64,000 bases of DNA from positions 124,001 to 188,000 of the forward strand of contig CANXME010002420.1 of the NCBI GenBank assembly GCA_948144175.1, written 5' to 3'. How positions within the stretch are numbered: the stretch's first letter is position 1; the number at the start of each line of letters is the position of its first letter. This stretch comes from Closterium sp. NIES-65. Lineage: Eukaryota > Streptophyta > Zygnematophyceae > Desmidiales > Closteriaceae. A program made the translations under genes and the position numbers. Below are positions 1 to 64,000 of this stretch, one piece after another. A model generated the notes under the pieces. The model searched no databases, had not been told where the DNA came from, and worked only from the letters and a program-made list of their open reading frames with translations.

Positions 1-399
1 CACCAGACACAGCAGGGACAGCACCAGCACCCTCAGCACCTCCGGCAGCACCAGCGCCAACAGCACCTCCAGCGGCAGGACCTCCAGCAGCACCAGCAGC
101 ACCCGCAGCAAGACCTACACCAGGACGCACAGTAATAGTCTCAGAACCAACACCCTCAGTAGCTCCAGCTCCAGGCGGACCCGCAGGCCCAGGAGCTGCG
201 GGACCGGCGGCACCAGCACCCTCAGCGGCTGAAGAAGCGCCAGCTCCAGCAGTACGCCTCCAGCGGCGAGCAAACCACTCACGCAGCTCATGTGGAGAGA
301 GTGGCTCCCGCCGAGACGAAACACCCGGAGAACCTCCAGGCCCAGCACCGCCAGACGCCACAAGGGGAGGTCCAGTGGCCGCAGGCTCCACACCTCCAG

Positions 400-620
400 G
401 CTCAGCAGCTCCAGACGCAGCACCCCCAGGCTCAGTACCCCCAGGCTCAGCACCCACGCGCGCAGCACCCCCAGAGTCAGCACCCCCAGGCTCAGCACCC
501 CCAGGCTCAGAACCCCCAGAGGCAGCACCCCCCGGCTCAGCACCCCTAGGCTCATCACCCCCAGACTCAGCACCCCCAGAGTCAGCACCCCCAGGCTCAG
601 CACCCCCAGCAGTACCTGAG
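400..620 (-). repeat. 15-bp coding repeat of the EPGGA linker, copia-1
   Basis: Read on the minus strand, about fifteen degenerate units of GAGCCTGGGGGTGCT encode Glu-Pro-Gly-Gly-Ala repeats between integrase and reverse transcriptase. On the plus strand they appear as cacccccaggctcag. The same linker occurs in the other three copies with different unit numbers. Confidence 0.8.
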
Positions 621-2598
621 TCACCAGCATCCTCGACCGGCTCGACTGCATCTACGTGGGACACACCTGAAGGGGCAGGACCCTGAGGGGGAAGGGGGTC
701 TACCGGGGGGGGGACCTGGCACAAGGAAGTGCGGTGGCGGGTGGAGGGAAGGAGTGCGGTACGGGAAGAGGCGGTAGAAGGGGACGGACTCGTCGAACGT
801 GACGTCCTGGGAGGACAGAACACGACGAGAGGAGGGGTGGTAGAACTGCCACCCTGGGGCGTCAGGGGGGAAGCCTAGGAAGACACAGGGAGCAGCACGA
901 GGGGACAGCTTGTCCGCAGACAAGTCGCGGACAAACGCCCGAGATCCCCAGACACGGAACGCAGACGCATCGCCGACCTTCCCCGTCCACAGCAGAGCTG
1001 GGGAGGTCTCCGGCCGGGAGACCCTGGGGTGAAGGTTGAGCTGATGCGCCGCGTACCGAACCGCAAACGGCCACAGAAAATGGGGGGCAGCCGCATGCAT
1101 CATGGACGTACGAGCGACGTCCATGGCCATGCCAATGCGGCGCTCAGCAATCCCATTTTGCTGTGGAGAGTCCGGAAGCGTGAAGGTCTGGCGGATGCCT
1201 CGTGCTCGACAGTAGGCTCGCAGAAGGCCAGAGGAGAACTCTCCGCCTCGGTCAGAGTGCAGACGCAGAACAGGAAAGTCCGAGCCGAAGCTCCTCCTGA
1301 GCTGGAGACGAGCTGCGCGGATCCAATCGATCAACACCTCAGTGACATCACCCTTGATGCGCAAGGGGAAGACTGTGGTGTAACGCGAGTAGTCGTCAAC
1401 CACCAGCAGGAAGTAGCGCTCGTGACCCTGTCCACGGACGCGGGCCGGGCCCCACACGTCCATGTGAAGCGTCTGCAGAGGAGCTTCTGTCGGGGGAAAC
1501 TGGGAGGAGTGAGGGGCAGCCCGGAGCCGCCCCTTGACACAGGGGACAAAGGAAGGTCCTGGCCCCGAAGGAAGGGGAGGGAGAGACCGGGGGAGACCAG
1601 AGACAAGAACACGGGAAGCCATGCCCCGAAGACGAGGCAAGGAGGGGTGGCCAAGACGGTGGTGCCACAAGAGAGTCTCGTGAGACAGGAGGCGACACAA
1701 GCCTGGGGCAGACTCAGGACAAGACCTGGACGCAGCAGCAAACACCTGACCCGACGCAGCTACCTGGCCAGACGCAGGGACTGGAGGAGACTCGGTGGTC
1801 AGGGTGTAGAGACTCGACCCGGGCCGACGCGAAAACGTTGCTAGGTGTCGGCCTGAGCGGGCGTCCGAGCAGTGGGTCACCCGCTGACTCGCAGGAGTAA
1901 ACTGGTGAGCCCCCGCATCCTGCAGGTCAGCACCACTCACCAAGTTCGTCGAGAACGAGGGGAGGTACAGACCCGACAGGGTGCCCGAGGGGGCAGCCGG
2001 ACACGGGAGGACAGTGGAGAAGTGAGAGAGGACAGGACCCCCAGAGGGGTCAGCCAGGGAGACTGCAACTGGCCGACCAAGCGGCGTGAGTGTGGTGCGG
2101 TCTCGAAAGAAGGAGCGAGAAGCCCCTGAGTCAAGTGTGAAGGTGAGGGAGGCCGAAGCCGACGCAGTACGTGAGAGCGCAGCCTCACCAGTACCTGAGA
2201 GTGCAGACTCATTGGCACCTAGAGCAGTAGCCTCACAAGCACCTAGCGCAGCAGTACCAATGCCCGGGTCGGGCGGGAAACACCGGTAACAGTCACCCTC
2301 ATCACTAATAGTCACAGCATACATGGCAGCAAGGATAGCATCAAAGTCAAGATCAAAGATCGCTACGCCAGCCCTAGACAGCTCTCCCCAGCGGGGAATC
2401 TCACTAGCCTCGGGGAACTGCTGACGCCAAGCGTCCGTCAGGCGGCCAAAGCAGCGCTGGGTGGAGTGGGCACCCCCACACTGCTCACCCGCGCAGTCGC
2501 CGGAACGAAGAACGTAGGTGCACGGGCCAATACCCCCATCACGCTGACCATGCGTGTACCACTCATGGAGCTGCTGAGGCGGGGGGATGTCTCGAGAA

Positions 2599-2630
<32 letters not shown>

Positions 2631-3665
2631 CTGACCACCACCAGAGCCGCTCCGCTGCGGGGCACTACCCCGACCGGCTCCACCTCCTCCGCCACCGCCG
2701 CCTCCACCTCCGCCACCACCGCCGCCTCCGCTCCCACCGCCGCCGCCGCCACCGCTGCCGCCTCCACTGCCGCCATCACCACCACCACCCCCACCACCAC
2801 TCCCACCGCCACCCCCACTCCCTCCGCCACCGCCACTGCCACCTCCACCGCCCTCGCCAGCTCCACGCGCGCCCTTGCCCCCCTTGCCCTTGCCAGGGCG
2901 GCGTCTCCCGCTAGGGGCAGACGCCGCGCTGACCGACTCAAGACCAAGCAGGTCGGCAGCAGCAGCAGAGGCAACCGAGGGCAGCAGGGGGGAAGGAGAA
3001 CACCCCTCAAAGATGGGGGTGCGCGGGTCACCACGAGAGGCTCCTACAGCGACTATGCTCTTCTCCGCCGCTAGGAGGGCCTTCTCGAGGAGGTCGACAG
3101 TGAGGGTGGTGGGACAGACTGAGAGGAAGTGGTCCCTGACTACGCGAAGGGAGTCAGGGAGGCGAGTGACTATGTAATAGAGAGCGATGTACATGGGAGG
3201 GGGGTTCTTGGCGCAGAACTCAGCAGGAAGTGCGGCGCGGTAGCGAGTGTCAGAAGTGCGGAGGTGCGTGATGAGGTCAGCGACTGTAGGAAAGGCAGCA
3301 AGGTCAGGAAAGAGGTACGGTAGCATGAGGCGGCTCAGTGCAGCAGTGGCAGGGGAAGAGTAGCGCGCAACTACAGCATCGTACAAGGTCTGAGCACTCT
3401 TGTACTGACTAAAGTGCGCACGCTCAGTGGTAGGCAGGTGGCGACGCACAGCAAGACGTGCAGCAGCATCGCGGGTGGCCCACTAAGAGCGAACAGTGGG
3501 GTCAGCATTAGCAGCAGGAGCAGGGGAGGCGCCAGAGGTGAGGTCAAAGAGAGAAAGACCGACCGCCCTATCGCACTGTAAAAACAGCTGCAGGTCGTCG
3601 ACCCAGACCTCAAAGTCAATGGCTCGACCCTCAGCGTCAAAAGCGAGGACACTAGGGGTAGCCAT
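621..3665 (-). pseudogene. Copia-1 Gag-protease-integrase, broken
   Basis: The frame starts at ATG 3665 (MATPSVLAFDAEG) and has an in-frame TAG at 3483-3485 where copia-2 reads Gln (SQWATRD). It then runs open to 621. Domains in order are copia-type Gag, a very long Gly/Ser linker with a Gln run, a zinc-knuckle-like CTYVLRSGDCAGEQCGGAH, the protease motif FTLDSGAS, GAG-pre-integrase LLWHHRLGHPS, and the integrase core (DVWGP, LHSDRGGEFSS, SPQQNGIAERR). Near 704-712 a run of nine G replaces eight in copies 2 and 3. This shifts the frame, so the tail after LVPGPPP is out of register. The protein would be non-functional. Confidence 0.85.
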
Positions 3666-4634
3666 GACGTCAGACTAGCAGTGCAAGCAGTGGGGGAAGG
3701 GCACGCAGTAGCAGTGGGGCTGTGCTCACCAGACAGGGCAGGTCGGGCGGCTCGGCAGTAGTGCGGCTCGGCTGCGGGGCGGCTCGGCGGTACTGCGGCT
3801 CGGCGGCCCGGCGGCTCTGCGGCGGCTGCTGGGCGGCTCGGCTGTACTGCGGCTCGACGGCTCGGCGGCTCGGCGGCTGCTGCTGGGCGGCTCGGCTGGA
3901 CTGCGGCTAGGCGACCCGGCGGCTCGACGGCAGCTACTGGGCGGCTCGGCTGCTCCGGTACCGGGCGGCGTGGCGGGCGGCTGCTCGGGCGGCTCGGCAG
4001 GAGGGGAGACCGGCGGGGCCGCGAAGGTGTGGGCGGCGGGGCCGCGTAGGAGAAGGCGGCGAGGCCGCGTAGGCACGGGCGGCGAGGCCGCAAAGGTGAG
4101 GGCGGCGGGGCCGCGTAGGTGAGGGCGGCAGGGCCGCGAAGGTGAGGGCGGCGAGGCCGCGAAGGTGAGGGTGGCGGGGCCGCGTAGGTGAGGGCGGCGT
4201 GGCCGCGGAGGTGAGGGCGGCGGCGCCGCGTAGGTGAGGGCGGCGGGGCCGCGACGTGAGGGCAGCGGGGCCGCGACGTAAGGGCGGCGGGGCCGCGTAG
4301 GTAAGGGCGGGGGGGGGGGGCGCGTAGGTGAGGCGGCGGGGCCTCGACGTGAGGGCGGCGGGGCCGCGATGTAAGGGCGGCGGGGCCGCGACGTAAGGGC
4401 GGGGGGGGGGGGGGCGCGTAGGTGAGGCGGCGGGGCCGCGACGTGAGGGCGGCGGGGCCGCGACGTAAGGGCGGCGGGGCCGCGTAGGTAAGGGCGGCGG
4501 GGCCGCGTAGGTAAGGGCGGCGGGGCCACGTAGGGGCGACACGGAGGGTCGCTAAAAGAAAGGAACGCGCGCCTCGGGGCGCGCTTCGGTGGGCCCTAGG
4601 AACAATCCCTAGGAGGGGACCTGCTCTAATTCCA
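3666..4634 (-). repeat. Copia-1 leader with GC-rich tandem repeats
   Basis: This untranslated stretch between the LTR and gag consists largely of a degenerate 20-30 bp repeat with core GGCGGCGGGGCCGCG (best between about 4020 and 4530), preceded by ggcggctcgg repeats. The long Pro/Arg open frames here are by-products of the repeat. The part next to the LTR (4590-4634) keeps the conserved leader hairpin and the TAGGGCCCACC block. Confidence 0.75.
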
Positions 4635-4765
4635 TGTGAAGAAGTGAACGCAAATGAATGAACTATGAATGAAGTGGGTACCAGTACTAACCCTAAATGG
4701 GTTGTACTCCCTATGGGATACCCCACTATAGCCTACACAAAAGCATAAGCTATAATGTTCTAACA
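4635..4765 (-). repeat. Copia-1 5' LTR
   Basis: This 131-bp sequence begins tgtgaagaag and ends ttctaaca on the plus strand, that is TGTTAGAA...CTTCACA in element orientation. It aligns along its length with the 128-bp copia-3 LTRs, sharing blocks such as ctaaccctaa and ccccactatagcctacaca. Confidence 0.85.
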
Positions 4766-5217
4766 TGTTTTGCATGTTCAAGTTCGACAATTCCCAAACG
4801 CGTGCAGGTTCGCCCGGAACCCTCTCCAAAGAAAAGTCGGATTTGTTTTCAGAACTGCAGCGCGCCCTAACGTCCTGGCCTGTCTGGAAGTGGGGGCCCT
4901 TCCTTCCCAACCTAAGTGCGGCAAATGTGGTCCATAGGAAATCTTTGTAGGTGAATCATGTTTGCTCTCTCGACGTGCCATGGAGGTAAGCTGTCATCTC
5001 ACCATTCAAATCCACAATCGTTCCAGGCTTGCACGTGCGCCTCACGTGACGTCCCTCCCACTGGATATTTGCTGTGAGCAGTGTTGAGTGATCCTCATGG
5101 GGGGGAAGAAAAATGGCTTCAGCAAAAGTTTCCCTCTTTCGTGAGAAGGAACGCGATCCTTAGCCCACGCCGGACGGATCAACGCACTGCTTTTGAATTT
5201 CACTATCTGCCACGTAG
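4766..5217. other. Host DNA between copia-1 and copia-2
   Basis: This is non-element DNA with no gene I recognise. Its right end (5213-5217, cgtag) is the target site of copia-2 and continues at 13061. Across that join a minus-strand frame beginning at 13272 reads through the target site into 5210-5160 and stops there. It is short and unrecognised, so I do not call it a gene. Confidence 0.5.
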
Positions 5218-5340
5218 TGACAAAACTGAAACGAGAATGAATGCACTAAGGAATGGAATGTGGTACAAATGTGCAACCCTAGAAATGTGTACCCCATATA
5301 GGCTACCCCACTACAGCCTACAGAACATTATGATTTGACA
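5218..5340 (-). repeat. Copia-2 3' LTR
   Basis: This 123-bp LTR ends ...atgatttgaca at 5340 on the plus strand. Inside it lies the tract cacccccataggcaaagtgg, which holds the polypurine tract and a short hairpin. It matches the LTR at 12933-13055 with three mismatches. Confidence 0.93.
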
Positions 5341-5548
5341 CACCCCCATAGGCAAAGTGGGGGAGAACAAGGGGTCACAAGACCAGTCAAGCAGAACAAA
5401 GCAAAGCTCAAGGTGGATCACAAAGTCACCACACATTCCGAGCACAAGTTCAAGGCCAGAAGGCCAGTTCACATGCAGGAGCACATATATATATAAAAGA
5501 CTAAACAAGCAAGAGCAGGAGTATATATATGTGACAGTACAAGCAAGG

Positions 5549-8500
5549 TCAAGAAGTGAGCAAGTGAGGCAAGGCAGGCACAAGACCAAGCTGAGTACAG
5601 AAGCGCTGATGATCACAAGGCGCAAGTGCCTAAGTGAAGACATCAGCAGTGTTGGCCTCAGAGGCCACGTAAGCAAGTCGCAACTGACCACGCTGCTGCA
5701 GCTCACGAGCAAGAAAGTAGCGGAGAGCAATGTGCTTCGTTCTGTGCTCCAGGCGCTGCTCCCGACACAAGGCCAGCATGGCCTTGTTGTCTACGTACAG
5801 CACTGGAGGAGAACGAGGCGGCTCTCCGAGGTCAATCAGCAGGTAGGTGAGCCAGCGAAGCTCCTGAGCAGCCATGGCTCCTGCGTAGATCTCAGCCTCA
5901 CAACTGGAGCCGAGAACGGAAGACGAGCGAGTAGCCCGCCACGAAACAGAGCCGTAACCAAGGCTGAAGGTGTAACCCTGTGACGACCGCTGTGTAGCCT
6001 GGTCGTCAGCCCAAGAAGCGTCTGCGTGCCCAGTGAGGACCACTGGACTCTACCCTCCAACCACTAGCCCCATGCCTGACGTACTGCACAAGTAGCGCAA
6101 CACCCTCTTCGCTGCAGCCATGTGCTCCGGTCTGTGTCTCCCAGGAGCAACATAGCGTGCAAGAATGCTAAGAGGGTATGCAAGGTCAGGTCGTGTGCAG
6201 GTCATCAGGTACATGAGGCAGCCAACAAGCTCTGGGTACGGGCCACTCGACTCTACGGACTCATCCGAAGGCAGAGCTGAGAGCGAGTGGCGAGTAGGCA
6301 GAGGAGTGGCCTGATGCGAGGAGTACGTGAAGCCGAAGCGCTGAAGGACCTGCTGCACCATGTGTGACTGAGTCAGGGTAATGGTGCGGCGTGCTCTGTC
6401 CCGGGGAATCTGCAAGCCAAGGTAGCTGCGCAGTTCACCCAGGTCTGTGCACGTGTGTCTCTTCTGCAGCTCGGACTTCATGTGGGCAAGTCCAGCAGTG
6501 TCAGCTGTGGCAAAGACCAAGTCGTCGACGTACACGAGGATGTAGAACGGCGGCAAAGAGGTGTCGGTGCGCAGAAACAACGACGGGTCGGCAGTAGAGG
6601 GAGCAAACCCAAGAGCCGCAAGCGTAGTCCTCAGTGTGTCGTGCCACTCACGCGGTGCCTGACGGAGACCGTAGACTGGCCGCCGGAGGCTCCACTGGGT
6701 GCAAGGAGGAAAAGTCCCAGTGAAGCCAGGTGGGCGGCGCAGCCAGATCTCCTCGTGCAGGCTACCCTGCAAGAAAGCAGTGCTGAAGTCAAGAGAGTGA
6801 AGCTCGTAGTCGCGCTGAGCGGCTATGTGCAACAGCACCCGAAGAGTGGTCATCTTCGGGGTGGGAGAGAAGGTCTGAAAGTAGTCAACTCCCTGCCGCT
6901 GACTAAAGCCACGAGCCACGTACCGCGTCTTGAAGACAGATGGAGAACCTGGCGGCCGCTTCACCCTGAAGATCCACATGCCACTGACGATGTTCGCCCC
7001 AGGTGGGGGAACCGCATCAACGTAGGTGCCTGTGGACTTCCAGGAAGCCATCTGTGCATCCATAGCTGCCTGCCACTGAGAGGAGTAGGGACCCTCTATC
7101 GCCTCCGCGTAAGAGCGCGGAGTCGGGATGTCAAGTGCATCCGGGTCTCCCTCAGGGGTAAGCAGTACGGACACGTGATGAGGTGAAGCAGTAGCCAGAC
7201 ACTGGAACTCCTCCTGCCTGTCCTCAAGGACGTCCGTGCCAAGGGCACACTCACCCCCGACGGACGGTGGACAGACAGACTCAGACTCAGCGACAAGACT
7301 AGCAGCGTAGTCTAGACGACAGCGAGCAGCAAAGTCGACGAGCTCAGCAACTAGGGCAGACGCAGCAGTGGACTCAAAAGAAGGGTCAGTGACGACAGTA
7401 GCAAGGAGACGCATGACAGTAGGACTGGCAGCACGAAGAGAGTCCGGCTCCGGGTCGGCAAGAGCAGGAAGAGAAGACTCAGGAGGAGAAAGCAAAGGGG
7501 CACGCAGAGGAGCAGTGGACGGACGCAGAGACATCCAAGGCGTGCCAGGGACATGAGGAGGACGCTGACGCGAACCGCGACCACTAGTGCGAGCAGCACG
7601 GACAGGCGACGCAGGGCGAGACGCAGGCTCACGACGCTCAGCAAGACCTCTAGTAGGACCAGTGTAGGGAGACGGAGCAGGCAGTGGGGAGGCCGGCAGT
7701 AACTGTAGCTGTGACGGGTCAGGCAGTGGACACTCTAAGGGAGGAGGAGGACTAGTAGAAGGTGGGAGACCAAGAACCTGCTGAAGGAACGGAACGAAGT
7801 ACGGCCAAGGCCGCGCGGCGACTCCAAATACAGTACGGACAGCACCAGCACCCCCAGCGGCAGCACCAGCGCCAACATCACCTCCAGCTGCAGTACCTCC
7901 AGCAGCACCAGCAGCACCCGCAGGAGGACCGCCGCCAGGACTGACAGCAGTAGCCTCAGCGCCAACACCCTTAGCAGCTCCAGCTCCAGCCGTACCCGCA
8001 GGCCCAGCAGCTCCAGCACTCCCAGTACGAGCACCTCCGGGATCGGCGGCACCAGCACCCTCAGCAGCCGAAGAAGCTCCAGCTCCAGCAGAACGCCTCC
8101 AGCGCCGGGCAAACCACTCGCGCAGCTCCTGTGAAGAGAGTGGCTCCCGCCGAGACGAAGCACCCTGGAGGACCTCCAGGCCCAGCACCGCCAGACGCCA
8201 CACGAGCAGGCCCAGCGGCCGCCGGCTCCGCACCCCCAGGCTCAGCAGCTCCAGACGTGGCACCCCCAGGCTCAGCACCCCCAGGCTCAGCACCCCCAGG
8301 CGTAGCACCCCCAGGCTCAGCAGCTCCAGACGCAGCACCCCCTGGCTCAGCACTCCCAGGCTCAGCACCCCCACGCTCAGTAACCCTAGGCCCAGCACCC
8401 CCAGTCGCAGTACCCCCAGGCTCAGCACCCCCAGTCGCATCACCCCCAGACTCAGCACCCCCAGGCTCAGCACCCACGCGCGCAACACCCCCAAAGTCAG

Positions 8501-11500
8501 CACCCCCAGGCTCAGCACCCGCAGCAGTACCAGAGTCAACAGCAACCTCGACCGGCTCGATCGCGTCTACCTGGGACACACCTGAAGGGGCAGGACCCTA
8601 AGGGGGAAGGGGGTCTACCGGGGGGGGACCTGGCACGAGGAAGTGCAGTGGCGGGGGGAGGGAAGGAGTGCGGTAGGGGAAGAGGCGGTAGAAGGGGACC
8701 AACTCGTCGAACGTGACGTCCTGGGAGGACAAAACACGACGAGAGGAGGGGTGGTAGAACTGCCACCCTGGTGCGTCAGGGGGGAAGCCAAGGAAGACAC
8801 AGGGAGCAGCACGAGGGGACAGCTTGTCCGCAGACAAGTCGCGGACAAACGCCCGAGATCCCCAGACACGGAACGCAGACGCATCGCCAACCTTCCCCGT
8901 CCACAGCAGAGCTGGGGAGGTCTCCGGCCGGGAGACCCTGGGCTGAAGGTTGATCTGATGCGCCGCGTACCGAACCGCAAACGGCCACAGAAAATGGGGG
9001 GCAGCCGCATGCATCATGGACGTACGAGCGACGTCCATGACCATGCCAATGCGGCGCTCAGCAATCCCATTTTGCTGTGGAGAGTCCGGAAGCGTGAAGG
9101 TCTGGCGGATGCCTCGCGCACGACAGAAGGCTCGCAGAAGGCCAGAGGAGAACTCTCCGCCTCGGTCAGAGTACAGACGCAGAACAGGAAAGTCCGAGCC
9201 GAAGCTCCTCCTGAGCTGGAGACGAGCTGCGCGGATCCAGTCGATCAACACCTCAGTGACATCACCCTTGCTGCGCAAGGGGAAGACTGTGGTGTAACGC
9301 GAGTAGTCGTCAACCACCAGCAGGAAGTAGCGCTCGTGACCCTGTCCACGGACGCGGGCCGGGCCGCACACGTCCATGTGAAGCGTCTGCAGCGGGGCCT
9401 CTGTCGGGGGAAACTGAGAGGAGTGAGGGGCAGCCCGCAGCCGCTCCTCGACACAGGGGACGCAGGTAGGGCCAGGCCCCGGAGGAAGGGGAGGGAGGGA
9501 CCGGGGAAGACCAGAGACAAGGACACGGGAGGCCATGCCTCGGAGACGAGGCAGGGAGGGGTGACCAAGGCGGTGGTGCCAGAGGAGAGTCTCGTGAGAC
9601 AGGAGGCGACACGAGCAGGGGGCAGACTCAGGACCAGACCTGGACGCTGCAGCAAACACCTGACCCGACGCAGCTACATGACCAGACGCAGGGACAGGAG
9701 GAGACTCAGTGGTCAGGGTGTACAGGCTCGACCCCGGCCGACGCGTAAACGTGGCCAGGTGTTGGCCTGTGCGAGCGTCCAAGCAGTGGGTCACCCGCTG
9801 ACTCGCAGGAGTAAACTGGTGAACCCCCGCATCCTGTAGGTCAGCACCACTCACCAGGTTCGTAGAGAACGAGGGGAGGTAAAGACCAGACAAGGTGCCA
9901 GAGGGGGCCGCTAGACATGGGAGGACAGTGGAGAAGTGAGAAAGGACAGGACCCCCAGAGGGGTCTGCCTAGGGAGACTGCAACCGGCCGACCAAGCGGC
10001 GTGAGTGTGGTGCGGTCTCGAAAGAAGGAGCGAGAAGCCCCTGAGTCAAGTGTGCAGGTGAGGGAGGTCGAAGCCGACGCGGTACCTGAGAGCGCAGACT
10101 CACCAGCACCTGAGGACGCAGACGCACTGGCACCTAGAGCAGCAGCCTCACTGGCACCTAGAGCAGCAGCCTCACCAGTAACTAGAGCAGCAGTCTCAAT
10201 GCCCGGGCCGGGCGGGAAACACCGGTAACAGTCACCCTCATCACTAATAGTCACAGCATACATGGCAGCAAGAATAGCATCAAAGTCAAGATCAAAGATA
10301 GCTACACCCGCCCTAGACAGCTCACCCCAGCGGGGGATCTCAGTGGCCTCCGGGAACTAGGTGACGCCAAGCGTCCGTCAGGCGGCCAAAGCAGCGTTGG
10401 GTGGGGTGTGCACCCCCACACTGCTCACCCGCGCGGTCGCTGGTGCGTAGGACGTAGGTGCACGGACCGGTACCCCCACCACGCTGACGTGCAGCATACA
10501 ACTCACGGAGCTGCTGAGAGGGGGGGATGTCCCGAGAACGCTGCTGCTGCTGCTGCTGGCGCTGACCACCACCGGAGCCGCCCCGCTGCGTAGCGCCACA
10601 CCGACCAGCTCCACCTCCTCCACCTCCGCCACCACCGCCGCCTCCGCTCCCACCGCTACCGCCTCCGCCGCCTCCGCCTCCACTGCCGCCACCGACACCT
10701 CCACCCCCGCCACCACTCCCACCGCCACCCCCACTCCCTCCGCCGCCTCCACCACCCCTGCTAGCTCCTCCAGCGCCCCTGCCCCCCTTGCCCTTGCCAG
10801 AGCGGCGTCTCCCGCTGGGGGTAGACGCCGCACTGACCGACTCAAGACCAACGAGGTCGGTCGCAGCAGCAGAGGCGACAAAGGGCAAAAGGGGGGAGGG
10901 GGAACACCCCTCAAAGATGGGGGTGCGAGGGTCACCACGAGAGGCTCCTACAGCGACTATGCTCTTCTCCGCTCCTAAGAGGGCCTTCTCGAGGAGGTCA
11001 ACAGTGAGAGTGGTGGGACAGACTGAGAGGAAGTGGTCTCTGACTACACGAAGGGAGTCAGGGAGGCGGGTGACTATGTAGTAGAGAGTGATGTACATGG
11101 GGGGGGGGGGTTCCTGGCGCAGAACTCAGCAGGAAGCGCAGCGCAGTAGCGAGTGTCACTAGTGCGGAGGTGCGTAATGAGGTCAGCAACTGTGGGAAAG
11201 GCAGCAAGGTCAGGGAAGAGGTACGGTAGCATGAGGCGGCTCAGTGCAGCAGCGGCAGGGGAAGAGTAGCGCGCAACTACAGCATCGTACAAGGTCTGAG
11301 CACTCTTGTACTGACTAAAGTGCGCGCGCTCAGTGGTAGGCAGGTGGCGACGCGCAGCAAGACGTGCAGCAGCATCGCGAGTGGCCCACTGTGAGCGAAC
11401 AGTGGCGTCGCCATCGGCAGCAGGGGCAGGGGAAGCACCAGATGTGAGGTCAAAGAGGGAGAGACCGTCTGCCCTATCGCACTGTAGGAAAAGCTGCAGG

Positions 11501-11571
11501 TCATCTACCCAGACGTCAAAGTCAATGGCCCGACCCTCAGCGTCAAAAGTGAGAACACTGGGGGTAGCCAT
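5549..11571 (-). pseudogene. Copia-2 Gag-Pol polyprotein, multiply broken
   Basis: It runs from ATG 11571 (MATPSVLTFDAEG) to the family's natural stop at 5549-5551. Gag, zinc knuckle, protease (LDSGAS), GAG-pre-integrase, integrase (SPQQNGIAERR), EPGGA linker, reverse transcriptase (YVDDLVF, about 6510-6540) and RNase H (ADASWADD, SSCEAEIYA) are all recognisable. Damage seen against the other copies: a C-run of 12 near 11100 (frameshift), one-base insertions near 10358, 9969 and 8165, and in-frame TAGs at 8598, 6050 (both CAG in relatives) and 5630 (AAG in relatives). The reverse transcriptase piece, 6050-8165, is the longest intact part. Confidence 0.9.
8200..8535 (-). repeat. EPGGA-coding 15-bp repeats, copia-2
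   Basis: About twenty degenerate units (cacccccaggctcag on the plus strand) encode EPGGA/ESGGA-type pentapeptides between integrase and reverse transcriptase. The array is longer than in copia-3. Confidence 0.8.
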
Positions 11572-12272
11572 GACAGCAGTAGACTAGCAGCGCTAACTGT
11601 AGAGCAGGGGCAGTGTAGTGACAGAGGCGCTGCACTCACCAGACAGGGCGGTTCGGGCAGCTCGGGCGGCTCGGCAGCAACTGCGGCTGGGCGGCACCCG
11701 CGGCTCGGCTCCTCAGCTGCTCAGGCGGCTCGGGCGGCTCGGGCGGCTCGGGCGGCTCGGGTGGCTCGGGCGGCTCGGGCGGCTCGGGTGGAACGGGCGG
11801 CTCGGGCTGCTTAGCGGCGCGGGCAGCTCGGCTGCTTAGGCGGTTCGGGCGGTAGGGGACGAGGCCGGGACCGCAGGTAGTGCGCCGGGGCCGCAGGTAG
11901 GGCGGCGGGGCCGTTGGTAGGGCGGCGGGGCCGCAGGTGGGGCGGCGGGGCCGCAGGTAGGGCGGCGGGGCCGTAGGTAGGGCGGCTGGGCCGCAGGTAG
12001 GGCGGCTGGGCCGCAGGTAGGGCGGCTGGACCGCAGGTAGGGCGGCGGGGCCGCAGGTAGGGCGGCTGGGCCGCAGGTAGGGCGGCGGGGCGGGGCCGTA
12101 GGTAGGGCGACGGGGCCGGGTCGAAGGTAGGGCGACGGGGCCGGTACGCAGGTAGGGCGACGGGGCCGGGGCCGGGGCGCAGGTAGGGCGACGGGGCTAG
12201 GGCCGGGGCCGCAGGTATGGCGACGGGGCCAGGGTCGCAAGGGGGGCGACGGGGCCGGGGTCGCAGGTAGGG

Positions 12273-12410
12273 TGTCAGAATCCCAACCACTAGACCATTG
12301 GGATAAAAGGGCTTGTTAAGTAGCGGGTCAGTGCGCCCATAACCCCCCAGGCCAACATGCCTGTAACCCTTCCCTAGGATCAATCGGGGATCACCAGTGG
12401 ACCTCTGACA
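12273..12410 (-). repeat. TRIM LTR copy (3' in element orientation)
   Basis: This 138-bp repeat runs tgtcagaatcc...cctctgaca on the plus strand. It differs from 12480-12617 at one base (ccctagg against ccttagg). Confidence 0.88.
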
Positions 12411-12479
12411 CCCCCCCGCACTGGGATGCCCGAAGTGCATACACTGGGATTCGAACCCGAGACCTTCGCTCTGATACCA

Positions 12480-12617
12480 TGTCAGAATCCCAACCACTAG
12501 ACCATTGGGATAAAAGGGCTTGTTAAGTAGCGGGTCAGTGCGCCCATAACCCCCCAGGCCAACATGCCTGTAACCCTTCCTTAGGATCAATCGGGGATCA
12601 CCAGTGGACCTCTGACA
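12480..12617 (-). repeat. TRIM LTR copy (5' in element orientation)
   Basis: This is the 138-bp partner of 12273-12410. In element orientation it is followed immediately by TGGTATCAGAGC at 12479-12468. Confidence 0.88.
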
Positions 12618-12932
12618 TAGGGCGACGGGGCCGGGGCGCAGGTAGGGCGACGGGGCCGGGGCGCAGGTAGGGCGACGGGGCCGGGGCGCAGCTAGGGCGA
12701 CGGGGCCGAGGCGCAGCTAGGGCGACGGGGCCGGGGCCGTAGGTAGGGCGACGGGGTCGCTAGGGCGACGAATCAGGGGCCGCTAAGGCGGCGCGACTTG
12801 GCCGCTAGGGCGGCTTGACGAAGTCAGAGAAGGGAGCGCTGACTCGGGCTGAGCGCGCTCCGGGCAGGAAAAAAAACTTTCGACTTGGTGGGCCCTAGGC
12901 ACAGTTCCCACGAGGGAACCTGCTCGATACCA

Positions 12933-13055
12933 TGAGAAAACTGAAACAAGAATGAATGCACTAAGGAATGGAATGTGGTACAAATGTGCAACTCTAGAAA
13001 TGTGTACCCCATATAGGCTACCCCACTACAGCCTACAGAACATTATGATTTGACA
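12933..13055 (-). repeat. Copia-2 5' LTR
   Basis: This 123-bp LTR runs tgagaaaactg...atttgaca on the plus strand and is followed by TSD cgtag (13056-13060). Inward of it, in element orientation, comes TGGTATCGAGCAGG. Confidence 0.93.
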
Positions 13056-13060
13056 CGTAG

Positions 13061-13739
13061 TACCATATGGTTGGCAGTTCCCGCAGCACATTCACACTCT
13101 TGCAGAATATGGCAGGAGCAGCAAGACCACCAGAGGCAAGCAGAGGCAAGCAGTCAGGCGCCATGTTTTTCGAGACACCACAAGTTTCCGCTAGTTCTTC
13201 GATTGCGGCTGTCCTGCGGGGATTCGTGAGTCGTCCCTTACCAGCAACTGGATTCGGAGCAGAAGGCTGCATCTAGCCCGAGGCTGCATCGATGCGAGGG
13301 ACTCTGATTGCTGCCAAAAACATTCATTCCCGGGGTGAGCACTGAAGTTAGTATTTCAGGCTGAGAGACTATTTTCGAGGGAGTTACTCCGAGGATGGAG
13401 ACCATTTTCGAATCATCATCAGGGATGGCTTGATCTGGAATCCAAATGTTCCGAAGAGTAGCGACTCATCGCAAAAGTCCAAGGCTCAACAACTTTTCCG
13501 CAACTTTTGAACGCCCCGGAAACAAAAACCCAACCCTGGTGGTTATGTGTTTCAATTTTAAAAAATCGAGTCGTTTTTGTCAGCGCCGCGTCATTTCTCA
13601 CCGTGACGACGTCACGCAACGAACGTAACTCTCTGCATTTCGTTGCTGATATCAGCAAGCGCCGCGGCGGGAGCTTCTGCATGACAGGAACTGCTCTAAA
13701 TTCTTGATTGCACCACCTTCTGAACCTTAGTGATCCCAA
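13061..13739. other. Host DNA right of copia-2
   Basis: This is single-copy-looking DNA with only short open frames (minus 13033-13272 and 13419-13739). Neither shows a motif I recognise. The first is cut by the copia-2 insertion. Nothing else was seen. Confidence 0.4.
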
Positions 13740-14291
13740 ATGGTGATCCCTTCACCATCATCACCATCATCACATCAACACCGCCGATCCCATGCGCAAC
13801 CGCCTCCAGCGCCGGCGGCGGCGCGGAATCCGGCGGCGCCGCCGCAGCAGTGGAGCCAAGCGGCTGGCGCTCGCGCTGCCGCCGCCATCGCCTTCGCAAG
13901 CGCCGCCGCACAGTCGGCGCTCTTCTCCGTAAACCCCACCCTGGACACTGCCGCCTCCTCCGCCGCCTCTGCCGCTGCCGCCGCCGCGGGCGCCGCAGGC
14001 GCAGCTTCTGCCACCGGGCCAGCCTGGGGGAGCTTTTTGCGGAATCCGCCGATTCTCCCCTTCCAAACGCTCTCTGCATCCGCCCCGGGGCCACTGGGAG
14101 GCCCTCTTGCCTTCGGAGCTGCCTTTACCGGAGCAAGCGGGATGGCTTTCCTCCTCCTCCTCCTCCCTCTCCACCATTCGCTCGGCGGTCTCTCTCCATC
14201 CTTCCCCATTCCTCCTCCCTTTTCCAATCCTCCCTTCCCCAATTCTCCCTTCCCCAGGGGCTCCTCCTTTCCGTCTCCTCCATTTCCCTGA
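13740..14291 (+). CDS. Ala/Pro/Ser-rich open frame, unrecognised
   Basis: A 183-codon frame from ATG 13740 encodes a Pro/Ser-rich start, a long Ala-rich middle (about residues 35-95), a more balanced stretch around PILPFQTLSASAPGPLGGPL, a hydrophobic MAFLLLLLPL segment and a Pro/Phe-rich end. I recognise no domain. The CT-rich end (14150-14290) looks like intron or UTR, so a true exon may end earlier. Overlapping frames on both strands are also open because of the GCC-repeat composition. This makes coding status uncertain. It could be the first exon of the locus that continues to the zinc-finger gene. Confidence 0.3.
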   Translation: MVIPSPSSPSSHQHRRSHAQPPPAPAAARNPAAPPQQWSQAAGARAAAAIAFASAAAQSALFSVNPTLDTAASSAASAAAAAAGAAGAASATGPAWGSFLRNPPILPFQTLSASAPGPLGGPLAFGAAFTGASGMAFLLLLLPLHHSLGGLSPSFPIPPPFSNPPFPNSPFPRGSSFPSPPFP

Positions 14292-14340
14292 GTTTATCCT
14301 GAGAACGAAAACAACCCAAAACTCAAGCCATTTCAGCTAG

Positions 14341-14473
14341 CCTCCTCCTCCTCCTCCTCCTCCTCCTCCTCCTCCTCCTCCTCCTCCTCCTCCTCCTCCT
14401 CCTCCTCCTCCTCCTCCTCCTCATCCTCCTCCTCCTCCTCCTCCTCCTCCTCCTCCTCCTCCTCCTCCTCCTC
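14341..14473. repeat. (TCC)n microsatellite
   Basis: An almost pure CTC/TCC trinucleotide run of about 133 bp with one tcatcc interruption. The poly-Glu and poly-Gly frames across it are by-products. Confidence 0.95.
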
Positions 14474-15254
14474 CACCCTTTCCCCCTCTTCCAACTGCTT
14501 TCCCTCTCCTTGACACACGCCAGGTCGCGTCATCACCTGTCGTTGCCATGTCAGCAGGCGTCGGCTCCAGGTGCTGGGCGGCAAAGACTGAGGTTCCTCC
14601 AGGCAGCGAGGCGACTTCTGGATCCGGGCGGCTTCTTTTGGAGACACAATTATTGCTGCTGCCCAGTCCTGCACGTGGTTCAATTCCCAACTCTTTATGT
14701 GGCGCTTCTCCTGCTACAGTTAACCCCCCGGTACAAGGTCGCTCGTTACAGTCCCAGACGGTACCAGCAGTGCTAGGATCATACTCGGTACACATAAGCG
14801 TTCCTTCTCCTCGTCTGCTGAATTTGTTTGGATCCCAGTCAGACGAAGACTGTATAACCCAAAGGGGAGATGGGCTAAACGCAGGACAAGTAAGGATATG
14901 GGTAGGGGAAGGAGAAGAGCAGGAGAAGGAAGGATGCGGGGAAGAGTGGGGGAGAATAAGGGAAGGGGAAGGAGAGGGGAGGAGATGGGTGGGAGAAGGG
15001 GGGATAAGGGAGAGGGAAGACAGCAGAAAAGAGGGGGAAGGGAGGACAAGGGAAGGGGAAGAGAGGAAAAGGGAGGGGGAAGGGAGGAAAAAAAAAAGGG
15101 GAGCAGAAGGCAAGGCAGAGCGTATAGAGGGTAGTGGTGCCTCTAGAGAGGATGAAGAGAGAACGGATGAGACAAGTTGTGATGGAGAAGAGAGGAGGGA
15201 TGACGAAGATAGAAGAGTGGCCATGAGGGGGGGTATGGGGATGGATGAAGAGAT
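14474..15254. other. Purine-rich stretch without a recognisable gene
   Basis: This stretch has ordinary complexity to about 14890, then a strongly purine-rich plus strand (gggaagggg, gagaagg) to about 15250. Long open frames cross it on both strands but reflect composition. No domain was seen. Confidence 0.5.
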
Positions 15255-15830
15255 GGGAGTAGGCATGGGTACAGGCATGGGTACAGTAATGGGTACAGGT
15301 ATGGGGACAGGCATGGAGGTAGGCGTGGGAACAGGCATGGGGACAGGCATGGGAACAGGCATGGGGACAGGCATGGGGACAGGCATGGGAACAGGCATGG
15401 GTACAGGCATGGGTACAGGCATGGGTACAGGCATGGGGACAGGCATGGGAACAGGCATGGGGACAGGCATGGGGACAGGCATGGGAACAGGCATGGGTAC
15501 AGGCATGGGTACAGGCATGGGTACAAGCATGGGTACAGGTATGGGGACAGGCATGGAGGCAAGCGTGGGAACAGGCATGGGGACAGGCCTTGGAACAGGA
15601 ATAGGGACAGGCATGGGGACAGGCATGGGAACAGGCATGGGTACAGGCATGGGTACAGGCATGGGTACAGGCATGGGTACAGGCATGGGTATAGGTATGG
15701 GGACAGGCATGGAGGCAGGCGTGGGAACAGGCATGGGGAGAGGCATGGGAACAGGCATGGGGACAGGCATGGGGACAGGCATGGGAACAGGCATGGGGAC
15801 AGGCTTGGGGAAAGGCTTGGGGACAGACAT
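15255..15830. repeat. 12-bp minisatellite, unit close to ATGGGTACAGGC
   Basis: About 47 units with variants ggtaca, ggaaca and gggaca alternate in higher-order blocks. The unit is a multiple of three and stop-free, so plus (Gly-Thr-Gly-Met) and minus (Met-Pro-Val-Pro) frames both stay open. I do not call either frame a gene. Confidence 0.92.
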
Positions 15831-15850
15831 GGGAAGAGATAGCACAGGGT

Positions 15851-16984
15851 TTGGGAGCAGGCGTTACAATAACAGAGACCAACACTAAGGAAGCAGGTGA
15901 AGCTTCAGTCGTGGGTACAGTCTTGTTTACGGACATGGGGAGCAGAGGCGTTGCAATGACAGATACTGCCGCTGATGCTGCTGAATTGTCTCATCTGCAG
16001 GAGCGATATCAACTGGCTCTCCTGCGGCAACTGGGGCTGCAGCAGCTGCTGCTGCAGCATCAGCAGCAGCAGCATCAGCAGCAGCAACAACACCAACAGG
16101 CTTTGCTACAGCAGGTCCGTCAGCAAACCCAGCAACAGCAGTCGCAGCAGCAGAGTTACTGGATGGATCCTCTACAGCAGCAACAATACTAGTTGCAGCT
16201 GCAGAAGCAGCAGCAGCACCAGCCGCAAGGCTTGTTCCAGCAAGGCTTGTTGAAGCAAGCTTTGTTGCAGCCAGCTGAGCAGCAAGCTTTGTTGCAGCAA
16301 GCTGGGCAGCAAGCTTTGTTGCAGCAAGCTTTGTTGCAGCAAGCATTGTTGCAGCAAGTTGAGCAGCAAGCTTTGTTGCAGCAAACTTTGTTGCAGCAAG
16401 CTTTGTTGCAGCAGCAAGCTTTATTGCAGCAAGCTAAGCAAGAGAAGAGTAAAAGGCTGCAGATTCAGAAGCAGCAGCCGCAGCAGCAGCAACTGGGTTT
16501 GGAGCAGCGAGTAAAACAGAGGCAGGAGGAGCGAGAAGCAGAACAGCAACAGGTACGACAAGAGGCGGCACAATCACCCTCACAGCAGCTGCTGCTTCTG
16601 CAACAGGCAAGGCAGCGGCAGGAGGAGCAAGAAGCAGCACAGCAGCATGCACAGCAAGAGGCACAGCAACGGAGGCAGCAGCTGCTCCTGAGGCAACTGG
16701 ATCAGCAGCAAAGGCAAAGGCAGGAAGAGCGAGCAGAACAGCAGGCGCGACAGCAGTCACAGCAACAAGCGCAGCAGCAACAGCAGGCACGAGCACAGGC
16801 AGAACTTTCAAGGTTTCTGACTTCTCACGTGCAATGTCCAGTCCAACTGGCAGAGCATTATCAAGATGTATCAATCGATCTACATCCAAATTTATCAACT
16901 GAACAGCATCCAGATTTATCAACCGATCCGCATTGGAATCAGGTTGTTTTGAGCGAAAGAGCACAGGCCCTCCTGTCCTCCTGA
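15851..16984 (+). pseudogene. Gln-rich coiled-coil-like open frame with one internal TAG
   Basis: The frame is open for 378 codons except for TAG at 16190-16192. It encodes ELSHLQERYQLALLRQLGLQ, then poly-Gln, then repeated LLQQALLQQ units, then a charged Gln/Glu/Arg stretch (RQRQEERAEQQARQQ) and a normal-looking tail ending in stop at 16982-16984. An AG acceptor at 15998-15999 (tctcatctgcag) could start an exon at GAGCGATATC. No catalytic domain is visible; Gln-rich proteins of this kind are often transcriptional co-factors, which is inference. The TAG sits in a CAG-rich context and may be a CAG mutation. It may belong to the same locus as the finger gene at 23275. Confidence 0.4.
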
Positions 16985-17083
16985 CTTGGAGTATCAAGTC
17001 TCACTCCCTCAGCTTCTGTTGCTGCTGCTGCCGCCACTGCTGCCGCCACTGCTGCCACTGCTGCTGCTGCTGCTGCTGCTGCT

Positions 17084-17574
17084 TGTAACAGTGTGGCAGC
17101 CGAATGCTGCCAAGTACACTGCAGGTGGGCGGAAGTCAAGCGCCACCTCACCAACTGTTCGTATTGGTCAAACGCCTCAACCTGCAGCTGAGCGACCAGG
17201 TCCTGACGCGCAACCCAACACAAACCCTCGCGCGAAAATTACAAAACGCAGAACACCGAAGTTCCGACCGCTTGCCGACTTCGCCAACAACACCGACGAA
17301 ATTACAGCCCCGTAACCAAGCTCACCGTCCAATCCCGTACCGCAATAATTCTCTGAATTTCACGGCAGGTTCATTTCAAAGGGGTTGGGTTACCATTGAG
17401 AAATTCAGAGAGAGTCGCGACTTGGGAGTGCGACTCGATATTTGAATGTGCTCTATAAAATTGTACTGTGAAATTTGTGAAGTCATAGTGCAATTTCCAG
17501 AGAACTCCAGAGAGCACTCTATCCTCGTTTTCCTAGCCTACTAAGGCTGCTACTTCCCTGCCAGCAACGTTTCA
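17084..17574 (+). repeat. Gypsy 5' LTR
   Basis: 491 bp, TG...CA termini, TATA-like ctctataaaat at about 17451-17461. The following aatcagagcc (17580-17589) is a possible degenerate primer-binding site. Confidence 0.92.
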
Positions 17575-17630
17575 CTAGTAATCAGAGCCTGGTTAGTTAT
17601 TTCGCACGCTCCCGCCATATTCTAGACCCT

Positions 17631-18500
17631 ATGGCCGGACCGTCTGATATGACGCCGGAACTCTGGAACGAATTTGTGGCGAATATGCGCCGAGAAATTG
17701 AACGCGAGGTGCGTGACCGGATCCTCGGCGAACTCCAGGAACGTGGACTCCTGGGCACACAGGTGCCGACGCCAGCACCTGCTGTGGTTTCTGCACGACC
17801 CAAAGCACCCGAACCTGAGCCGTTCATCCCTGGAAAACGTCACTTACCGGTGCGACGATGGCTTTTCCAAGTGGAGGAATACCTCTCCATTTGTCATGTC
17901 AAACGGGCGGAGTGGGCTCGACACGCCGGCATGATGCTGAGAGGTGCAGCTGCTACTTGGTGGCAGAGTTTCCATGCTACGATTTCAACTTGGGAAGAGT
18001 TTTCTGCATCGCTATTAATGAACTTCGAGCCGGTCAACTCCATCGAGCGCACACGTGACAACCTCGCTGAATTACGCCAACATCGCTCGGTCGCTGAGTA
18101 CATCAACCGCTTCCGCGAGCTCGTGCTTGAGATCCCTCACATCCCTGCTGCTGAACAGATGGACAAATTCAAGCGTGGGCTGAAGCCGAAAATCCGCACC
18201 GAGGTCGAACTCCGCGGCGCTACGACGTTGGATGAGATGATTCGTGTCGCCGAGCGTTTTGACACCATCAACTTTGCAGCATACCAGCGATTCCAAGGAC
18301 GAACCGGGCAACACACCACTGCTGGACCTACCTACCGCACCAACGGTCCTTCTCCCATAGAGCCCGGTGTGGTGGAACAGCGTGCACGCAACCAGTCCAC
18401 GCTTACGTGCTACTCGTGCGGGAAAGTCGGCCACATCAAGCGACATTGCCCGAACCGCCGCAACTTCGAAAGGTCTCCGGGAAACGGACAGCGCCAGTAG
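17631..18500 (+). CDS. Gypsy Gag with CCHC zinc knuckle
   Basis: This 289-residue protein starts at ATG 17631, the first start after the LTR. It has the plant Ty3 Gag (retrotrans_gag) pattern: HAGMMLRGAAATWWQSF, TWEEFSASLLMNFEP, LAELRQHRSVAEYINRFREL and MDKFKRGLKPKIRTEV, about residues 95-200. A canonical nucleocapsid knuckle CYSCGKVGHIKRHC follows near residue 265. It ends at TAG 18498-18500 in the context CAGTAGCAG. The same frame continues open through 45 codons into the protease, so this TAG is either a readthrough stop or a CAG mutation. Function: capsid formation and RNA binding. Confidence 0.92.
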   Translation: MAGPSDMTPELWNEFVANMRREIEREVRDRILGELQERGLLGTQVPTPAPAVVSARPKAPEPEPFIPGKRHLPVRRWLFQVEEYLSICHVKRAEWARHAGMMLRGAAATWWQSFHATISTWEEFSASLLMNFEPVNSIERTRDNLAELRQHRSVAEYINRFRELVLEIPHIPAAEQMDKFKRGLKPKIRTEVELRGATTLDEMIRVAERFDTINFAAYQRFQGRTGQHTTAGPTYRTNGPSPIEPGVVEQRARNQSTLTCYSCGKVGHIKRHCPNRRNFERSPGNGQRQ

Positions 18501-18636
18501 CAGTGGGGCAGACCTCTTGCGCATCGCATGCCCCGCTTCTCCCGACTCCATTATTCAACCACATCCAACGCTCCATTCCCCGCCATCATTCTATACGCAA
18601 AAATAAAGAATCGCTACGTTGACTTTTTGCTCGATA

Positions 18637-19160
18637 CCGTAATACCCCGGATATAAGCGCACCTGCGCTTATAATAAAACAGTGTTTTTTGGGGGGGTGC
18701 GCTTATAATTGAGTCAGATTTATAAGCGCATGCGCTTATATAATAACAAATGCAGATTTATAATTCATTGGCACCAAACTGTACATATCCTTCTTGTGAT
18801 TTCAATCGAATCGAAGTGGTAGCGAGTCGCAATTCAGATTCGCGCGTGAGCGATTTTCTGCCGGCGCACAGAGGAAAATTTCCACGTCACTATCAGAAAT
18901 GCCAGCTCATACTGACTGGACGCGCAGTATGTGAGGTCCTCGAAAGTCAATCGAAGCGAAAATAGTTGTATCTTCACTGCAAAATTTGAAATCGCTACCG
19001 TTTTTATCTGGTTTAAATTTTAGAATTATACGCGCGCTTATAATAAATCAAGGTTTTACAGGGGGTGCGCTTATAAATGAGGATCGGCCATAAGCGCATT
19101 GCTCCAGATACAAGCGCATGCGTTTATAATAGGCCTGCGCTTATATCCGGGGCCATACGG
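18637..19160. mobile_element. TA-flanked MITE inside gypsy protease codons
   Basis: A 524-bp insertion is bounded by TA (18635-18636 and 19161-19162). Ends match as inverted repeats over 25 bp with three mismatches: CCGTAatacCCCGGATATAA on the left against CCGTAtggcCCCGGATATAA on the right complement, both continuing GCGCA. Inside are several subterminal copies of gcgcttataa in both orientations and ggggtgcgcttataa blocks. There is no ORF of note. TA target sites and this end structure fit a Tc1/mariner or pogo-type non-autonomous element; the superfamily is inference. Taking it out with one TA restores the LLDTGAS protease frame. Confidence 0.88.
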
Positions 19161-22100
19161 TACCGGCGCTTCAGCAAATTTCCTCTCTCCCTCAATTGCT
19201 GCTGAACTTTCTCTCCCCGAAGATCCCAACAGCAACCCGCAGGACGTGATCATGGCAGATGGTACTCGGCGGCGCTGCGGACCTACTCTCCTCCCTGTGC
19301 ATTGCATGTTTGGAAGCTTGGAGGCAACGGTCACGTTCGAGCAACTGCACCTCGGCGGGTACGAAGGCATTATCGGTCGACCATGGTTGCACCAGTTTGG
19401 ACCGCGGATTTATTGGCGCAACGGAACTGTCACCGTCGGCAACTACAACCTCCCATCCCACTCCTTTCGCCGACCATGGTCATCCCCAACCAGTTCCGCT
19501 TCATCAACCCATCCACCCCAACCTGCCCCATCTCCATCTTCCCATATCCCCCCTCTCCCTCCTCCTTGCATAGCTCCCGTGCAGCAGCCAACACCACCCG
19601 GCTCCCCCGAAGTGATCAACACACCTCCTCCTTCTCCACCCCACCCAACCCAGCAGCCACGACGTCCCATCATCCGCCCCGCCTCTGAAGTTATCAATCC
19701 ATCAGCCCCCATCCCTCCATCACCACCTCCTCCTCATCATCTCCTAGTCAACTTCACCGCTCCCGAATCTGAACCATCACCCAACTCTCTCCCATCACCT
19801 ATACAGAAGTTACTCCAAGGCTACACCGACGTCTTCCCCGAAGATCTTCCCGCCGAACTTCCACCCGAGCGTGCTATTGACCATAGCATCCGCCTCATTC
19901 CAGGTTCTACACCGCCCGTGCGCCCAACCTATTGCATGAGCACCGCTGAACTTTTGGAGCTCCAACGTCAACTCGATGACCTTCTCGAGAAGGGTTTCAT
20001 CCGCCCAAGCACCTCACCATACGCTGCCCCCGTGCTTTTCACCCGCAAGAAGGAAGGTGACCTGCGCCTTTGCATCAACTACCGCGCCCTCAACGCCATC
20101 ACAATCAAGAATAAGTACCCGCTGCCCCGTGTCGAGGAGTTGTTCGACATGCTTGGGGAAGCAACAGTTTTCAGCAAGCTCGACCTACGCTCCGGTTACC
20201 ACCAGATCCGGCTCGCCGAAGACGACATCAACAAGACGGCGTTTCGAACCCGCTACGGCCACTTCGAGTTCCGCGTACTTCCGTTCGGCCTCACCAACGC
20301 ACCAGCCACGTTCATGGGACTCATGAACGACATTTTTCGGCCCTTCCTCGACCGCTTTGTCATCGTGTTCCTCGATGACATCCTCATTTTCAGCAAGTCA
20401 CTCGAGGAACACGCTCAGCACCTACGCATCGTCCTCGACACGCTTCGCCAACACCGCCTCTACGCCAACCTCTCCAAGTGCACCTTCGCCCGTTCAAGCA
20501 TCGGCTTTCTCGGCCATGTCATCAGCTCCAAAGGCATTGCTATGGACCCCGCAAAGGTCCAGTGCCTTGCTGATTGGCCAGCCCCACGCACGGTAGCGGA
20601 GCTGCAAAGTTTCATCGGCCTCGCCAAGCATTACCGGAAATTCATTTTCAACTTTTCTCACATCTGCGCCCCTTTGACCGATCTCTTCCGTCAAGGAGCT
20701 GCCTTTCAATGGGGACTACCGCAGCAGACCGCTTTCAACTCAATCAAATCAGCACTCACCTCTGCACCGGTCCTCACCATCGCCGACCCTTCACGCCCAT
20801 ACTTCATATGGACCGATGCTTCCGATGTCGCTGTCGGTGCCATTCTTTGCCAAGACCACGGCCATGGGATGCAGCCACTCGCTTTCGAGTCACGCAAGCT
20901 TCAACCGGCAGAGCGCAACTACGCAACACACGATCGGGAGCTCCTTGCCATTGTCCACGCAATCAACACATGGCGCTGTTACGTGGAGCTGCAGCCCGTC
21001 ACCGTCTACACCGACCACCGCCCTCTTCAACACTTGAAAACACAGCCCGTGCTCAGCTGCCGCCAAGCCCGATGGGCTGAGTTTTTGGAGCAGTTCGTAC
21101 TCTCGCTTCAAATTATCTACCGCCCCGGAAAACTCAACCCAGCCGACATCTTGTCCCGACCACCACCACCAGCCCCACCACCCACCGACCAGCCCAAACC
21201 AACCACCAACCAGCTCCACCACTCCCCAACCAGCCCCACCTCATCACCTCCACCTCACACTCCGAACCCACCCTTGCAACTCCATGGAATCAGCAGCATC
21301 ACTTGGGATGATACCTTCATCACGAAATTTCAGCGCGCCTACAAACGTGACCTGTTTTTTGTCAAGCAAGCACCCGAGGACCCGGCCTACTCATTTGAAG
21401 ACCCATTTTGGTACAACACCGTCACCAAGACCATTAGTGTCCCTGCAAATCGCTCTTTACGACAGCTGCTACTCTCCGAATACCACGACACCGTTACCGG
21501 CAGCCACTTTGGTGTTGAGAAGACCTACGCACGCCTCTCCAACGACTACCATTGGCCACGCATGCATGCTGATGTGCGTGACTTCATACGCACCTGCCAC
21601 ACCTGCCAACAACTCAAAGCACGCACCACCAACCGCTACGGACTCCTTCAGCCCATCCCTCCACCTACCAAAGTGTCGGATGAAGTCACCATGGACTTCA
21701 TCATGGATCTGCCCCGCACACCCCGCAGCTACAACGCTATCCTAGTCGTCGTCGACCGACTCTCCAAAATGAGCCACTTCATTCCTACCCACACAACCGT
21801 CACCGCACCCGAAACAGCCCGACTCTTCTTCGATCACATTGTCCGCCTACATGGTCTCCCATCCGCCATCATTTCAGACCGTGACCCCCGCTTCTTGAGT
21901 AACTTTTGGCAGAGCCTCTTCAAGCTTCACAGAACCCGGCTGAAGTTTTCTACCGCGTATCACCCTGAAACGGACGGACAAACCGAACGGATGAACCGCA
22001 CGCTTGAAGACTCCCTCCGTGCACAAGTTACTGCTCGCCAAACTGATTGGGATCTCCACCTCACCGCCATCGAACTCGCATACAACAGCACACCCCACCT

Positions 22101-22953
22101 TTCCACCAGCCAGCCACCCTTCTACCTCGCAACCGGACAGCACCCCCGCCTCCCCACGACCCCACCCCCCCACCTCTCCCACGCACCAGCAGCCTTTGAG
22201 TTCCTCACCTCACTCGAATCAGCCATTGATGCCACTCGCACCTCCATCCTTAAAGCTCAAGCCAAACAGACCCACTATGCCAACTCCCACCGCAAATATA
22301 TACGCTTCAAGGTTGGCGATCAAGTGTTACTCTCCACTGACCACCTACCTCTCCTACGCAAAGGCACAACCAAAAAACTCGCCCCTCGCTTTATTGGCCC
22401 GTTCACTATCACCCGAGTCCTCTCACCAGTCACCTACCGTCTCCAACTGCCCAGCTATATGAAGATTCACCCCGTCTTCCATGTCCAGCGCCTCCGCCCT
22501 TTCCGTGCACCTTCACACGACCGTCCAGCCACACGCCAACTGCCACCAATGTTCGATGGCAGCCCCGGCCTGTTTGAGGTTGCATCTATCGCTGCACATC
22601 GCGACACACCTCATGGTCGCGAGTTTCTTGTTCATTGGAAGGACCAGCCCACTAGTGACGACTCATGGGAACCAAAGAGCCACCTTGACCGTGCCGCAAC
22701 TGCTGTGAATCGGTATTTGACCAGCCACGGTTTGGCGCTGTGGACGGCGCCACTTGGAGGGGGAAGTAATGTAACAGTGTGGCAGCCGAATGCTGCCAAG
22801 TACACAACAGGTGGGCGGAAGTCAAGCGCCACCTCACCAACTGTTCGTATTGGTCAAACGCCTCAACCTGCAGCTGGGCGACCAGGTCCTGACGCGCAGC
22901 CCAACACAAACCCTCGCGCGAAAATTACGAAACGCAGAACACCGAAGTTCTGA
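19099..22953 (+). pseudogene. Gypsy Pol: protease end, RT, RNase H, integrase, chromodomain
   Basis: The frame is open across 19099-22953, although its first 21 codons are MITE sequence. After GASANFLSP come reverse transcriptase ([23 protein letters not shown] near residues 420-430), Ty3 RNase H ([34 protein letters not shown]), the integrase zinc domain ([10 protein letters not shown]...CHTCQQLK) and catalytic core ([29 protein letters not shown]). A chromodomain ([28 protein letters not shown]) near residues 1155-1205 makes it a chromovirus. The enzymes from RT onward look intact; the protease is destroyed by the MITE. The frame reads 61 codons into the 3' LTR before TGA. Confidence 0.92.
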
Positions 22954-23260
22954 CCGCTCGCCGACTTCGCCAACAACACCGACGAAATTACAGCCCCGTA
23001 ACCAAGCTCGCCGTCCAATCCCGTACCGCAATAATTCTCTGAATTTCACGGCAGGTTCATTTCAAAGGGGTTGGGTTACCATTGAGAAATTCAGAGAGAG
23101 TTGCGACTTGGGAGTGCGACTCGATATTTGAATGTGCTCTATAAAATTGTACTGTGAAATTTGTGAAGTCATAGTGCAATTTCCAGAGAACTTCAGAGAG
23201 CACTCTATCCTCGTTTTCCCAGCCTACTAAGGCTGCTACTTCCCTGCCAGCAACGTTTCA
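22770..23260 (+). repeat. Gypsy 3' LTR
   Basis: This 491-bp LTR is preceded by the polypurine tract ggaggggga. At 22951-22953 it has TGA where the 5' LTR has CGA, which ends the pol frame inside the LTR. Confidence 0.92.
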
Positions 23261-23274
23261 CTGCTGCAGGTTTA

Positions 23275-24633
23275 ATGGCTGCTGGTGGTGATGGTGATGG
23301 TGCTGGTGGTGGGACCGTTTCAGTTTCATCTGGTGCTGGTTTCAACGCCCCGCCTCGTGCTGCCGCCCGCCCTCCAGCTCAGCTTCCCTTGGACCATCTC
23401 CCGGGCATGCCGGGGCAGAGGTCGGGCGAGTATTCTTGTCCTATCTGCGGCAAAAACTTCCCCACGTCGCAGGCGCTTGGGGGACACATGACGGGCCACG
23501 GGGCGCAACGTAAAAGGACGTCTCGAAAAAGGGAGGCAGCAGCAGCGGCGGGAGCGGCAGCAGCTAAAGCAGGGCCAGCAGGAGGAGGGAGAGGAGGCAT
23601 GAGAGGAGTATATAGAGGAGGGGAGGGAGGAGGAGAGGGAAGGGGAGGGAGAGGGGGAAGGGAAGGGGAAGGGGAAGCGGAAGGGGGAAGGGAAGGGAGA
23701 GGAGGAGAGGGAAGAGAAAGGAGAAGGGAAAAGCGAGGGGTGGGATGGGGAGGTGAAGGAGGTCCAGAGAAGCTAGTTGACAGAGAAATAGGGGGTGCTG
23801 GTGGTAGTGCCAAAGCAAGTTCTTTCAAATCTCGCCCCACTCTCCCATCCCAACCCACTCTTTCTTTCCCATCCAAGCTCAAGGCAACCATTATGCATCT
23901 CCCTTCTATATCTGGCACCAGCAGTGGTAGTGCTGCTGCTGCTGCTAGTGCTGGTACTAGTGCTGATGCTGCTACTAATGCTAGTGCTGCTGCAAGTGTT
24001 GATGTTAGTGCTGCTGCTCGTGCTGTTGCTAGCATTAGCACTCCTGCTGTTGATAGTGCTGCTGCCGCTCGTGGGGGTCAGTCTCGGTTCAAGGAAGCAA
24101 CACAGCGTGGAGTCTCCACTGGTGCTGCTGATGCTTCTGCTGCTCCTGCTCCCGCTGCTCCTGCTACTCTTGCTGCTCCTTCTGCTGCTGCTCCTGCTAC
24201 TGCTGCTACTGTTGCTTCACCCTTCGCTACTGCTGCCTCTCCTGCTTCTGCTGCTGATCCAGCTGCTCCTTCTTCTGCTGCTGCTCCTGCTACTCCTGCT
24301 ATTGCTGTTTCACCCTTTGCTTCTGCTGCCACTGCCAGTGCCACTGCCACTGCCTCTCCTGATGCTATTTTATCGATTCCGCAGCTACTGGAACGCAATC
24401 CAATCCTTGGCGCCAGCATGGGCCGCAACCCAAGCCTTAGCCTCGGTCCGAACCTCGGCCAACGCCCGAGCCTGACAGGCGGGCAGCCGAGCCTCTTGCA
24501 GTACGTTGGGGCAATGCCTCGTCGAGACGCCCTGCCTTCACTGAAACCAACTTCGTTAGAATCACCTTCATTTAGAGCACCTTTCTTCACGCCTCCTTCG
24601 CTAATGCCTCTTTCTGCAATATACCCTCTATGA
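23275..24633 (+). CDS. Plant-type C2H2 zinc-finger protein (QALGGH)
   Basis: ATG 23275 follows an AG acceptor-like ctgcag (23268-23269). Near residues 58-80 is one finger, YSCPICGKNFPTSQALGGH followed by MTGH, spacing C-x2-C-x12-H-x3-H. QALGGH is the plant EPF/ZAT signature for DNA binding, so a nuclear transcription regulator is likely. Around it are a basic KRTSRKRE stretch (possible nuclear signal), a Gly/Arg/Glu repeat and long Ala/Ser-rich stretches. TGA at 24631-24633 ends the frame, but the same frame stays open to 25269 and includes a repressor-like motif. The gene may therefore be truncated by a point mutation or be genuinely this short. The chromovirus sits 15 bp upstream of the ATG. 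Confidence 0.75.
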   Translation: MAAGGDGDGAGGGTVSVSSGAGFNAPPRAAARPPAQLPLDHLPGMPGQRSGEYSCPICGKNFPTSQALGGHMTGHGAQRKRTSRKREAAAAAGAAAAKAGPAGGGRGGMRGVYRGGEGGGEGRGGRGGREGEGEAEGGREGRGGEGRERRREKRGVGWGGEGGPEKLVDREIGGAGGSAKASSFKSRPTLPSQPTLSFPSKLKATIMHLPSISGTSSGSAAAAASAGTSADAATNASAAASVDVSAAARAVASISTPAVDSAAAARGGQSRFKEATQRGVSTGAADASAAPAPAAPATLAAPSAAAPATAATVASPFATAASPASAADPAAPSSAAAPATPAIAVSPFASAATASATATASPDAILSIPQLLERNPILGASMGRNPSLSLGPNLGQRPSLTGGQPSLLQYVGAMPRRDALPSLKPTSLESPSFRAPFFTPPSLMPLSAIYPL

Positions 24634-25269
24634 GCACCACCATCAACAGCTATTGTGAGCACGGGGATGGCAAGTGCCCGCGCCACATTTCTATCCACGG
24701 CTCTTCATACTGCAGCCATGGGAATTCCGCCCCATTTAAGAACAGCCTCCTCCGAAAGGGCTTCTAACGAGGAAGCTAATAAGGTGTACACTGGTAGGGC
24801 TTCTACCGAAGAAGCTACTGGAGTATACACTAATGTACCTACAGGCAGAGGGAGGGGGGGAGAGACTCGCAGAGGGACTGGGGGAGGGAATGGAAGCGGG
24901 AGCGGGAGAGGGAGCGGGAGAGGGAGTGGGAGCAGGAACGGGAGAGGAGCAATGGAAACTGAAGTGGCTCCTGCAATGGCTGCTGTGAATTCTCTGACTC
25001 AAATCAATCATGCTGACCCGTCCTTGCAGACTGGAGTGAGTCAGTATGAGGGTGAGGATTTGGAGGGACTTGAGCTGACTCTCCTCACGAGACCCGGATC
25101 AAGGACCTCTGCGAATGTGAGCACTGCGAATGTGGACATTGCGAATGTGGACATTGCGAATGTGGACACTGCAAATGCCAGCGCTGAAAATGTCAATTCT
25201 GCGAGTGGCAAGGTGCAGGAAGAAAGAGGGTTGGATTCGCAAAGCAAGAGGCAGCGGCAGAACTTGTAA
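24634..25269 (+). pseudogene. In-frame continuation of the zinc-finger gene, with EAR-like motif
   Basis: After TGA 24631-24633 the zinc-finger frame continues for 211 codons to TAA at 25267-25269. It encodes a Gly/Ser/Arg repeat, a stretch DLEGLELTLLTRPGSR (about 25060-25105) and NVDIAN repeats. LELTL fits the LxLxL form of the plant EAR repression motif, which is common at the C-terminus of QALGGH finger proteins. This supports one original protein of about 664 residues. It could instead be a separate small exon. Confidence 0.5.
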
Positions 25270-27587
25270 TGTGCATTTGCTGCTTCACGAGTGTGGAATC
25301 TCATGAATTTTAACCCGTGGAAATAAATGTGAATGGTAGTTGGAGGTGAAAGATGGCTGACAGGGCCTACGTTATCAGAAATTTATTGTCTGTTTGTCTG
25401 GATTTCATACACGTTATTTATGGTTCATCTGATGGCCTAGACATGTCGTTTAAACTCATCTGATTTTCAAGACAAAGTTTTTGTATCTATCTGAATTCTA
25501 AGACATCCTTATACAGCTCGTCTGAGACTGCAGATATCGAGTCTTTTCTCGTCTGAAGGCAAAACTTTAGTAAAACAGAAAGATGACTGTGCCTGCCTGG
25601 CAAAGTCTGGCAACTGGATTCAAACCCGAAGCCCCAGTTATCACAAGTAACAGATTCTACTGACTGGACGATTAAACACTGTGTGTTGATGGTACTTACC
25701 ATTCCTTGTTTTTTAAGCTAGCTATATATCTTCATCTGAAATTTCAGACAAGAACTTTGCATTCGTCTGAAAAGCTAGACAATGTCACAGCTTTCGTCTG
25801 ACAATCAGACAATGAGCCAGGACCCGGTCTTAAAGCCAGATGGGTCATTTTACTAAAGTTAGCCCTGATGACTGACCAGTATTGCAAATTCAGGTGCCAA
25901 TCCATGGTGTGCTTGTTTGCATGACCCGAGAGTTGTATATATGATTACTGAAAGGCCCTCCTTGCACACTCGATCTGTACCGGTAGTGTCAATTCAACAC
26001 GGCATGGATGTGGTTATATGTGATTGGCCGTCCATAAATGAAAATCCAGTGTTGAAAATATTGGTCGAAGTATAGGATAGAATAATTGAACCTATTCAGC
26101 TGTTCGTAACTCCGGGAAGCGAGATTTCACGTCGTTGTCCCCGTTCTGCCTTCTCTGCGGATTCCACGTCAGTGTCATGCGTTCCAGCGTCACACTCCCA
26201 TGAATGAAGGCCCAGAGTTGCTTTTCTTCCCCGTTGACGGCAGCATCTCCCACCATTTTCCTGGAATGGCAGTCAGCAAGCTTGAGTTCCACGCTGGCGC
26301 CAGTCAGACTAGGAAACCAGAGATTGGGGAGTTAGGGAAAGTACTGTCAAGAGTGTGAAAATCCCTGCAGAACAGCATTTCTATTAACTTTCCTGCCTGT
26401 CGCGTGCTGGAAACATTGCCGCTTAGTGGATGGAATGGGATTATGAAAAAAAAGTTCTCCGACAAAGTACATCCACACCGGAAAGAAATGCTCATCAGCC
26501 ATACGAATCGCCGATATTTAAGCTCGGCACGAACCACTAGTTTTAGCCAATCGTTGTTCTCCCTTGGCTTGATTTTGTCTCGGAAAGGCCCAGAAGGCTA
26601 AGGTGGCGGGTTGAGGGACCCGATTGGGGTTAGGGGGCAGGTGCGAGGACGCTTGTTGACAGATGTGGCAGGTTCGGCAGTGGCTTGGCGAGTTCTCGAA
26701 GTTGACGTTCGAGCTTCCCTTATTCCCCCGTCATTGTCAACGCTGGCTCGGGAAATGTTTTCGGTTTGGGACGGGAAATGTGGGAGAAGGCGGAAGCCTG
26801 GCCTAGGGAATTGTTGCATCGATGGGAACAACGGAGATAGTACAAGGGCGTGACGCACCTGTACGGTACAGTAGGATCCATTGCGCTTTGGGACGTTTTG
26901 TTTGATAGTTAGACTGGTTGGGCTGGGTATTTGAGCCGAACTAGAGTCCGTTTTCTCCAGCTGGAAAGAGAGAAATGTCCAATGAACCCAAACGACCGCC
27001 ATAAAGCAGATTCTTGTGAAGGTAGCACGCATTCTGATAACAGCTGAAACGAGTTTCTTCCTTGCTCTTCCGTCGTTGTTCCCAGTGCTTCAATCAGCTC
27101 GTTGCTGCTCTTGCAAACCGACGCTGCTGGATTTTGTGGGTCGCACAAGCACGACTTCACAAACTGTCGGACGCGGTGCTTCTGAAAGCTGATAAAGCAG
27201 GCAAGCAGAGCAGTTCAGAGCTTGTACTCGTCATCAGACTCTCCGATATTGACCATTATGAAGTCCAGCTCTTCAGAAGTGTGACGAGGCGACAAGAACG
27301 TCTCTTCATCAGAGCACATTCATGCTCACAACTGCAAGCGAGCAACTGGAAGCGAACAACAGGAAGGCTGCAATCTCCAGCTGGAAAGCACGGAAGCTCC
27401 TAAATATGCTCATGCCATGCGCATTCTCTTCTGTATCTGGCTCACTCATTCCGCAACTTCTCTGACGGTTCTCTTTCAACTGCAGCCTTCGTGCGCCTGA
27501 AGCCATTATTCGAGGCTTGAGACCACGCGCACATTCCTGATTCGAATCCAGTCCTGACTCCCGTGTACATAAGTTAACCCCGACGCA
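25270..27587. other. Intergenic, with degenerate TCGTCTGA repeats
   Basis: No gene was recognised. Between about 25390 and 25815 the motif (T)CGTCTGA or CATCTGA, usually followed 8-15 bp later by AGAC, recurs eight or more times at roughly 40-60 bp spacing. This is a degenerate tandem array. Short open frames at 26404-27403 on both strands carry no motif I know. Confidence 0.45.
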
Positions 27588-28390
27588 ATGGCAACGGCTT
27601 TGTCCATGACTCACTCCGTGGTGACCGCGTCGACTGTAACCCACTCCAAGACAACCGACTGCGGGTTAATCGGTAGACACTCTTCCCCAGTCGTCCCGGC
27701 TCCTGCAATCAACAACTCGGGAAGCAACGCTCAACCGACCGTACACTCCCTCTACTCGTCCACTTCCTTCCTCTCTAACTCCTCAGCTGAGCAGCAGTCC
27801 GACACGAGTCTATTGCTGCTGCAATCACAATCGTATCATTTCCGTACTTTTCAACCACGACAGCGAGTCAACATCGCACTTCGAACCACCGGTGCTCCCC
27901 ACAGTTTCGGAACCCCAACGTGCTTCCGAACCGACGAGGGAGACCCGGACATTCTCCTACCTCACCATCCACATATCTCAACTCCGTCCCATGGGACCTC
28001 ATCCAACCCTGCTTCAAGCTTCTTCGATACCCGATACGGGCCGTGGGCCAATGCCATGATGGAGCGACAAACCATGAAAAGCTTACAAGAAAGAATCTTC
28101 AAAGAACAAGCTGGCGGCGGCGGCGGCGACAGCGGCGGAAGAGGCGGGGACGATGACGACGGGAAAGGCGGCGACGGCGGGGGAGACGGCGGAGACGACG
28201 GCGATGAGGGGAACCGGCGGAGCGCCAATCAGATTGACGCGCTGCCGTTTCTCAGCCTGGCGTTCGCCGCGTTACACGCGTGCTACTGTATCGTTATAGG
28301 CTTGAAGGAGAAGGTTCTGCCGCCGGATTTCCTTCGCACGGCTGCCGGGCTCTCCTCGTTGCTCATCGCTTCGGCCCTTCGCCTGAACTC
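27588..28390 (+). CDS. Unidentified membrane-protein gene, exon 1
   Basis: The open frame from ATG 27588 has a Ser/Thr-rich start that could be an organelle transit peptide (inference), a middle with RYGPWANAMMERQTMKSLQERIFKEQ, a Gly/Asp low-complexity linker, and a C-terminal part with two hydrophobic stretches (FLSLAFAALHACYCIVIGL and AAGLSSLLIASAL). I end the exon at 28390, where CTGAACTC is followed by GTACGT. Joined to the exon at 28579 this gives LNSTRYGFDSYVLGLGASVG in phase. The gene is not recognised. Later exons were not found. Confidence 0.55.
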
Positions 28391-28578
28391 GTACGTTCCA
28401 CTCGCCCCTTTTCGCCCACTACAAAAACATAACTAGTTTGATTATATCTACCCACCAAAAAGTTAACAATACGGAGGGAAAATAATCAACAGCTTCGTGG
28501 GATAAACTTGATGGCGCACTGGTCTCTTCCTTTTGTCTCATCCTTCTGCTTTCACCACTTCTTTTGCCTCGTCTGCAG

Positions 28579-28646
28579 AACGCGGTACGGGTTCGACTCT
28601 TACGTGCTGGGCCTTGGGGCATCCGTTGGCGTTTCTGTGTGGTCAG
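28579..28646 (+). CDS. Unidentified membrane-protein gene, exon 2
   Basis: A 68-bp segment lies between a good acceptor (cgtctgcag, AG at 28577-28578) and the donor CAG/GTGAGT at 28647. It joins in phase to 28390 and encodes TRYGFDSYVLGLGASVGVSVWS, a further hydrophobic stretch. Downstream exons are not identified. Confidence 0.5.
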
Positions 28647-28929
28647 GTGAGTGGCGGAGTGGTTTGGAGTGGTACGGTGTGGTGAGGTGTCACTATGTGC
28701 GTTGTGCTTGGGTGAGTGTGTGAGGTAACTACCATGTGCTTGTTAGGCGGTCAGACGAGTGAATGACAACAAAGCAAAAAAACAGAAGGGAACTAGAACG
28801 AGAAGCAAGAGTAAAACTGTAAACGGGGAGAAACAACAGCAACTGATAATGGATAAGACGTGGCTGCAATCTGCAACATCTTTCAAAAGCAAAACGTCTC
28901 AAAAGCGAAACAGTGTGTGCTAGGCCGTG

Positions 28930-29660
28930 ACACTTTGGATGACGTGGCTGCAGTCTGTTCGGCTTACTAGTCCCCCTGTGTCTCTCTCCCTCCCTGCCTG
29001 CTCGCACTTGAGCCCAACTCCCCACACAAGGAGCCTTCCCCTGCACTCTGATCGGTTCACTCTGCTCCTGCCCCCATTGCTCCCACTGTTCCCATCCTCA
29101 TATGGGCTTAACCCCCAATCTCACCCCGTGCATCCCTGCTTCCCTCCATGCTTGCAGCTGAACGCTGCTTTCTGCGAAAGGAGCCCTCCCCGTCGGGCGT
29201 GGCTGCGCTCTGCTCGGCAATCATGGCAGCACTGTACACTTGTGCCCTGTACCGCACTGTATAAAGCCCACTGTCAACCGCACTGGATCGCATGGTGCTG
29301 CCCTCTGTAAACCCCAAGCTGCACGGGTATGGCTGCAGTTTGTTCAGCAGTCATGGCTGCACTGTTCCTCACTGTTTAGAGCCCATAATTGGTCCACACC
29401 GTGCACTTCCCATCACCGCAGTCATGGCGGCACTCCATACATGAGACCCTTACCGCACTGTCCAATGTCCGCACTGGACCGCACTCTTTGAAGCCCACGC
29501 CCCACCATCCTGTTTAAAGCCCAAGCAGTCCACTCAGCAGTCGCTGACCGTACACAACCACACTGCCGCTACATTTAAAGCCCGTGATCAGGCGGCGGTT
29601 TACTGCTCAAAGCCCACTCCCAACCTTACACTGCACAGCAAGCCTCATTGGGTCGGACCT
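28930..29660. repeat. Degenerate repeats around cactgtataaagccca
   Basis: Motifs of the type tggctgcag...ctgttcggcagtcatggc and accgcactgt(t)taaagccca recur about six times with variable spacing. This suggests an old tandem array. No coding signal was seen. Confidence 0.4.
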
Positions 29661-29990
29661 TCAGACTGCTGATCGCTTACCGGTACCGTAGGTCCAAGGT
29701 ATGGCAAAAATCCTTTCCATGATCACAGGGCTGAATTGTCCTCCACAGCAACTGAAAGCGGCAGCACAGGGTTGTACAGCGCAGTAGAGCCTTACCGTAC
29801 ATTCGCAACCTTGGCTTGCTGCAAGGTGCTGGCAATGTGAAGGTTCTGTGCTGGCAGTGGTCCTTCCCTCCCAACCTTTGACAGTGCACATCTGTCTGAT
29901 CTTCACCCCATTGTGAAGAGCAAGCTAGCACTCTTCCTTCCCCCAGATATTGATGCCGCCACTAGTTGTTGCCCATTGTTAGTGTTTGCA

Positions 29991-30009
29991 TGTGTGTGTG
30001 TGTGTGTGT

Positions 30010-30098
<89 letters not shown>
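29991..30098. repeat. (TG)n microsatellite
   Basis: A dinucleotide run of 108 bp with one tatg interruption. Confidence 0.97.
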
Positions 30099-30100
<2 letters not shown>

Positions 30101-30508
30101 AACGTGTCCGTGTGCATATAGTGAAACTACAGGGTGGTTCTTCAAGCTAGCCTACTGTTCGTACAATCAATATTCCTAACTGGGCTATATCAACTTGATG
30201 GAATTCAACTTCAGAGAGGTAAAGGATCAGCCAAAATTTCCCTTGTCACAAACGCTTTCTTCAAACACACAAGGTCTGGCATCATATTAAGGTTCCTCCC
30301 CGAAAACGTATTTATACTGGCTTGCCCTCGTGTTTTAGATTATTCAGTAACAAACATGCATATTCTGATGCAGTACTGTGGACACGATTCTACTAGAAAC
30401 AGTGCCAATGAATTACACCTACCACCTGCGCATTGACGTAACATGGCATAATTTTACTACTGTACCATACATTGTTTTGGAATAGTTTGCATCCTTGTCA
30501 AGCCAAGG

Positions 30509-33378
30509 TTAGAAAAAGCCCTTGCCTCCGAAAAAGCCCTTGCGCTTCCCCAAGAACCCCTTTCTCTTACCAAAGAACCCCTTCCGCTTACCAATGAAGC
30601 CCTTGAACTTGCGCTTGTGATGGTGGTGGTGGCCTGTGAGAATTGGGCAAAAAGGGAAGGGAAAGGTTGATTAATACACAGTGAGAAATATACATGAACT
30701 ACAAAAAGGTTCTGGAAGTGACTTAAAGAATGATGGAAGTACAGGGAACGAGGGCAGTGGTGAGGGGGTTGGGAGCAGGATGTTGTGAGATTTTGTGCAC
30801 ATTTGAATCCACACATGCATACGGAAGAGGGAAAGAGAGCCTAGGTCCTTCACCTCTGCCCCCAGCCCTTCCCCTCTTCCCCTTGCCCTTCCCCTCTCCC
30901 CCAGCCCTTCCCCTCTGCCCCCTGCCCTTCCCCTCTGCCCCCAACCCTTCACCTCTGCCCTTCCCATATGCACTAAACTCACTCCTCCCAACTCACCATG
31001 GCCATGCACCACCACCACAGCCGGCTTAGGAGCATGATGCACATGAGGAGGCGCATGCCCATGGGCGGGAGGAGGAGCACCATAACCAGGGTAACCCTGT
31101 GGCGGGTAACCCTGGGGAGGGTAACCGTGGGGAGGGGGAGCGCCATAGGGGGCGGGCGCATGCCCAGCAGGCGGGTAGCCTTGAGGAGGGGCGCCATAGG
31201 GCGCAGGGGGTTGTCCACCGTGGGGGGGAGCGCCATAGGGCGCGGGGACATGCCCGCCAGGCGGAGGAGCGCCATAGGGCGCGGGGGCAGCGCCAGGGTA
31301 ACCGCCTTGGGCCGGGTAACCAGGGTAACCAGATGGCGGGGGGGCATGGCCGCCAGGGGGAGGGGCGTGGCCGCCCGGGGGAGGGGCGTGCTGCTGGGGG
31401 TATCCGTGGGGGGGTTGGGCGGAGTGGGAAGCAGCTGCTGCTCCTGCTGCTGCTGCGGCGGCGGGGGCGCCAGGTGCACCGAGAGGCTGAGATGGGTGGC
31501 GGAAAGGGGGAAGGGGAAGAGGGAGACAGGCAAGTGACGGGTCACAGAATGTTACTGAAAGAACCTATGGGTTCCAGGAAAACATGTGCAACAAGCAACA
31601 CGTAAATGAGGACCACAGTTCCCGAGTTGATTTAAACGATCACCGGAATAAAACGCTTGGAACGCTCCCGGTTCTTTGGCAACTTACATACACGTCGTCC
31701 GAACAGGGCAGAAAAGGAGAAGGGGAAGCAAGCCAGCACGAATCAAGAGGGGGACGAGTGGCAGCACGAGGCAGTGAAAGCGACAGAAACGATGGGCAAG
31801 TGGATACGGAGGTGAGCATACCGGGTAGTACTTTAGAGCGAGACGAAGACTCCCCTGCTGCCTGCAGTCGCAAGAAGTGCGCGCAGAATTGGAAAACATT
31901 TGCACCAGTAGAATGGAGGAAAGGGAGATTGAAGAAACAAACAAAAGGCCAGAAAACAGCAAGTTCAATCCCTGACATCTGGATGTGTATGGCAGAAGAA
32001 CCTTTTGGTATAAAGAGCTAAGAGAAGGCGAGTGTTTCTTCTTCTTTCCTGTCTGAATGGGTGTTACAAACTCGGATGCTTCGAAACTGAGGTGGAAATG
32101 CTAGAAAGCTTACCTGCCCTTGGGAGTGAAGAGAGGATGCCACGTGTCCCACACGGGAAGGCTGAAGGCCTGTCGGATATTCACCCTGAGAATGTCATGT
32201 CACGGACGGAAATTAGTAAGAAATAAAACTTGAACTTTCTTACGCAGGCCTATGCTTACTCATCACTCGCTTTGGTTCCTAAAAACAAGTGGTAAAACGG
32301 CTGACTATCTTTTACACTTTAGTTCCGGTAAACAACATCACTGGACTGAGCTGGCAGAAAAATGCGTACCCGCATGTTCCAACCTTGTCGTCATCCATCC
32401 GGATTAGAATATAATGGGGATAACAATTCGAAAGCGGGCAAGTGCGGGTAACGCAAAACAAAACTACTGGCTGAGAGGGAAGCTTACTTGCAAGTCCCAA
32501 TCTTGTCATCCGCCTTCCTGTTTTCGTTCCAGACTGCGAGTTGGGCCTCGTCGACGCCATGGATAACGTTCAGGCGGAAGGTCGTGTTCCACACCGGCGA
32601 CGTGTGTCCGTCTAGAAAAAAAGAAACGGACAGGAAAATGATGCAGAGGTAAATATGATGAAGAATAGACAACAGCTGGTAGGTCGTGTTCCACACCGGC
32701 GACGTGTGTCCGTCGGGTAAACAAGCAATGGACACGAAAATTATGTAGAGGACATGATTAAAAATACGCGATTGCTGAAAGGTCGTGTTCGAAGTTGGTC
32801 GTGTTCACGTGTAAGAAAGACGGCGAAGAGAATTCGCCGGATGTATGGCATTAGTTAGCCTAAATTCAACGCTGAAAGGTGTTGACGAAAGTTCACAATG
32901 GCACAATTTTCTGAAATACCAGCATTAGTAAGGTCTCTGTAACAGCGGGGAAAATAAACATGTAGAAAATAAAAATGGAGACAAAGACAACACAACAATG
33001 TTCGGTGTTTAGGTCGTCACCTTTGTGAGTCTTGGTGCGGTGAGTCTGTTGACCGTAGATCAGAACCGCGTACGGATCTTGCATGCCAAAGATCTCCGTG
33101 TCCTTGAGATCCCTCGCACCAATTACTGCATACAAAATACGCACACCCAATCAGGGTAATAAAATCGTCATAGTAACGAACAGCCGATCAGGGTGACACA
33201 TTTCTGAGAAGAAAGAAGCATCGGCAAGAAATCTTGCAGTCATCAATGTGACAGTCAGGCACAGCTAGGTCAAGTCAGCGTCGCAGACAACAGTCAGACT
33301 AACATTCTTGGCACTCAAACGATGATCGTCAATGCCGTACTACTTACTGGTGACATCTAGCCACCCTGCAGCAGCCAT
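30509..33378 (-). CDS. C2-domain protein with GYPPQ/PYGAPP tail and basic Gly-Phe C-terminus
   Basis: Seven minus-strand exons join in phase: 33378-33348, 33125-33021, 32611-32488, 32185-32114, 31861-31822, 31486-30997 and 30633-30509 (stop). The product is 328 residues. Residues 1-124 form one C2 domain: AGWLDVTIIGARDLKDTEIF, MQDPYAVLIY, SPVWNTTFRLNV and a last strand SLRLALKYYP. Such domains bind Ca2+ and phospholipid; Asp positions in DLKDTE and MQDPY fit Ca2+ sites. Residues 125-285 are Ala/Pro/Gly/Tyr/His-rich with GYPPQ and PYGAPP repeats. The end is GHHHHHKRKFKGF and repeats of GKRKGFF. The layout resembles small plant C2 proteins with XYPPX-type tails. Introns 2 and 3 carry copies of exon 3 edges. 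Confidence 0.87.
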
Positions 33379-35645
33379 TGTTCCCAACTCCTTGATTAAG
33401 AGGAGATGGAAGACAAAGCTACCAGCACTATGGCACCAGCACAGGACGACCTTGCTGGCCAGTCCTCTCGTCTCGTCTCCAGCAATGTCACTGCTGATCC
33501 CCAACAAGCCCGCTCAAGCTTGCTACCCCAAATGCTACTTGAACAAGCTCCTCTCGTGTCTGACAGTCTCAGGACGCGTTGAAAGTACAAATATCGCAGG
33601 ATCGTCTGCATATATCGATGATCCCCACAATCGAATGGGCAGATCGTTTGGCGAAACGTGGCGACCGCGACGTTGTAACGATCGCGGCTGAAAATTGACA
33701 GATTTCCCGCGAACAGTGATCACTCGCACTCTCACACTGTACAGACATTTTGGCCAGAAAGTGTACTGTAGCTTGGTTACAACTTAGTTAATAAGGACCC
33801 GATCCGCACATCGATCGTCTACTTTAACCGCGTCCTCAGCCTCGCTTGGATCAAGAAAACCCAATTTGATGTTGTGATGCGTGGTTTCGGTTGGGTTGGG
33901 TGAGGTGATAAACATCGTGCAGCCAAAGAGAGCATTGTTTGGTGCGGTATCCTTTATTGCCGCATTGCGCTCAGTTGACTTGCACAAGGCCCCATTGGTC
34001 CCACAGACATGACAATAACGAGGGGGAGGAAAGAAGCACCTTCGAGTCCTCCACACCACACCAGGTAGATGCGATGTATCTGTCGGTCACCTCACAGCTT
34101 GGTTCCCGCCAAACCCATCTTACAATTTTGGTTGGGGCCAACATCATAGACATGCAGATTAGTGTGGTAACCCTATGCATTGGTATGCAAAACCGTCGAT
34201 ACCCCACTTATAGAGTTATTAAAATATTGCCCTAGTCGCGTGTTCGTTTTAAAACAACGTTTTGATCCCTACCGCGCTTATCTTTGCGCTGAACTACGAT
34301 TTCTTCGGGCGACTGTATCTGCCAGATGAACAACTCTGTGCACTACACCTGACCCAAGAAAAGAATATAACCCAATCGGACAGGGATCGACTCAGGGAGG
34401 CATCAACCCTAAAAACAATGCCCTTTCTTGTGTTTAGGGTTGATCCCTCCGGATTTGCGTCCAGGTCCCTGGGGGTTTTATTTTGTTTTATGCCATGCCC
34501 TAACAGTTTCAGGTACGAAAATGTTGGGTGCAATCTAGTGTTACAAAATGGTTCCCGTATACTTTCATTCCAACAGAATTCTCCGTTAAATGTATCGTGC
34601 AATTTAGCGGAAATGTTTTGTCCGATGGAATCGTTTTTAGGCGCCAGACGGGGCGCGGTAAGAACCAAACATATTCGAAATAAATAACGCTATCGCATAT
34701 TTCTGCCTTTTTTGTGCTGCGTCAGCTGTCACACAGTGTTACACAGTGGCGTTACCAGACAAACTTGCGCAGCAGAACTGCGGTATCGACGGTTTTGCAT
34801 ACCATCGCCTAGGGTCGCCACACTAATTTGCATGTTTGTGATGTTGGCCCATTTTGGTTGGCTTGTGAGACACGGCGTTTGGGAAGCCAATGCCATAGTC
34901 AGAAAAACGTCAGATGCAGCAGCTGATTGGCAGTTGGGGTCAAGCGGTGATTCAGGATGCCTCCCGATAGCAGCGAAACAGAGTTTTCCTTAGTAACGGT
35001 ATCTTCGTTATACAGAACAATGATTAGGTGTAGACCTAATCAGCAGAATACTTATCGTAATGTGATCCCGAAGCGCATGTGCTGATAGCACAAATCACGT
35101 TCTCAGTCAGAAATTGTTCGCGCCTCAGAGAACGCTGCAGTGACTTTCAAGTGCTTCACGAAAATCACGAAAAAGCATTTGCAAAATTCAAAATGTAGCC
35201 TTCTTGACATCTGCAGGTTCGGACTGTAGTACTACGTATCCACGCGGCAAACCGCAGCGCAATGTCGTGCTCATGGCCGGCGAGGAGGGGAAAGGGGGAA
35301 AGCTGGTGCTGCTATTCTCTTTTGTTACTCCAGTCTCAGCTCTCGACTCTTGAGTCTTGAACTGCAGCTTGAAACTCATCGGTAATTAGCGAGCTGACAG
35401 TACAGTGGAGTTTCGGAATAAACCACTGTCGCAGTTTCCTGAGTGTCTCTAGCTGGTGGTTCCAGCAGGTTAGTTATTTCGTTCACGCAAGCTAGGAGCG
35501 CGTTCTGCTTTCTCGGAACCGGCGAATAAAACGGCAAAGGCCGGCGGGCCGCAAGACGTCGAAGCGCGTCATACACGTGTTAATAATAGGCCGTTCTACT
35601 GGGGGTAGAAGTCCCTTTCGAAGTTTCGAATGTTGCAATCACGAA
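33379..35645. other. Intergenic region with a long inverted repeat
   Basis: No gene was recognised between the C2 gene and the cytochrome b561 gene, which are divergently transcribed. The region holds the inverted repeat at 34136-34849 and a telobox hairpin at 34402-34444, described separately. Confidence 0.5.
34136..34849. repeat. Imperfect inverted repeat, arms about 68 bp
   Basis: Arms 34136-34204 and 34782-34849 are reverse complements with roughly a dozen differences. They share ggccaacatca, attagtgtgg and ggtatgcaaaaccgtcgata. The enclosed 577 bp have no coding signal. It could be a decayed foldback or MITE-like element; no clean target duplication was found. Confidence 0.6.
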
Positions 35646-35738
35646 CATAGGTACCAAGAAGTACCACAGACCTTGCCATAGGTACCAAGAAGTACCACAG
35701 ACCTTGCCATAGGTACCAAGAAGTACCACAGACCTTGC
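35646..35738 (+). repeat. Three perfect-looking 31-bp tandem repeats upstream of the cytochrome b561 gene
   Basis: Unit starts are at 35646, 35677 and 35708 (cataggtaccaagaagtacc...). The array ends 58 bp before the ATG at 35797, so it lies in the promoter or 5' UTR. Each unit contains the near-palindrome ggtaccaagaagtacc. Confidence 0.9.
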
Positions 35739-35796
35739 CAGTTACGCACATCAGAGAATTTTCGAGCAATCCGCGTTAAATCGAGTGCTTGTCGAA

Positions 35797-38039
35797 ATGT
35801 TTCCGAAGACACGCGTCTTCGACGCGCGGCTGACACGTGTCGCTCTTCTCCTGTTGGTCGGCGCGATCGTGGCTTACGGCGGCGCGCCATGCGAGCCGTC
35901 TTCCCTGCGCGGGTTCACCAATTCCGTTGACCTATCGGGAAACGGGTGAGTGGAAATGGGTCGAAATGGGTCGAAATGGGTGCGTGGGAATGCATGTGGG
36001 TGCAAATGTATGCGTGGAAACGGGTGAGTGGACATGACTGAGTGCACTGCGTGATCTAAATGTGCTTATCCGTGTAATGTGAAAAATATATTTCCTGTAA
36101 CGTGCACATCCGAATGTTGAGTAGAAGAAGCATTGTTGAAAGAAATGAGCCGAAGTGGGTGAGCGGAACGTGCTCATCTAAGCCCCGTCTTCGGCTCTCT
36201 TCCTCCGCCCTTCCCCCTCTCCCTCCCCCTCTCCGCTCTCCCGCCTCCCCCCACCCGCCCCGCCCCCAGTCTCGTGCTGCACTGGGCGCGCAACGCCTCT
36301 CATCTGCAGCTCGCACTAGAAGCCAAACCGGCCAGTGGGGCCGAGTCCGGCTGGTTCTCCCAGAAACTGGCCGTCGTTCATTCGCTAACCCCCACCCCTT
36401 GCACCACGCCTCTTTCCCGTGTCTCCTCCAGTCTCGTGCTGCACTGGGCGCGCAACGCCCCGCACTTGCAGTTCGGACTAGAAGCCAAACCGGCCAGTGG
36501 GGCCGAGTCCGGCTGGTTCTCCCAGAAACTGGCCGTCGTTCATTCGCTAACCCCCACCCCTTGCACCGCGCCTCTTTCCCGTGTCTCCTCCAGTCTCGTG
36601 CTGCACTGGGCGCGCAACGCCTCGCACTTGCAGTTCGCACTAGAAGCCAAACCCGCCAGTGGGGCCGAGTCCGGCTGGTTCTCCGTCGGCTGGACGGCAA
36701 ACCGTGGCCGTATGTACCCCGCGGATTGCGTGATTGGGAACCTTCCGGGAAGCAGCGTGCGCGCGTATCGGATCTCCGGATACAGCCGGTCTGACGTGGC
36801 GCCTTCTGATAGGTTCAAGATTGGAAGGCCTGTGCTGTCAGGGGGAAGTAATGGCGGGACAATCATAAGGTAAGAAAACAACGCCAGGAAGAATCCACTT
36901 GTTTTTTGACAAGTGAGGTCAGAGAGTTGGGAGAGGGGGCTGTCAAAAGTAACGGCAGGAAGAATCCAAAATGAGAAAGCAAGGGAGATCCCGGAGTAGA
37001 GGAGCGTACCGAAAGTAATGGCAGCTGCAGCAGCATTTGAGTTTTTTGCCCCCTTCCCACTTGCTCTCTCCTCCTCAACTCCCCCCCTCGAGCCACCCTT
37101 CTTCTGCCTGCAGGTTCTCCCGATCAATGGGGAGACGGGAGTGGCGGTACCAGTGAGTTTCAGTGGCAGCAGCAGCAGCAGCAGCATCTGGCCCTTATCC
37201 CTCCCGTCCCGCCTCTCTCCTCCGTCCCACTCTCTCTCCTCTCTGCAGGTTCTCTCGTTTCCGAGGGGATGGAGGGACGGTTCCAGTGAGTTTCAGCGGC
37301 AGCAGCAGCCTCATCTGGGCTTTCTCTGAGTCTGGATCGACTGAGCTGGCCTTCCATGGCGACAACGCGTGAGTGAAGGAGTCAGTGATTGAGTGAGGGA
37401 GTGGTTGAGTGAGTGAGTGAGAGTGAGTGAGTGAGTGAGTGAGGGAACCTATGATGGTGGCTTTCAGTGGCAGCAGCAACCTCATCTGGGCTTTCTCTGA
37501 GTCTGGATCGATTGAGCTGGCTTTTCATGGCGACAACGCGTGAGTAAGGGAGCAAGTGAGTGAGTTTGAGTGAGTGAGGGAGAGAGTGGGTGAGTGAGAG
37601 ACGTATGTGTGAGGAGCCAATGCTGGTGAGTCTGGATCGACTGAGCTGGCCTTCCATAGCAACAACGCGTGAGTGAGGGAGTCGGTGGTTGAGTGAGTGA
37701 GTGAGAGAGTTTGTAAGTGAGTTTGAATGAGTGAGTGAGTGAGTGAGAGATTTTGTGAGTGAGTGAACCCTGTGGTCAGTGATTGAGTTTGTGAGTCAGT
37801 GGTTGAGTGAGGTTCGATGAATATGGACTTCTCCTGTGCGGCTGCACCCTCTAGCTCAGTAGGTGATAAATGAGAAACCTAATCCCACTCAAACGTTTCT
37901 TTCCGTCCCTTCCATCCTGTTACTCAGAGGTTCAATGAATGTGGACTTCTCATGTGCGTCTGCACCTTCCAGCTCACAAGGAGGAGGAGGTGGTGGTGGT
38001 GGTGGCATTGGTGACAATGATGCTGGCATGGGTGGTGGA

Positions 38040-38070
<31 letters not shown>

Positions 38071-38282
38071 CATATGATAATGATGACAGGGATGAGGGTG
38101 ATTTTGAGAGGGGGGGTGATGATGGTGGTGATGATAACGAGGAGGGGGACGAGAAGGATTATGGGCGATGGAAGGAGAGGCATAATGATAAAGATGATGA
38201 TGATGGGAATGATGTTATGGATGATGGTAATGATAATGATGATATCAAGAGGGGAGAGGATGGGGATAATGATGGGGATAAC

Positions 38283-38326
<44 letters not shown>

Positions 38327-41300
38327 GGATGAGGATGAGAGATACGGGAAGGAGGGTAATGGCTCCTCAAATGGTGATGGTGATGGTGATGGTGATAAGG
38401 AAGACGTTGAGAGTGGGGATGATGATGATGCGGATCAATATGATGATAGGTTTGGGGAGGTGGATAATGATGGTGATGATGACGATGATGCTCATAAGGA
38501 GGAAAATGGAGGGAACCAGTCATTGGCATCCACGTCAGCAGTCTCTTCTGACAGTGACAGTGGCAGCGGCAGTGGCAGGGGCAACGTGGCATGTGAGCCG
38601 TCACCCCTGCCTGGCTATGCGTGCTCCATTCAACTTCAAGGCAACGAGTGAGTGGGATGGGGAAGAGTGAAGAGCAGAGTGAGTGGCAGGGGCAGGGACA
38701 GGAGCAGGAGCAGTGTGGCATGTGAGCCGTCACCCCTGCCTGGTTATGCATGCTCCATTCGACTCAAAGGCAACGAGTGAGTAAATAAGAAGAGAGTGAG
38801 TGGGTCAGGGGAAAGTGAGTGGGTTAGGGGAAAGAGAGTGGGTTAGGGGAAAGTGAGTGGGTTAGGGGAAAGTGAGTGGCGGTGGCAGGGGCAGGGTGGC
38901 ATGTGAGCCGTCGCCCCTGCCTGACTATGCGTGCTCCATTCGACTCAAAGGCAACGAGTCAGTGCGGATGGGGGGGGCGTGAGTGGCAATGGCAAGGAGC
39001 AGGGTGGCATGTGAGCCGTTGAACCGGCCTGACTATGCGTCCTCCATTCGACTTAAAGGCAACAAGTGAGTGGGGACGGGGAACAAGGGAGAGAGTGAGT
39101 GCAGATGGTATGAACTGTATTAGATGCAATGAGTGAGTGCAAGGAAGACTTCGTTGCAATGCAATGCATTTATCTCGCAATGAATTGCATTGCATGCATT
39201 TCATGTGAGGCGTCAAAGTGCATATATGTGTGTTCCATTTGACTAAGACATTGAGTGAGTAGAGAGGGGGGGGGAGCGGGTGAGGACGGGGAAGAGTGAG
39301 CGGTAAAAGTTGAGAGAGTGGGGCAGGGATGTTGTTGAGAGGGGCGGGGCGGGAGTAAGGAGAGTGAGCCCACACCCTCTGAGTGAGCCCACACCCTCTG
39401 AGTGAGCCCACACCCTCTGAGTGAGCCCACACCCTCTGAGTGAGCCCACACCCTCTGAGTGAGCCCACACCCTCTGAGTGAGCCCACACCCTCTGAGTGA
39501 GCCCACACCCTCTGAGTGAGCCCACACCCTCTGAGTGACTTTTGATATAAAATGTCTCTCAGAGAGAGGGTGTCTTTGAGTCGAGGGTGACTCCTGATTG
39601 CGCCCTTCATTACCCACACACCCGCTGACTTCTCTGACTTTTCATACTTAAATACCTCTGAGAAGTGACTGTTGTCATCCCCCTGTTCCACCCTTCGACT
39701 CCCTAATCACATTTCTCCCCCCACCTCCTTTCTCCCTTCCTGTTTCATCCTCCACTGGAAACCCGGGTAACAAATTTCACATCCGCTCTCTTCCACCCCC
39801 CTGTCCTATGTCCCTTTCCCCCCTTTCCAGTTTCATCCTTCACTGGAAAACTGGGGCTGATACAATAGCAATGGCTGCTGACGTGGCGACGTCTGGTTGG
39901 GTGGCAGTTGGATGGTCCAGCAGCGGCAAGATGTACCCCGCTGATGCAGCCATTGGGAATCTGCCACGTGGCACTCTCGCCAATGGGGCGGCGGTGGGAG
40001 CATACCACCTCAGCGGGTATGGCCTGTCTGACGTGGCGCTGACGTCATCATTTGAGCTCACCAACACATCGGCCACCACAGCGAATGGGAGAACCACCAT
40101 CACGTAAGTGTCGAGCGTTTTTTAAATTTCCTTATCCAGCCTGAGCGGTCGGATTTTTTTTTTCCCCTAAACCCTCTCTTGACTCCTCTTCTGCACAATA
40201 ATATATGAGCACAATCACGGAAATACAACTTCATAAGTAGGCTGCGTGATCCACATGTCAGATGTGTCAGGATGGCCGTGTTGGTCTAAGGCGCCAGTTT
40301 CAGGTCTTGGTCCGAAAGGGCATGGGTTCAGAACCCATTCCTGCCATGATCGCCCATAGATTTTGTCTCTTCTTCATCCTCTTCCTTGTCTCGCCCCCTT
40401 TATCTTGTTTCACCCCCTTTCTCCCCACCTTACATTTTTCCTCCCTCTTAGCACCAGCAGCGCCATCTTTGTTAGCCTTTTCAGCACTCGCCATGTCGAA
40501 TCTTAGACCCTTCTTCCCCAATCCATTTCCCCACCTCTTTCCCTTTCCCACATCTCTCTATCCCTTCCCTCACCCCTGTCGCCATCTGTACTGTACCCAA
40601 TACCCTCCCACCCATCTTCCTTTCGGTCTTTATGGGGTGTTAGCATCCTCTGAACCTCAAATTCAAGGGTTCGAGCATCCCTTCCTTCCAAACCCCACAT
40701 TGCTGCCCCTTTCCCCCGTTATCCCTTTATCCTCTTCTTCTCCCACTCCTCCCCATTTCCCGCTATCCCCCATGCAGCTTTGAACAGCCCTCTGGACCGG
40801 ACTCTCCTCGCCTCCTTCACCTGCTATTCCCCCATCCTCCATCCATTCCCCGCAGCTTTGAACGAGCCTTCTGGGGCCGCACCCCCCCTCCCCCTCTCTC
40901 CCCCCTCCTTCACCCGCTATTCCCCATCCTCCATTCTTTTCCCTGCAGCTTCGAACAAGCCCTCTGGACCCGCACTCCTCCACCCCCCCCCCCCCCCCCC
41001 CGGTCCCCATCCGCAGCAGTGGCGCCTGGGCCTTGTCTCTCCTCCCCTTCATCCGTATCGTCTACCCACAACCCCTCTCCCCTATCCTCAATTCGCTTGC
41101 AGCTTCGAGCGACCCCTCTCAGTGGGAGCCGTCCCCATCAGCAGCCGCGGTGCCACCAGCGTGCTCTGGGCCTTCTCTCGCTCCGACTCGCAGCAACTGG
41201 ACGACCACGGCCCCAACGAGTGAGTGCACAGGCTTTAAGGAGACGGGGGGGGGGGGGGGGGATAGAACTTTATGGGATGAGCACCGCTGTGTGCTCCTCT

Positions 41301-44068
41301 GGGCCTTCTCTCGCTCCGACTCGCAGCAACTGGACGACCATGGGCCCAACGAGTGAGTGCTGTGCAGTGGGGAGGAAGGAAGGGCTATAGTATGGCTGGG
41401 CTTGCATTCTCTGGGCCTTCTCGTGCTGTGACTCGCTAGAATCAGCAAACAGGGGCTCCGTTAGAATCAACTTTGTTTCAGGCACAGTGGAGGTTGAGGA
41501 ATCAAGCAGAATTGTTGAAACACTTTATGCGGCAGCCTATTTCAGTGGCAACCAGCTCACTTACTCATCTCTCCTCCCCTTCCTAACCCACCTCAGAGGC
41601 TCTGTTACAGTCAACTTCACTAGCAGGGGCTTCTCTAGAAGTTGAAACACTCTCTGCGGCAGCCAATTTCAGTGGCAACCAGCTCACTTACTCATCTCTC
41701 CTTCCCTTCTTTTCAATCCCCCCTCATCCTGCCACCCCACCCCACCCCCAATTTCATTCCATACCCGTGTGCCTTACAAACAGAGGCACTGTCGCAATCA
41801 ACTTCGTTTCAGGCACAGTGGAAGTTGAGGAACCAAGCAGCAGCGCCGAAGCACTCTATATTGCGCACGGGTGGATTCTCACTGTAGCTTTTGGCATTCT
41901 CATGCCTGCGGCCATGCTTATATCGAGGATATTCCTCTCTGATAAGCCTGCTTCAGATTTTGGTGCAGCAGCTGCACAGGCAGCAGAAGAAGAAAGGGAA
42001 GCAGAGGCAACGGGAGGGAGATTAGGGTTTCCAGGTCAGGCAACGTTGCACGAAGAGAGGGACTTTGAGCATATGCATTTGAAATCAGCTAGAGATGCAG
42101 CACAGTATGCCTCAGGGGAAGCAGGAAAAGCGTCAGCAGCAGCAGGAGCAGCAGCAGGAGAAGCAGCAGCAGAGAGTGGGATGCCTGGTACTGGTACTAC
42201 TGCAAGCAGGGGAAAGCCTTGGATCTCCAAGGCACATGCATTCGAGGCCCACAAGTGGATCATGCTCCTCGCTGTCACGCTCTCATTGGTCGGAATCATC
42301 ATGGCGTTTGTCCAAAAAGGATCGAGCTCCCTGCAGTCGACACATGGCAGGCTGGGATTGGCCGTGCTGCTGCTGATCTTCCTCCAGCCAATCATTGGAC
42401 AGCTGAGGCCTGTCAAGGGCCACGTGTCGCGACGCTATTGGTTCGCGCTGCATTGGGTGGTGGGAGTGGCGATTGTGGCAATGGCTTGGAGCAACATGTT
42501 CCTTGGGCTTGACCTTGCAAGCAGCAGATTCGGCTACAACCTTGAAGTGAGTCTCGCAACCCCCTTTTTTGTTCTGTGTGAGATTCGGTTTGTGGGTCTA
42601 CTCATTGAATGGCTTGGAGCAACATGTTCCTTGGGCTCGACCTCGCAAGCAGCAGATTTGGTTACAACCTTGAGGTGAGTTGCTGCATGCATGGTGTGTG
42701 GCTGTGGCTATGGTGTGTGACTGTGGCTATGGTGTGTGACTGTGGCTATGGTGTGTGGCTGTGGCTATGGTGTGTGGCTGTGGCTATGGTGTGTGGCTGT
42801 GGCTATGGTGTGTGGCTGTGGCTATGGTGTGTGGCTGTGGCTATGGTGTGTGGCTGTGGCTATGGTGTGTGGCTGTGGCTATGGTGTGTGGCTGTGGCTA
42901 TGGTGTGTGGCTGTGGCTATGGTGTGTGGCTGTGGCTATGGTGTGTGGCTGTGGCTATGGTGTGTGGCTGTGGCTATGGTGTGTGGCTGTGGCTATGGTG
43001 TGTGGCTGTGGCTATGGTGTGTGGCTGTGGCTATGGTGTGTGGCTGTGGCTATGGTGTGTGGTTGTGGCTATGGTGTGTGGTTGTGGCTATGGTGTGTGG
43101 CTGTGGCTATGGTGTTCGGCTGTGGCTATGGTGTGTGGTGATGTGACTTGAATCCTGATTATGGCAATGGCTTGGAGCAACATGTTTCTTGGGCTCGACC
43201 TTGCAAGCAGCCGATTCAGCTACAACCTTGAAGTGAGTCTGGCAAACCACTTTTTTGTTCTGATTGAGATTCGGTTTGTGGGTCTACTCATTGAATGGCT
43301 TGGAGCAACATGTTTCTTGGGCTCGACCTTGCAAGCTCAACCCTGCAGCCAATTTGGCTACAGCCTTGATGTGAGTCTAGCTACCATTTTCTGGTTTTTG
43401 AGGCGCCTCAAAAACCACCTCATTGCATACAGCTTTGATGTGAGTCTAGCAACCATTTTCTTCTTGTCGTTCTTTCGTAGTAAGAAGAAAGCTGCATCGC
43501 TGCCCTTGGCCACAAGTTACAACCTTTCTTGGCTCACGCTTTGAGTTTCGTCTAGTTTCTTCTGCTATTTGAATGTATTGTCTGTGGTCATGCATGTCTA
43601 TGATTGCGATGCGGATTATGAGCTCCTTGGGATATTCAAGAAAACGCATTTTTATGCACCATCTTGACTTGAATGTCACTGCCTTTTTCTCCATTTTCTT
43701 CCCTGTTCTTTTAGGTCCCAGTTTTGAACTTGCTCCCCACCCGGTTATGCAGTTCGGCCTTTGTACACTGGCTACAGTCATAATAGGAACTCAACATCAA
43801 CCTTTCCTTCGTGTTCCCTATCTCCCCCGCCCCCCTCTCCTCCCCCTCCGCCCTCCACTTCTCTCATTCTCCCCCCTTTCATCCTATACTGGATTGTATG
43901 CAGTGGTATTACATTGCATTCGCAGTTATGATTGGTCTCTTCACTCTAGCTTATGCTATTGATTTCGCCTGGGACCAAGTCGGGTTCTGCATGCTTCGAT
44001 ATAAGCAGTCTAATGTCGAATCGGAGCCACTCAACTCCAAAGAAGTGGAGGTCATTATGATGTTGTAA
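35797..44068 (+). CDS. Double-DOMON cytochrome b561 (CYBDOM) membrane protein
   Basis: Eight exons join in phase: 35797-35945, 36594-36869, 37249-37368, 37928-38647, 39831-40103, 41103-41219, 41784-42546 and 43904-44068; 860 residues. Residues 15-30 are a signal peptide (RVALLLLVGAIVAYG). Two DOMON modules follow at about 50-180 and 422-550 (LHWARN...SGWFSVGW...MYPADCVIGN; LHWKTG...SGWVAVGW...MYPADAAIGN), each preceded by a CEPS...GN exon. An Asp-rich insert fills about 205-390. The b561 core has five membrane segments; His in AHGW, AHKW, STHG and ALHW fit the four haem ligands. Family role: transmembrane electron transfer, often from ascorbate, with DOMON binding haem or sugar outside. An Ala-rich loop of about 100 residues between helices 1 and 2 is unusual. 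Six of seven donors are GTGAGT or GTAAGT/GTAAGA. Each intron holds exon-edge copies. Confidence 0.9.
36270..36593 (+). repeat. Two extra 162-bp copies upstream of exon 2
   Basis: Copies start at 36270 and 36432; the exon-2 acceptor copy starts at 36594. Each begins TCTCGTGCTGCACTGG after an AG. The unit is 54 codons and all three copies are open in one frame. Splicing to the first AG would therefore add 108 residues without a stop. Confidence 0.93.
37114..37192 (+). repeat. Decoy copy of exon 3 start in intron 2
   Basis: gcctgcag then GTTCTCCCGATCAATGG and GTGAGTTTCAGTGGCAGC repeat the exon 3 start (37249), but the frame is shifted, so it cannot replace exon 3. Confidence 0.8.
37462..37860 (+). 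repeat. Exon 3 end copies and exon 4 start copy in intron 3
   Basis: 37462-37539 and 37628-37668 repeat the end of exon 3 (GAGTCTGGATCGA...AACGC) with a following GTGAGT donor. 37810-37860 repeats the start of exon 4 (ATGGACTTCTCCTGTGCG). Between them is (GAGT)n sequence. Confidence 0.88.
38715..39255 (+). repeat. Four decayed copies of the exon 4 end in intron 4
   Basis: Copies at about 38715-38777, 38896-38957, 39003-39067 and 39200-39255 repeat the exon 4 end (CATGTGAGCCGTC...GGCAACGA, 38586-38647), most with a GTGAGT or GTCAGT donor. Decay increases with distance from the exon. Confidence 0.9.
39363..39537 (+). repeat. 19-bp tandem repeat, nine copies, containing GAGTGAG
   Basis: Unit gagtgagcccacaccctct repeats perfectly about nine times in intron 4. 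Each unit contains the core of the splice-donor context seen in this gene. Confidence 0.95.
40266..40346 (+). tRNA. tRNA-Leu(CAG)-like gene in intron 5
   Basis: The sequence follows the plant tRNA-Leu pattern: acceptor GTCAGGA...TCCTGCC with one mismatch, GGTCTAAGGCGCC D-arm region, anticodon loop TTCAGGT (CAG), short variable arm TCCGAAAGGGC, T-arm ATGGGTTCAGAACCCAT and discriminator A. A TTTT tract follows near 40361. The A box has an extra T (GTGTTGG where GAGTGG is usual), and the anticodon stem has a wobble and a mismatch, so it may be a pseudogene. It is sense-oriented inside the intron. Confidence 0.65.
40778..40990 (+). repeat. Three decoy copies of the exon 6 start in intron 5
   Basis: AG acceptors followed by CTTTGAACAGCCC (40778), CTTTGAACGAGCC (40856) and CTTCGAACAAGCC (40949) repeat the exon 6 start CTTCGAGCGACCC (41103). 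They lie in a pyrimidine-rich stretch, so acceptor strength is repeated too. Confidence 0.88.
41290..41640 (+). repeat. Exon 6 end copies and exon 7 start copies in intron 6
   Basis: 41290-41351 repeats the exon 6 end (GGGCCTTCTCTCGCTCC...CCCAACGA) with its GTGAGT. 41407-41440 is a weaker copy. 41453-41505 and 41595-41640 repeat the exon 7 start (GTTAGAATCAACTTTG, GTTACAGTCAACTTCAC against GTCGCAATCAACTTCG). Confidence 0.85.
42606..43446 (+). repeat. Exon 7 end copies and 19-bp minisatellite in intron 7
   Basis: Copies of the exon 7 end (ATGGCTTGGAGCAACATG...AACCTTGAAGTGAGT) lie at 42606-42675, 43160-43234 and 43293-43372, with a fragment at about 43425-43446. Between the first two is a 19-bp minisatellite (ctgtggctatggtgtgtgg, about 42700-43135, roughly 23 units). 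It is open in all three frames, which explains the long ORFs there. Confidence 0.9.
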
Positions 44069-44192
44069 CGACTGAACCTCTAACAACGCTGTTATTAGTA
44101 TGTTACGTATAACCTGCCTTTTGGCATTTTGTTCGTCGATTACAAAGTATTGTGTATGGTTTAGGTTAGTATTGTGTATGGTTTGTATGTAT

Positions 44193-44203
44193 CAGGGCTG
44201 ACG
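44193..44203 (+). repeat. hAT left terminal inverted repeat
   Basis: CAGGGCTGACG directly after the TSD gtatgtat. The subterminal ccctgattccag recurs near the right end as the complement. Confidence 0.93.
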
Positions 44204-44413
44204 TTTCGTTTTAGGACTCCCTGATTCCAGTAAAAAATTTGACCCTCTACTATGAGGGCACATTTTTCGCAAGGTAGCTACCCTGATAGCTCAGTGTCAC
44301 ACGAAGTCCAACTCTGACCGGACAAGGTTCACAGCTCAAAAACAGGGTTGCTATTAACAGTGCACTATTTTCCAAAATGATACAACTGCATGCACTTTCC
44401 TACTCTATCTAGT

Positions 44414-45842
44414 CTAGTGCACGGGCTTGTCTATGAAGTACACCTCCTCCACATCCTCATCGTCCGACAGGAATGGATTGTCCTCCGCTTCCTCCTCCCC
44501 CACGATCTCCTGATCGTCGCCGAAGGCCTGTTCCACTTCATCGTCCTCCTCCTCCTCCTCCTCCTCCTCCTCCTCATCCTCATTCTCCCCGGCATTTCTA
44601 GCAGCCACATCTTCACCCTCCTTCTGCTTCCCCCTCCTCTCCCTCTCTGCCATAGCCAGCTTCAAGCTCTTCGCAGGGCGCCTCCTCCGCAGGGACCTCC
44701 ACACCTCCAGTGCCTCCGGCCAGTCGATCTCATACTTGAGGAGCGATATCTGCATCAGCTCCCCCAGACGCGCGTTGCACAGCGCTCCTCGCACCTAGGA
44801 CTGCCAGCGTTGATGACGTTCTGCCTCGAGAACCCCCTCTCGCACTCCACGGTGGAGAGGGGGAGCACAGCCAGCGCCTGCCACAGCAGGATGAGGTTGG
44901 GCCATCTCCTGCCAGGCACATTCGTACACACAACACAACGGAAACAGTTAGCGATGCGCAACAAGATTGTAAAACCCATGTTAGCAAAGTATAGGCTACC
45001 TCTTGGAGTCTGCGCTCCCAAGGAAGTTGGACAGGCCCTGGGTGAAGCTCTCCATCTCATGGTGTGCCTCGATGATCGAGCAGAAGGTTGGAAGCTCCCT
45101 CTCTGCTGCTTTGAGGTCGAATCCCGGCAGCTTGTTGCGGAACAGCCTGCTGCATCCGTTCAGCCACTCCTTACACTTCTTCTCTCACTGGGCCTTGATC
45201 TTCGGCCACTTCCCCGCCCGGAACAGCTTCGTCGGCCCCAGCTTCCCAAGGTCATCCAGTCGGTTGTTCAGGTTGTCCACGCAGTCACGGGAGAATTTGC
45301 GGCACAGCTTCACGCAGTCTGCGTAGGTGCTTCCGTGTTTGTGCCCCTTCAGCTTCCGCTCATGCATGGTGTACAGGTGGTTGATCGGGCGTCCAGCACC
45401 GTCCACGCCGCGCACCCGGACCTACTTGCCTCCACCCTCCTTGTGGACTTTGAGGAAGTTCACCAGCCAGCTCTTCCCTTCGCCCCCGAAAGCTTTCTCT
45501 GGCGTCAAGTAGCGCTCCATCAGATCACTCGTTGTGGACTCGATCGTCTTCGCAATCTCAGTCACGTCCAGCTGTGTCAGAGCAGGGGTAGACAAGAGGG
45601 AGAAGGATGAGCAACAGTGCAGTTACGAACCTCACGTAGCAACATCATACAAACATGCGACCTCACCTCTCGTCTCTGGAAGCAACGGTTGAGGTCGTTC
45701 ATGTCCGCCAAGATATCGGCCAAGAAAAACAAGCATAACTGAAACTTGTAGCAGGTGACAATCTCGTACGCCTTGTGATTGTGCTCCCAAAGCAGCACGA
45801 TGCAAGCGCCGAGGACCTTGCACAGCCTGGCCACCGCATCTC
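44414..45842 (-). pseudogene. hAT transposase, C-terminal part with hATC dimerisation region
   Basis: 45842-45674 resumes the exon cut by copia-3 (AVARLCKVLGACIVLLWEHN...RCFQRREV) and ends at a GTGAGG donor. A further exon from about 45573 has in-frame stops at 45422-45424 (TAG) and 45185-45187 (TGA). It then continues to LSTVECERGFSRQN (about 44825-44870), the hATC signature. The last exon, to TAG at 44414, ends in a long acidic tail (Glu/Asp runs, (TCC)n on the plus strand). With two stops the transposase is inactive independently of the copia insertions. Confidence 0.8.
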
Positions 45843-45970
45843 TGAGAAGAAACGAGAATGAATGAACTATGAATGAATTGGGCACAAGTACTAACCCTAA
45901 TTGGGTTGTACCCCTTATGGGCTACCCCACTATAGCCTACACAATATGCATGAGCTATAACGTTCTGACA
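45843..45970 (-). repeat. Copia-3 3' LTR
   Basis: 128 bp, tgagaagaaacg...cgttctgaca on the plus strand. Followed inward by cacccccataggcaaagtgg with the polypurine tract. Confidence 0.94.
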
Positions 45971-46181
45971 CACCCCCATAGGCAAAGTGGGGGAGAACAA
46001 GGGGTCACAAGACCAGTCAAGCAAAGCAAAGCAAAGCAAGCTCAGGGTGGATCACAAAGTCACCACACATTCCGAGCACAAATTCAAGGCCACAAGGCCA
46101 GCTCACATGCCGGAGTATATATATATAAACAGGCTAGACAAGCAAGAGCAGGTATATATATATGTAACAGTACAAGCAAGG

Positions 46182-49100
46182 TCAAGAAGTGAGCAAGTGA
46201 GGCAAGGTAGGCACAAGGCCCAGCTGAGTACAGAAGCGCTGATGGTCACAAGGCGCAAGCGCCTTGGTGAAGATATCAGCAGTGTTGGCCTCAGAGGCCA
46301 CGTACGCAAGACGCAGCTGACCACGCTGCTGCAGCTCACGAGCAAGAAAGTAGCGGAGAGCAATGTGCTTCGTTCGGTGTTCCAGTCGCTGCTCCCGACA
46401 CAAGGCCAGCATGGCGTTGTTGTCTACATACAGCACTGGAGGAGAACGAGGCGGCTCTCCGAGGTCAGTCAGCAGGTAGGTGAGCCAGCGAAGCTCCTGT
46501 GCAGCCATGGCTCCTGCGTAGATCTCAGCCTCACAACTGGAGCCGAGAACAGAAGACGAGCGAGTAGCCCGCCAAGAAACAGAGCCGGAACCAAGGCTGA
46601 AGGTGTAACCCTGTGACGACCGCTGCGTAGCCTGGTCGTCAGCCCAAGAAGCGTCTGCGTGCCCAGTAAGGACCACTGGACTCTGCCCTCCAAGCACAAG
46701 CCCCATGCCCGACGTACTGCACAAGTAGCGCAACACCCTCTTTGCTGCAGCCATGTGCTCCGGTCTGTGTCTCCCAAGAGCAACATAGCGTGCGAGAATG
46801 CTAAGAGGGTATGCAAGGTCAGGTCGTGTGCAGGTCATCGGGTACATGAGGCAGCCAACAAGCTCTGGGCACGGGCCACTCGACTCTACAGACTCATCCG
46901 AAGGCAGAGCTGAGAGCGAGTGGCGAGTAGGCAGAGGAGTGGCCTGAGGCGAGGAGTACGTGAAGCCGAAGCGCTGAAGCACATGCTGCACCATGTGTGA
47001 CTGAGTCAAGGTAATGGTGCGGCGTGCTCTGTCCCGAGTGATCTGCAAGCCAAGGTAGCTGCGCAGTTCACCCAGGTCAGTGCACGTGTGTCTCTTTTGC
47101 AGCTCGGACTTCACGTGGGCGAGTCCAGCAGTGTCAGCTGTGGCAAAGACCAAGTCCTTGACGTACACGAGGATGTAGAACGGCGGCAAAGAAGTGTCGG
47201 TGCGCAGAAACAGCGACGGGTCGGCAGTAGAGGGAGCAAACCCAAGAGCCGCAAGTGTAGTCCTCAGTGTGTCGTGCCACTCACGCGGTGCCTGGCGGAG
47301 ACCGTAGACTGGCTGCCGGAGGCTCCACTGGGTGCCAGGAGGAAAAGACCCAGTGAAACCAGGTGGGCGACGCAGCCAGATCTCCTCGTGCAGGCTGCCC
47401 TGCAAGAAAGCAATGCTGAAGTCAAGAGAGTGTAGCTCGTAGTCGCGGTGAGCAGCTATGTGCAGCAGTACCCGAAGAGTGGTCATCTTCGGGGTGGGGG
47501 AGAAGGTATGAAAGTAGTCAACTCCCTGCCGCTGACTGAAGCCACGAGCCACGTAACGCGCCTTGAAGACAGGCGGAGAACCCGGCGGTCGCTTCACCCT
47601 GAAAATCCACATGCCACTAACAATGTTCGCCCCAGGAGGGGGAACAGCGTCAACGTAGGTGCCTGTGGACTTCCAGGAAGCCATCTCTGCGTCCATAGCT
47701 GCCTGCCACTGAGAGGAGTAGGGACCCTCTATCGCCTCCACGTAAGAGCGCGGAGTCGGGATGTCAAGTGCATCCGGGTCTCCCTCAGGGGCAAGCAGTA
47801 CGGATACGAGATGAGGTGAAGCAGCGGCCAAGCACTGGAACTCCTCCTGCCTGTCCTCAAGGACGTCCTTGCCAAGGGCACACTCACCCCCGACGGACGG
47901 AGGACAGACAGACTCAGACTCAGCAACAAGACTGGCGGCATAGTCTAGACGACAGCGAGCAGCAAAGTCGACGAGCTCAGCAACTAGGGCAGACGCAGCA
48001 GTGGACTCAAAGGAAGGGTCAGTGACAACAGTAGCAAGGAGACGCATGACAGTAGGAATGGCAGCACGAAGAGAGTCCGACTCTGGGTCGGCAAGAGCAG
48101 GAAGAGAAGACTCAGGAGGAGAAGGCAAAGGGGCACACAGAGGAGCAGTGGACGGACGCAGAGACATCCGGTGCGTGCCAGGGACAGGAGGAGGACGCTG
48201 ACGCGAACCGCGACCACTAGTGCGAGCAGCACGGACAGGCGACGCAGGGCGAGACGCAGGCTCACGACGCTCAGCAAGACCTCCAGTAGGACCAGTGTAG
48301 GGAGACGGAGCAGGCAGTGGGGAGGCTGGCTATAACTGTAACTGCGACGGGACAGGCTGTGGACACTCTAAGGGAGGAGGAGGACCTGTAAAAGACGGGA
48401 GACCAAGAACCTGCTGAAGGAGAGGAACGAAGTACGGCCGAGGCCGCGTGGCGACTCCAGACACAACAGGGACAGCACCAACACCCCTAGTGGCAGCACC
48501 AGCACCAGTAGCAGCTCCAGCTCCAGTACCCCCAGCAGCACCAGTAGTACCCCCAGCAGGACCGCCTCCAGGACCGACAGCAGTAGCCTCCGCGCCAACA
48601 CCCGCAGCAGCTCCAGCTCCAGAAGTACCCGCAGGTCCAGCAGCTCCAGTACTCCCAGTACGAGCACCTCCGGAACCCGTGGCACCAGCTCCCTCAGCAG
48701 CAACAGAACCTCCAGTACCCGCAGCACCTCCAGCTCCAGCAGCTCGCCTCTAGCGCCAGGCAAACCACTCACGCAGCTCCTGTGGAGAGAGTGGCTCCCG
48801 GCAAGAAGAAGCACCCGGAGAACCGCCAGGCACAGCACCAGCAGGCCCAGCTCCCTCAGGCTCCGCACCCCCTGGCTCAGCACCTCCAGGCGTAGCACCC
48901 CCAGGCTCAGCACCCCCAGGCTCAGCACCCCCAGGCGTAGCACCCCCAGGCTCAGCACCCCCAGACTCAGCACCCCCAGAGTCAGCACCCCCAGGCTCAG
49001 CACCCTCAGCAGCACCAGAGTCACCAGCGACCTCGACAGGCTCAACAGCGTCTACCTGGGACACACCTGAAGGGGCAGGACCCTGAGGGGGGAGGGGGTC

Positions 49101-52071
49101 TACCGGGGGGGGACCTGGTACAAGGAAGAGCGGTGGCGGGGGGAGGGACGGAGTGCGGTAGGGGAAGAGGCGGTAGTAGGGGACCGACTCGTCAAACGTG
49201 ACGTCCTGGGAGGACAGAACACGGCGAGAGGTGGGGTGGTAGAACTGCCACCCTGGGGCTTCAGGGGGGAAACCCAGGAAGACGCAAGGAGCAGCACGAG
49301 GGGACAGCTTGTCCGCAGACAAGTCGCGGACAAACGCCCGAGATCCCCAGACACGGAACGCAGACGCATCGCCAACCTTCCCCCTCCACAACAAAGCTGG
49401 GGAGGTCTCCGGCATGGAGACCCTGGGCTGAAGGTTGATCTGATGCGCCGCGTACCAAACCGCAAACGGCCACAGAAAATGGGGGGCAGCCGCATGCATC
49501 ATGGACGTACGGGCGACGTCCATGACCATGCCAATGCGGCGCTCAGCAATCCCATTTTGCGGGGGAGAGTCCGGAAGCGTGAAGGTCTGGCGGATGCCTC
49601 GTGCACGACAGTAGGCTCGCAGAAGGCCAGAGGAGAACTCTCCGCCTCGGTCAGAGTGCAGACGCAGAACAGGAAAGTCTGAGCCGAAGCTCTGCCTGAG
49701 CTGGAGACGAGCTGCGCGGATCCAGTCGATCAACACCTCAGTAACATCACCCTTGCTGCGCAAGGGGAAGAGTGTGGTGTAACGCGAGTAGTTGTCAACC
49801 ACCAGCAGGAAGTAGCGCTCGTGACCCTGTCCATGGACGCGGGCTGGGCCCCACACGTCCATGTGAAGCGTCTGCAGCGGGGCCTCTGTCGGAGGAAACT
49901 GGGAGGAGTGAGGGGTAGTCCGCTGTCGCCCCTCGACACAGGGGACGCAGGTAGGGCCAGGCCCTAGAGGAAGGGGAGGGAGGGACCGGGGAAGACCAGA
50001 GACAAGGACACAGGAGGCCATGCTTCGGAGACGAAGCAGGGAGGGGTGACCAAGGCGGTGGTACTAGAGGAGAGTCTCGTGAGACAGGAGGCGACACGAG
50101 CAGGGGGCAGACTCAGGACCAGACCTGGACGCTGCAGCTAACACCTGACCCGATGCAGCTACCTCACCAGACGCAGGGACTGGAGGAGACGCAGTGGTCA
50201 GTGTGTACAGGCTCGACCCCGGCCGACGTGTAAACGTGGCCAGGTGTCGGCCTGTCCGAGCGTCCGTGCAGTGGGTCACCCGCAGACTCGCAGGAGTGAA
50301 CTCGGGAACCCCCGCATCCTGTAGGTCAGCACCACTCACCAGGTTCATAGAGAACGAGGGGAGGTAAAGACCAGACAGGGTGCCAGAGGGGGCCGCCGGA
50401 CACGGGAGGACAGTGGAGAAGTGAGCAAGGACAGGACCCCTAGAGGGGTCTGCCAGGGAGACTGCAACTGGCCGACCAAGCGGCGTGAGTGTGGTGCGGT
50501 CTCGAAAGAAGGAGCGAGAAGCCCCCGAGTCAAGTGTGAAGGTGTGGGAGGCCGAAGCCGACGCAGTATCTGAGAGCGCAGACTCACCAGTACCGGAGGA
50601 AGCAGACGCACTAGCACCTAGAGCAGCAGCCTCGCTAGCACCAAGAGCAGCAGCCTCACCAGCACCTAGAGCAGCAGTCGCAATGCCCGGGTCGGGCGGG
50701 AAACACCGGTAACAGTCACCCTCCTCACTAATAGACACAGTATACATAGCAGCAAGAATAGCATCAAAGTCAAGGTCAAAGATAGCTACCCCTGCCCTAG
50801 ACAGCTCGCCCCAGCGAGGGATCTCAGTGGCCTCAGGGAACTGGTGACGCCAAGCGTCCGTCAGGCGGCCAAAGCAGCGCTGGGTGGGGTGCGCACCCCT
50901 ACACTGCTCACCCGCACGGTCGCCAGTGCGCAGGACGTAGGTGCACGGACCAGTACCCCCACCCCGCTGGCGTGCAGCGTACCACTCACGGAGCTGCTGA
51001 GGGGACAGGGTCTCCCGACTGCGCTGCTGCTGCTGGCGCTGACCACCACCGGAGCCACTCCTCTGCGAAGAGCCACGACCTCCTCCTCCTCCTCCGCCAC
51101 CGCCTCCTCCACCTCCGCCACCTCCATCACCTCCGCTCCCACTGCCACCTCCGCCGCCGCCTCCGCCTCCATTGCCGCCGCCGACACCTCCACCCCCGCC
51201 ACCACTCCCACCACCACCCCCACCCCCTCCACTGCCTCCACTGCCGCCTCCACCGCCCCCGCTAGCTCCTCCAGCGCCCCTGCCCCCCTTGCCCTTGCCA
51301 GAGCTACGCTTCCCACTAGGGGTAGACGCCGCACCGACCGACTCCAGACCAACGAGGTCGGCCGCAGCAGCAGAGGCAACAGAGTGCAAAAGAGGGGAGG
51401 GGGAACACCCCTCAAAGATGGGGGTGCGCGGGTCACCACGAGAGGCCCCTACAGCGACTATGCTCTTCTCCGCTGCTAGGAGGGCCTTCTCGAGGAGATC
51501 AACGGTGAGAGTGGTGGGACAGACTGAGAGAAAGTGGTCCCTGACTACGCGAAGGGAGTCAGGGAGGCGGGTGACTATGTAGTAGAGAGTGATGTACATG
51601 GGGGGGGGGGTTCTTGGCGCAGAACTCAGCAGGAAGCGCAGCGCGGTAGCGAGTGTCACTAGTGCGGAGGTGCGTAATGAGGTCAGCGACTGTGGGAAAG
51701 GCAGCAAGGTCAGGGAAGAGGTACGGTAGCATGAGGCGGCTCAGTGCAGCAGTGGCAGGGGAGGAGTAGCGTGCAACTACAGCGTCGTACAAGGTCTGAG
51801 CACTCTTGTACTAGCTAAAGTGCGCACGCTCAGAGGTAGGCAGGTGGCGACGCACAGCAAGACGTGCAGCAGCATCGCGCATGGCCCACTGTGAGCGGAC
51901 AGTGGCGTCAGCATCAGCAGCAGGGGCAGGAGAGGCACCAGAGGTGAGGTCAAAGAGAGAGAGACCGTCCGCCCTATCGCACTGTAAGAAAAGCTGCAGG
52001 TCATCTATCAAGACGTCAAAGTCAATGGCCCGACCCTCAGCGTCAAAAGCGAGGACACTAGGGGTAGCCAT
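46182..52071 (-). pseudogene. Copia-3 Gag-Pol polyprotein with stops and one frameshift
   Basis: Starts at ATG 52071 and ends at the family stop 46182-46184. Gag, Gly-rich linker, zinc knuckle (CTYVLRTGDRAGEQC), protease LDSGAS, integrase, a short EPGGA linker (48840-49010), RT (YVKDLVF; the usual YVDD has Asp to Lys) and RNase H are recognisable. Defects against relatives: TAG 51811-51813 (CAG), an 11-C run near 51600-51610 (frameshift), TAG 50064-50066 and TAG 48750-48752 (both Trp codons), and TAG 48330-48332. The piece 46182-48167 is a 661-codon open frame, but the YVDD change would kill RT activity. Confidence 0.9.
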
Positions 52072-53342
52072 GACAGCAGTAGACTAGCAGCGCGAACAGT
52101 AGGGTGAGGGCAGTGCAGTGACAGAGGCGCTGCTCTTACCAGACAGGGCGGCTCGGGCGGCTCGGCTGCAGGGCGACTCGGCGGCTCGGCAGCTGGGCGG
52201 TAGGCGGCTCGGCAGCAGGGCGGCTCGGCGGCTCGGCAGCTGGGCGGTAGGCGGCTCGGCAGTTGGGCGTCTCGGCGGCTCGGCTGCAGGGCGGCTCGGC
52301 GGCTCGGCTGCTGGGCGGCTCGGCGGCGGGGCGGCTCGGCGGCTCGGCTGCTGGGCGGCGCAGCGGCTCGGCTGCTGGGCGGCTTGGTGGCCGGGCGGCT
52401 CGGCGGCTCGGCTGCTGGGCGGCTCGGCGGCTCTGCTGCTGGGCGGCTCGGCGGGGCCGCAAAGGAGGCGGCCGAAGGGCCGCTGAGAGGGCGGCGTCCG
52501 GGGCCGATGAGAGGAGGCGGCTGGGCCGCCGAGAGGAGGCGGCGGGGCCGCTTAAAGGAGGCGGCGGGGCCGCTGAGAGGAGGCGGCGGGGCCGCCGAGA
52601 GGAGGCGGCGGGGCCGCGGAGAGGAGGCGGCGGGGCCACGGAGAGGAGGCGGCGGGGCCGCGGAGAGGAGGCGGCGGGGCTGCCGAGAGGAGGCAGCGGG
52701 GCCGCTTAAAGGAGGTGGCGGGGCCGCTGAAAGGGCGGCGACGAGGCCGCTGCAGGGGTAGTGGCGGGGCTGCTGAAAGGAGACGGCGGGGCCGCTGAAA
52801 GGAGACGGCGGGGCTGCTGAAAGGAGACGGCAGGGCCGCTGAAAGGAGACGGCAGGGCCGCTGAAAGGAGACGGCGGGGCCGCTGAGAAGGGCGGCGACG
52901 GGCCGCTGAAGAGGGCGGCGAGAGAGCCGCAGGGAGGGCGGCGTCAGGGCCGTGCAAGGGCGGCGACGGGGCCGCTGGTGAAAGGGCGGCGAGGGGCCGC
53001 AGGGGGAGAGCGGCGACGGGCCGCGAAGGGCGGCGGATCGGGGCCGCAAGAGCGGCGGATCGGGGCCACAAGAGGCCGCTAGGGGTCCGTGAGGGCGGCT
53101 TGGGCGGCGCGACGCGGCCGTTAGGGCGGCGCGACGCGACCGCTAGGGCAGCGTGACGGGGCCGCTAGGGGCCGCTAAGGGCGACGCGACGGGGCCGTGA
53201 GGGGCCTAGCGAGGGGGCGATGGAAAGGAAAGCACACGAGGCTTGACTCGGGCCTAAGCGGAGCGCGCTCCGGGCAGGGAGAAAAAAATTCGTAGTGGTG
53301 GGCCCTAGGAATCGTTCCCGTTAGGGAACCTGCTCGATACCA
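52072..53342 (-). repeat. Copia-3 leader with GC-rich tandem repeats
   Basis: ggcggctcgg units (52140-52460), then ggaggcggcggggccgc units (52500-52720), then ggagacggcggggccgctgaaa units (52770-52890) and decayed forms to about 53220. The LTR-proximal end keeps the leader hairpin (53314-53329). Confidence 0.82.
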
Positions 53343-53470
53343 TGAGAAGAAACGAGAATGAATGAACTATGAATGAATTGGGTACAAGTACTAACCCTAA
53401 TTGGGTTGTACCCCTTATGGGCTACCCCACTATAGCCTACACAATATGCATGAGCTATAATGTTCTGACA
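53343..53470 (-). repeat. Copia-3 5' LTR
   Basis: 128-bp partner of 45843-45970. TSD atctc follows at 53471-53475. Confidence 0.94.
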
Positions 53471-54485
53471 ATCTCCTCGAGACAGCCACCGCACCGTGTG
53501 GATGCCTTGGACTTCCAGGTTGGTCTTGTAAATCACACGCTGCAGGTACTTGAACCGCTGACTCCACACGCTGGAGTTTCCGAGCAGAGTCGCCACAGTG
53601 CGCACCACCTTGTCGACCATGTCGAGATCCGGGTTTGAGTCAGCGGCGTCCTTCACAGCCAACGCCTCACTGTGTAAAGCAGGGAACAAGTATTATGGTT
53701 TGTTAGTAAACCAATCAGCGTAGATAACATGCTACAATACAGACCAACTCATATTCCGATGGGCGATGCAGTGGCATGAGAACAGATGAGGGACGTGTTC
53801 ACGAAGACGCGCCACCAATCCGTTCTCTCTCCCGATCATGACCGACGCCCCGTCCGTGCTGATGCCGACAATCTTGGACACATCGACGGCAGCGGAGCGA
53901 AGATGGTTCAGAAGCACCTCAAACAAGGACCCTGCATCACACCGCTCGACCGTCAGCAAAGTGAAAAACTTGCATGCAACTTGGTGGTTCTTCAGAAATG
54001 TAAGGTACACAATCATGTGTTTCCCTCGCGTGCAGTCAGTGCTCTCATCGCACTGGATGCCCAGGAACGGTGATGCCAGGACGTGGTCCATCTGCACTCG
54101 GGTGAGGTAAGTGCTCATGCTGTGGACCATCTGCTAGAAGCCGTAGGTGCAACAAAGGATAGAGAAATTATCAGTACACGATAGTCAAGCAAGTTGTTTG
54201 ACGTGCATGTTTAAATTTGCAATCAATTTGAGCCGTCACTTACCACGTGAGATAAACGCCGTACGACTGCCGGGGAATGGCTGGCATGTCCTGCTCCGCA
54301 AGATGCCGCATCAGCTTAGGAAACATGCTAATCGGCGCGTCGCACTGGCACAGGAACTGAGTCGACCGCATCAGCCGTATCGCGCGGCGGCCCTCGACGT
54401 CGGAGTTGATGAAGTCCGAAATCACCTGCTGCCCCTCGCGGATTCCCGCCGCAATCTTCATCTGGCGGTCCACCGCCGCCATGTG
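53471..54485 (-). pseudogene. hAT transposase, central part between the two copia elements
   Basis: Three pieces are seen. First, 54485-54244 continues the first exon (AAVDRQMKIAAG...SYGVYLTW) and ends at the donor CACGTG/GTAAGT. Second, an exon from 54130 (acceptor tctagcag) to about 53755 carries the RNase H-like core with GIQCDESTD and KIVGISTDGASVM, then FSCHCIAHRN. Third, an exon from 53669 to the copia-3 site encodes VRTVATLLGNSS...VQGIHTVRWLSRGD, a highly typical hAT block. Core acidic residues are present and no stop was seen in this part. Confidence 0.82.
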
Positions 54486-54617
54486 TGTCAAACATTATAT
54501 ATGTTCTGCTTGTTTAGGCTACAGTGGGTTAGCCTATAGGGGGTACACAATTCTAGGGTTAGGTACTTGTACTGTTTTCACTGTTAGTTCATCCATTCCT
54601 GTTCATTCATTTCAACA
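54486..54617 (+). repeat. Copia-4 5' LTR
   Basis: 132 bp, followed directly by TGGTATAGAGCAGG. Confidence 0.95.
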
Positions 54618-55306
54618 TGGTATAGAGCAGGTCCTTCTTAGGACCGATTCTTGTAGGGCCCACCACTACCTACCTACCTACCTACCTACCTGCGCCCTAG
54701 GGCGCCTCGGTTTTCACGGCCCTCTAAGGCCCCGCGACCCGCCCCTTAGCGACCCGCGACCCGCCCCTTAAGGCCCCGTCGGCCCACGCGCTTGCCCCTT
54801 ACGGCCCCGCACTCGCCCCTTTACGGCCCCGCGCTCGCCCCTAGAGGCCCCGAACGGCCCACGCGCTCGCCCCTAGCGGCCCCCGTCGGCCCCGCGATCG
54901 CCCCTAACGGCCCCGTCGGCCCCGCGCTCACCTCCCTAGAGGCCCCGAAAGGCCCCGTCGGCCCCGCGCTCACCTCCCTAGAGGCCCCGAAAGGCCCCGT
55001 CGGCCCCGCGCTCACCTCCTTAGAGGCCCCTTACAGCCCCGTCGGCCCCGCGCTCACCTCCCTACAGGCCCCGAACGGCCCCGTCGGCCCCGCGCTCACC
55101 GCCCCTAGAGGCCCCGAACGGCCCGTGACCGCCACAGCCCAGGACCGAACCGAGCCGCCCAGGACCGAACCGAGCCGCGCGACCCGAGCCGAGCCGCGCG
55201 ACCCGAACCGAACCGCGCCGCCCCACCCGAGCCGCGTCGCCCTACCTAAACCGAGCCGCCCTACCTGCTTCATCCTCCTACTCCTACTGCTACTCCTACT
55301 GCTCCT
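54618..55306 (+). repeat. Copia-4 leader with GGCCCCG-type repeats
   Basis: Hairpin 54630-54645 and the GTAGGGCCCACC block are followed by a tctacc-type run (cctacctacc), then roughly 40-bp units of the form ctagaggccccgaaaggccccgtcggccccgcgctcacc (54840-55120). Degenerate gaaccgagccgc units follow to about 55260. The sequence is unrelated in detail to the repeats of copies 1-3, though equally GC-rich. Confidence 0.82.
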
Positions 55307-58289
55307 ATGGCTAGCCCACAGGTGCTAGTTTTTGATGCTGAGGGCCGCCCAGTGAAGTTTGACACCTGGCTAGACGACCTGCACCTCTATCTACAACTCA
55401 CAGCCAAGGACGACATCTCACTGTACGACCACGCCCTAGGCCATGTCACTGCCCCTGCTGCTACTGCTGACAGCACTGCCCGCTCACAGTGGCAGACTCG
55501 TGATGCCCACGCTCGCTTCGCTATTCGCAACTCCCTGCCGATAGACGAGCGCGAGCACTTTGGCCAGCACAAGACTGCACAGGCACTGTACACAGCTGTC
55601 GTTGCTCGCTACTCCTCACCTGCCTCTGCCACGCTAGGCCGTCTCTCCCTCCCCTACCTATTTCCCGACCTGGCCTCGTTCCACACAGTTGCTGACCTCA
55701 TCACGCACCTCCGTACTAGTGAGGCCCGCTTCCGTGCCGCCATGCCTGATGAGTTCCTTGCCACGCACCCCCCCCCACTCTGGCTCACTCTCTACCACCT
55801 AGTCACCCGCCTCCCTGACACCCTGCGTGCTGTCAGGGATCACTTCCTAGCTCGCTGCCCCACTGAGCTCACCATTGCCCTCCTCGAGAAGGAACTGCTT
55901 GCAGCTGAGGCTAGCATCGTAGCTGTAGGTGCCTCTCGTGGCGAACCCCGTACCCCGTTCTTTGAGGGGTGTTCTCCTTCCCCCCTTCTTCCCTCTGTCG
56001 CCTCTGCTGCTGCTGTCGACCTCCTTGGTGCTGAGAAGGTCGGTACTGCGTCTTCTTCGAGCGGGCGCCGCAGCGCCAAGGGCAAAGGGGGCAAGGGAGG
56101 AGGTGGTGGGGGTGGTGGCGGCGGTTGGGGTGGTGGTGGGACTGGTGGGGCTAGTGGTAGCGGTGGGGGTGGTGGCGGCAGCGGCGGGGGAGGTGGCAAG
56201 GGCGGAGGGGGTGGTGGGGGTGGCGGTGGACGCGGCGGCGGCAGGGGTTGGGGTGGTCGAGGAGGTGGCGGCGGCGGTGGTGGTCGTGGAGGCGCTGGCG
56301 GTGGCCAGGGCCAGCAGCACACTCCGTCGCCCCAGGAGGTCCGTGAGTGGTACTCACAGCACGGGGGGGGGGGGGGGGGGGGGGGTGGCTTTAGCTGCAC
56401 GTACGTCATTCGCACGGGTGACCGCACTGGTCAGCCGTGTGGGGGACCGCACGCCACACAGCGCTGCTTCGCTCGTCTCAACGATGCTTGGCGTGTTCAG
56501 TTCCCTCAGGCCACTGAGCTGCCCCGCTGGGTTGATCTCCTGAGGAAGGGGATTGATATCTATGCTCTAGACTTTGATGCTATTCTATCTGCTATGTATG
56601 TGATGTCTACTAGTGGAGAGGGTGCTGAGTACTTGTGTGTGCCGCCCGACCCAGGCATTAGGTCTAGAGCGTCTGCCGCTCCAGGTACTCGCGTGTCTGC
56701 TACCCCAGGTGCTGGTGAGGCAACTGCTCTAGGTGCTTGTGCGTCTGCCCCCCCTGGTACTGAGTCGACTGCAGCACTACACACCTTCACACTGGACTCA
56801 GGTGCTTCTTGCTGCTTCTTTCGTGACCGCACTGCCCTTGAGCCGCTTGCTCGGCCAGTTGCTGTCTCCCTCGCTGACCCCTATGGGGGTCCGGTCATTG
56901 CGACCTCCTCCACTTTCCTTCCCTGTCCTGCGGTCCCGTCGGGCACACTGTCAGGTCTCCACCTCCCCTCGTTCTCTACGAACCTGGTGGCAGGATGTGC
57001 GCTCCAGGACGGGGGTGATCACCAGTTCACCCCTGCCTACGAGCGCGTGACACACTGCACGTGTGCTCGTACGGGCCGTCACTTGGCTACCTTCACTCGA
57101 CAGCCTGGGTCGGACCTGTACACACTGACCACTGAGTCCCCTCAGGTCGCTGCGTCTGCGTCCGCGTCAGGTCAGCTGTTGGCCCTTTGCTCGTGTCGCT
57201 CTCTGGCACACGAGACTGTCCTCTGGCACCACCGCCTTGGTCACCCGTCTGTGCAGCGGCTTCGTGCCATGCACTCCTGGTACCTTGTCTCTGGCCTTCC
57301 CAAGGTCCTTCCTCCCCTCCCTCTCTCACCTGCTCCTCCCTGTCTTCCCTGTGTCGAGGGGCGGCAGCGCGCGGCTCCTCACTCCTCCTCGTTTCCCCCG
57401 ACGACTGCTCCCTTGCAGACGCTCCACATGGACTTGTGGGGCCCAGCCCGCGTCCGTGGTCAGGGTCAGGAGAGGTAATTCCTGATAGTTGTTGACGACT
57501 ACTCGCGCTACACCATGGTCTTCCCCTTGCGCACCAAGGGTGAGGTCCCTGATGTCTTGATCCCTTGGATCTGCAGAGCCCGTCTCCAGCTCAGCGAGCG
57601 TTTCCACTCGGACTTTCCTGTCCTACGCTTGCACTCTGACAGAGGTGGTGAGTTCTCCTCCGACCTCTTGGCAGCCTACTGTGCTGAGCACGGCATTGAG
57701 CATTCGTTCACGCTTCCGGCCTCACCACAGCAGAATGGGGTTGCGGAGCGCCGCATTGGCCTGGTCATGGAGGTCGCCCGTACCTCCTTGATCCATGCGG
57801 CTGCCCCCCACTTTCTGTGGCCGTTTGCGGTCCGGTACGCTGCGCATCAGCTCAACCTCTGGCCCCGTGTCTCCTTGCCGGAGACCTCGCCCACACTGCT
57901 GTGGACAGGGGAGGTTGGCGATGCGTCGCGTTTCCGGGTCTTGGGATCTCGAGATTTTGTCCGCGATACGTCTGCGGACAAGCTCTCCTCCCGTGCTGTT
58001 CCCTGCGTCTTCCTCGGCTTTGTCCCGGACGCGACTGGTTGGCAGTTTTACCACGCCACCTCGCGCCGAGTCTTGCCCTCTCAGGACGTCACTTTTGACG
58101 AGTCCGTCCCCTACTACCGCCTCTTCCCCTACCGCACTGCCCCGCTCCCCCCCCCGCCTCTCTTCCTTGCGCCAGGTGCTGCTATCGTAGACCCCCTCCC
58201 CCCTCAGGGTGCCGCTCCCTCAGGTGTGTCTCAGGTAGACCCGGTTGAGCCTGTTGAGGTAGCTGTCGACTCTCGTCCTGCTGCGGGTG

Positions 58290-58490
58290 CGGAGCCTGGG
58301 GGTACTGAGCCTGGGGGTGCTGAGCCTGGGGGTGCGGAGCCTGGGGGTGCTGAGCCTGGGGGTGCGGAGCCTTGGGGTGCTGAGCCTGGGGGTGCGGAGC
58401 CTGGGGGTGCGGAGCTTGGGGGTACTGAGCCTGGGGGTGCTGAGCCTGTAGGTGCTGAGCCTGGGGGTGCTGAGCTGCAGAGTCCGGAGT
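58290..58490 (+). repeat. EPGGA-coding 15-bp repeats, copia-4
   Basis: About thirteen units of GAGCCTGGGGGTGCT or GGAGCCTGGGGGTGC encode EPGGA/EPGGT between integrase and RT. Confidence 0.88.
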
Positions 58491-58759
58491 CTGGGGGTTC
58501 TGAGTCTGGTGGTGCTGAGCCTCGTAGTCCTACACCTGGAGGAGCCTTGTCCTCGGAGCAGCTGCGTGAGTGGAACTTACAGTACTACAGCCTCAGGAGA
58601 GGTACCTCTGGAGCCAGGCGTACTACTGGGACTGGTGCTAGTGCTTCTCCTCCTAGTCGGGAGCTCCCCTCCCGTGAGCGGATCCGTGAGTGGTACGAGC
58701 GGCGCTGCAATCTTCGGAGTGGTGCGCCTCGTGTCACGGACCCCGCTGCTGCTGGTGCT

Positions 58760-59115
58760 ACTGCTGGTGCTGCGGACCCGGGCGTTGGAGCTGCTACTGG
58801 TGCTGAGGACCCGGGCGTTGGAGCTGCGGCTGGTGCTGAGGACCCGGACGCTGGTGCTGCTGCTGGTGCTGAGGACCCGGACGCTGGTGCTGCTGCTGGT
58901 GCTGAGGACCCGGGCGTTGGAGCTGCGGCTGGTGCTAAGGACCCGGACGCTGGTGCTGCTGCTGGTGCTGAGGACCCGGGCGTTGGAGCTACGGCTGGTG
59001 CTGAGGACCCGGACGTTGGTGCTGCTGCTGGTGCTGCGGACCCGAGCGTTGGGGCTGCTGCTGGTGCTGAGGACCCGGGAGTTGGAGCTGCTGCTGTTGC
59101 TGAGGACCCTGGTTC
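58760..59115 (+). repeat. 30-33 bp coding repeats, copia-4 linker
   Basis: About eleven units of gctgctgctggtgctgaggacccgg(gcgttgga) encode GAEDPGVGAAA/GAEDPDAGAAA. This second repeat field is also present in the other copies in weaker form. Confidence 0.85.
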
Positions 59116-61650
59116 TGGAGTCACTGCACGGTCGCGGCCGTACTTCGTTGCGCTCCTTCAGTAGGTTCTTGGTCAGCTCCCTCCTCCTTGTCCTCCTCCC
59201 TCCTTAGGGTGTCCTCCGTCTGTCCAGCTGCAGTCGCAGCTACCGTCTGCCTCCTCTCTCTCTGGTCCTACTCCTTACACTGGTCCGACTGGAGGTCTTA
59301 CTGAGCGTCGTGAGCCTGAGTCTCGTCCTGCGTCGCCTGAGTCTCGTCGTGCGTCGCCTGTCCGTGCAGCTCTCATTGGTAGTCGTGTCCCGCGTCAGCT
59401 TCTTCCTGCTGTCCCAGGCACTCACCGGATGGCGCTTGGTCCCTCCACTGCTCCACAGCGTGTCCCACTGCCGTCTCCTCCTGCGTCCTCTCTTCCTGCT
59501 CTTGCTGACCCGGGGTCAGACTCCCTTCGTGCTGCCAGTCCTACTGTCACGCGCCTCCTGGCTACTGTTGTCACTGACCCTTCCTTTGAGTCTGCTGCTG
59601 CGTTTGCCTTAGTTGCTGAGCTTGTCGACTTTGCTGCCACCTGTCGTCTAGACTACGCCGCTAGCCTAGTTGCTGAGTCTGAGTCTCTCTATCCTCCGTC
59701 CGTCGGGGGTGAGTGTGCTCTTGGCACTGACGTCCTTGAGGACAGGCAGGAGGAGTTTGAGTGCTTTGCTGCCGCTTTGCCCCATCTCGTGTCCATGCTT
59801 GTTGCCCCTAAGGGAGACCCGGATGCACCAGACATCCCGACCCCACGCTCTTACGCAGAGGGGATGGCCGGTCCCTACTCCTCTCAGTGGCAGTCAGCCA
59901 TGGACACAGAGATGGCTTCCTGGAAGTCCACAGGTACCTACGTTGACGAGGTTCCCCCGCCTGGGGCGAACATCGTCAGTGGCATGTGGATTTTCAGGGT
60001 GAAGCGACCGCCGGGCTCTCCGCCTGTCTTCAAGGCGCGTTACGTTGCACGAGGCTTCAGTCAGCGAGAGGGAGTTGACTTCTTTCAGACCTTCTCCCCG
60101 ACCCCGAAGATGACCACTCTTAGGGTTCTGCTGCACGTCGCCGCTCAGCGTGACTACAAGCTCCACTCTCTTGACTTCAGCACTGCTTTCCTGCAGGGCA
60201 GCCTGCACGAGGAGATCTGGCTGCGCCGCCCACCTGGCTTCACTGGGTCGTTCCCTCCTGGTACCCAGTGGAGCCTCCGACGGCCAGTCTACGGTCTCCG
60301 CCAGGCGCCACGTGAGTGGCACGACACACTGAGGACCACACTTGCGGCTCTTGGGTTCGCGCCTTCTACTGCTGACGCGTCGCTGTTTCTACGCACCGAC
60401 GCCTCACTGCCGCCGTTCTACATCCTCGTGTACGTCGACGACTTGGTCTTTGCCACTGCTGACACTGCGGCACTCGCCCACGTGAAGTCGGAGCTGCAGA
60501 AGAGACACACGTGCACAGACCTGGGTGAACTGACAAGCTATCTTGGCTTGCGGATCACCCGGGACAGAGCACGCCGCACCATCACCTTGACTCAGTCACA
60601 AATGGTGAAGCAGGTCCTTCAGCGCTTCCGCTTCACGTACTCCTCGCCTCAGCCCACTCCTCTGCCTACCGGTCACTCGCTCTCAGCTCTGCCTTTGGAT
60701 GAGTCCGTAGAGCCGAGTGGCCCGTATCCAGAGCTTGTGGGTTGCCTCATGTACCTGATGACCTGCACTCGACCTGACCTTGCATACCCTCTTAGCATTC
60801 TTGCACGCTATGTCGCTCCCGGCCGTCACCGGAAGGAGCACATGGATGCAGCTAAGAGGGTGTTGCGCTACTTGTGCAGTACGTCGGGCATGGGGCTAGT
60901 GCTTGGAGGGCGAGTCCCAGTTGTTCTCACTAGGCACTCAGACGCTTCTTGGGCAGACGACCAGGCTACTCAGCGGTCGTCTCAGGGTTACACCTTCAGT
61001 CTTGGCTCTGGTTCAGTTTCTTGGCGTTCTACTCGCTCTTCTTCTGTTCTCAGCTCCAGTTGTGAGGCTGAGATCTACGCCACAGCCATGGCGGCCCAGG
61101 AGCTACGCTGGCTCACCTACTTGCTGACCGACCTTGGAGAGCGGCCTCGTTCTCCTCCAGTGCTGTACGTCGACAACAAGGCAGCCATTGCCTTGTGTCA
61201 GGAGCACAGGCTGGAGCACAGAACGAAGCACATTGCTCTGCACTACTTCCTTGCTCGAGAGCTGCAGCAACGTGGTCAGCTTCGTCTGCGTTACGTGGCC
61301 TCTGAGGCCAACACTGCTGATGTGTTCACGAAGGCGCTTCAGCCTTGTGACCATCAGCGCTTTTGCACTCTTCTAGGCCTTGTGCCTACTGGACCTCACT
61401 TGCTTACTTCTTGAGTTTGTTTGTACTGTGATCTCTATATTTATATATACCTGCATGTTTACTCTTGCTAGGTTGTAATCATTGTACCTCTTGTTCTATT
61501 ATAAACCTGCATGTGAACTGGTCTTGTGACCACTTGCTTGTGCTCGGAATTTGTTTGGTATCCTTGAGATCCACCCTGAGCTTGTTTTGCCTTGCTTTGC
61601 CTTGACTGGTCTTGTGACCCCCAGTTCTCCCCACTTCGCCTATGGGGGTG

Positions 61651-61782
61651 TGTCAAACATTATATATGTTCTGCTTGTTTAGGCTATAGTGGGTTAGCCT
61701 GTAGGGGGTACACAATTCTAGGGTTAGGTACTTGTACTGTTTTCACTGTTAGTTCATCCATTCCTGTTCATTCATTTCAACA
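61651..61782 (+). repeat. Copia-4 3' LTR
   Basis: 132 bp, preceded by the polypurine tract tatgggggtg and followed by TSD atgtg. Confidence 0.95.
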
Positions 61783-62537
61783 ATGTGTGCGTCCGTATGC
61801 TCGTGCGCCCGGAACGACTGCGTCTGCAAGTCACGGCCTCCGTCGTCTCCCTGCATGGCGTACCTCGTGTTCCCCTTACCGTACGACATGGAGATGCTGC
61901 ACTTCACATACGGGAAACCGTCCTTGGTTTTCCCAAACACAAGCCAAGAAAAGTATCCCGCCCACTTCGTCTCGTAATTAATACTCGCCTCCAGGTACAT
62001 CTGCTCTCGCAGCTGCGTCTTGGTGAGTGCCGGCGAGCCGGTATCCGCGCGCACCGGGATGTCACCTTCTTCCGGCAGCTCAGCTTCTTTCTGTGCAGGC
62101 TCATCGGGCTTTTCCGACGGTGGAATATGGCGGCCTCCCACCAGCAGAGTACTCTGCGCCCACTTACCAGATCGCGCACGCTTGGGAGCGGAAGTAGCCG
62201 ACGGCGGGCCAAGGGACACCCGCACCGTGCTTGGAGTAAGACTGGGCGAAGGCGGTGGAGGATCTTTGCTGCAGCCAGCAACAGCCGGGGGGAGAGTGAA
62301 CGGGACGAGAATAGGAAAAGCAGTAGGAGTAGGGGTTACTACAGGGGCAAAGTCGTGAACGGTAGACCTAGGCGGTTCAAGTGTGACGGGAGCAGCCGTA
62401 GGTCTAAGAAAATCTAGCCCAGAGCGGGGAGCATCCGAAGCTTTCTCCGGCTGGGACGGCGCTGTTGGTTTCACTGTTACAGGCGGCTCGTCGGGGCCAG
62501 TGTCCGGAGCAGCTTCGTCGGCCGGCATGGCCTCCAT
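61783..62537 (-). pseudogene. hAT transposase, N-terminal exon up to the copia-4 site
   Basis: From Met at 62537 (MEAMPADEAAPD) the frame reads a Pro-rich leader, then a zinc-finger-like part: TKWAGYFSWLVF, GFPYVKCSIS, SFRAHEHTDAH. This resembles the N-terminal TTF/BED-type region of hAT-like transposases related to ZNF862/C17orf113 proteins (family memory). The copia-4 TSD atgtg falls in the last DAH codons. The exon continues at 54485. Upstream (62541-63229) I see no further clear exon. Confidence 0.75.
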
Positions 62538-62540
62538 TGG

Positions 62541-63229
62541 CTGAACGAGAGGAAAATGAGACAATGAATGCACGTAATGGAAAGAACACACCAGTGAACA
62601 AAGGAACGTTGGCTGTTGGTATGGGGAGGGAAGGGGAGGTTGGAGATGGCGGAAGCACGAAACCGCCGCGCCGCGATTCCACGGACTTGATGGCAACATT
62701 CGACGATGACTTCGTCGTTGCATTCAAGGCCGAATTCATTCACAGACTCCTTGGCTGCCACCGCATGCTGTCAACAGGCCATTCTGGCCAATGGCAGACA
62801 CATGCTGTGCACTGTGCGGTGCGCGTGGCAGCACCGTATCATTGATTTGGCTGCGTTGGCGCTGTTGCTAGCTGTGATGTACAGCACGTCAATGTTTTCC
62901 TTTGTCGGTATTACGTCACTCACGGGCGCGTGAAGGGGGTACCTCACATGGGGCCACTCGAAGAAATGATTACGCACAAGGGGGTTATCGAAACGAAGCT
63001 TCTAGGAAACTTCGTCCCGATACCCTCGCATTCAGGGTCCACGGAACGCATACCCTGCATAGACAGAGTCCGCAAGTACACTACTCTGAGCCTAGTTACA
63101 AGAATTCAGAGTCCGTTAAGTAGCTTCTCTGATTGGATCAGCGTTCACAAAATACAAAACCTGTGTTTGCAGGGACCACCAAGTCAGAAGCCTGTAATCA
63201 CCCTGAAATCAGGGTAATTACCCTGATAT
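62541..63229. other. hAT 5' region without recognised exon
   Basis: Between the transposase start and the right TIR I see only short frames. 62404-62739 (minus) offers an alternative N-terminus (MNSALNATTKSSSNVAIK) that could be a spliced first exon. Confidence 0.4.
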
Positions 63230-63240
63230 CGTCAGCCCTG
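63230..63240 (-). repeat. hAT right terminal inverted repeat
   Basis: CGTCAGCCCTG followed by TSD gtatgtat. A perfect 20-bp palindrome (63208-63227, arm ATCAGGGTAA) lies just inside. Confidence 0.93.
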
Positions 63241-63248
63241 GTATGTAT

Positions 63249-63714
63249 AGCTACACAATATGGTTCGCATCATTCAGCTCCATGCTAGATACGGCACCGG
63301 TACCGTGAAAGAAAAGAACATGTTGGGTTGAGGATGGACAAATCGGAGGCTACTATAGTATGAGTGGTAGAGGACATAATAATTATGCTGATCCATGGTT
63401 TGAATGAGAAAAAATTTAACGCTCTATGCTGCCTCCAAACTGCACATATTGAACTCCATTATAGAAGAACTGAAACAAGTGTACTTAGGTTTAAAAGGTT
63501 TCGAATAACGAGTCTGCTAATTTAGGCCTACATAGAGGCTATCCCTGAAATCTAACCAAGAAGCTTTCAAGCTCACCGCTGTGGCGTGCCGAGTCTTTGG
63601 TTCTCGTTTCCCATTGCGCCTGAGGTGACTTTTGAGTCGACTCAAAAGTCGCCGCGTGTTCAGTTCCTGTTTCCCGTTGCGCCTGAGCGGCTCGTTCCAG
63701 GCGCGTTGATCCCA
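63249..63714. promoter_or_regulatory. Region upstream of the VPS51-like gene with a 24-bp palindrome
   Basis: 63627-63650 is a perfect palindrome (arm GACTTTTGAGTC). It is bracketed by a direct repeat of tttcccattgcgcctgag (63607-63624) and tttcccgttgcgcctgag (63669-63686). It lies 65-88 bp upstream of the ATG, so it could be a promoter or 5' UTR element. The rest of the interval is AT-richer with nothing recognised. Confidence 0.55.
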
Positions 63715-64000
63715 ATGGACGCTCCCGCGGGTCGCGGCGTGCGTTACACGTCAGTAACCGGCGCTTCGGGAGATTCGATTTCATCAGCTGGTGGCCGCTT
63801 CTCTCCCGCCCTCGGCCCAACTTCTCGCGGAATTTCCGGCGGGAATGGTGGCGGCGCCCCGGAGGACCGCGCGAGGCGCGTTAAGAGCCTATTAGAAGGG
63901 TATTACGGGCACGGGGGTGGAGCACCGGGAGCGGAAGACGCGTCGGGATCGGCGGCGGGAAGTTCGGGGGGTCGCGACGACATCAATTCGCGAGCGTTTG
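63715..64000 (+). CDS. VPS51: VPS51-like GARP/EARP subunit, first exon (partial)
   Basis: ATG 63715 opens a frame that is uninterrupted to the window end (95 codons plus one base). After a Gly/Ser-rich leader come EDRARRVKSLLEGYYG (about residues 53-68) and, after another Gly-rich stretch, DDINSRAF at the edge. The plant VPS51 N-terminus has the same order: a basic R-x-LL-x-x-(F/Y)Y helix, then D-x-I-N-(S/T)-x-x-F. VPS51 links the tethering complex to SNAREs at the trans-Golgi network in retrograde endosome transport (known for the family). The leader is longer than usual. The conserved coiled-coil lies outside the window, so the name rests on two short motifs. Confidence 0.6.
   Translation, partial: MDAPAGRGVRYTSVTGASGDSISSAGGRFSPALGPTSRGISGGNGGGAPEDRARRVKSLLEGYYGHGGGAPGAEDASGSAAGSSGGRDDINSRAF

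Follow-up and report, generated by a model that had tools for sequence, protein, structure and literature searches.

Tandem duplication across splice-like sites can lead to intron creation or internal gene duplication, and supplies extra splice sites. Repair-mediated duplication by capture of proximal DNA in vertebrates (Pace et al. 2009, PMC2671141) yields local copies of nearby DNA, some with splice sites, together with filler sequence, as described in the sections of the paper covered here. For Daphnia, the corresponding sections of PMC4202315 describe neointrons from staggered double-strand breaks, with direct repeats of the exon end beside the intron and intron growth by repeated events. 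Tandem duplication of an exon with its adjacent intron, splice signals included, has been placed behind mutually exclusive exons in the part of PMC6071210 considered here.

In a gene of Closterium sp. NIES-65, we find copies of exon edges arranged as ladders in the adjacent introns. In a rung, the exon edge is joined to an intron end that in most cases opens with GT, as GTGAGT, or closes with AG, and a spacer of mostly 35-140 bp leads to the next rung; the exon edges found are about 12-215 bp long and lie on the exon-facing side of the adjacent intron. Whereas tandem-duplication intron creation gives rise to a new intron, here an old junction is multiplied. Compared with the vertebrate case, in which 4 of 824 human donor sequences are partial exon/intron (Table 2 of PMC2671141, within the sections covered), the Closterium copies are tandem, sit at junctions with a fixed polarity, and accompany 13 of 28 sampled exons; the ladder spacers could be repair filler. 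The exon-end repeats of Daphnia measure 4-12 bp and belong to new introns in the sections of PMC4202315 covered, whereas those of Closterium mostly measure 20-215 bp, belong to established introns and often number several per junction. Unlike the whole exons that serve as functional alternatives in the part of PMC6071210 considered, only exon edges are copied in Closterium. Ladders at established junctions, at this density, are not described in the sections of PMC2671141 or PMC4202315 covered here, and no description of such ladders was found in titles and abstract openings among the best-ranked matches, which took in few subscription journals.

The window, the 64-kb stretch of contig CANXME010002420.1 analysed here, holds a DOMON-DOMON-cytochrome b561 gene at 35797..44068 on the forward strand, whose eight exons (35797-35945, 36594-36869, 37249-37368, 37928-38647, 39831-40103, 41103-41219, 41784-42546 and 43904-44068) encode 860 amino acids in one open frame. 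All introns are GT-AG, introns 1-6 in phase 2 and intron 7 in phase 0. Pfam recovers a single DOMON stretch (421-537) and Cytochrom_B561 in the 860-aa protein, and we infer a first DOMON region upstream of the one found, in exons 2-3, because exons 2-3 and 5-6 match each other's places in related proteins. Homologous proteins number 28 among the matches listed (8000 candidates scored), every one of them named Closterium. A long Asp-rich linker, encoded by a GAT repeat in exon 4 (37928-38647), lies between both DOMON regions and is not of the same length in the window gene as in P0007, a protein predicted for the gene copy that lies on contig C1887. The 64-kb window gave no hits in Rfam and tRNA scans. 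Large frames on both sides of the gene, at 1-10000, 46000-51700 and 55250-61400, are presumably Copia-like polyproteins.

When the eight exons were searched against the seven introns with blastn (dust on, E<0.01), 17 matches were obtained, all of them in an intron adjacent to the matching exon and 14 touching the edge that faces this intron. Dinucleotide shuffling of the introns (200 sets) left 0.04 matches per set on average and 1 at most, and reversed introns used as a control gave 0 matches to the exons. At E<0.05, rungs stand on 10 of the 14 junctions with at least one per intron, while the donors of exons 1, 2 and 5 and the acceptor of exon 8 (D1, D2, D5 and A8) have no rung at this threshold. 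These counts bear out the preliminary description, which had placed exon-edge copies within the introns, on the donor side in introns 3, 4, 6 and 7 and on the acceptor side in introns 1-6 (both recovered at E<0.05, intron 5 by short pieces only). Its statement that junctions rather than entire exons are copied also holds: no copy contains a complete exon of the window gene, and the longest cover 95 of 720, 91 of 276 and 78 of 120 bp. Measured from the real junction to the farthest rung, ladder spans make up 58% of the intron DNA of this gene.

All rungs of the window gene are on the forward strand. Intron 1 carries two copies of exon 2 positions 1-91 (36270-36360 and 36432-36522; 95 and 97% identity) that together span 36270..36522 and belong to a tandem repeat with a 162-bp unit, and, at 36016..36031, the end of exon 1 in short form with GTGAGT (GGAAACGG+GTGAGTGG), a pattern match that is visible by eye although D1 is negative at the BLAST cut-off. 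A copy of the exon 3 start with a CTGCAG acceptor lies in intron 2 (37114..37176; 78% over exon positions 1-61). The 3' edge of exon 3 is found twice in intron 3, each time followed by GTGAGT (positions 43-120 at 37462..37539, 94%; positions 79-120 at 37627..37668, 95%), and the 5' edge of exon 4 once (positions 1-49 at 37810..37858, 88%). Three copies of the 3' edge of exon 4 are present in intron 4 (38682-38776, 38875-38957 and 38982-39063; 82-89%), with a fourth near 39202-39259 (72%) and a copy of the 5' edge of exon 5 (positions 1-25 at 39743..39767, 88%) in which AG is now TG. The ladder of intron 5 is made of short pieces only (17 and 24 bp; E<0.05), including a copy of exon 6 positions 29-52 (41003-41026, 83%), together with three GCAGCTT motifs upstream of the real one (40774, 40852 and 40945), short copies of the exon 6 5' edge with GCAG acceptors. 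In intron 6, the 3' edge of exon 6 occurs as a copy of positions 62-117 followed by GTGAGT (41297..41352, 96%) and as a truncated copy of positions 62-89 (41409..41436, 86%), and the 5' edge of exon 7 occurs at 41465-41528 (84%) and about 41597-41618 (82%). The 3' edge of exon 7 appears three times in intron 7 (42608-42673, 43157-43232 and 43294-43369; 94, 93 and 79%), with GTGAGT after each, and again as a 12-bp copy, then GTGAGT, that ends near 43439. Minisatellites at 38795-38879, 39362-39538 and 42691-43138, in two introns, have different units, all with a 19-bp period.

Within single ladders of the window gene the identities run 97/95 (A2), 94/95 (D3), 85/89/82 (D4) and 94/93/79% (D7). 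The decay away from the real exon that had been noted earlier stands as a weak trend, with a Spearman coefficient of -0.33 between identity and distance (p 0.019, n=49 non-independent rungs from five genes), and falls as a strict rule. The second gene with such copies in the window is a C2-domain gene on the reverse strand; the 5' edge of its exon at 32488-32611 is copied in the intron upstream (32678-32713, 36 bp at 97%, no AG at the start), and the 3' edge has a weak match at 32372-32400 (76%, E 0.075).

Ladders occur at matching junctions in a near-identical copy of the cytochrome b561 gene (L021) and in four related loci of the same genome (L022-L025), where junction positions were set by hand with GT/AG checked and where, in two of the five loci, the first exons only were examined. 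In L022, 14 copies matching exon 6 lie upstream of its full-length match. At E<0.05, D1 and D2 are without a rung in all six loci, and D5 and A8 in those of the six where they are examinable. Ladder spans represent 51-74% of intron DNA across the six, window gene included.

Unrelated genes were sampled through exons hit by the Pfam profiles of chaperonins (PF00118), kinesins (PF00225) and proteasome subunits (PF00227), with 50 loci reduced by 22 redundant ones to 28 exons and copies accepted within 1.5 kb at E<1e-4. Exon-edge copies accompany 13 of these 28 non-redundant exons (chaperonin 10/17, kinesin 1/5, proteasome 2/6), and their polarity is the same in the three families: upstream copies correspond to the left exon half in 19/19 cases and downstream copies to the right half in 18/19. 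The remaining 15, including six from contigs C1103, C1667, C326 and C584, have no copies at E<1e-4, and prevalence therefore varies by gene. As a control with the low-complexity filter off, 13 of 56 outer non-exon stretches were found repeated elsewhere in the locus outside the exon, so that repeats as such are common in the Closterium genome. The recurrent short duplication across splice junctions that had been suggested from the window is supported, and the pattern extends past one gene, to related loci and to unrelated families.

The junction motif is retained in most rungs, and similarity to the real intron end usually stops close behind it. In surveys of the gene family at E<0.05, with L021 left out as near-identical to the window gene, the splice dinucleotides read from the exon part alone are GT in 21/23 donor rungs and AG in 27/29 acceptor rungs (52 rungs). 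Identity to the real flank falls to 5/23 at +9 and +10 in donor rungs and is 10-17/29 at most positions from -4 to -12 in acceptor rungs. The extent of flank homology is bimodal: it ends within 15 bp in 19 of 23 donor rungs and extends 38-60 bp in 4, and it ends within 18 bp in 19 of 29 acceptor rungs and extends 30-60 bp in 10. Flanks of different junctions, taken as the null, have medians of 6 (donor) and 3 bp (acceptor) and 95% points of 12 and 38 bp. Simple junction-spanning duplication, with the flank as alike as the edge, accounts for a minority (homology to the real flank at z>4 in 10/52 rungs), and whole-module duplication is also seen, the flank being homologous (z>4) to the real or the previous module in 18/52 rungs. 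At the extreme, L024 has an exon 2 copy with 100% identity over 93 bp, and an exon 3 copy reaches 99% over 71 bp; the flank of neither is detectably related (z 1.2 for both). Since L022 and L024 diverge by only 2.6% in aligned intron bases, unrelated flanks of near-identical edges have not simply decayed, and flank decay as the source of sharp ends is rejected for young rungs (96-100% edges, unrelated flanks).

Whole-genome searches, which skip simple or very common words, covered the 874-Mb assembly and revealed no introner-type dispersal for the two spacers tested: the spacer of intron 1 has no match outside the window gene and its near-identical copy, and one exon 3 acceptor flank matched, among the matches listed, the same junction in L023, L024 and L025 plus one 39-bp partial. 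When 124 flanks were compared with the window and the sampled loci, 2 matched outside the gene cluster (a flank and its near-identical counterpart, 40 bp, 82%). A palindrome, TTTTGAGGCGCCTCAAAA (window 43396-43413), recurs in ladder spacers and is found exactly in 7 of the 75 loci examined, all of this gene family and some overlapping (L003, L005, L006 and L021-L024). The flank holding it also resembles, over 40 bp at 82%, a stretch beside a chaperonin exon, and the palindrome may be a small mobile or hairpin element.

Flanks that are exon-proximal in one gene are found at intronic rungs in another. The exon-proximal acceptor flank of exon 3 in L022 is that of the first intronic rung in L024 (40/40), and the flank that is exon-proximal in L024 belongs to an intronic rung in L023 and L025 (82-83%, 71 bp). 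Similarly, the acceptor flank of exon 6 is exon-proximal in L022 and at the first rung in L024. At the exon 6 donor, the flank that is exon-proximal in the window gene is at the first rung in L021 (94% over 82 bp), and the exon-proximal junction of L021, common with L022, falls within a 307-bp stretch that L021 shares with L024 at 96.7%. At the exon 7 donor, the window gene has flank P exon-proximal and flank Q at the first rung and L022 has the reverse, the cross-gene matches of P and Q each exceeding 404/404 null pairs. The exon 2 match of L024 holds two TGA and this locus may be a pseudogene; its three of the five swaps therefore show shared modules, with function not certain. The exon 6 donor and exon 7 donor swaps are independent of the status of L024.

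Around exon 6, a recent exchange between L021 and L024 appears clear from the alignment of L021:5331-5636 with L024:7410-7715 (307 bp at 96.7%), the sole other aligned stretch of this pair among the matches listed being 332 bp at 87.3%. At the exon 7 donor, edges are 88-95% identical within a gene (7 pairs) and 82-86% identical across genes with the same flank (3 pairs), which suggests concerted evolution at this one junction, all cross-gene edge pairs ranging over 80-88% and so touching the within-gene range. Sites at which exon and rung changed together number 2 between L022 and L024, 0 between L023 and L025 and 0 between the window gene and L021, and conversion is therefore rare on these time scales; changes in the rung only number 21, 23 and 3 in the same order, and in the exon only 9, 27 and 5, the same exon site being counted once per rung. 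With concerted sites at 2, 0 and 0, frequent conversion as the sole cause of edge similarity was rejected. The nearest exon for 59 rungs is that of their own gene in 16 cases, that of another gene in 15 and a tie in 28, many ties coming from the near-identical window gene and L021. Junction capture from the sampled related genes was likewise rejected as a general source of rungs, whose edges are no closer to the exons of others than to those of their own gene and whose flanks matched outside the gene cluster in 2 of the 124 compared.

The explanation that we favour, with confidence that is about even, is that the copies are rungs of junction-repeat arrays, which arise by short junction duplications followed by recombination within exon edges. 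Short duplications at junctions would found the arrays, and they would be tolerated since the intron would absorb the additional copy while one intact edge remains on the exon body. Out-of-register recombination or conversion, inside one gene or between related ones, would then add, remove and swap rungs, with exchange anchored in the exon-derived edges as the part that stays homologous; edges would therefore stay alike while flanks diverge separately. A deletion between two edges would promote the next rung to functional junction, such that rungs would be promotable or demotable, and the process would add intron length and be neutral for the protein. Support for such arrays comes from the excess of matches over shuffled introns, the same pattern in unrelated genes and the swaps in flank status. 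Against them count the rarity of conversion and the young rungs (96-100% edges) with flanks unrelated to the real one, which require that edges were homogenised recently beside old flanks or that some process supplies new flanks. The part played by L024 in three of the five swaps and the 15 of 28 sampled exons that lack copies also weigh against them. Junction-repeat arrays do not account for new rungs whose flank is new as well.

A break or nick tied to the splice site and repaired with filler or captured DNA, such that the edge is copied as far as GTGAGT or AG and a new intron end inserted next to it, is an alternative that we consider rather unlikely. It would agree with the bimodality of flank homology, most rungs stopping within 15 (donor) or 18 bp (acceptor), and the same is seen among the 22 rungs whose exon part has 90% identity or more: 16 stop at this short extent when compared with the real flank, and 12 do so with all more proximal rungs too. 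Among edge-touching copies in the unrelated families, 21 of 27 extend less than 25 bp beyond the profile hit, and in the window gene the exon 6 donor flank and that of the outermost exon 2 rung share no homology with neighbouring flanks. However, the 18 of 52 rungs with homologous flanks run counter to this explanation, as do some flank types common to related genes with swapped status, which are therefore older than the split of those genes. Acceptor extents, moreover, are blurred by the pyrimidine richness of these flanks, 38 bp being reached by 5% of null acceptor pairs. We know of no mechanism by which splice sites would be targeted at the DNA level. Homology that stops near the junction is not predicted by plain tandem duplication, and edge-anchored exchange can also give sharp ends.

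That such plain tandem duplication of junction-spanning segments, followed by a selection filter and decay with no exchange, produced the ladders by itself seems improbable to us. With introns of 100-150 bp, 89-98% of tolerated duplications of the hand-picked unit lengths would span a junction, rungs and exons change mostly independently between duplicates, and the copy in the C2-domain gene belongs to a 102-bp unit that includes intron. Flanks should, however, match the likeness of the edges once two branches of divergence are allowed for, and most do not, even beside edges of 96-100%. At present intron lengths, random tandem duplications that avoid exon interiors span a junction 26% of the time, and the 11 of 11 units that do so would have a chance of ~4e-7 (6.5e-5 with doubled detectability), for unit lengths that were hand-picked and with the 69-bp repeat of intron 6 (41514-41582, 41641-41709) counted in the exon 7 ladder. 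Selection and formerly short introns can explain the junction bias, so that a splice-linked process is not needed for it; the sharp ends are left unexplained by them.

The preliminary description had also read the ladders as sets of alternative donors or acceptors. Regulated isoforms or NMD switches of this kind are very improbable: use of the 49 rungs with an intact GT/GC or AG would shift the frame or add a stop in 45, leaving 4 that keep the frame and stay open, among which are the two exon 2 copies in the window gene. The retention of GT in 21/23 and AG in 27/29 rungs would fit functional sites, but is expected of any captured intron end. Mismatch in bases that are rung-marked in both members of a pair amounts to 0.29% (window gene/L021), 1.6% (L022/L024) and 5.2% (L023/L025), compared with intron rates of 0.44, 2.6 and 7.3% and exon rates of 0.41, 1.3 and 3.4%, and is thus below the intron rate in all three pairs and above the exon rate in two; the marking itself favours similar sequence. 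Strong purifying selection on rungs is not shown by these rates, which for two of the pairs lie between exon and intron. For the rungs, both strong constraint and conversion that is frequent and recent appear unlikely, and mild constraint could still act on them. We take the exon-proximal rung to be the spliced one, from reading frame and homologues, and a designed set of alternative splice sites is not supported. An assembly error, a pseudogene or a multi-gene array misread as one gene is scarcely credible, since, although the exon 2 match of L024 holds two TGA and annotated proteins have repeated segments, the frame of the window gene is complete, the same rungs stand on two contigs that were assembled separately and matching repeated segments occur in predicted proteins of NIES-53 and Naga37s-1.

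Beyond junction-repeat arrays in single genes, it is possible, though we hold it only tentatively, that splice junctions in Closterium turn over genome-wide, with a row of spare junctions at many exon edges, addition and exchange that respect exon boundaries, moves of the functional junction from rung to rung, and introns that grow mainly by accretion. The ladders themselves, with spans of 51-74% of intron DNA, point to a route by which introns of an alga related to land plants could grow and have their ends renewed, and the origin of the intron ends is testable with closely related strains. The ladders also raise the question of how the spliceosome chooses the exon-proximal site among near-identical neighbours.

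The predicted Closterium proteins P0007, P0010, P0012, P0024 and P0003, all from public databases, contain repeated segments that match exon-edge rungs, and P0007 reads through the copies of intron 1. Gene models therefore seem to read rungs as exons, the practical side being that some predicted Closterium proteins contain rung-derived segments. Elsewhere in the window, the open frames at 17481-18500 and 23167-24633 have their first ~30 residues in common, as if the end of a repeat lay at the start of both; the former continues as what we take to be a Gypsy-like gag and the latter, presumably, as a zinc-finger-like protein.
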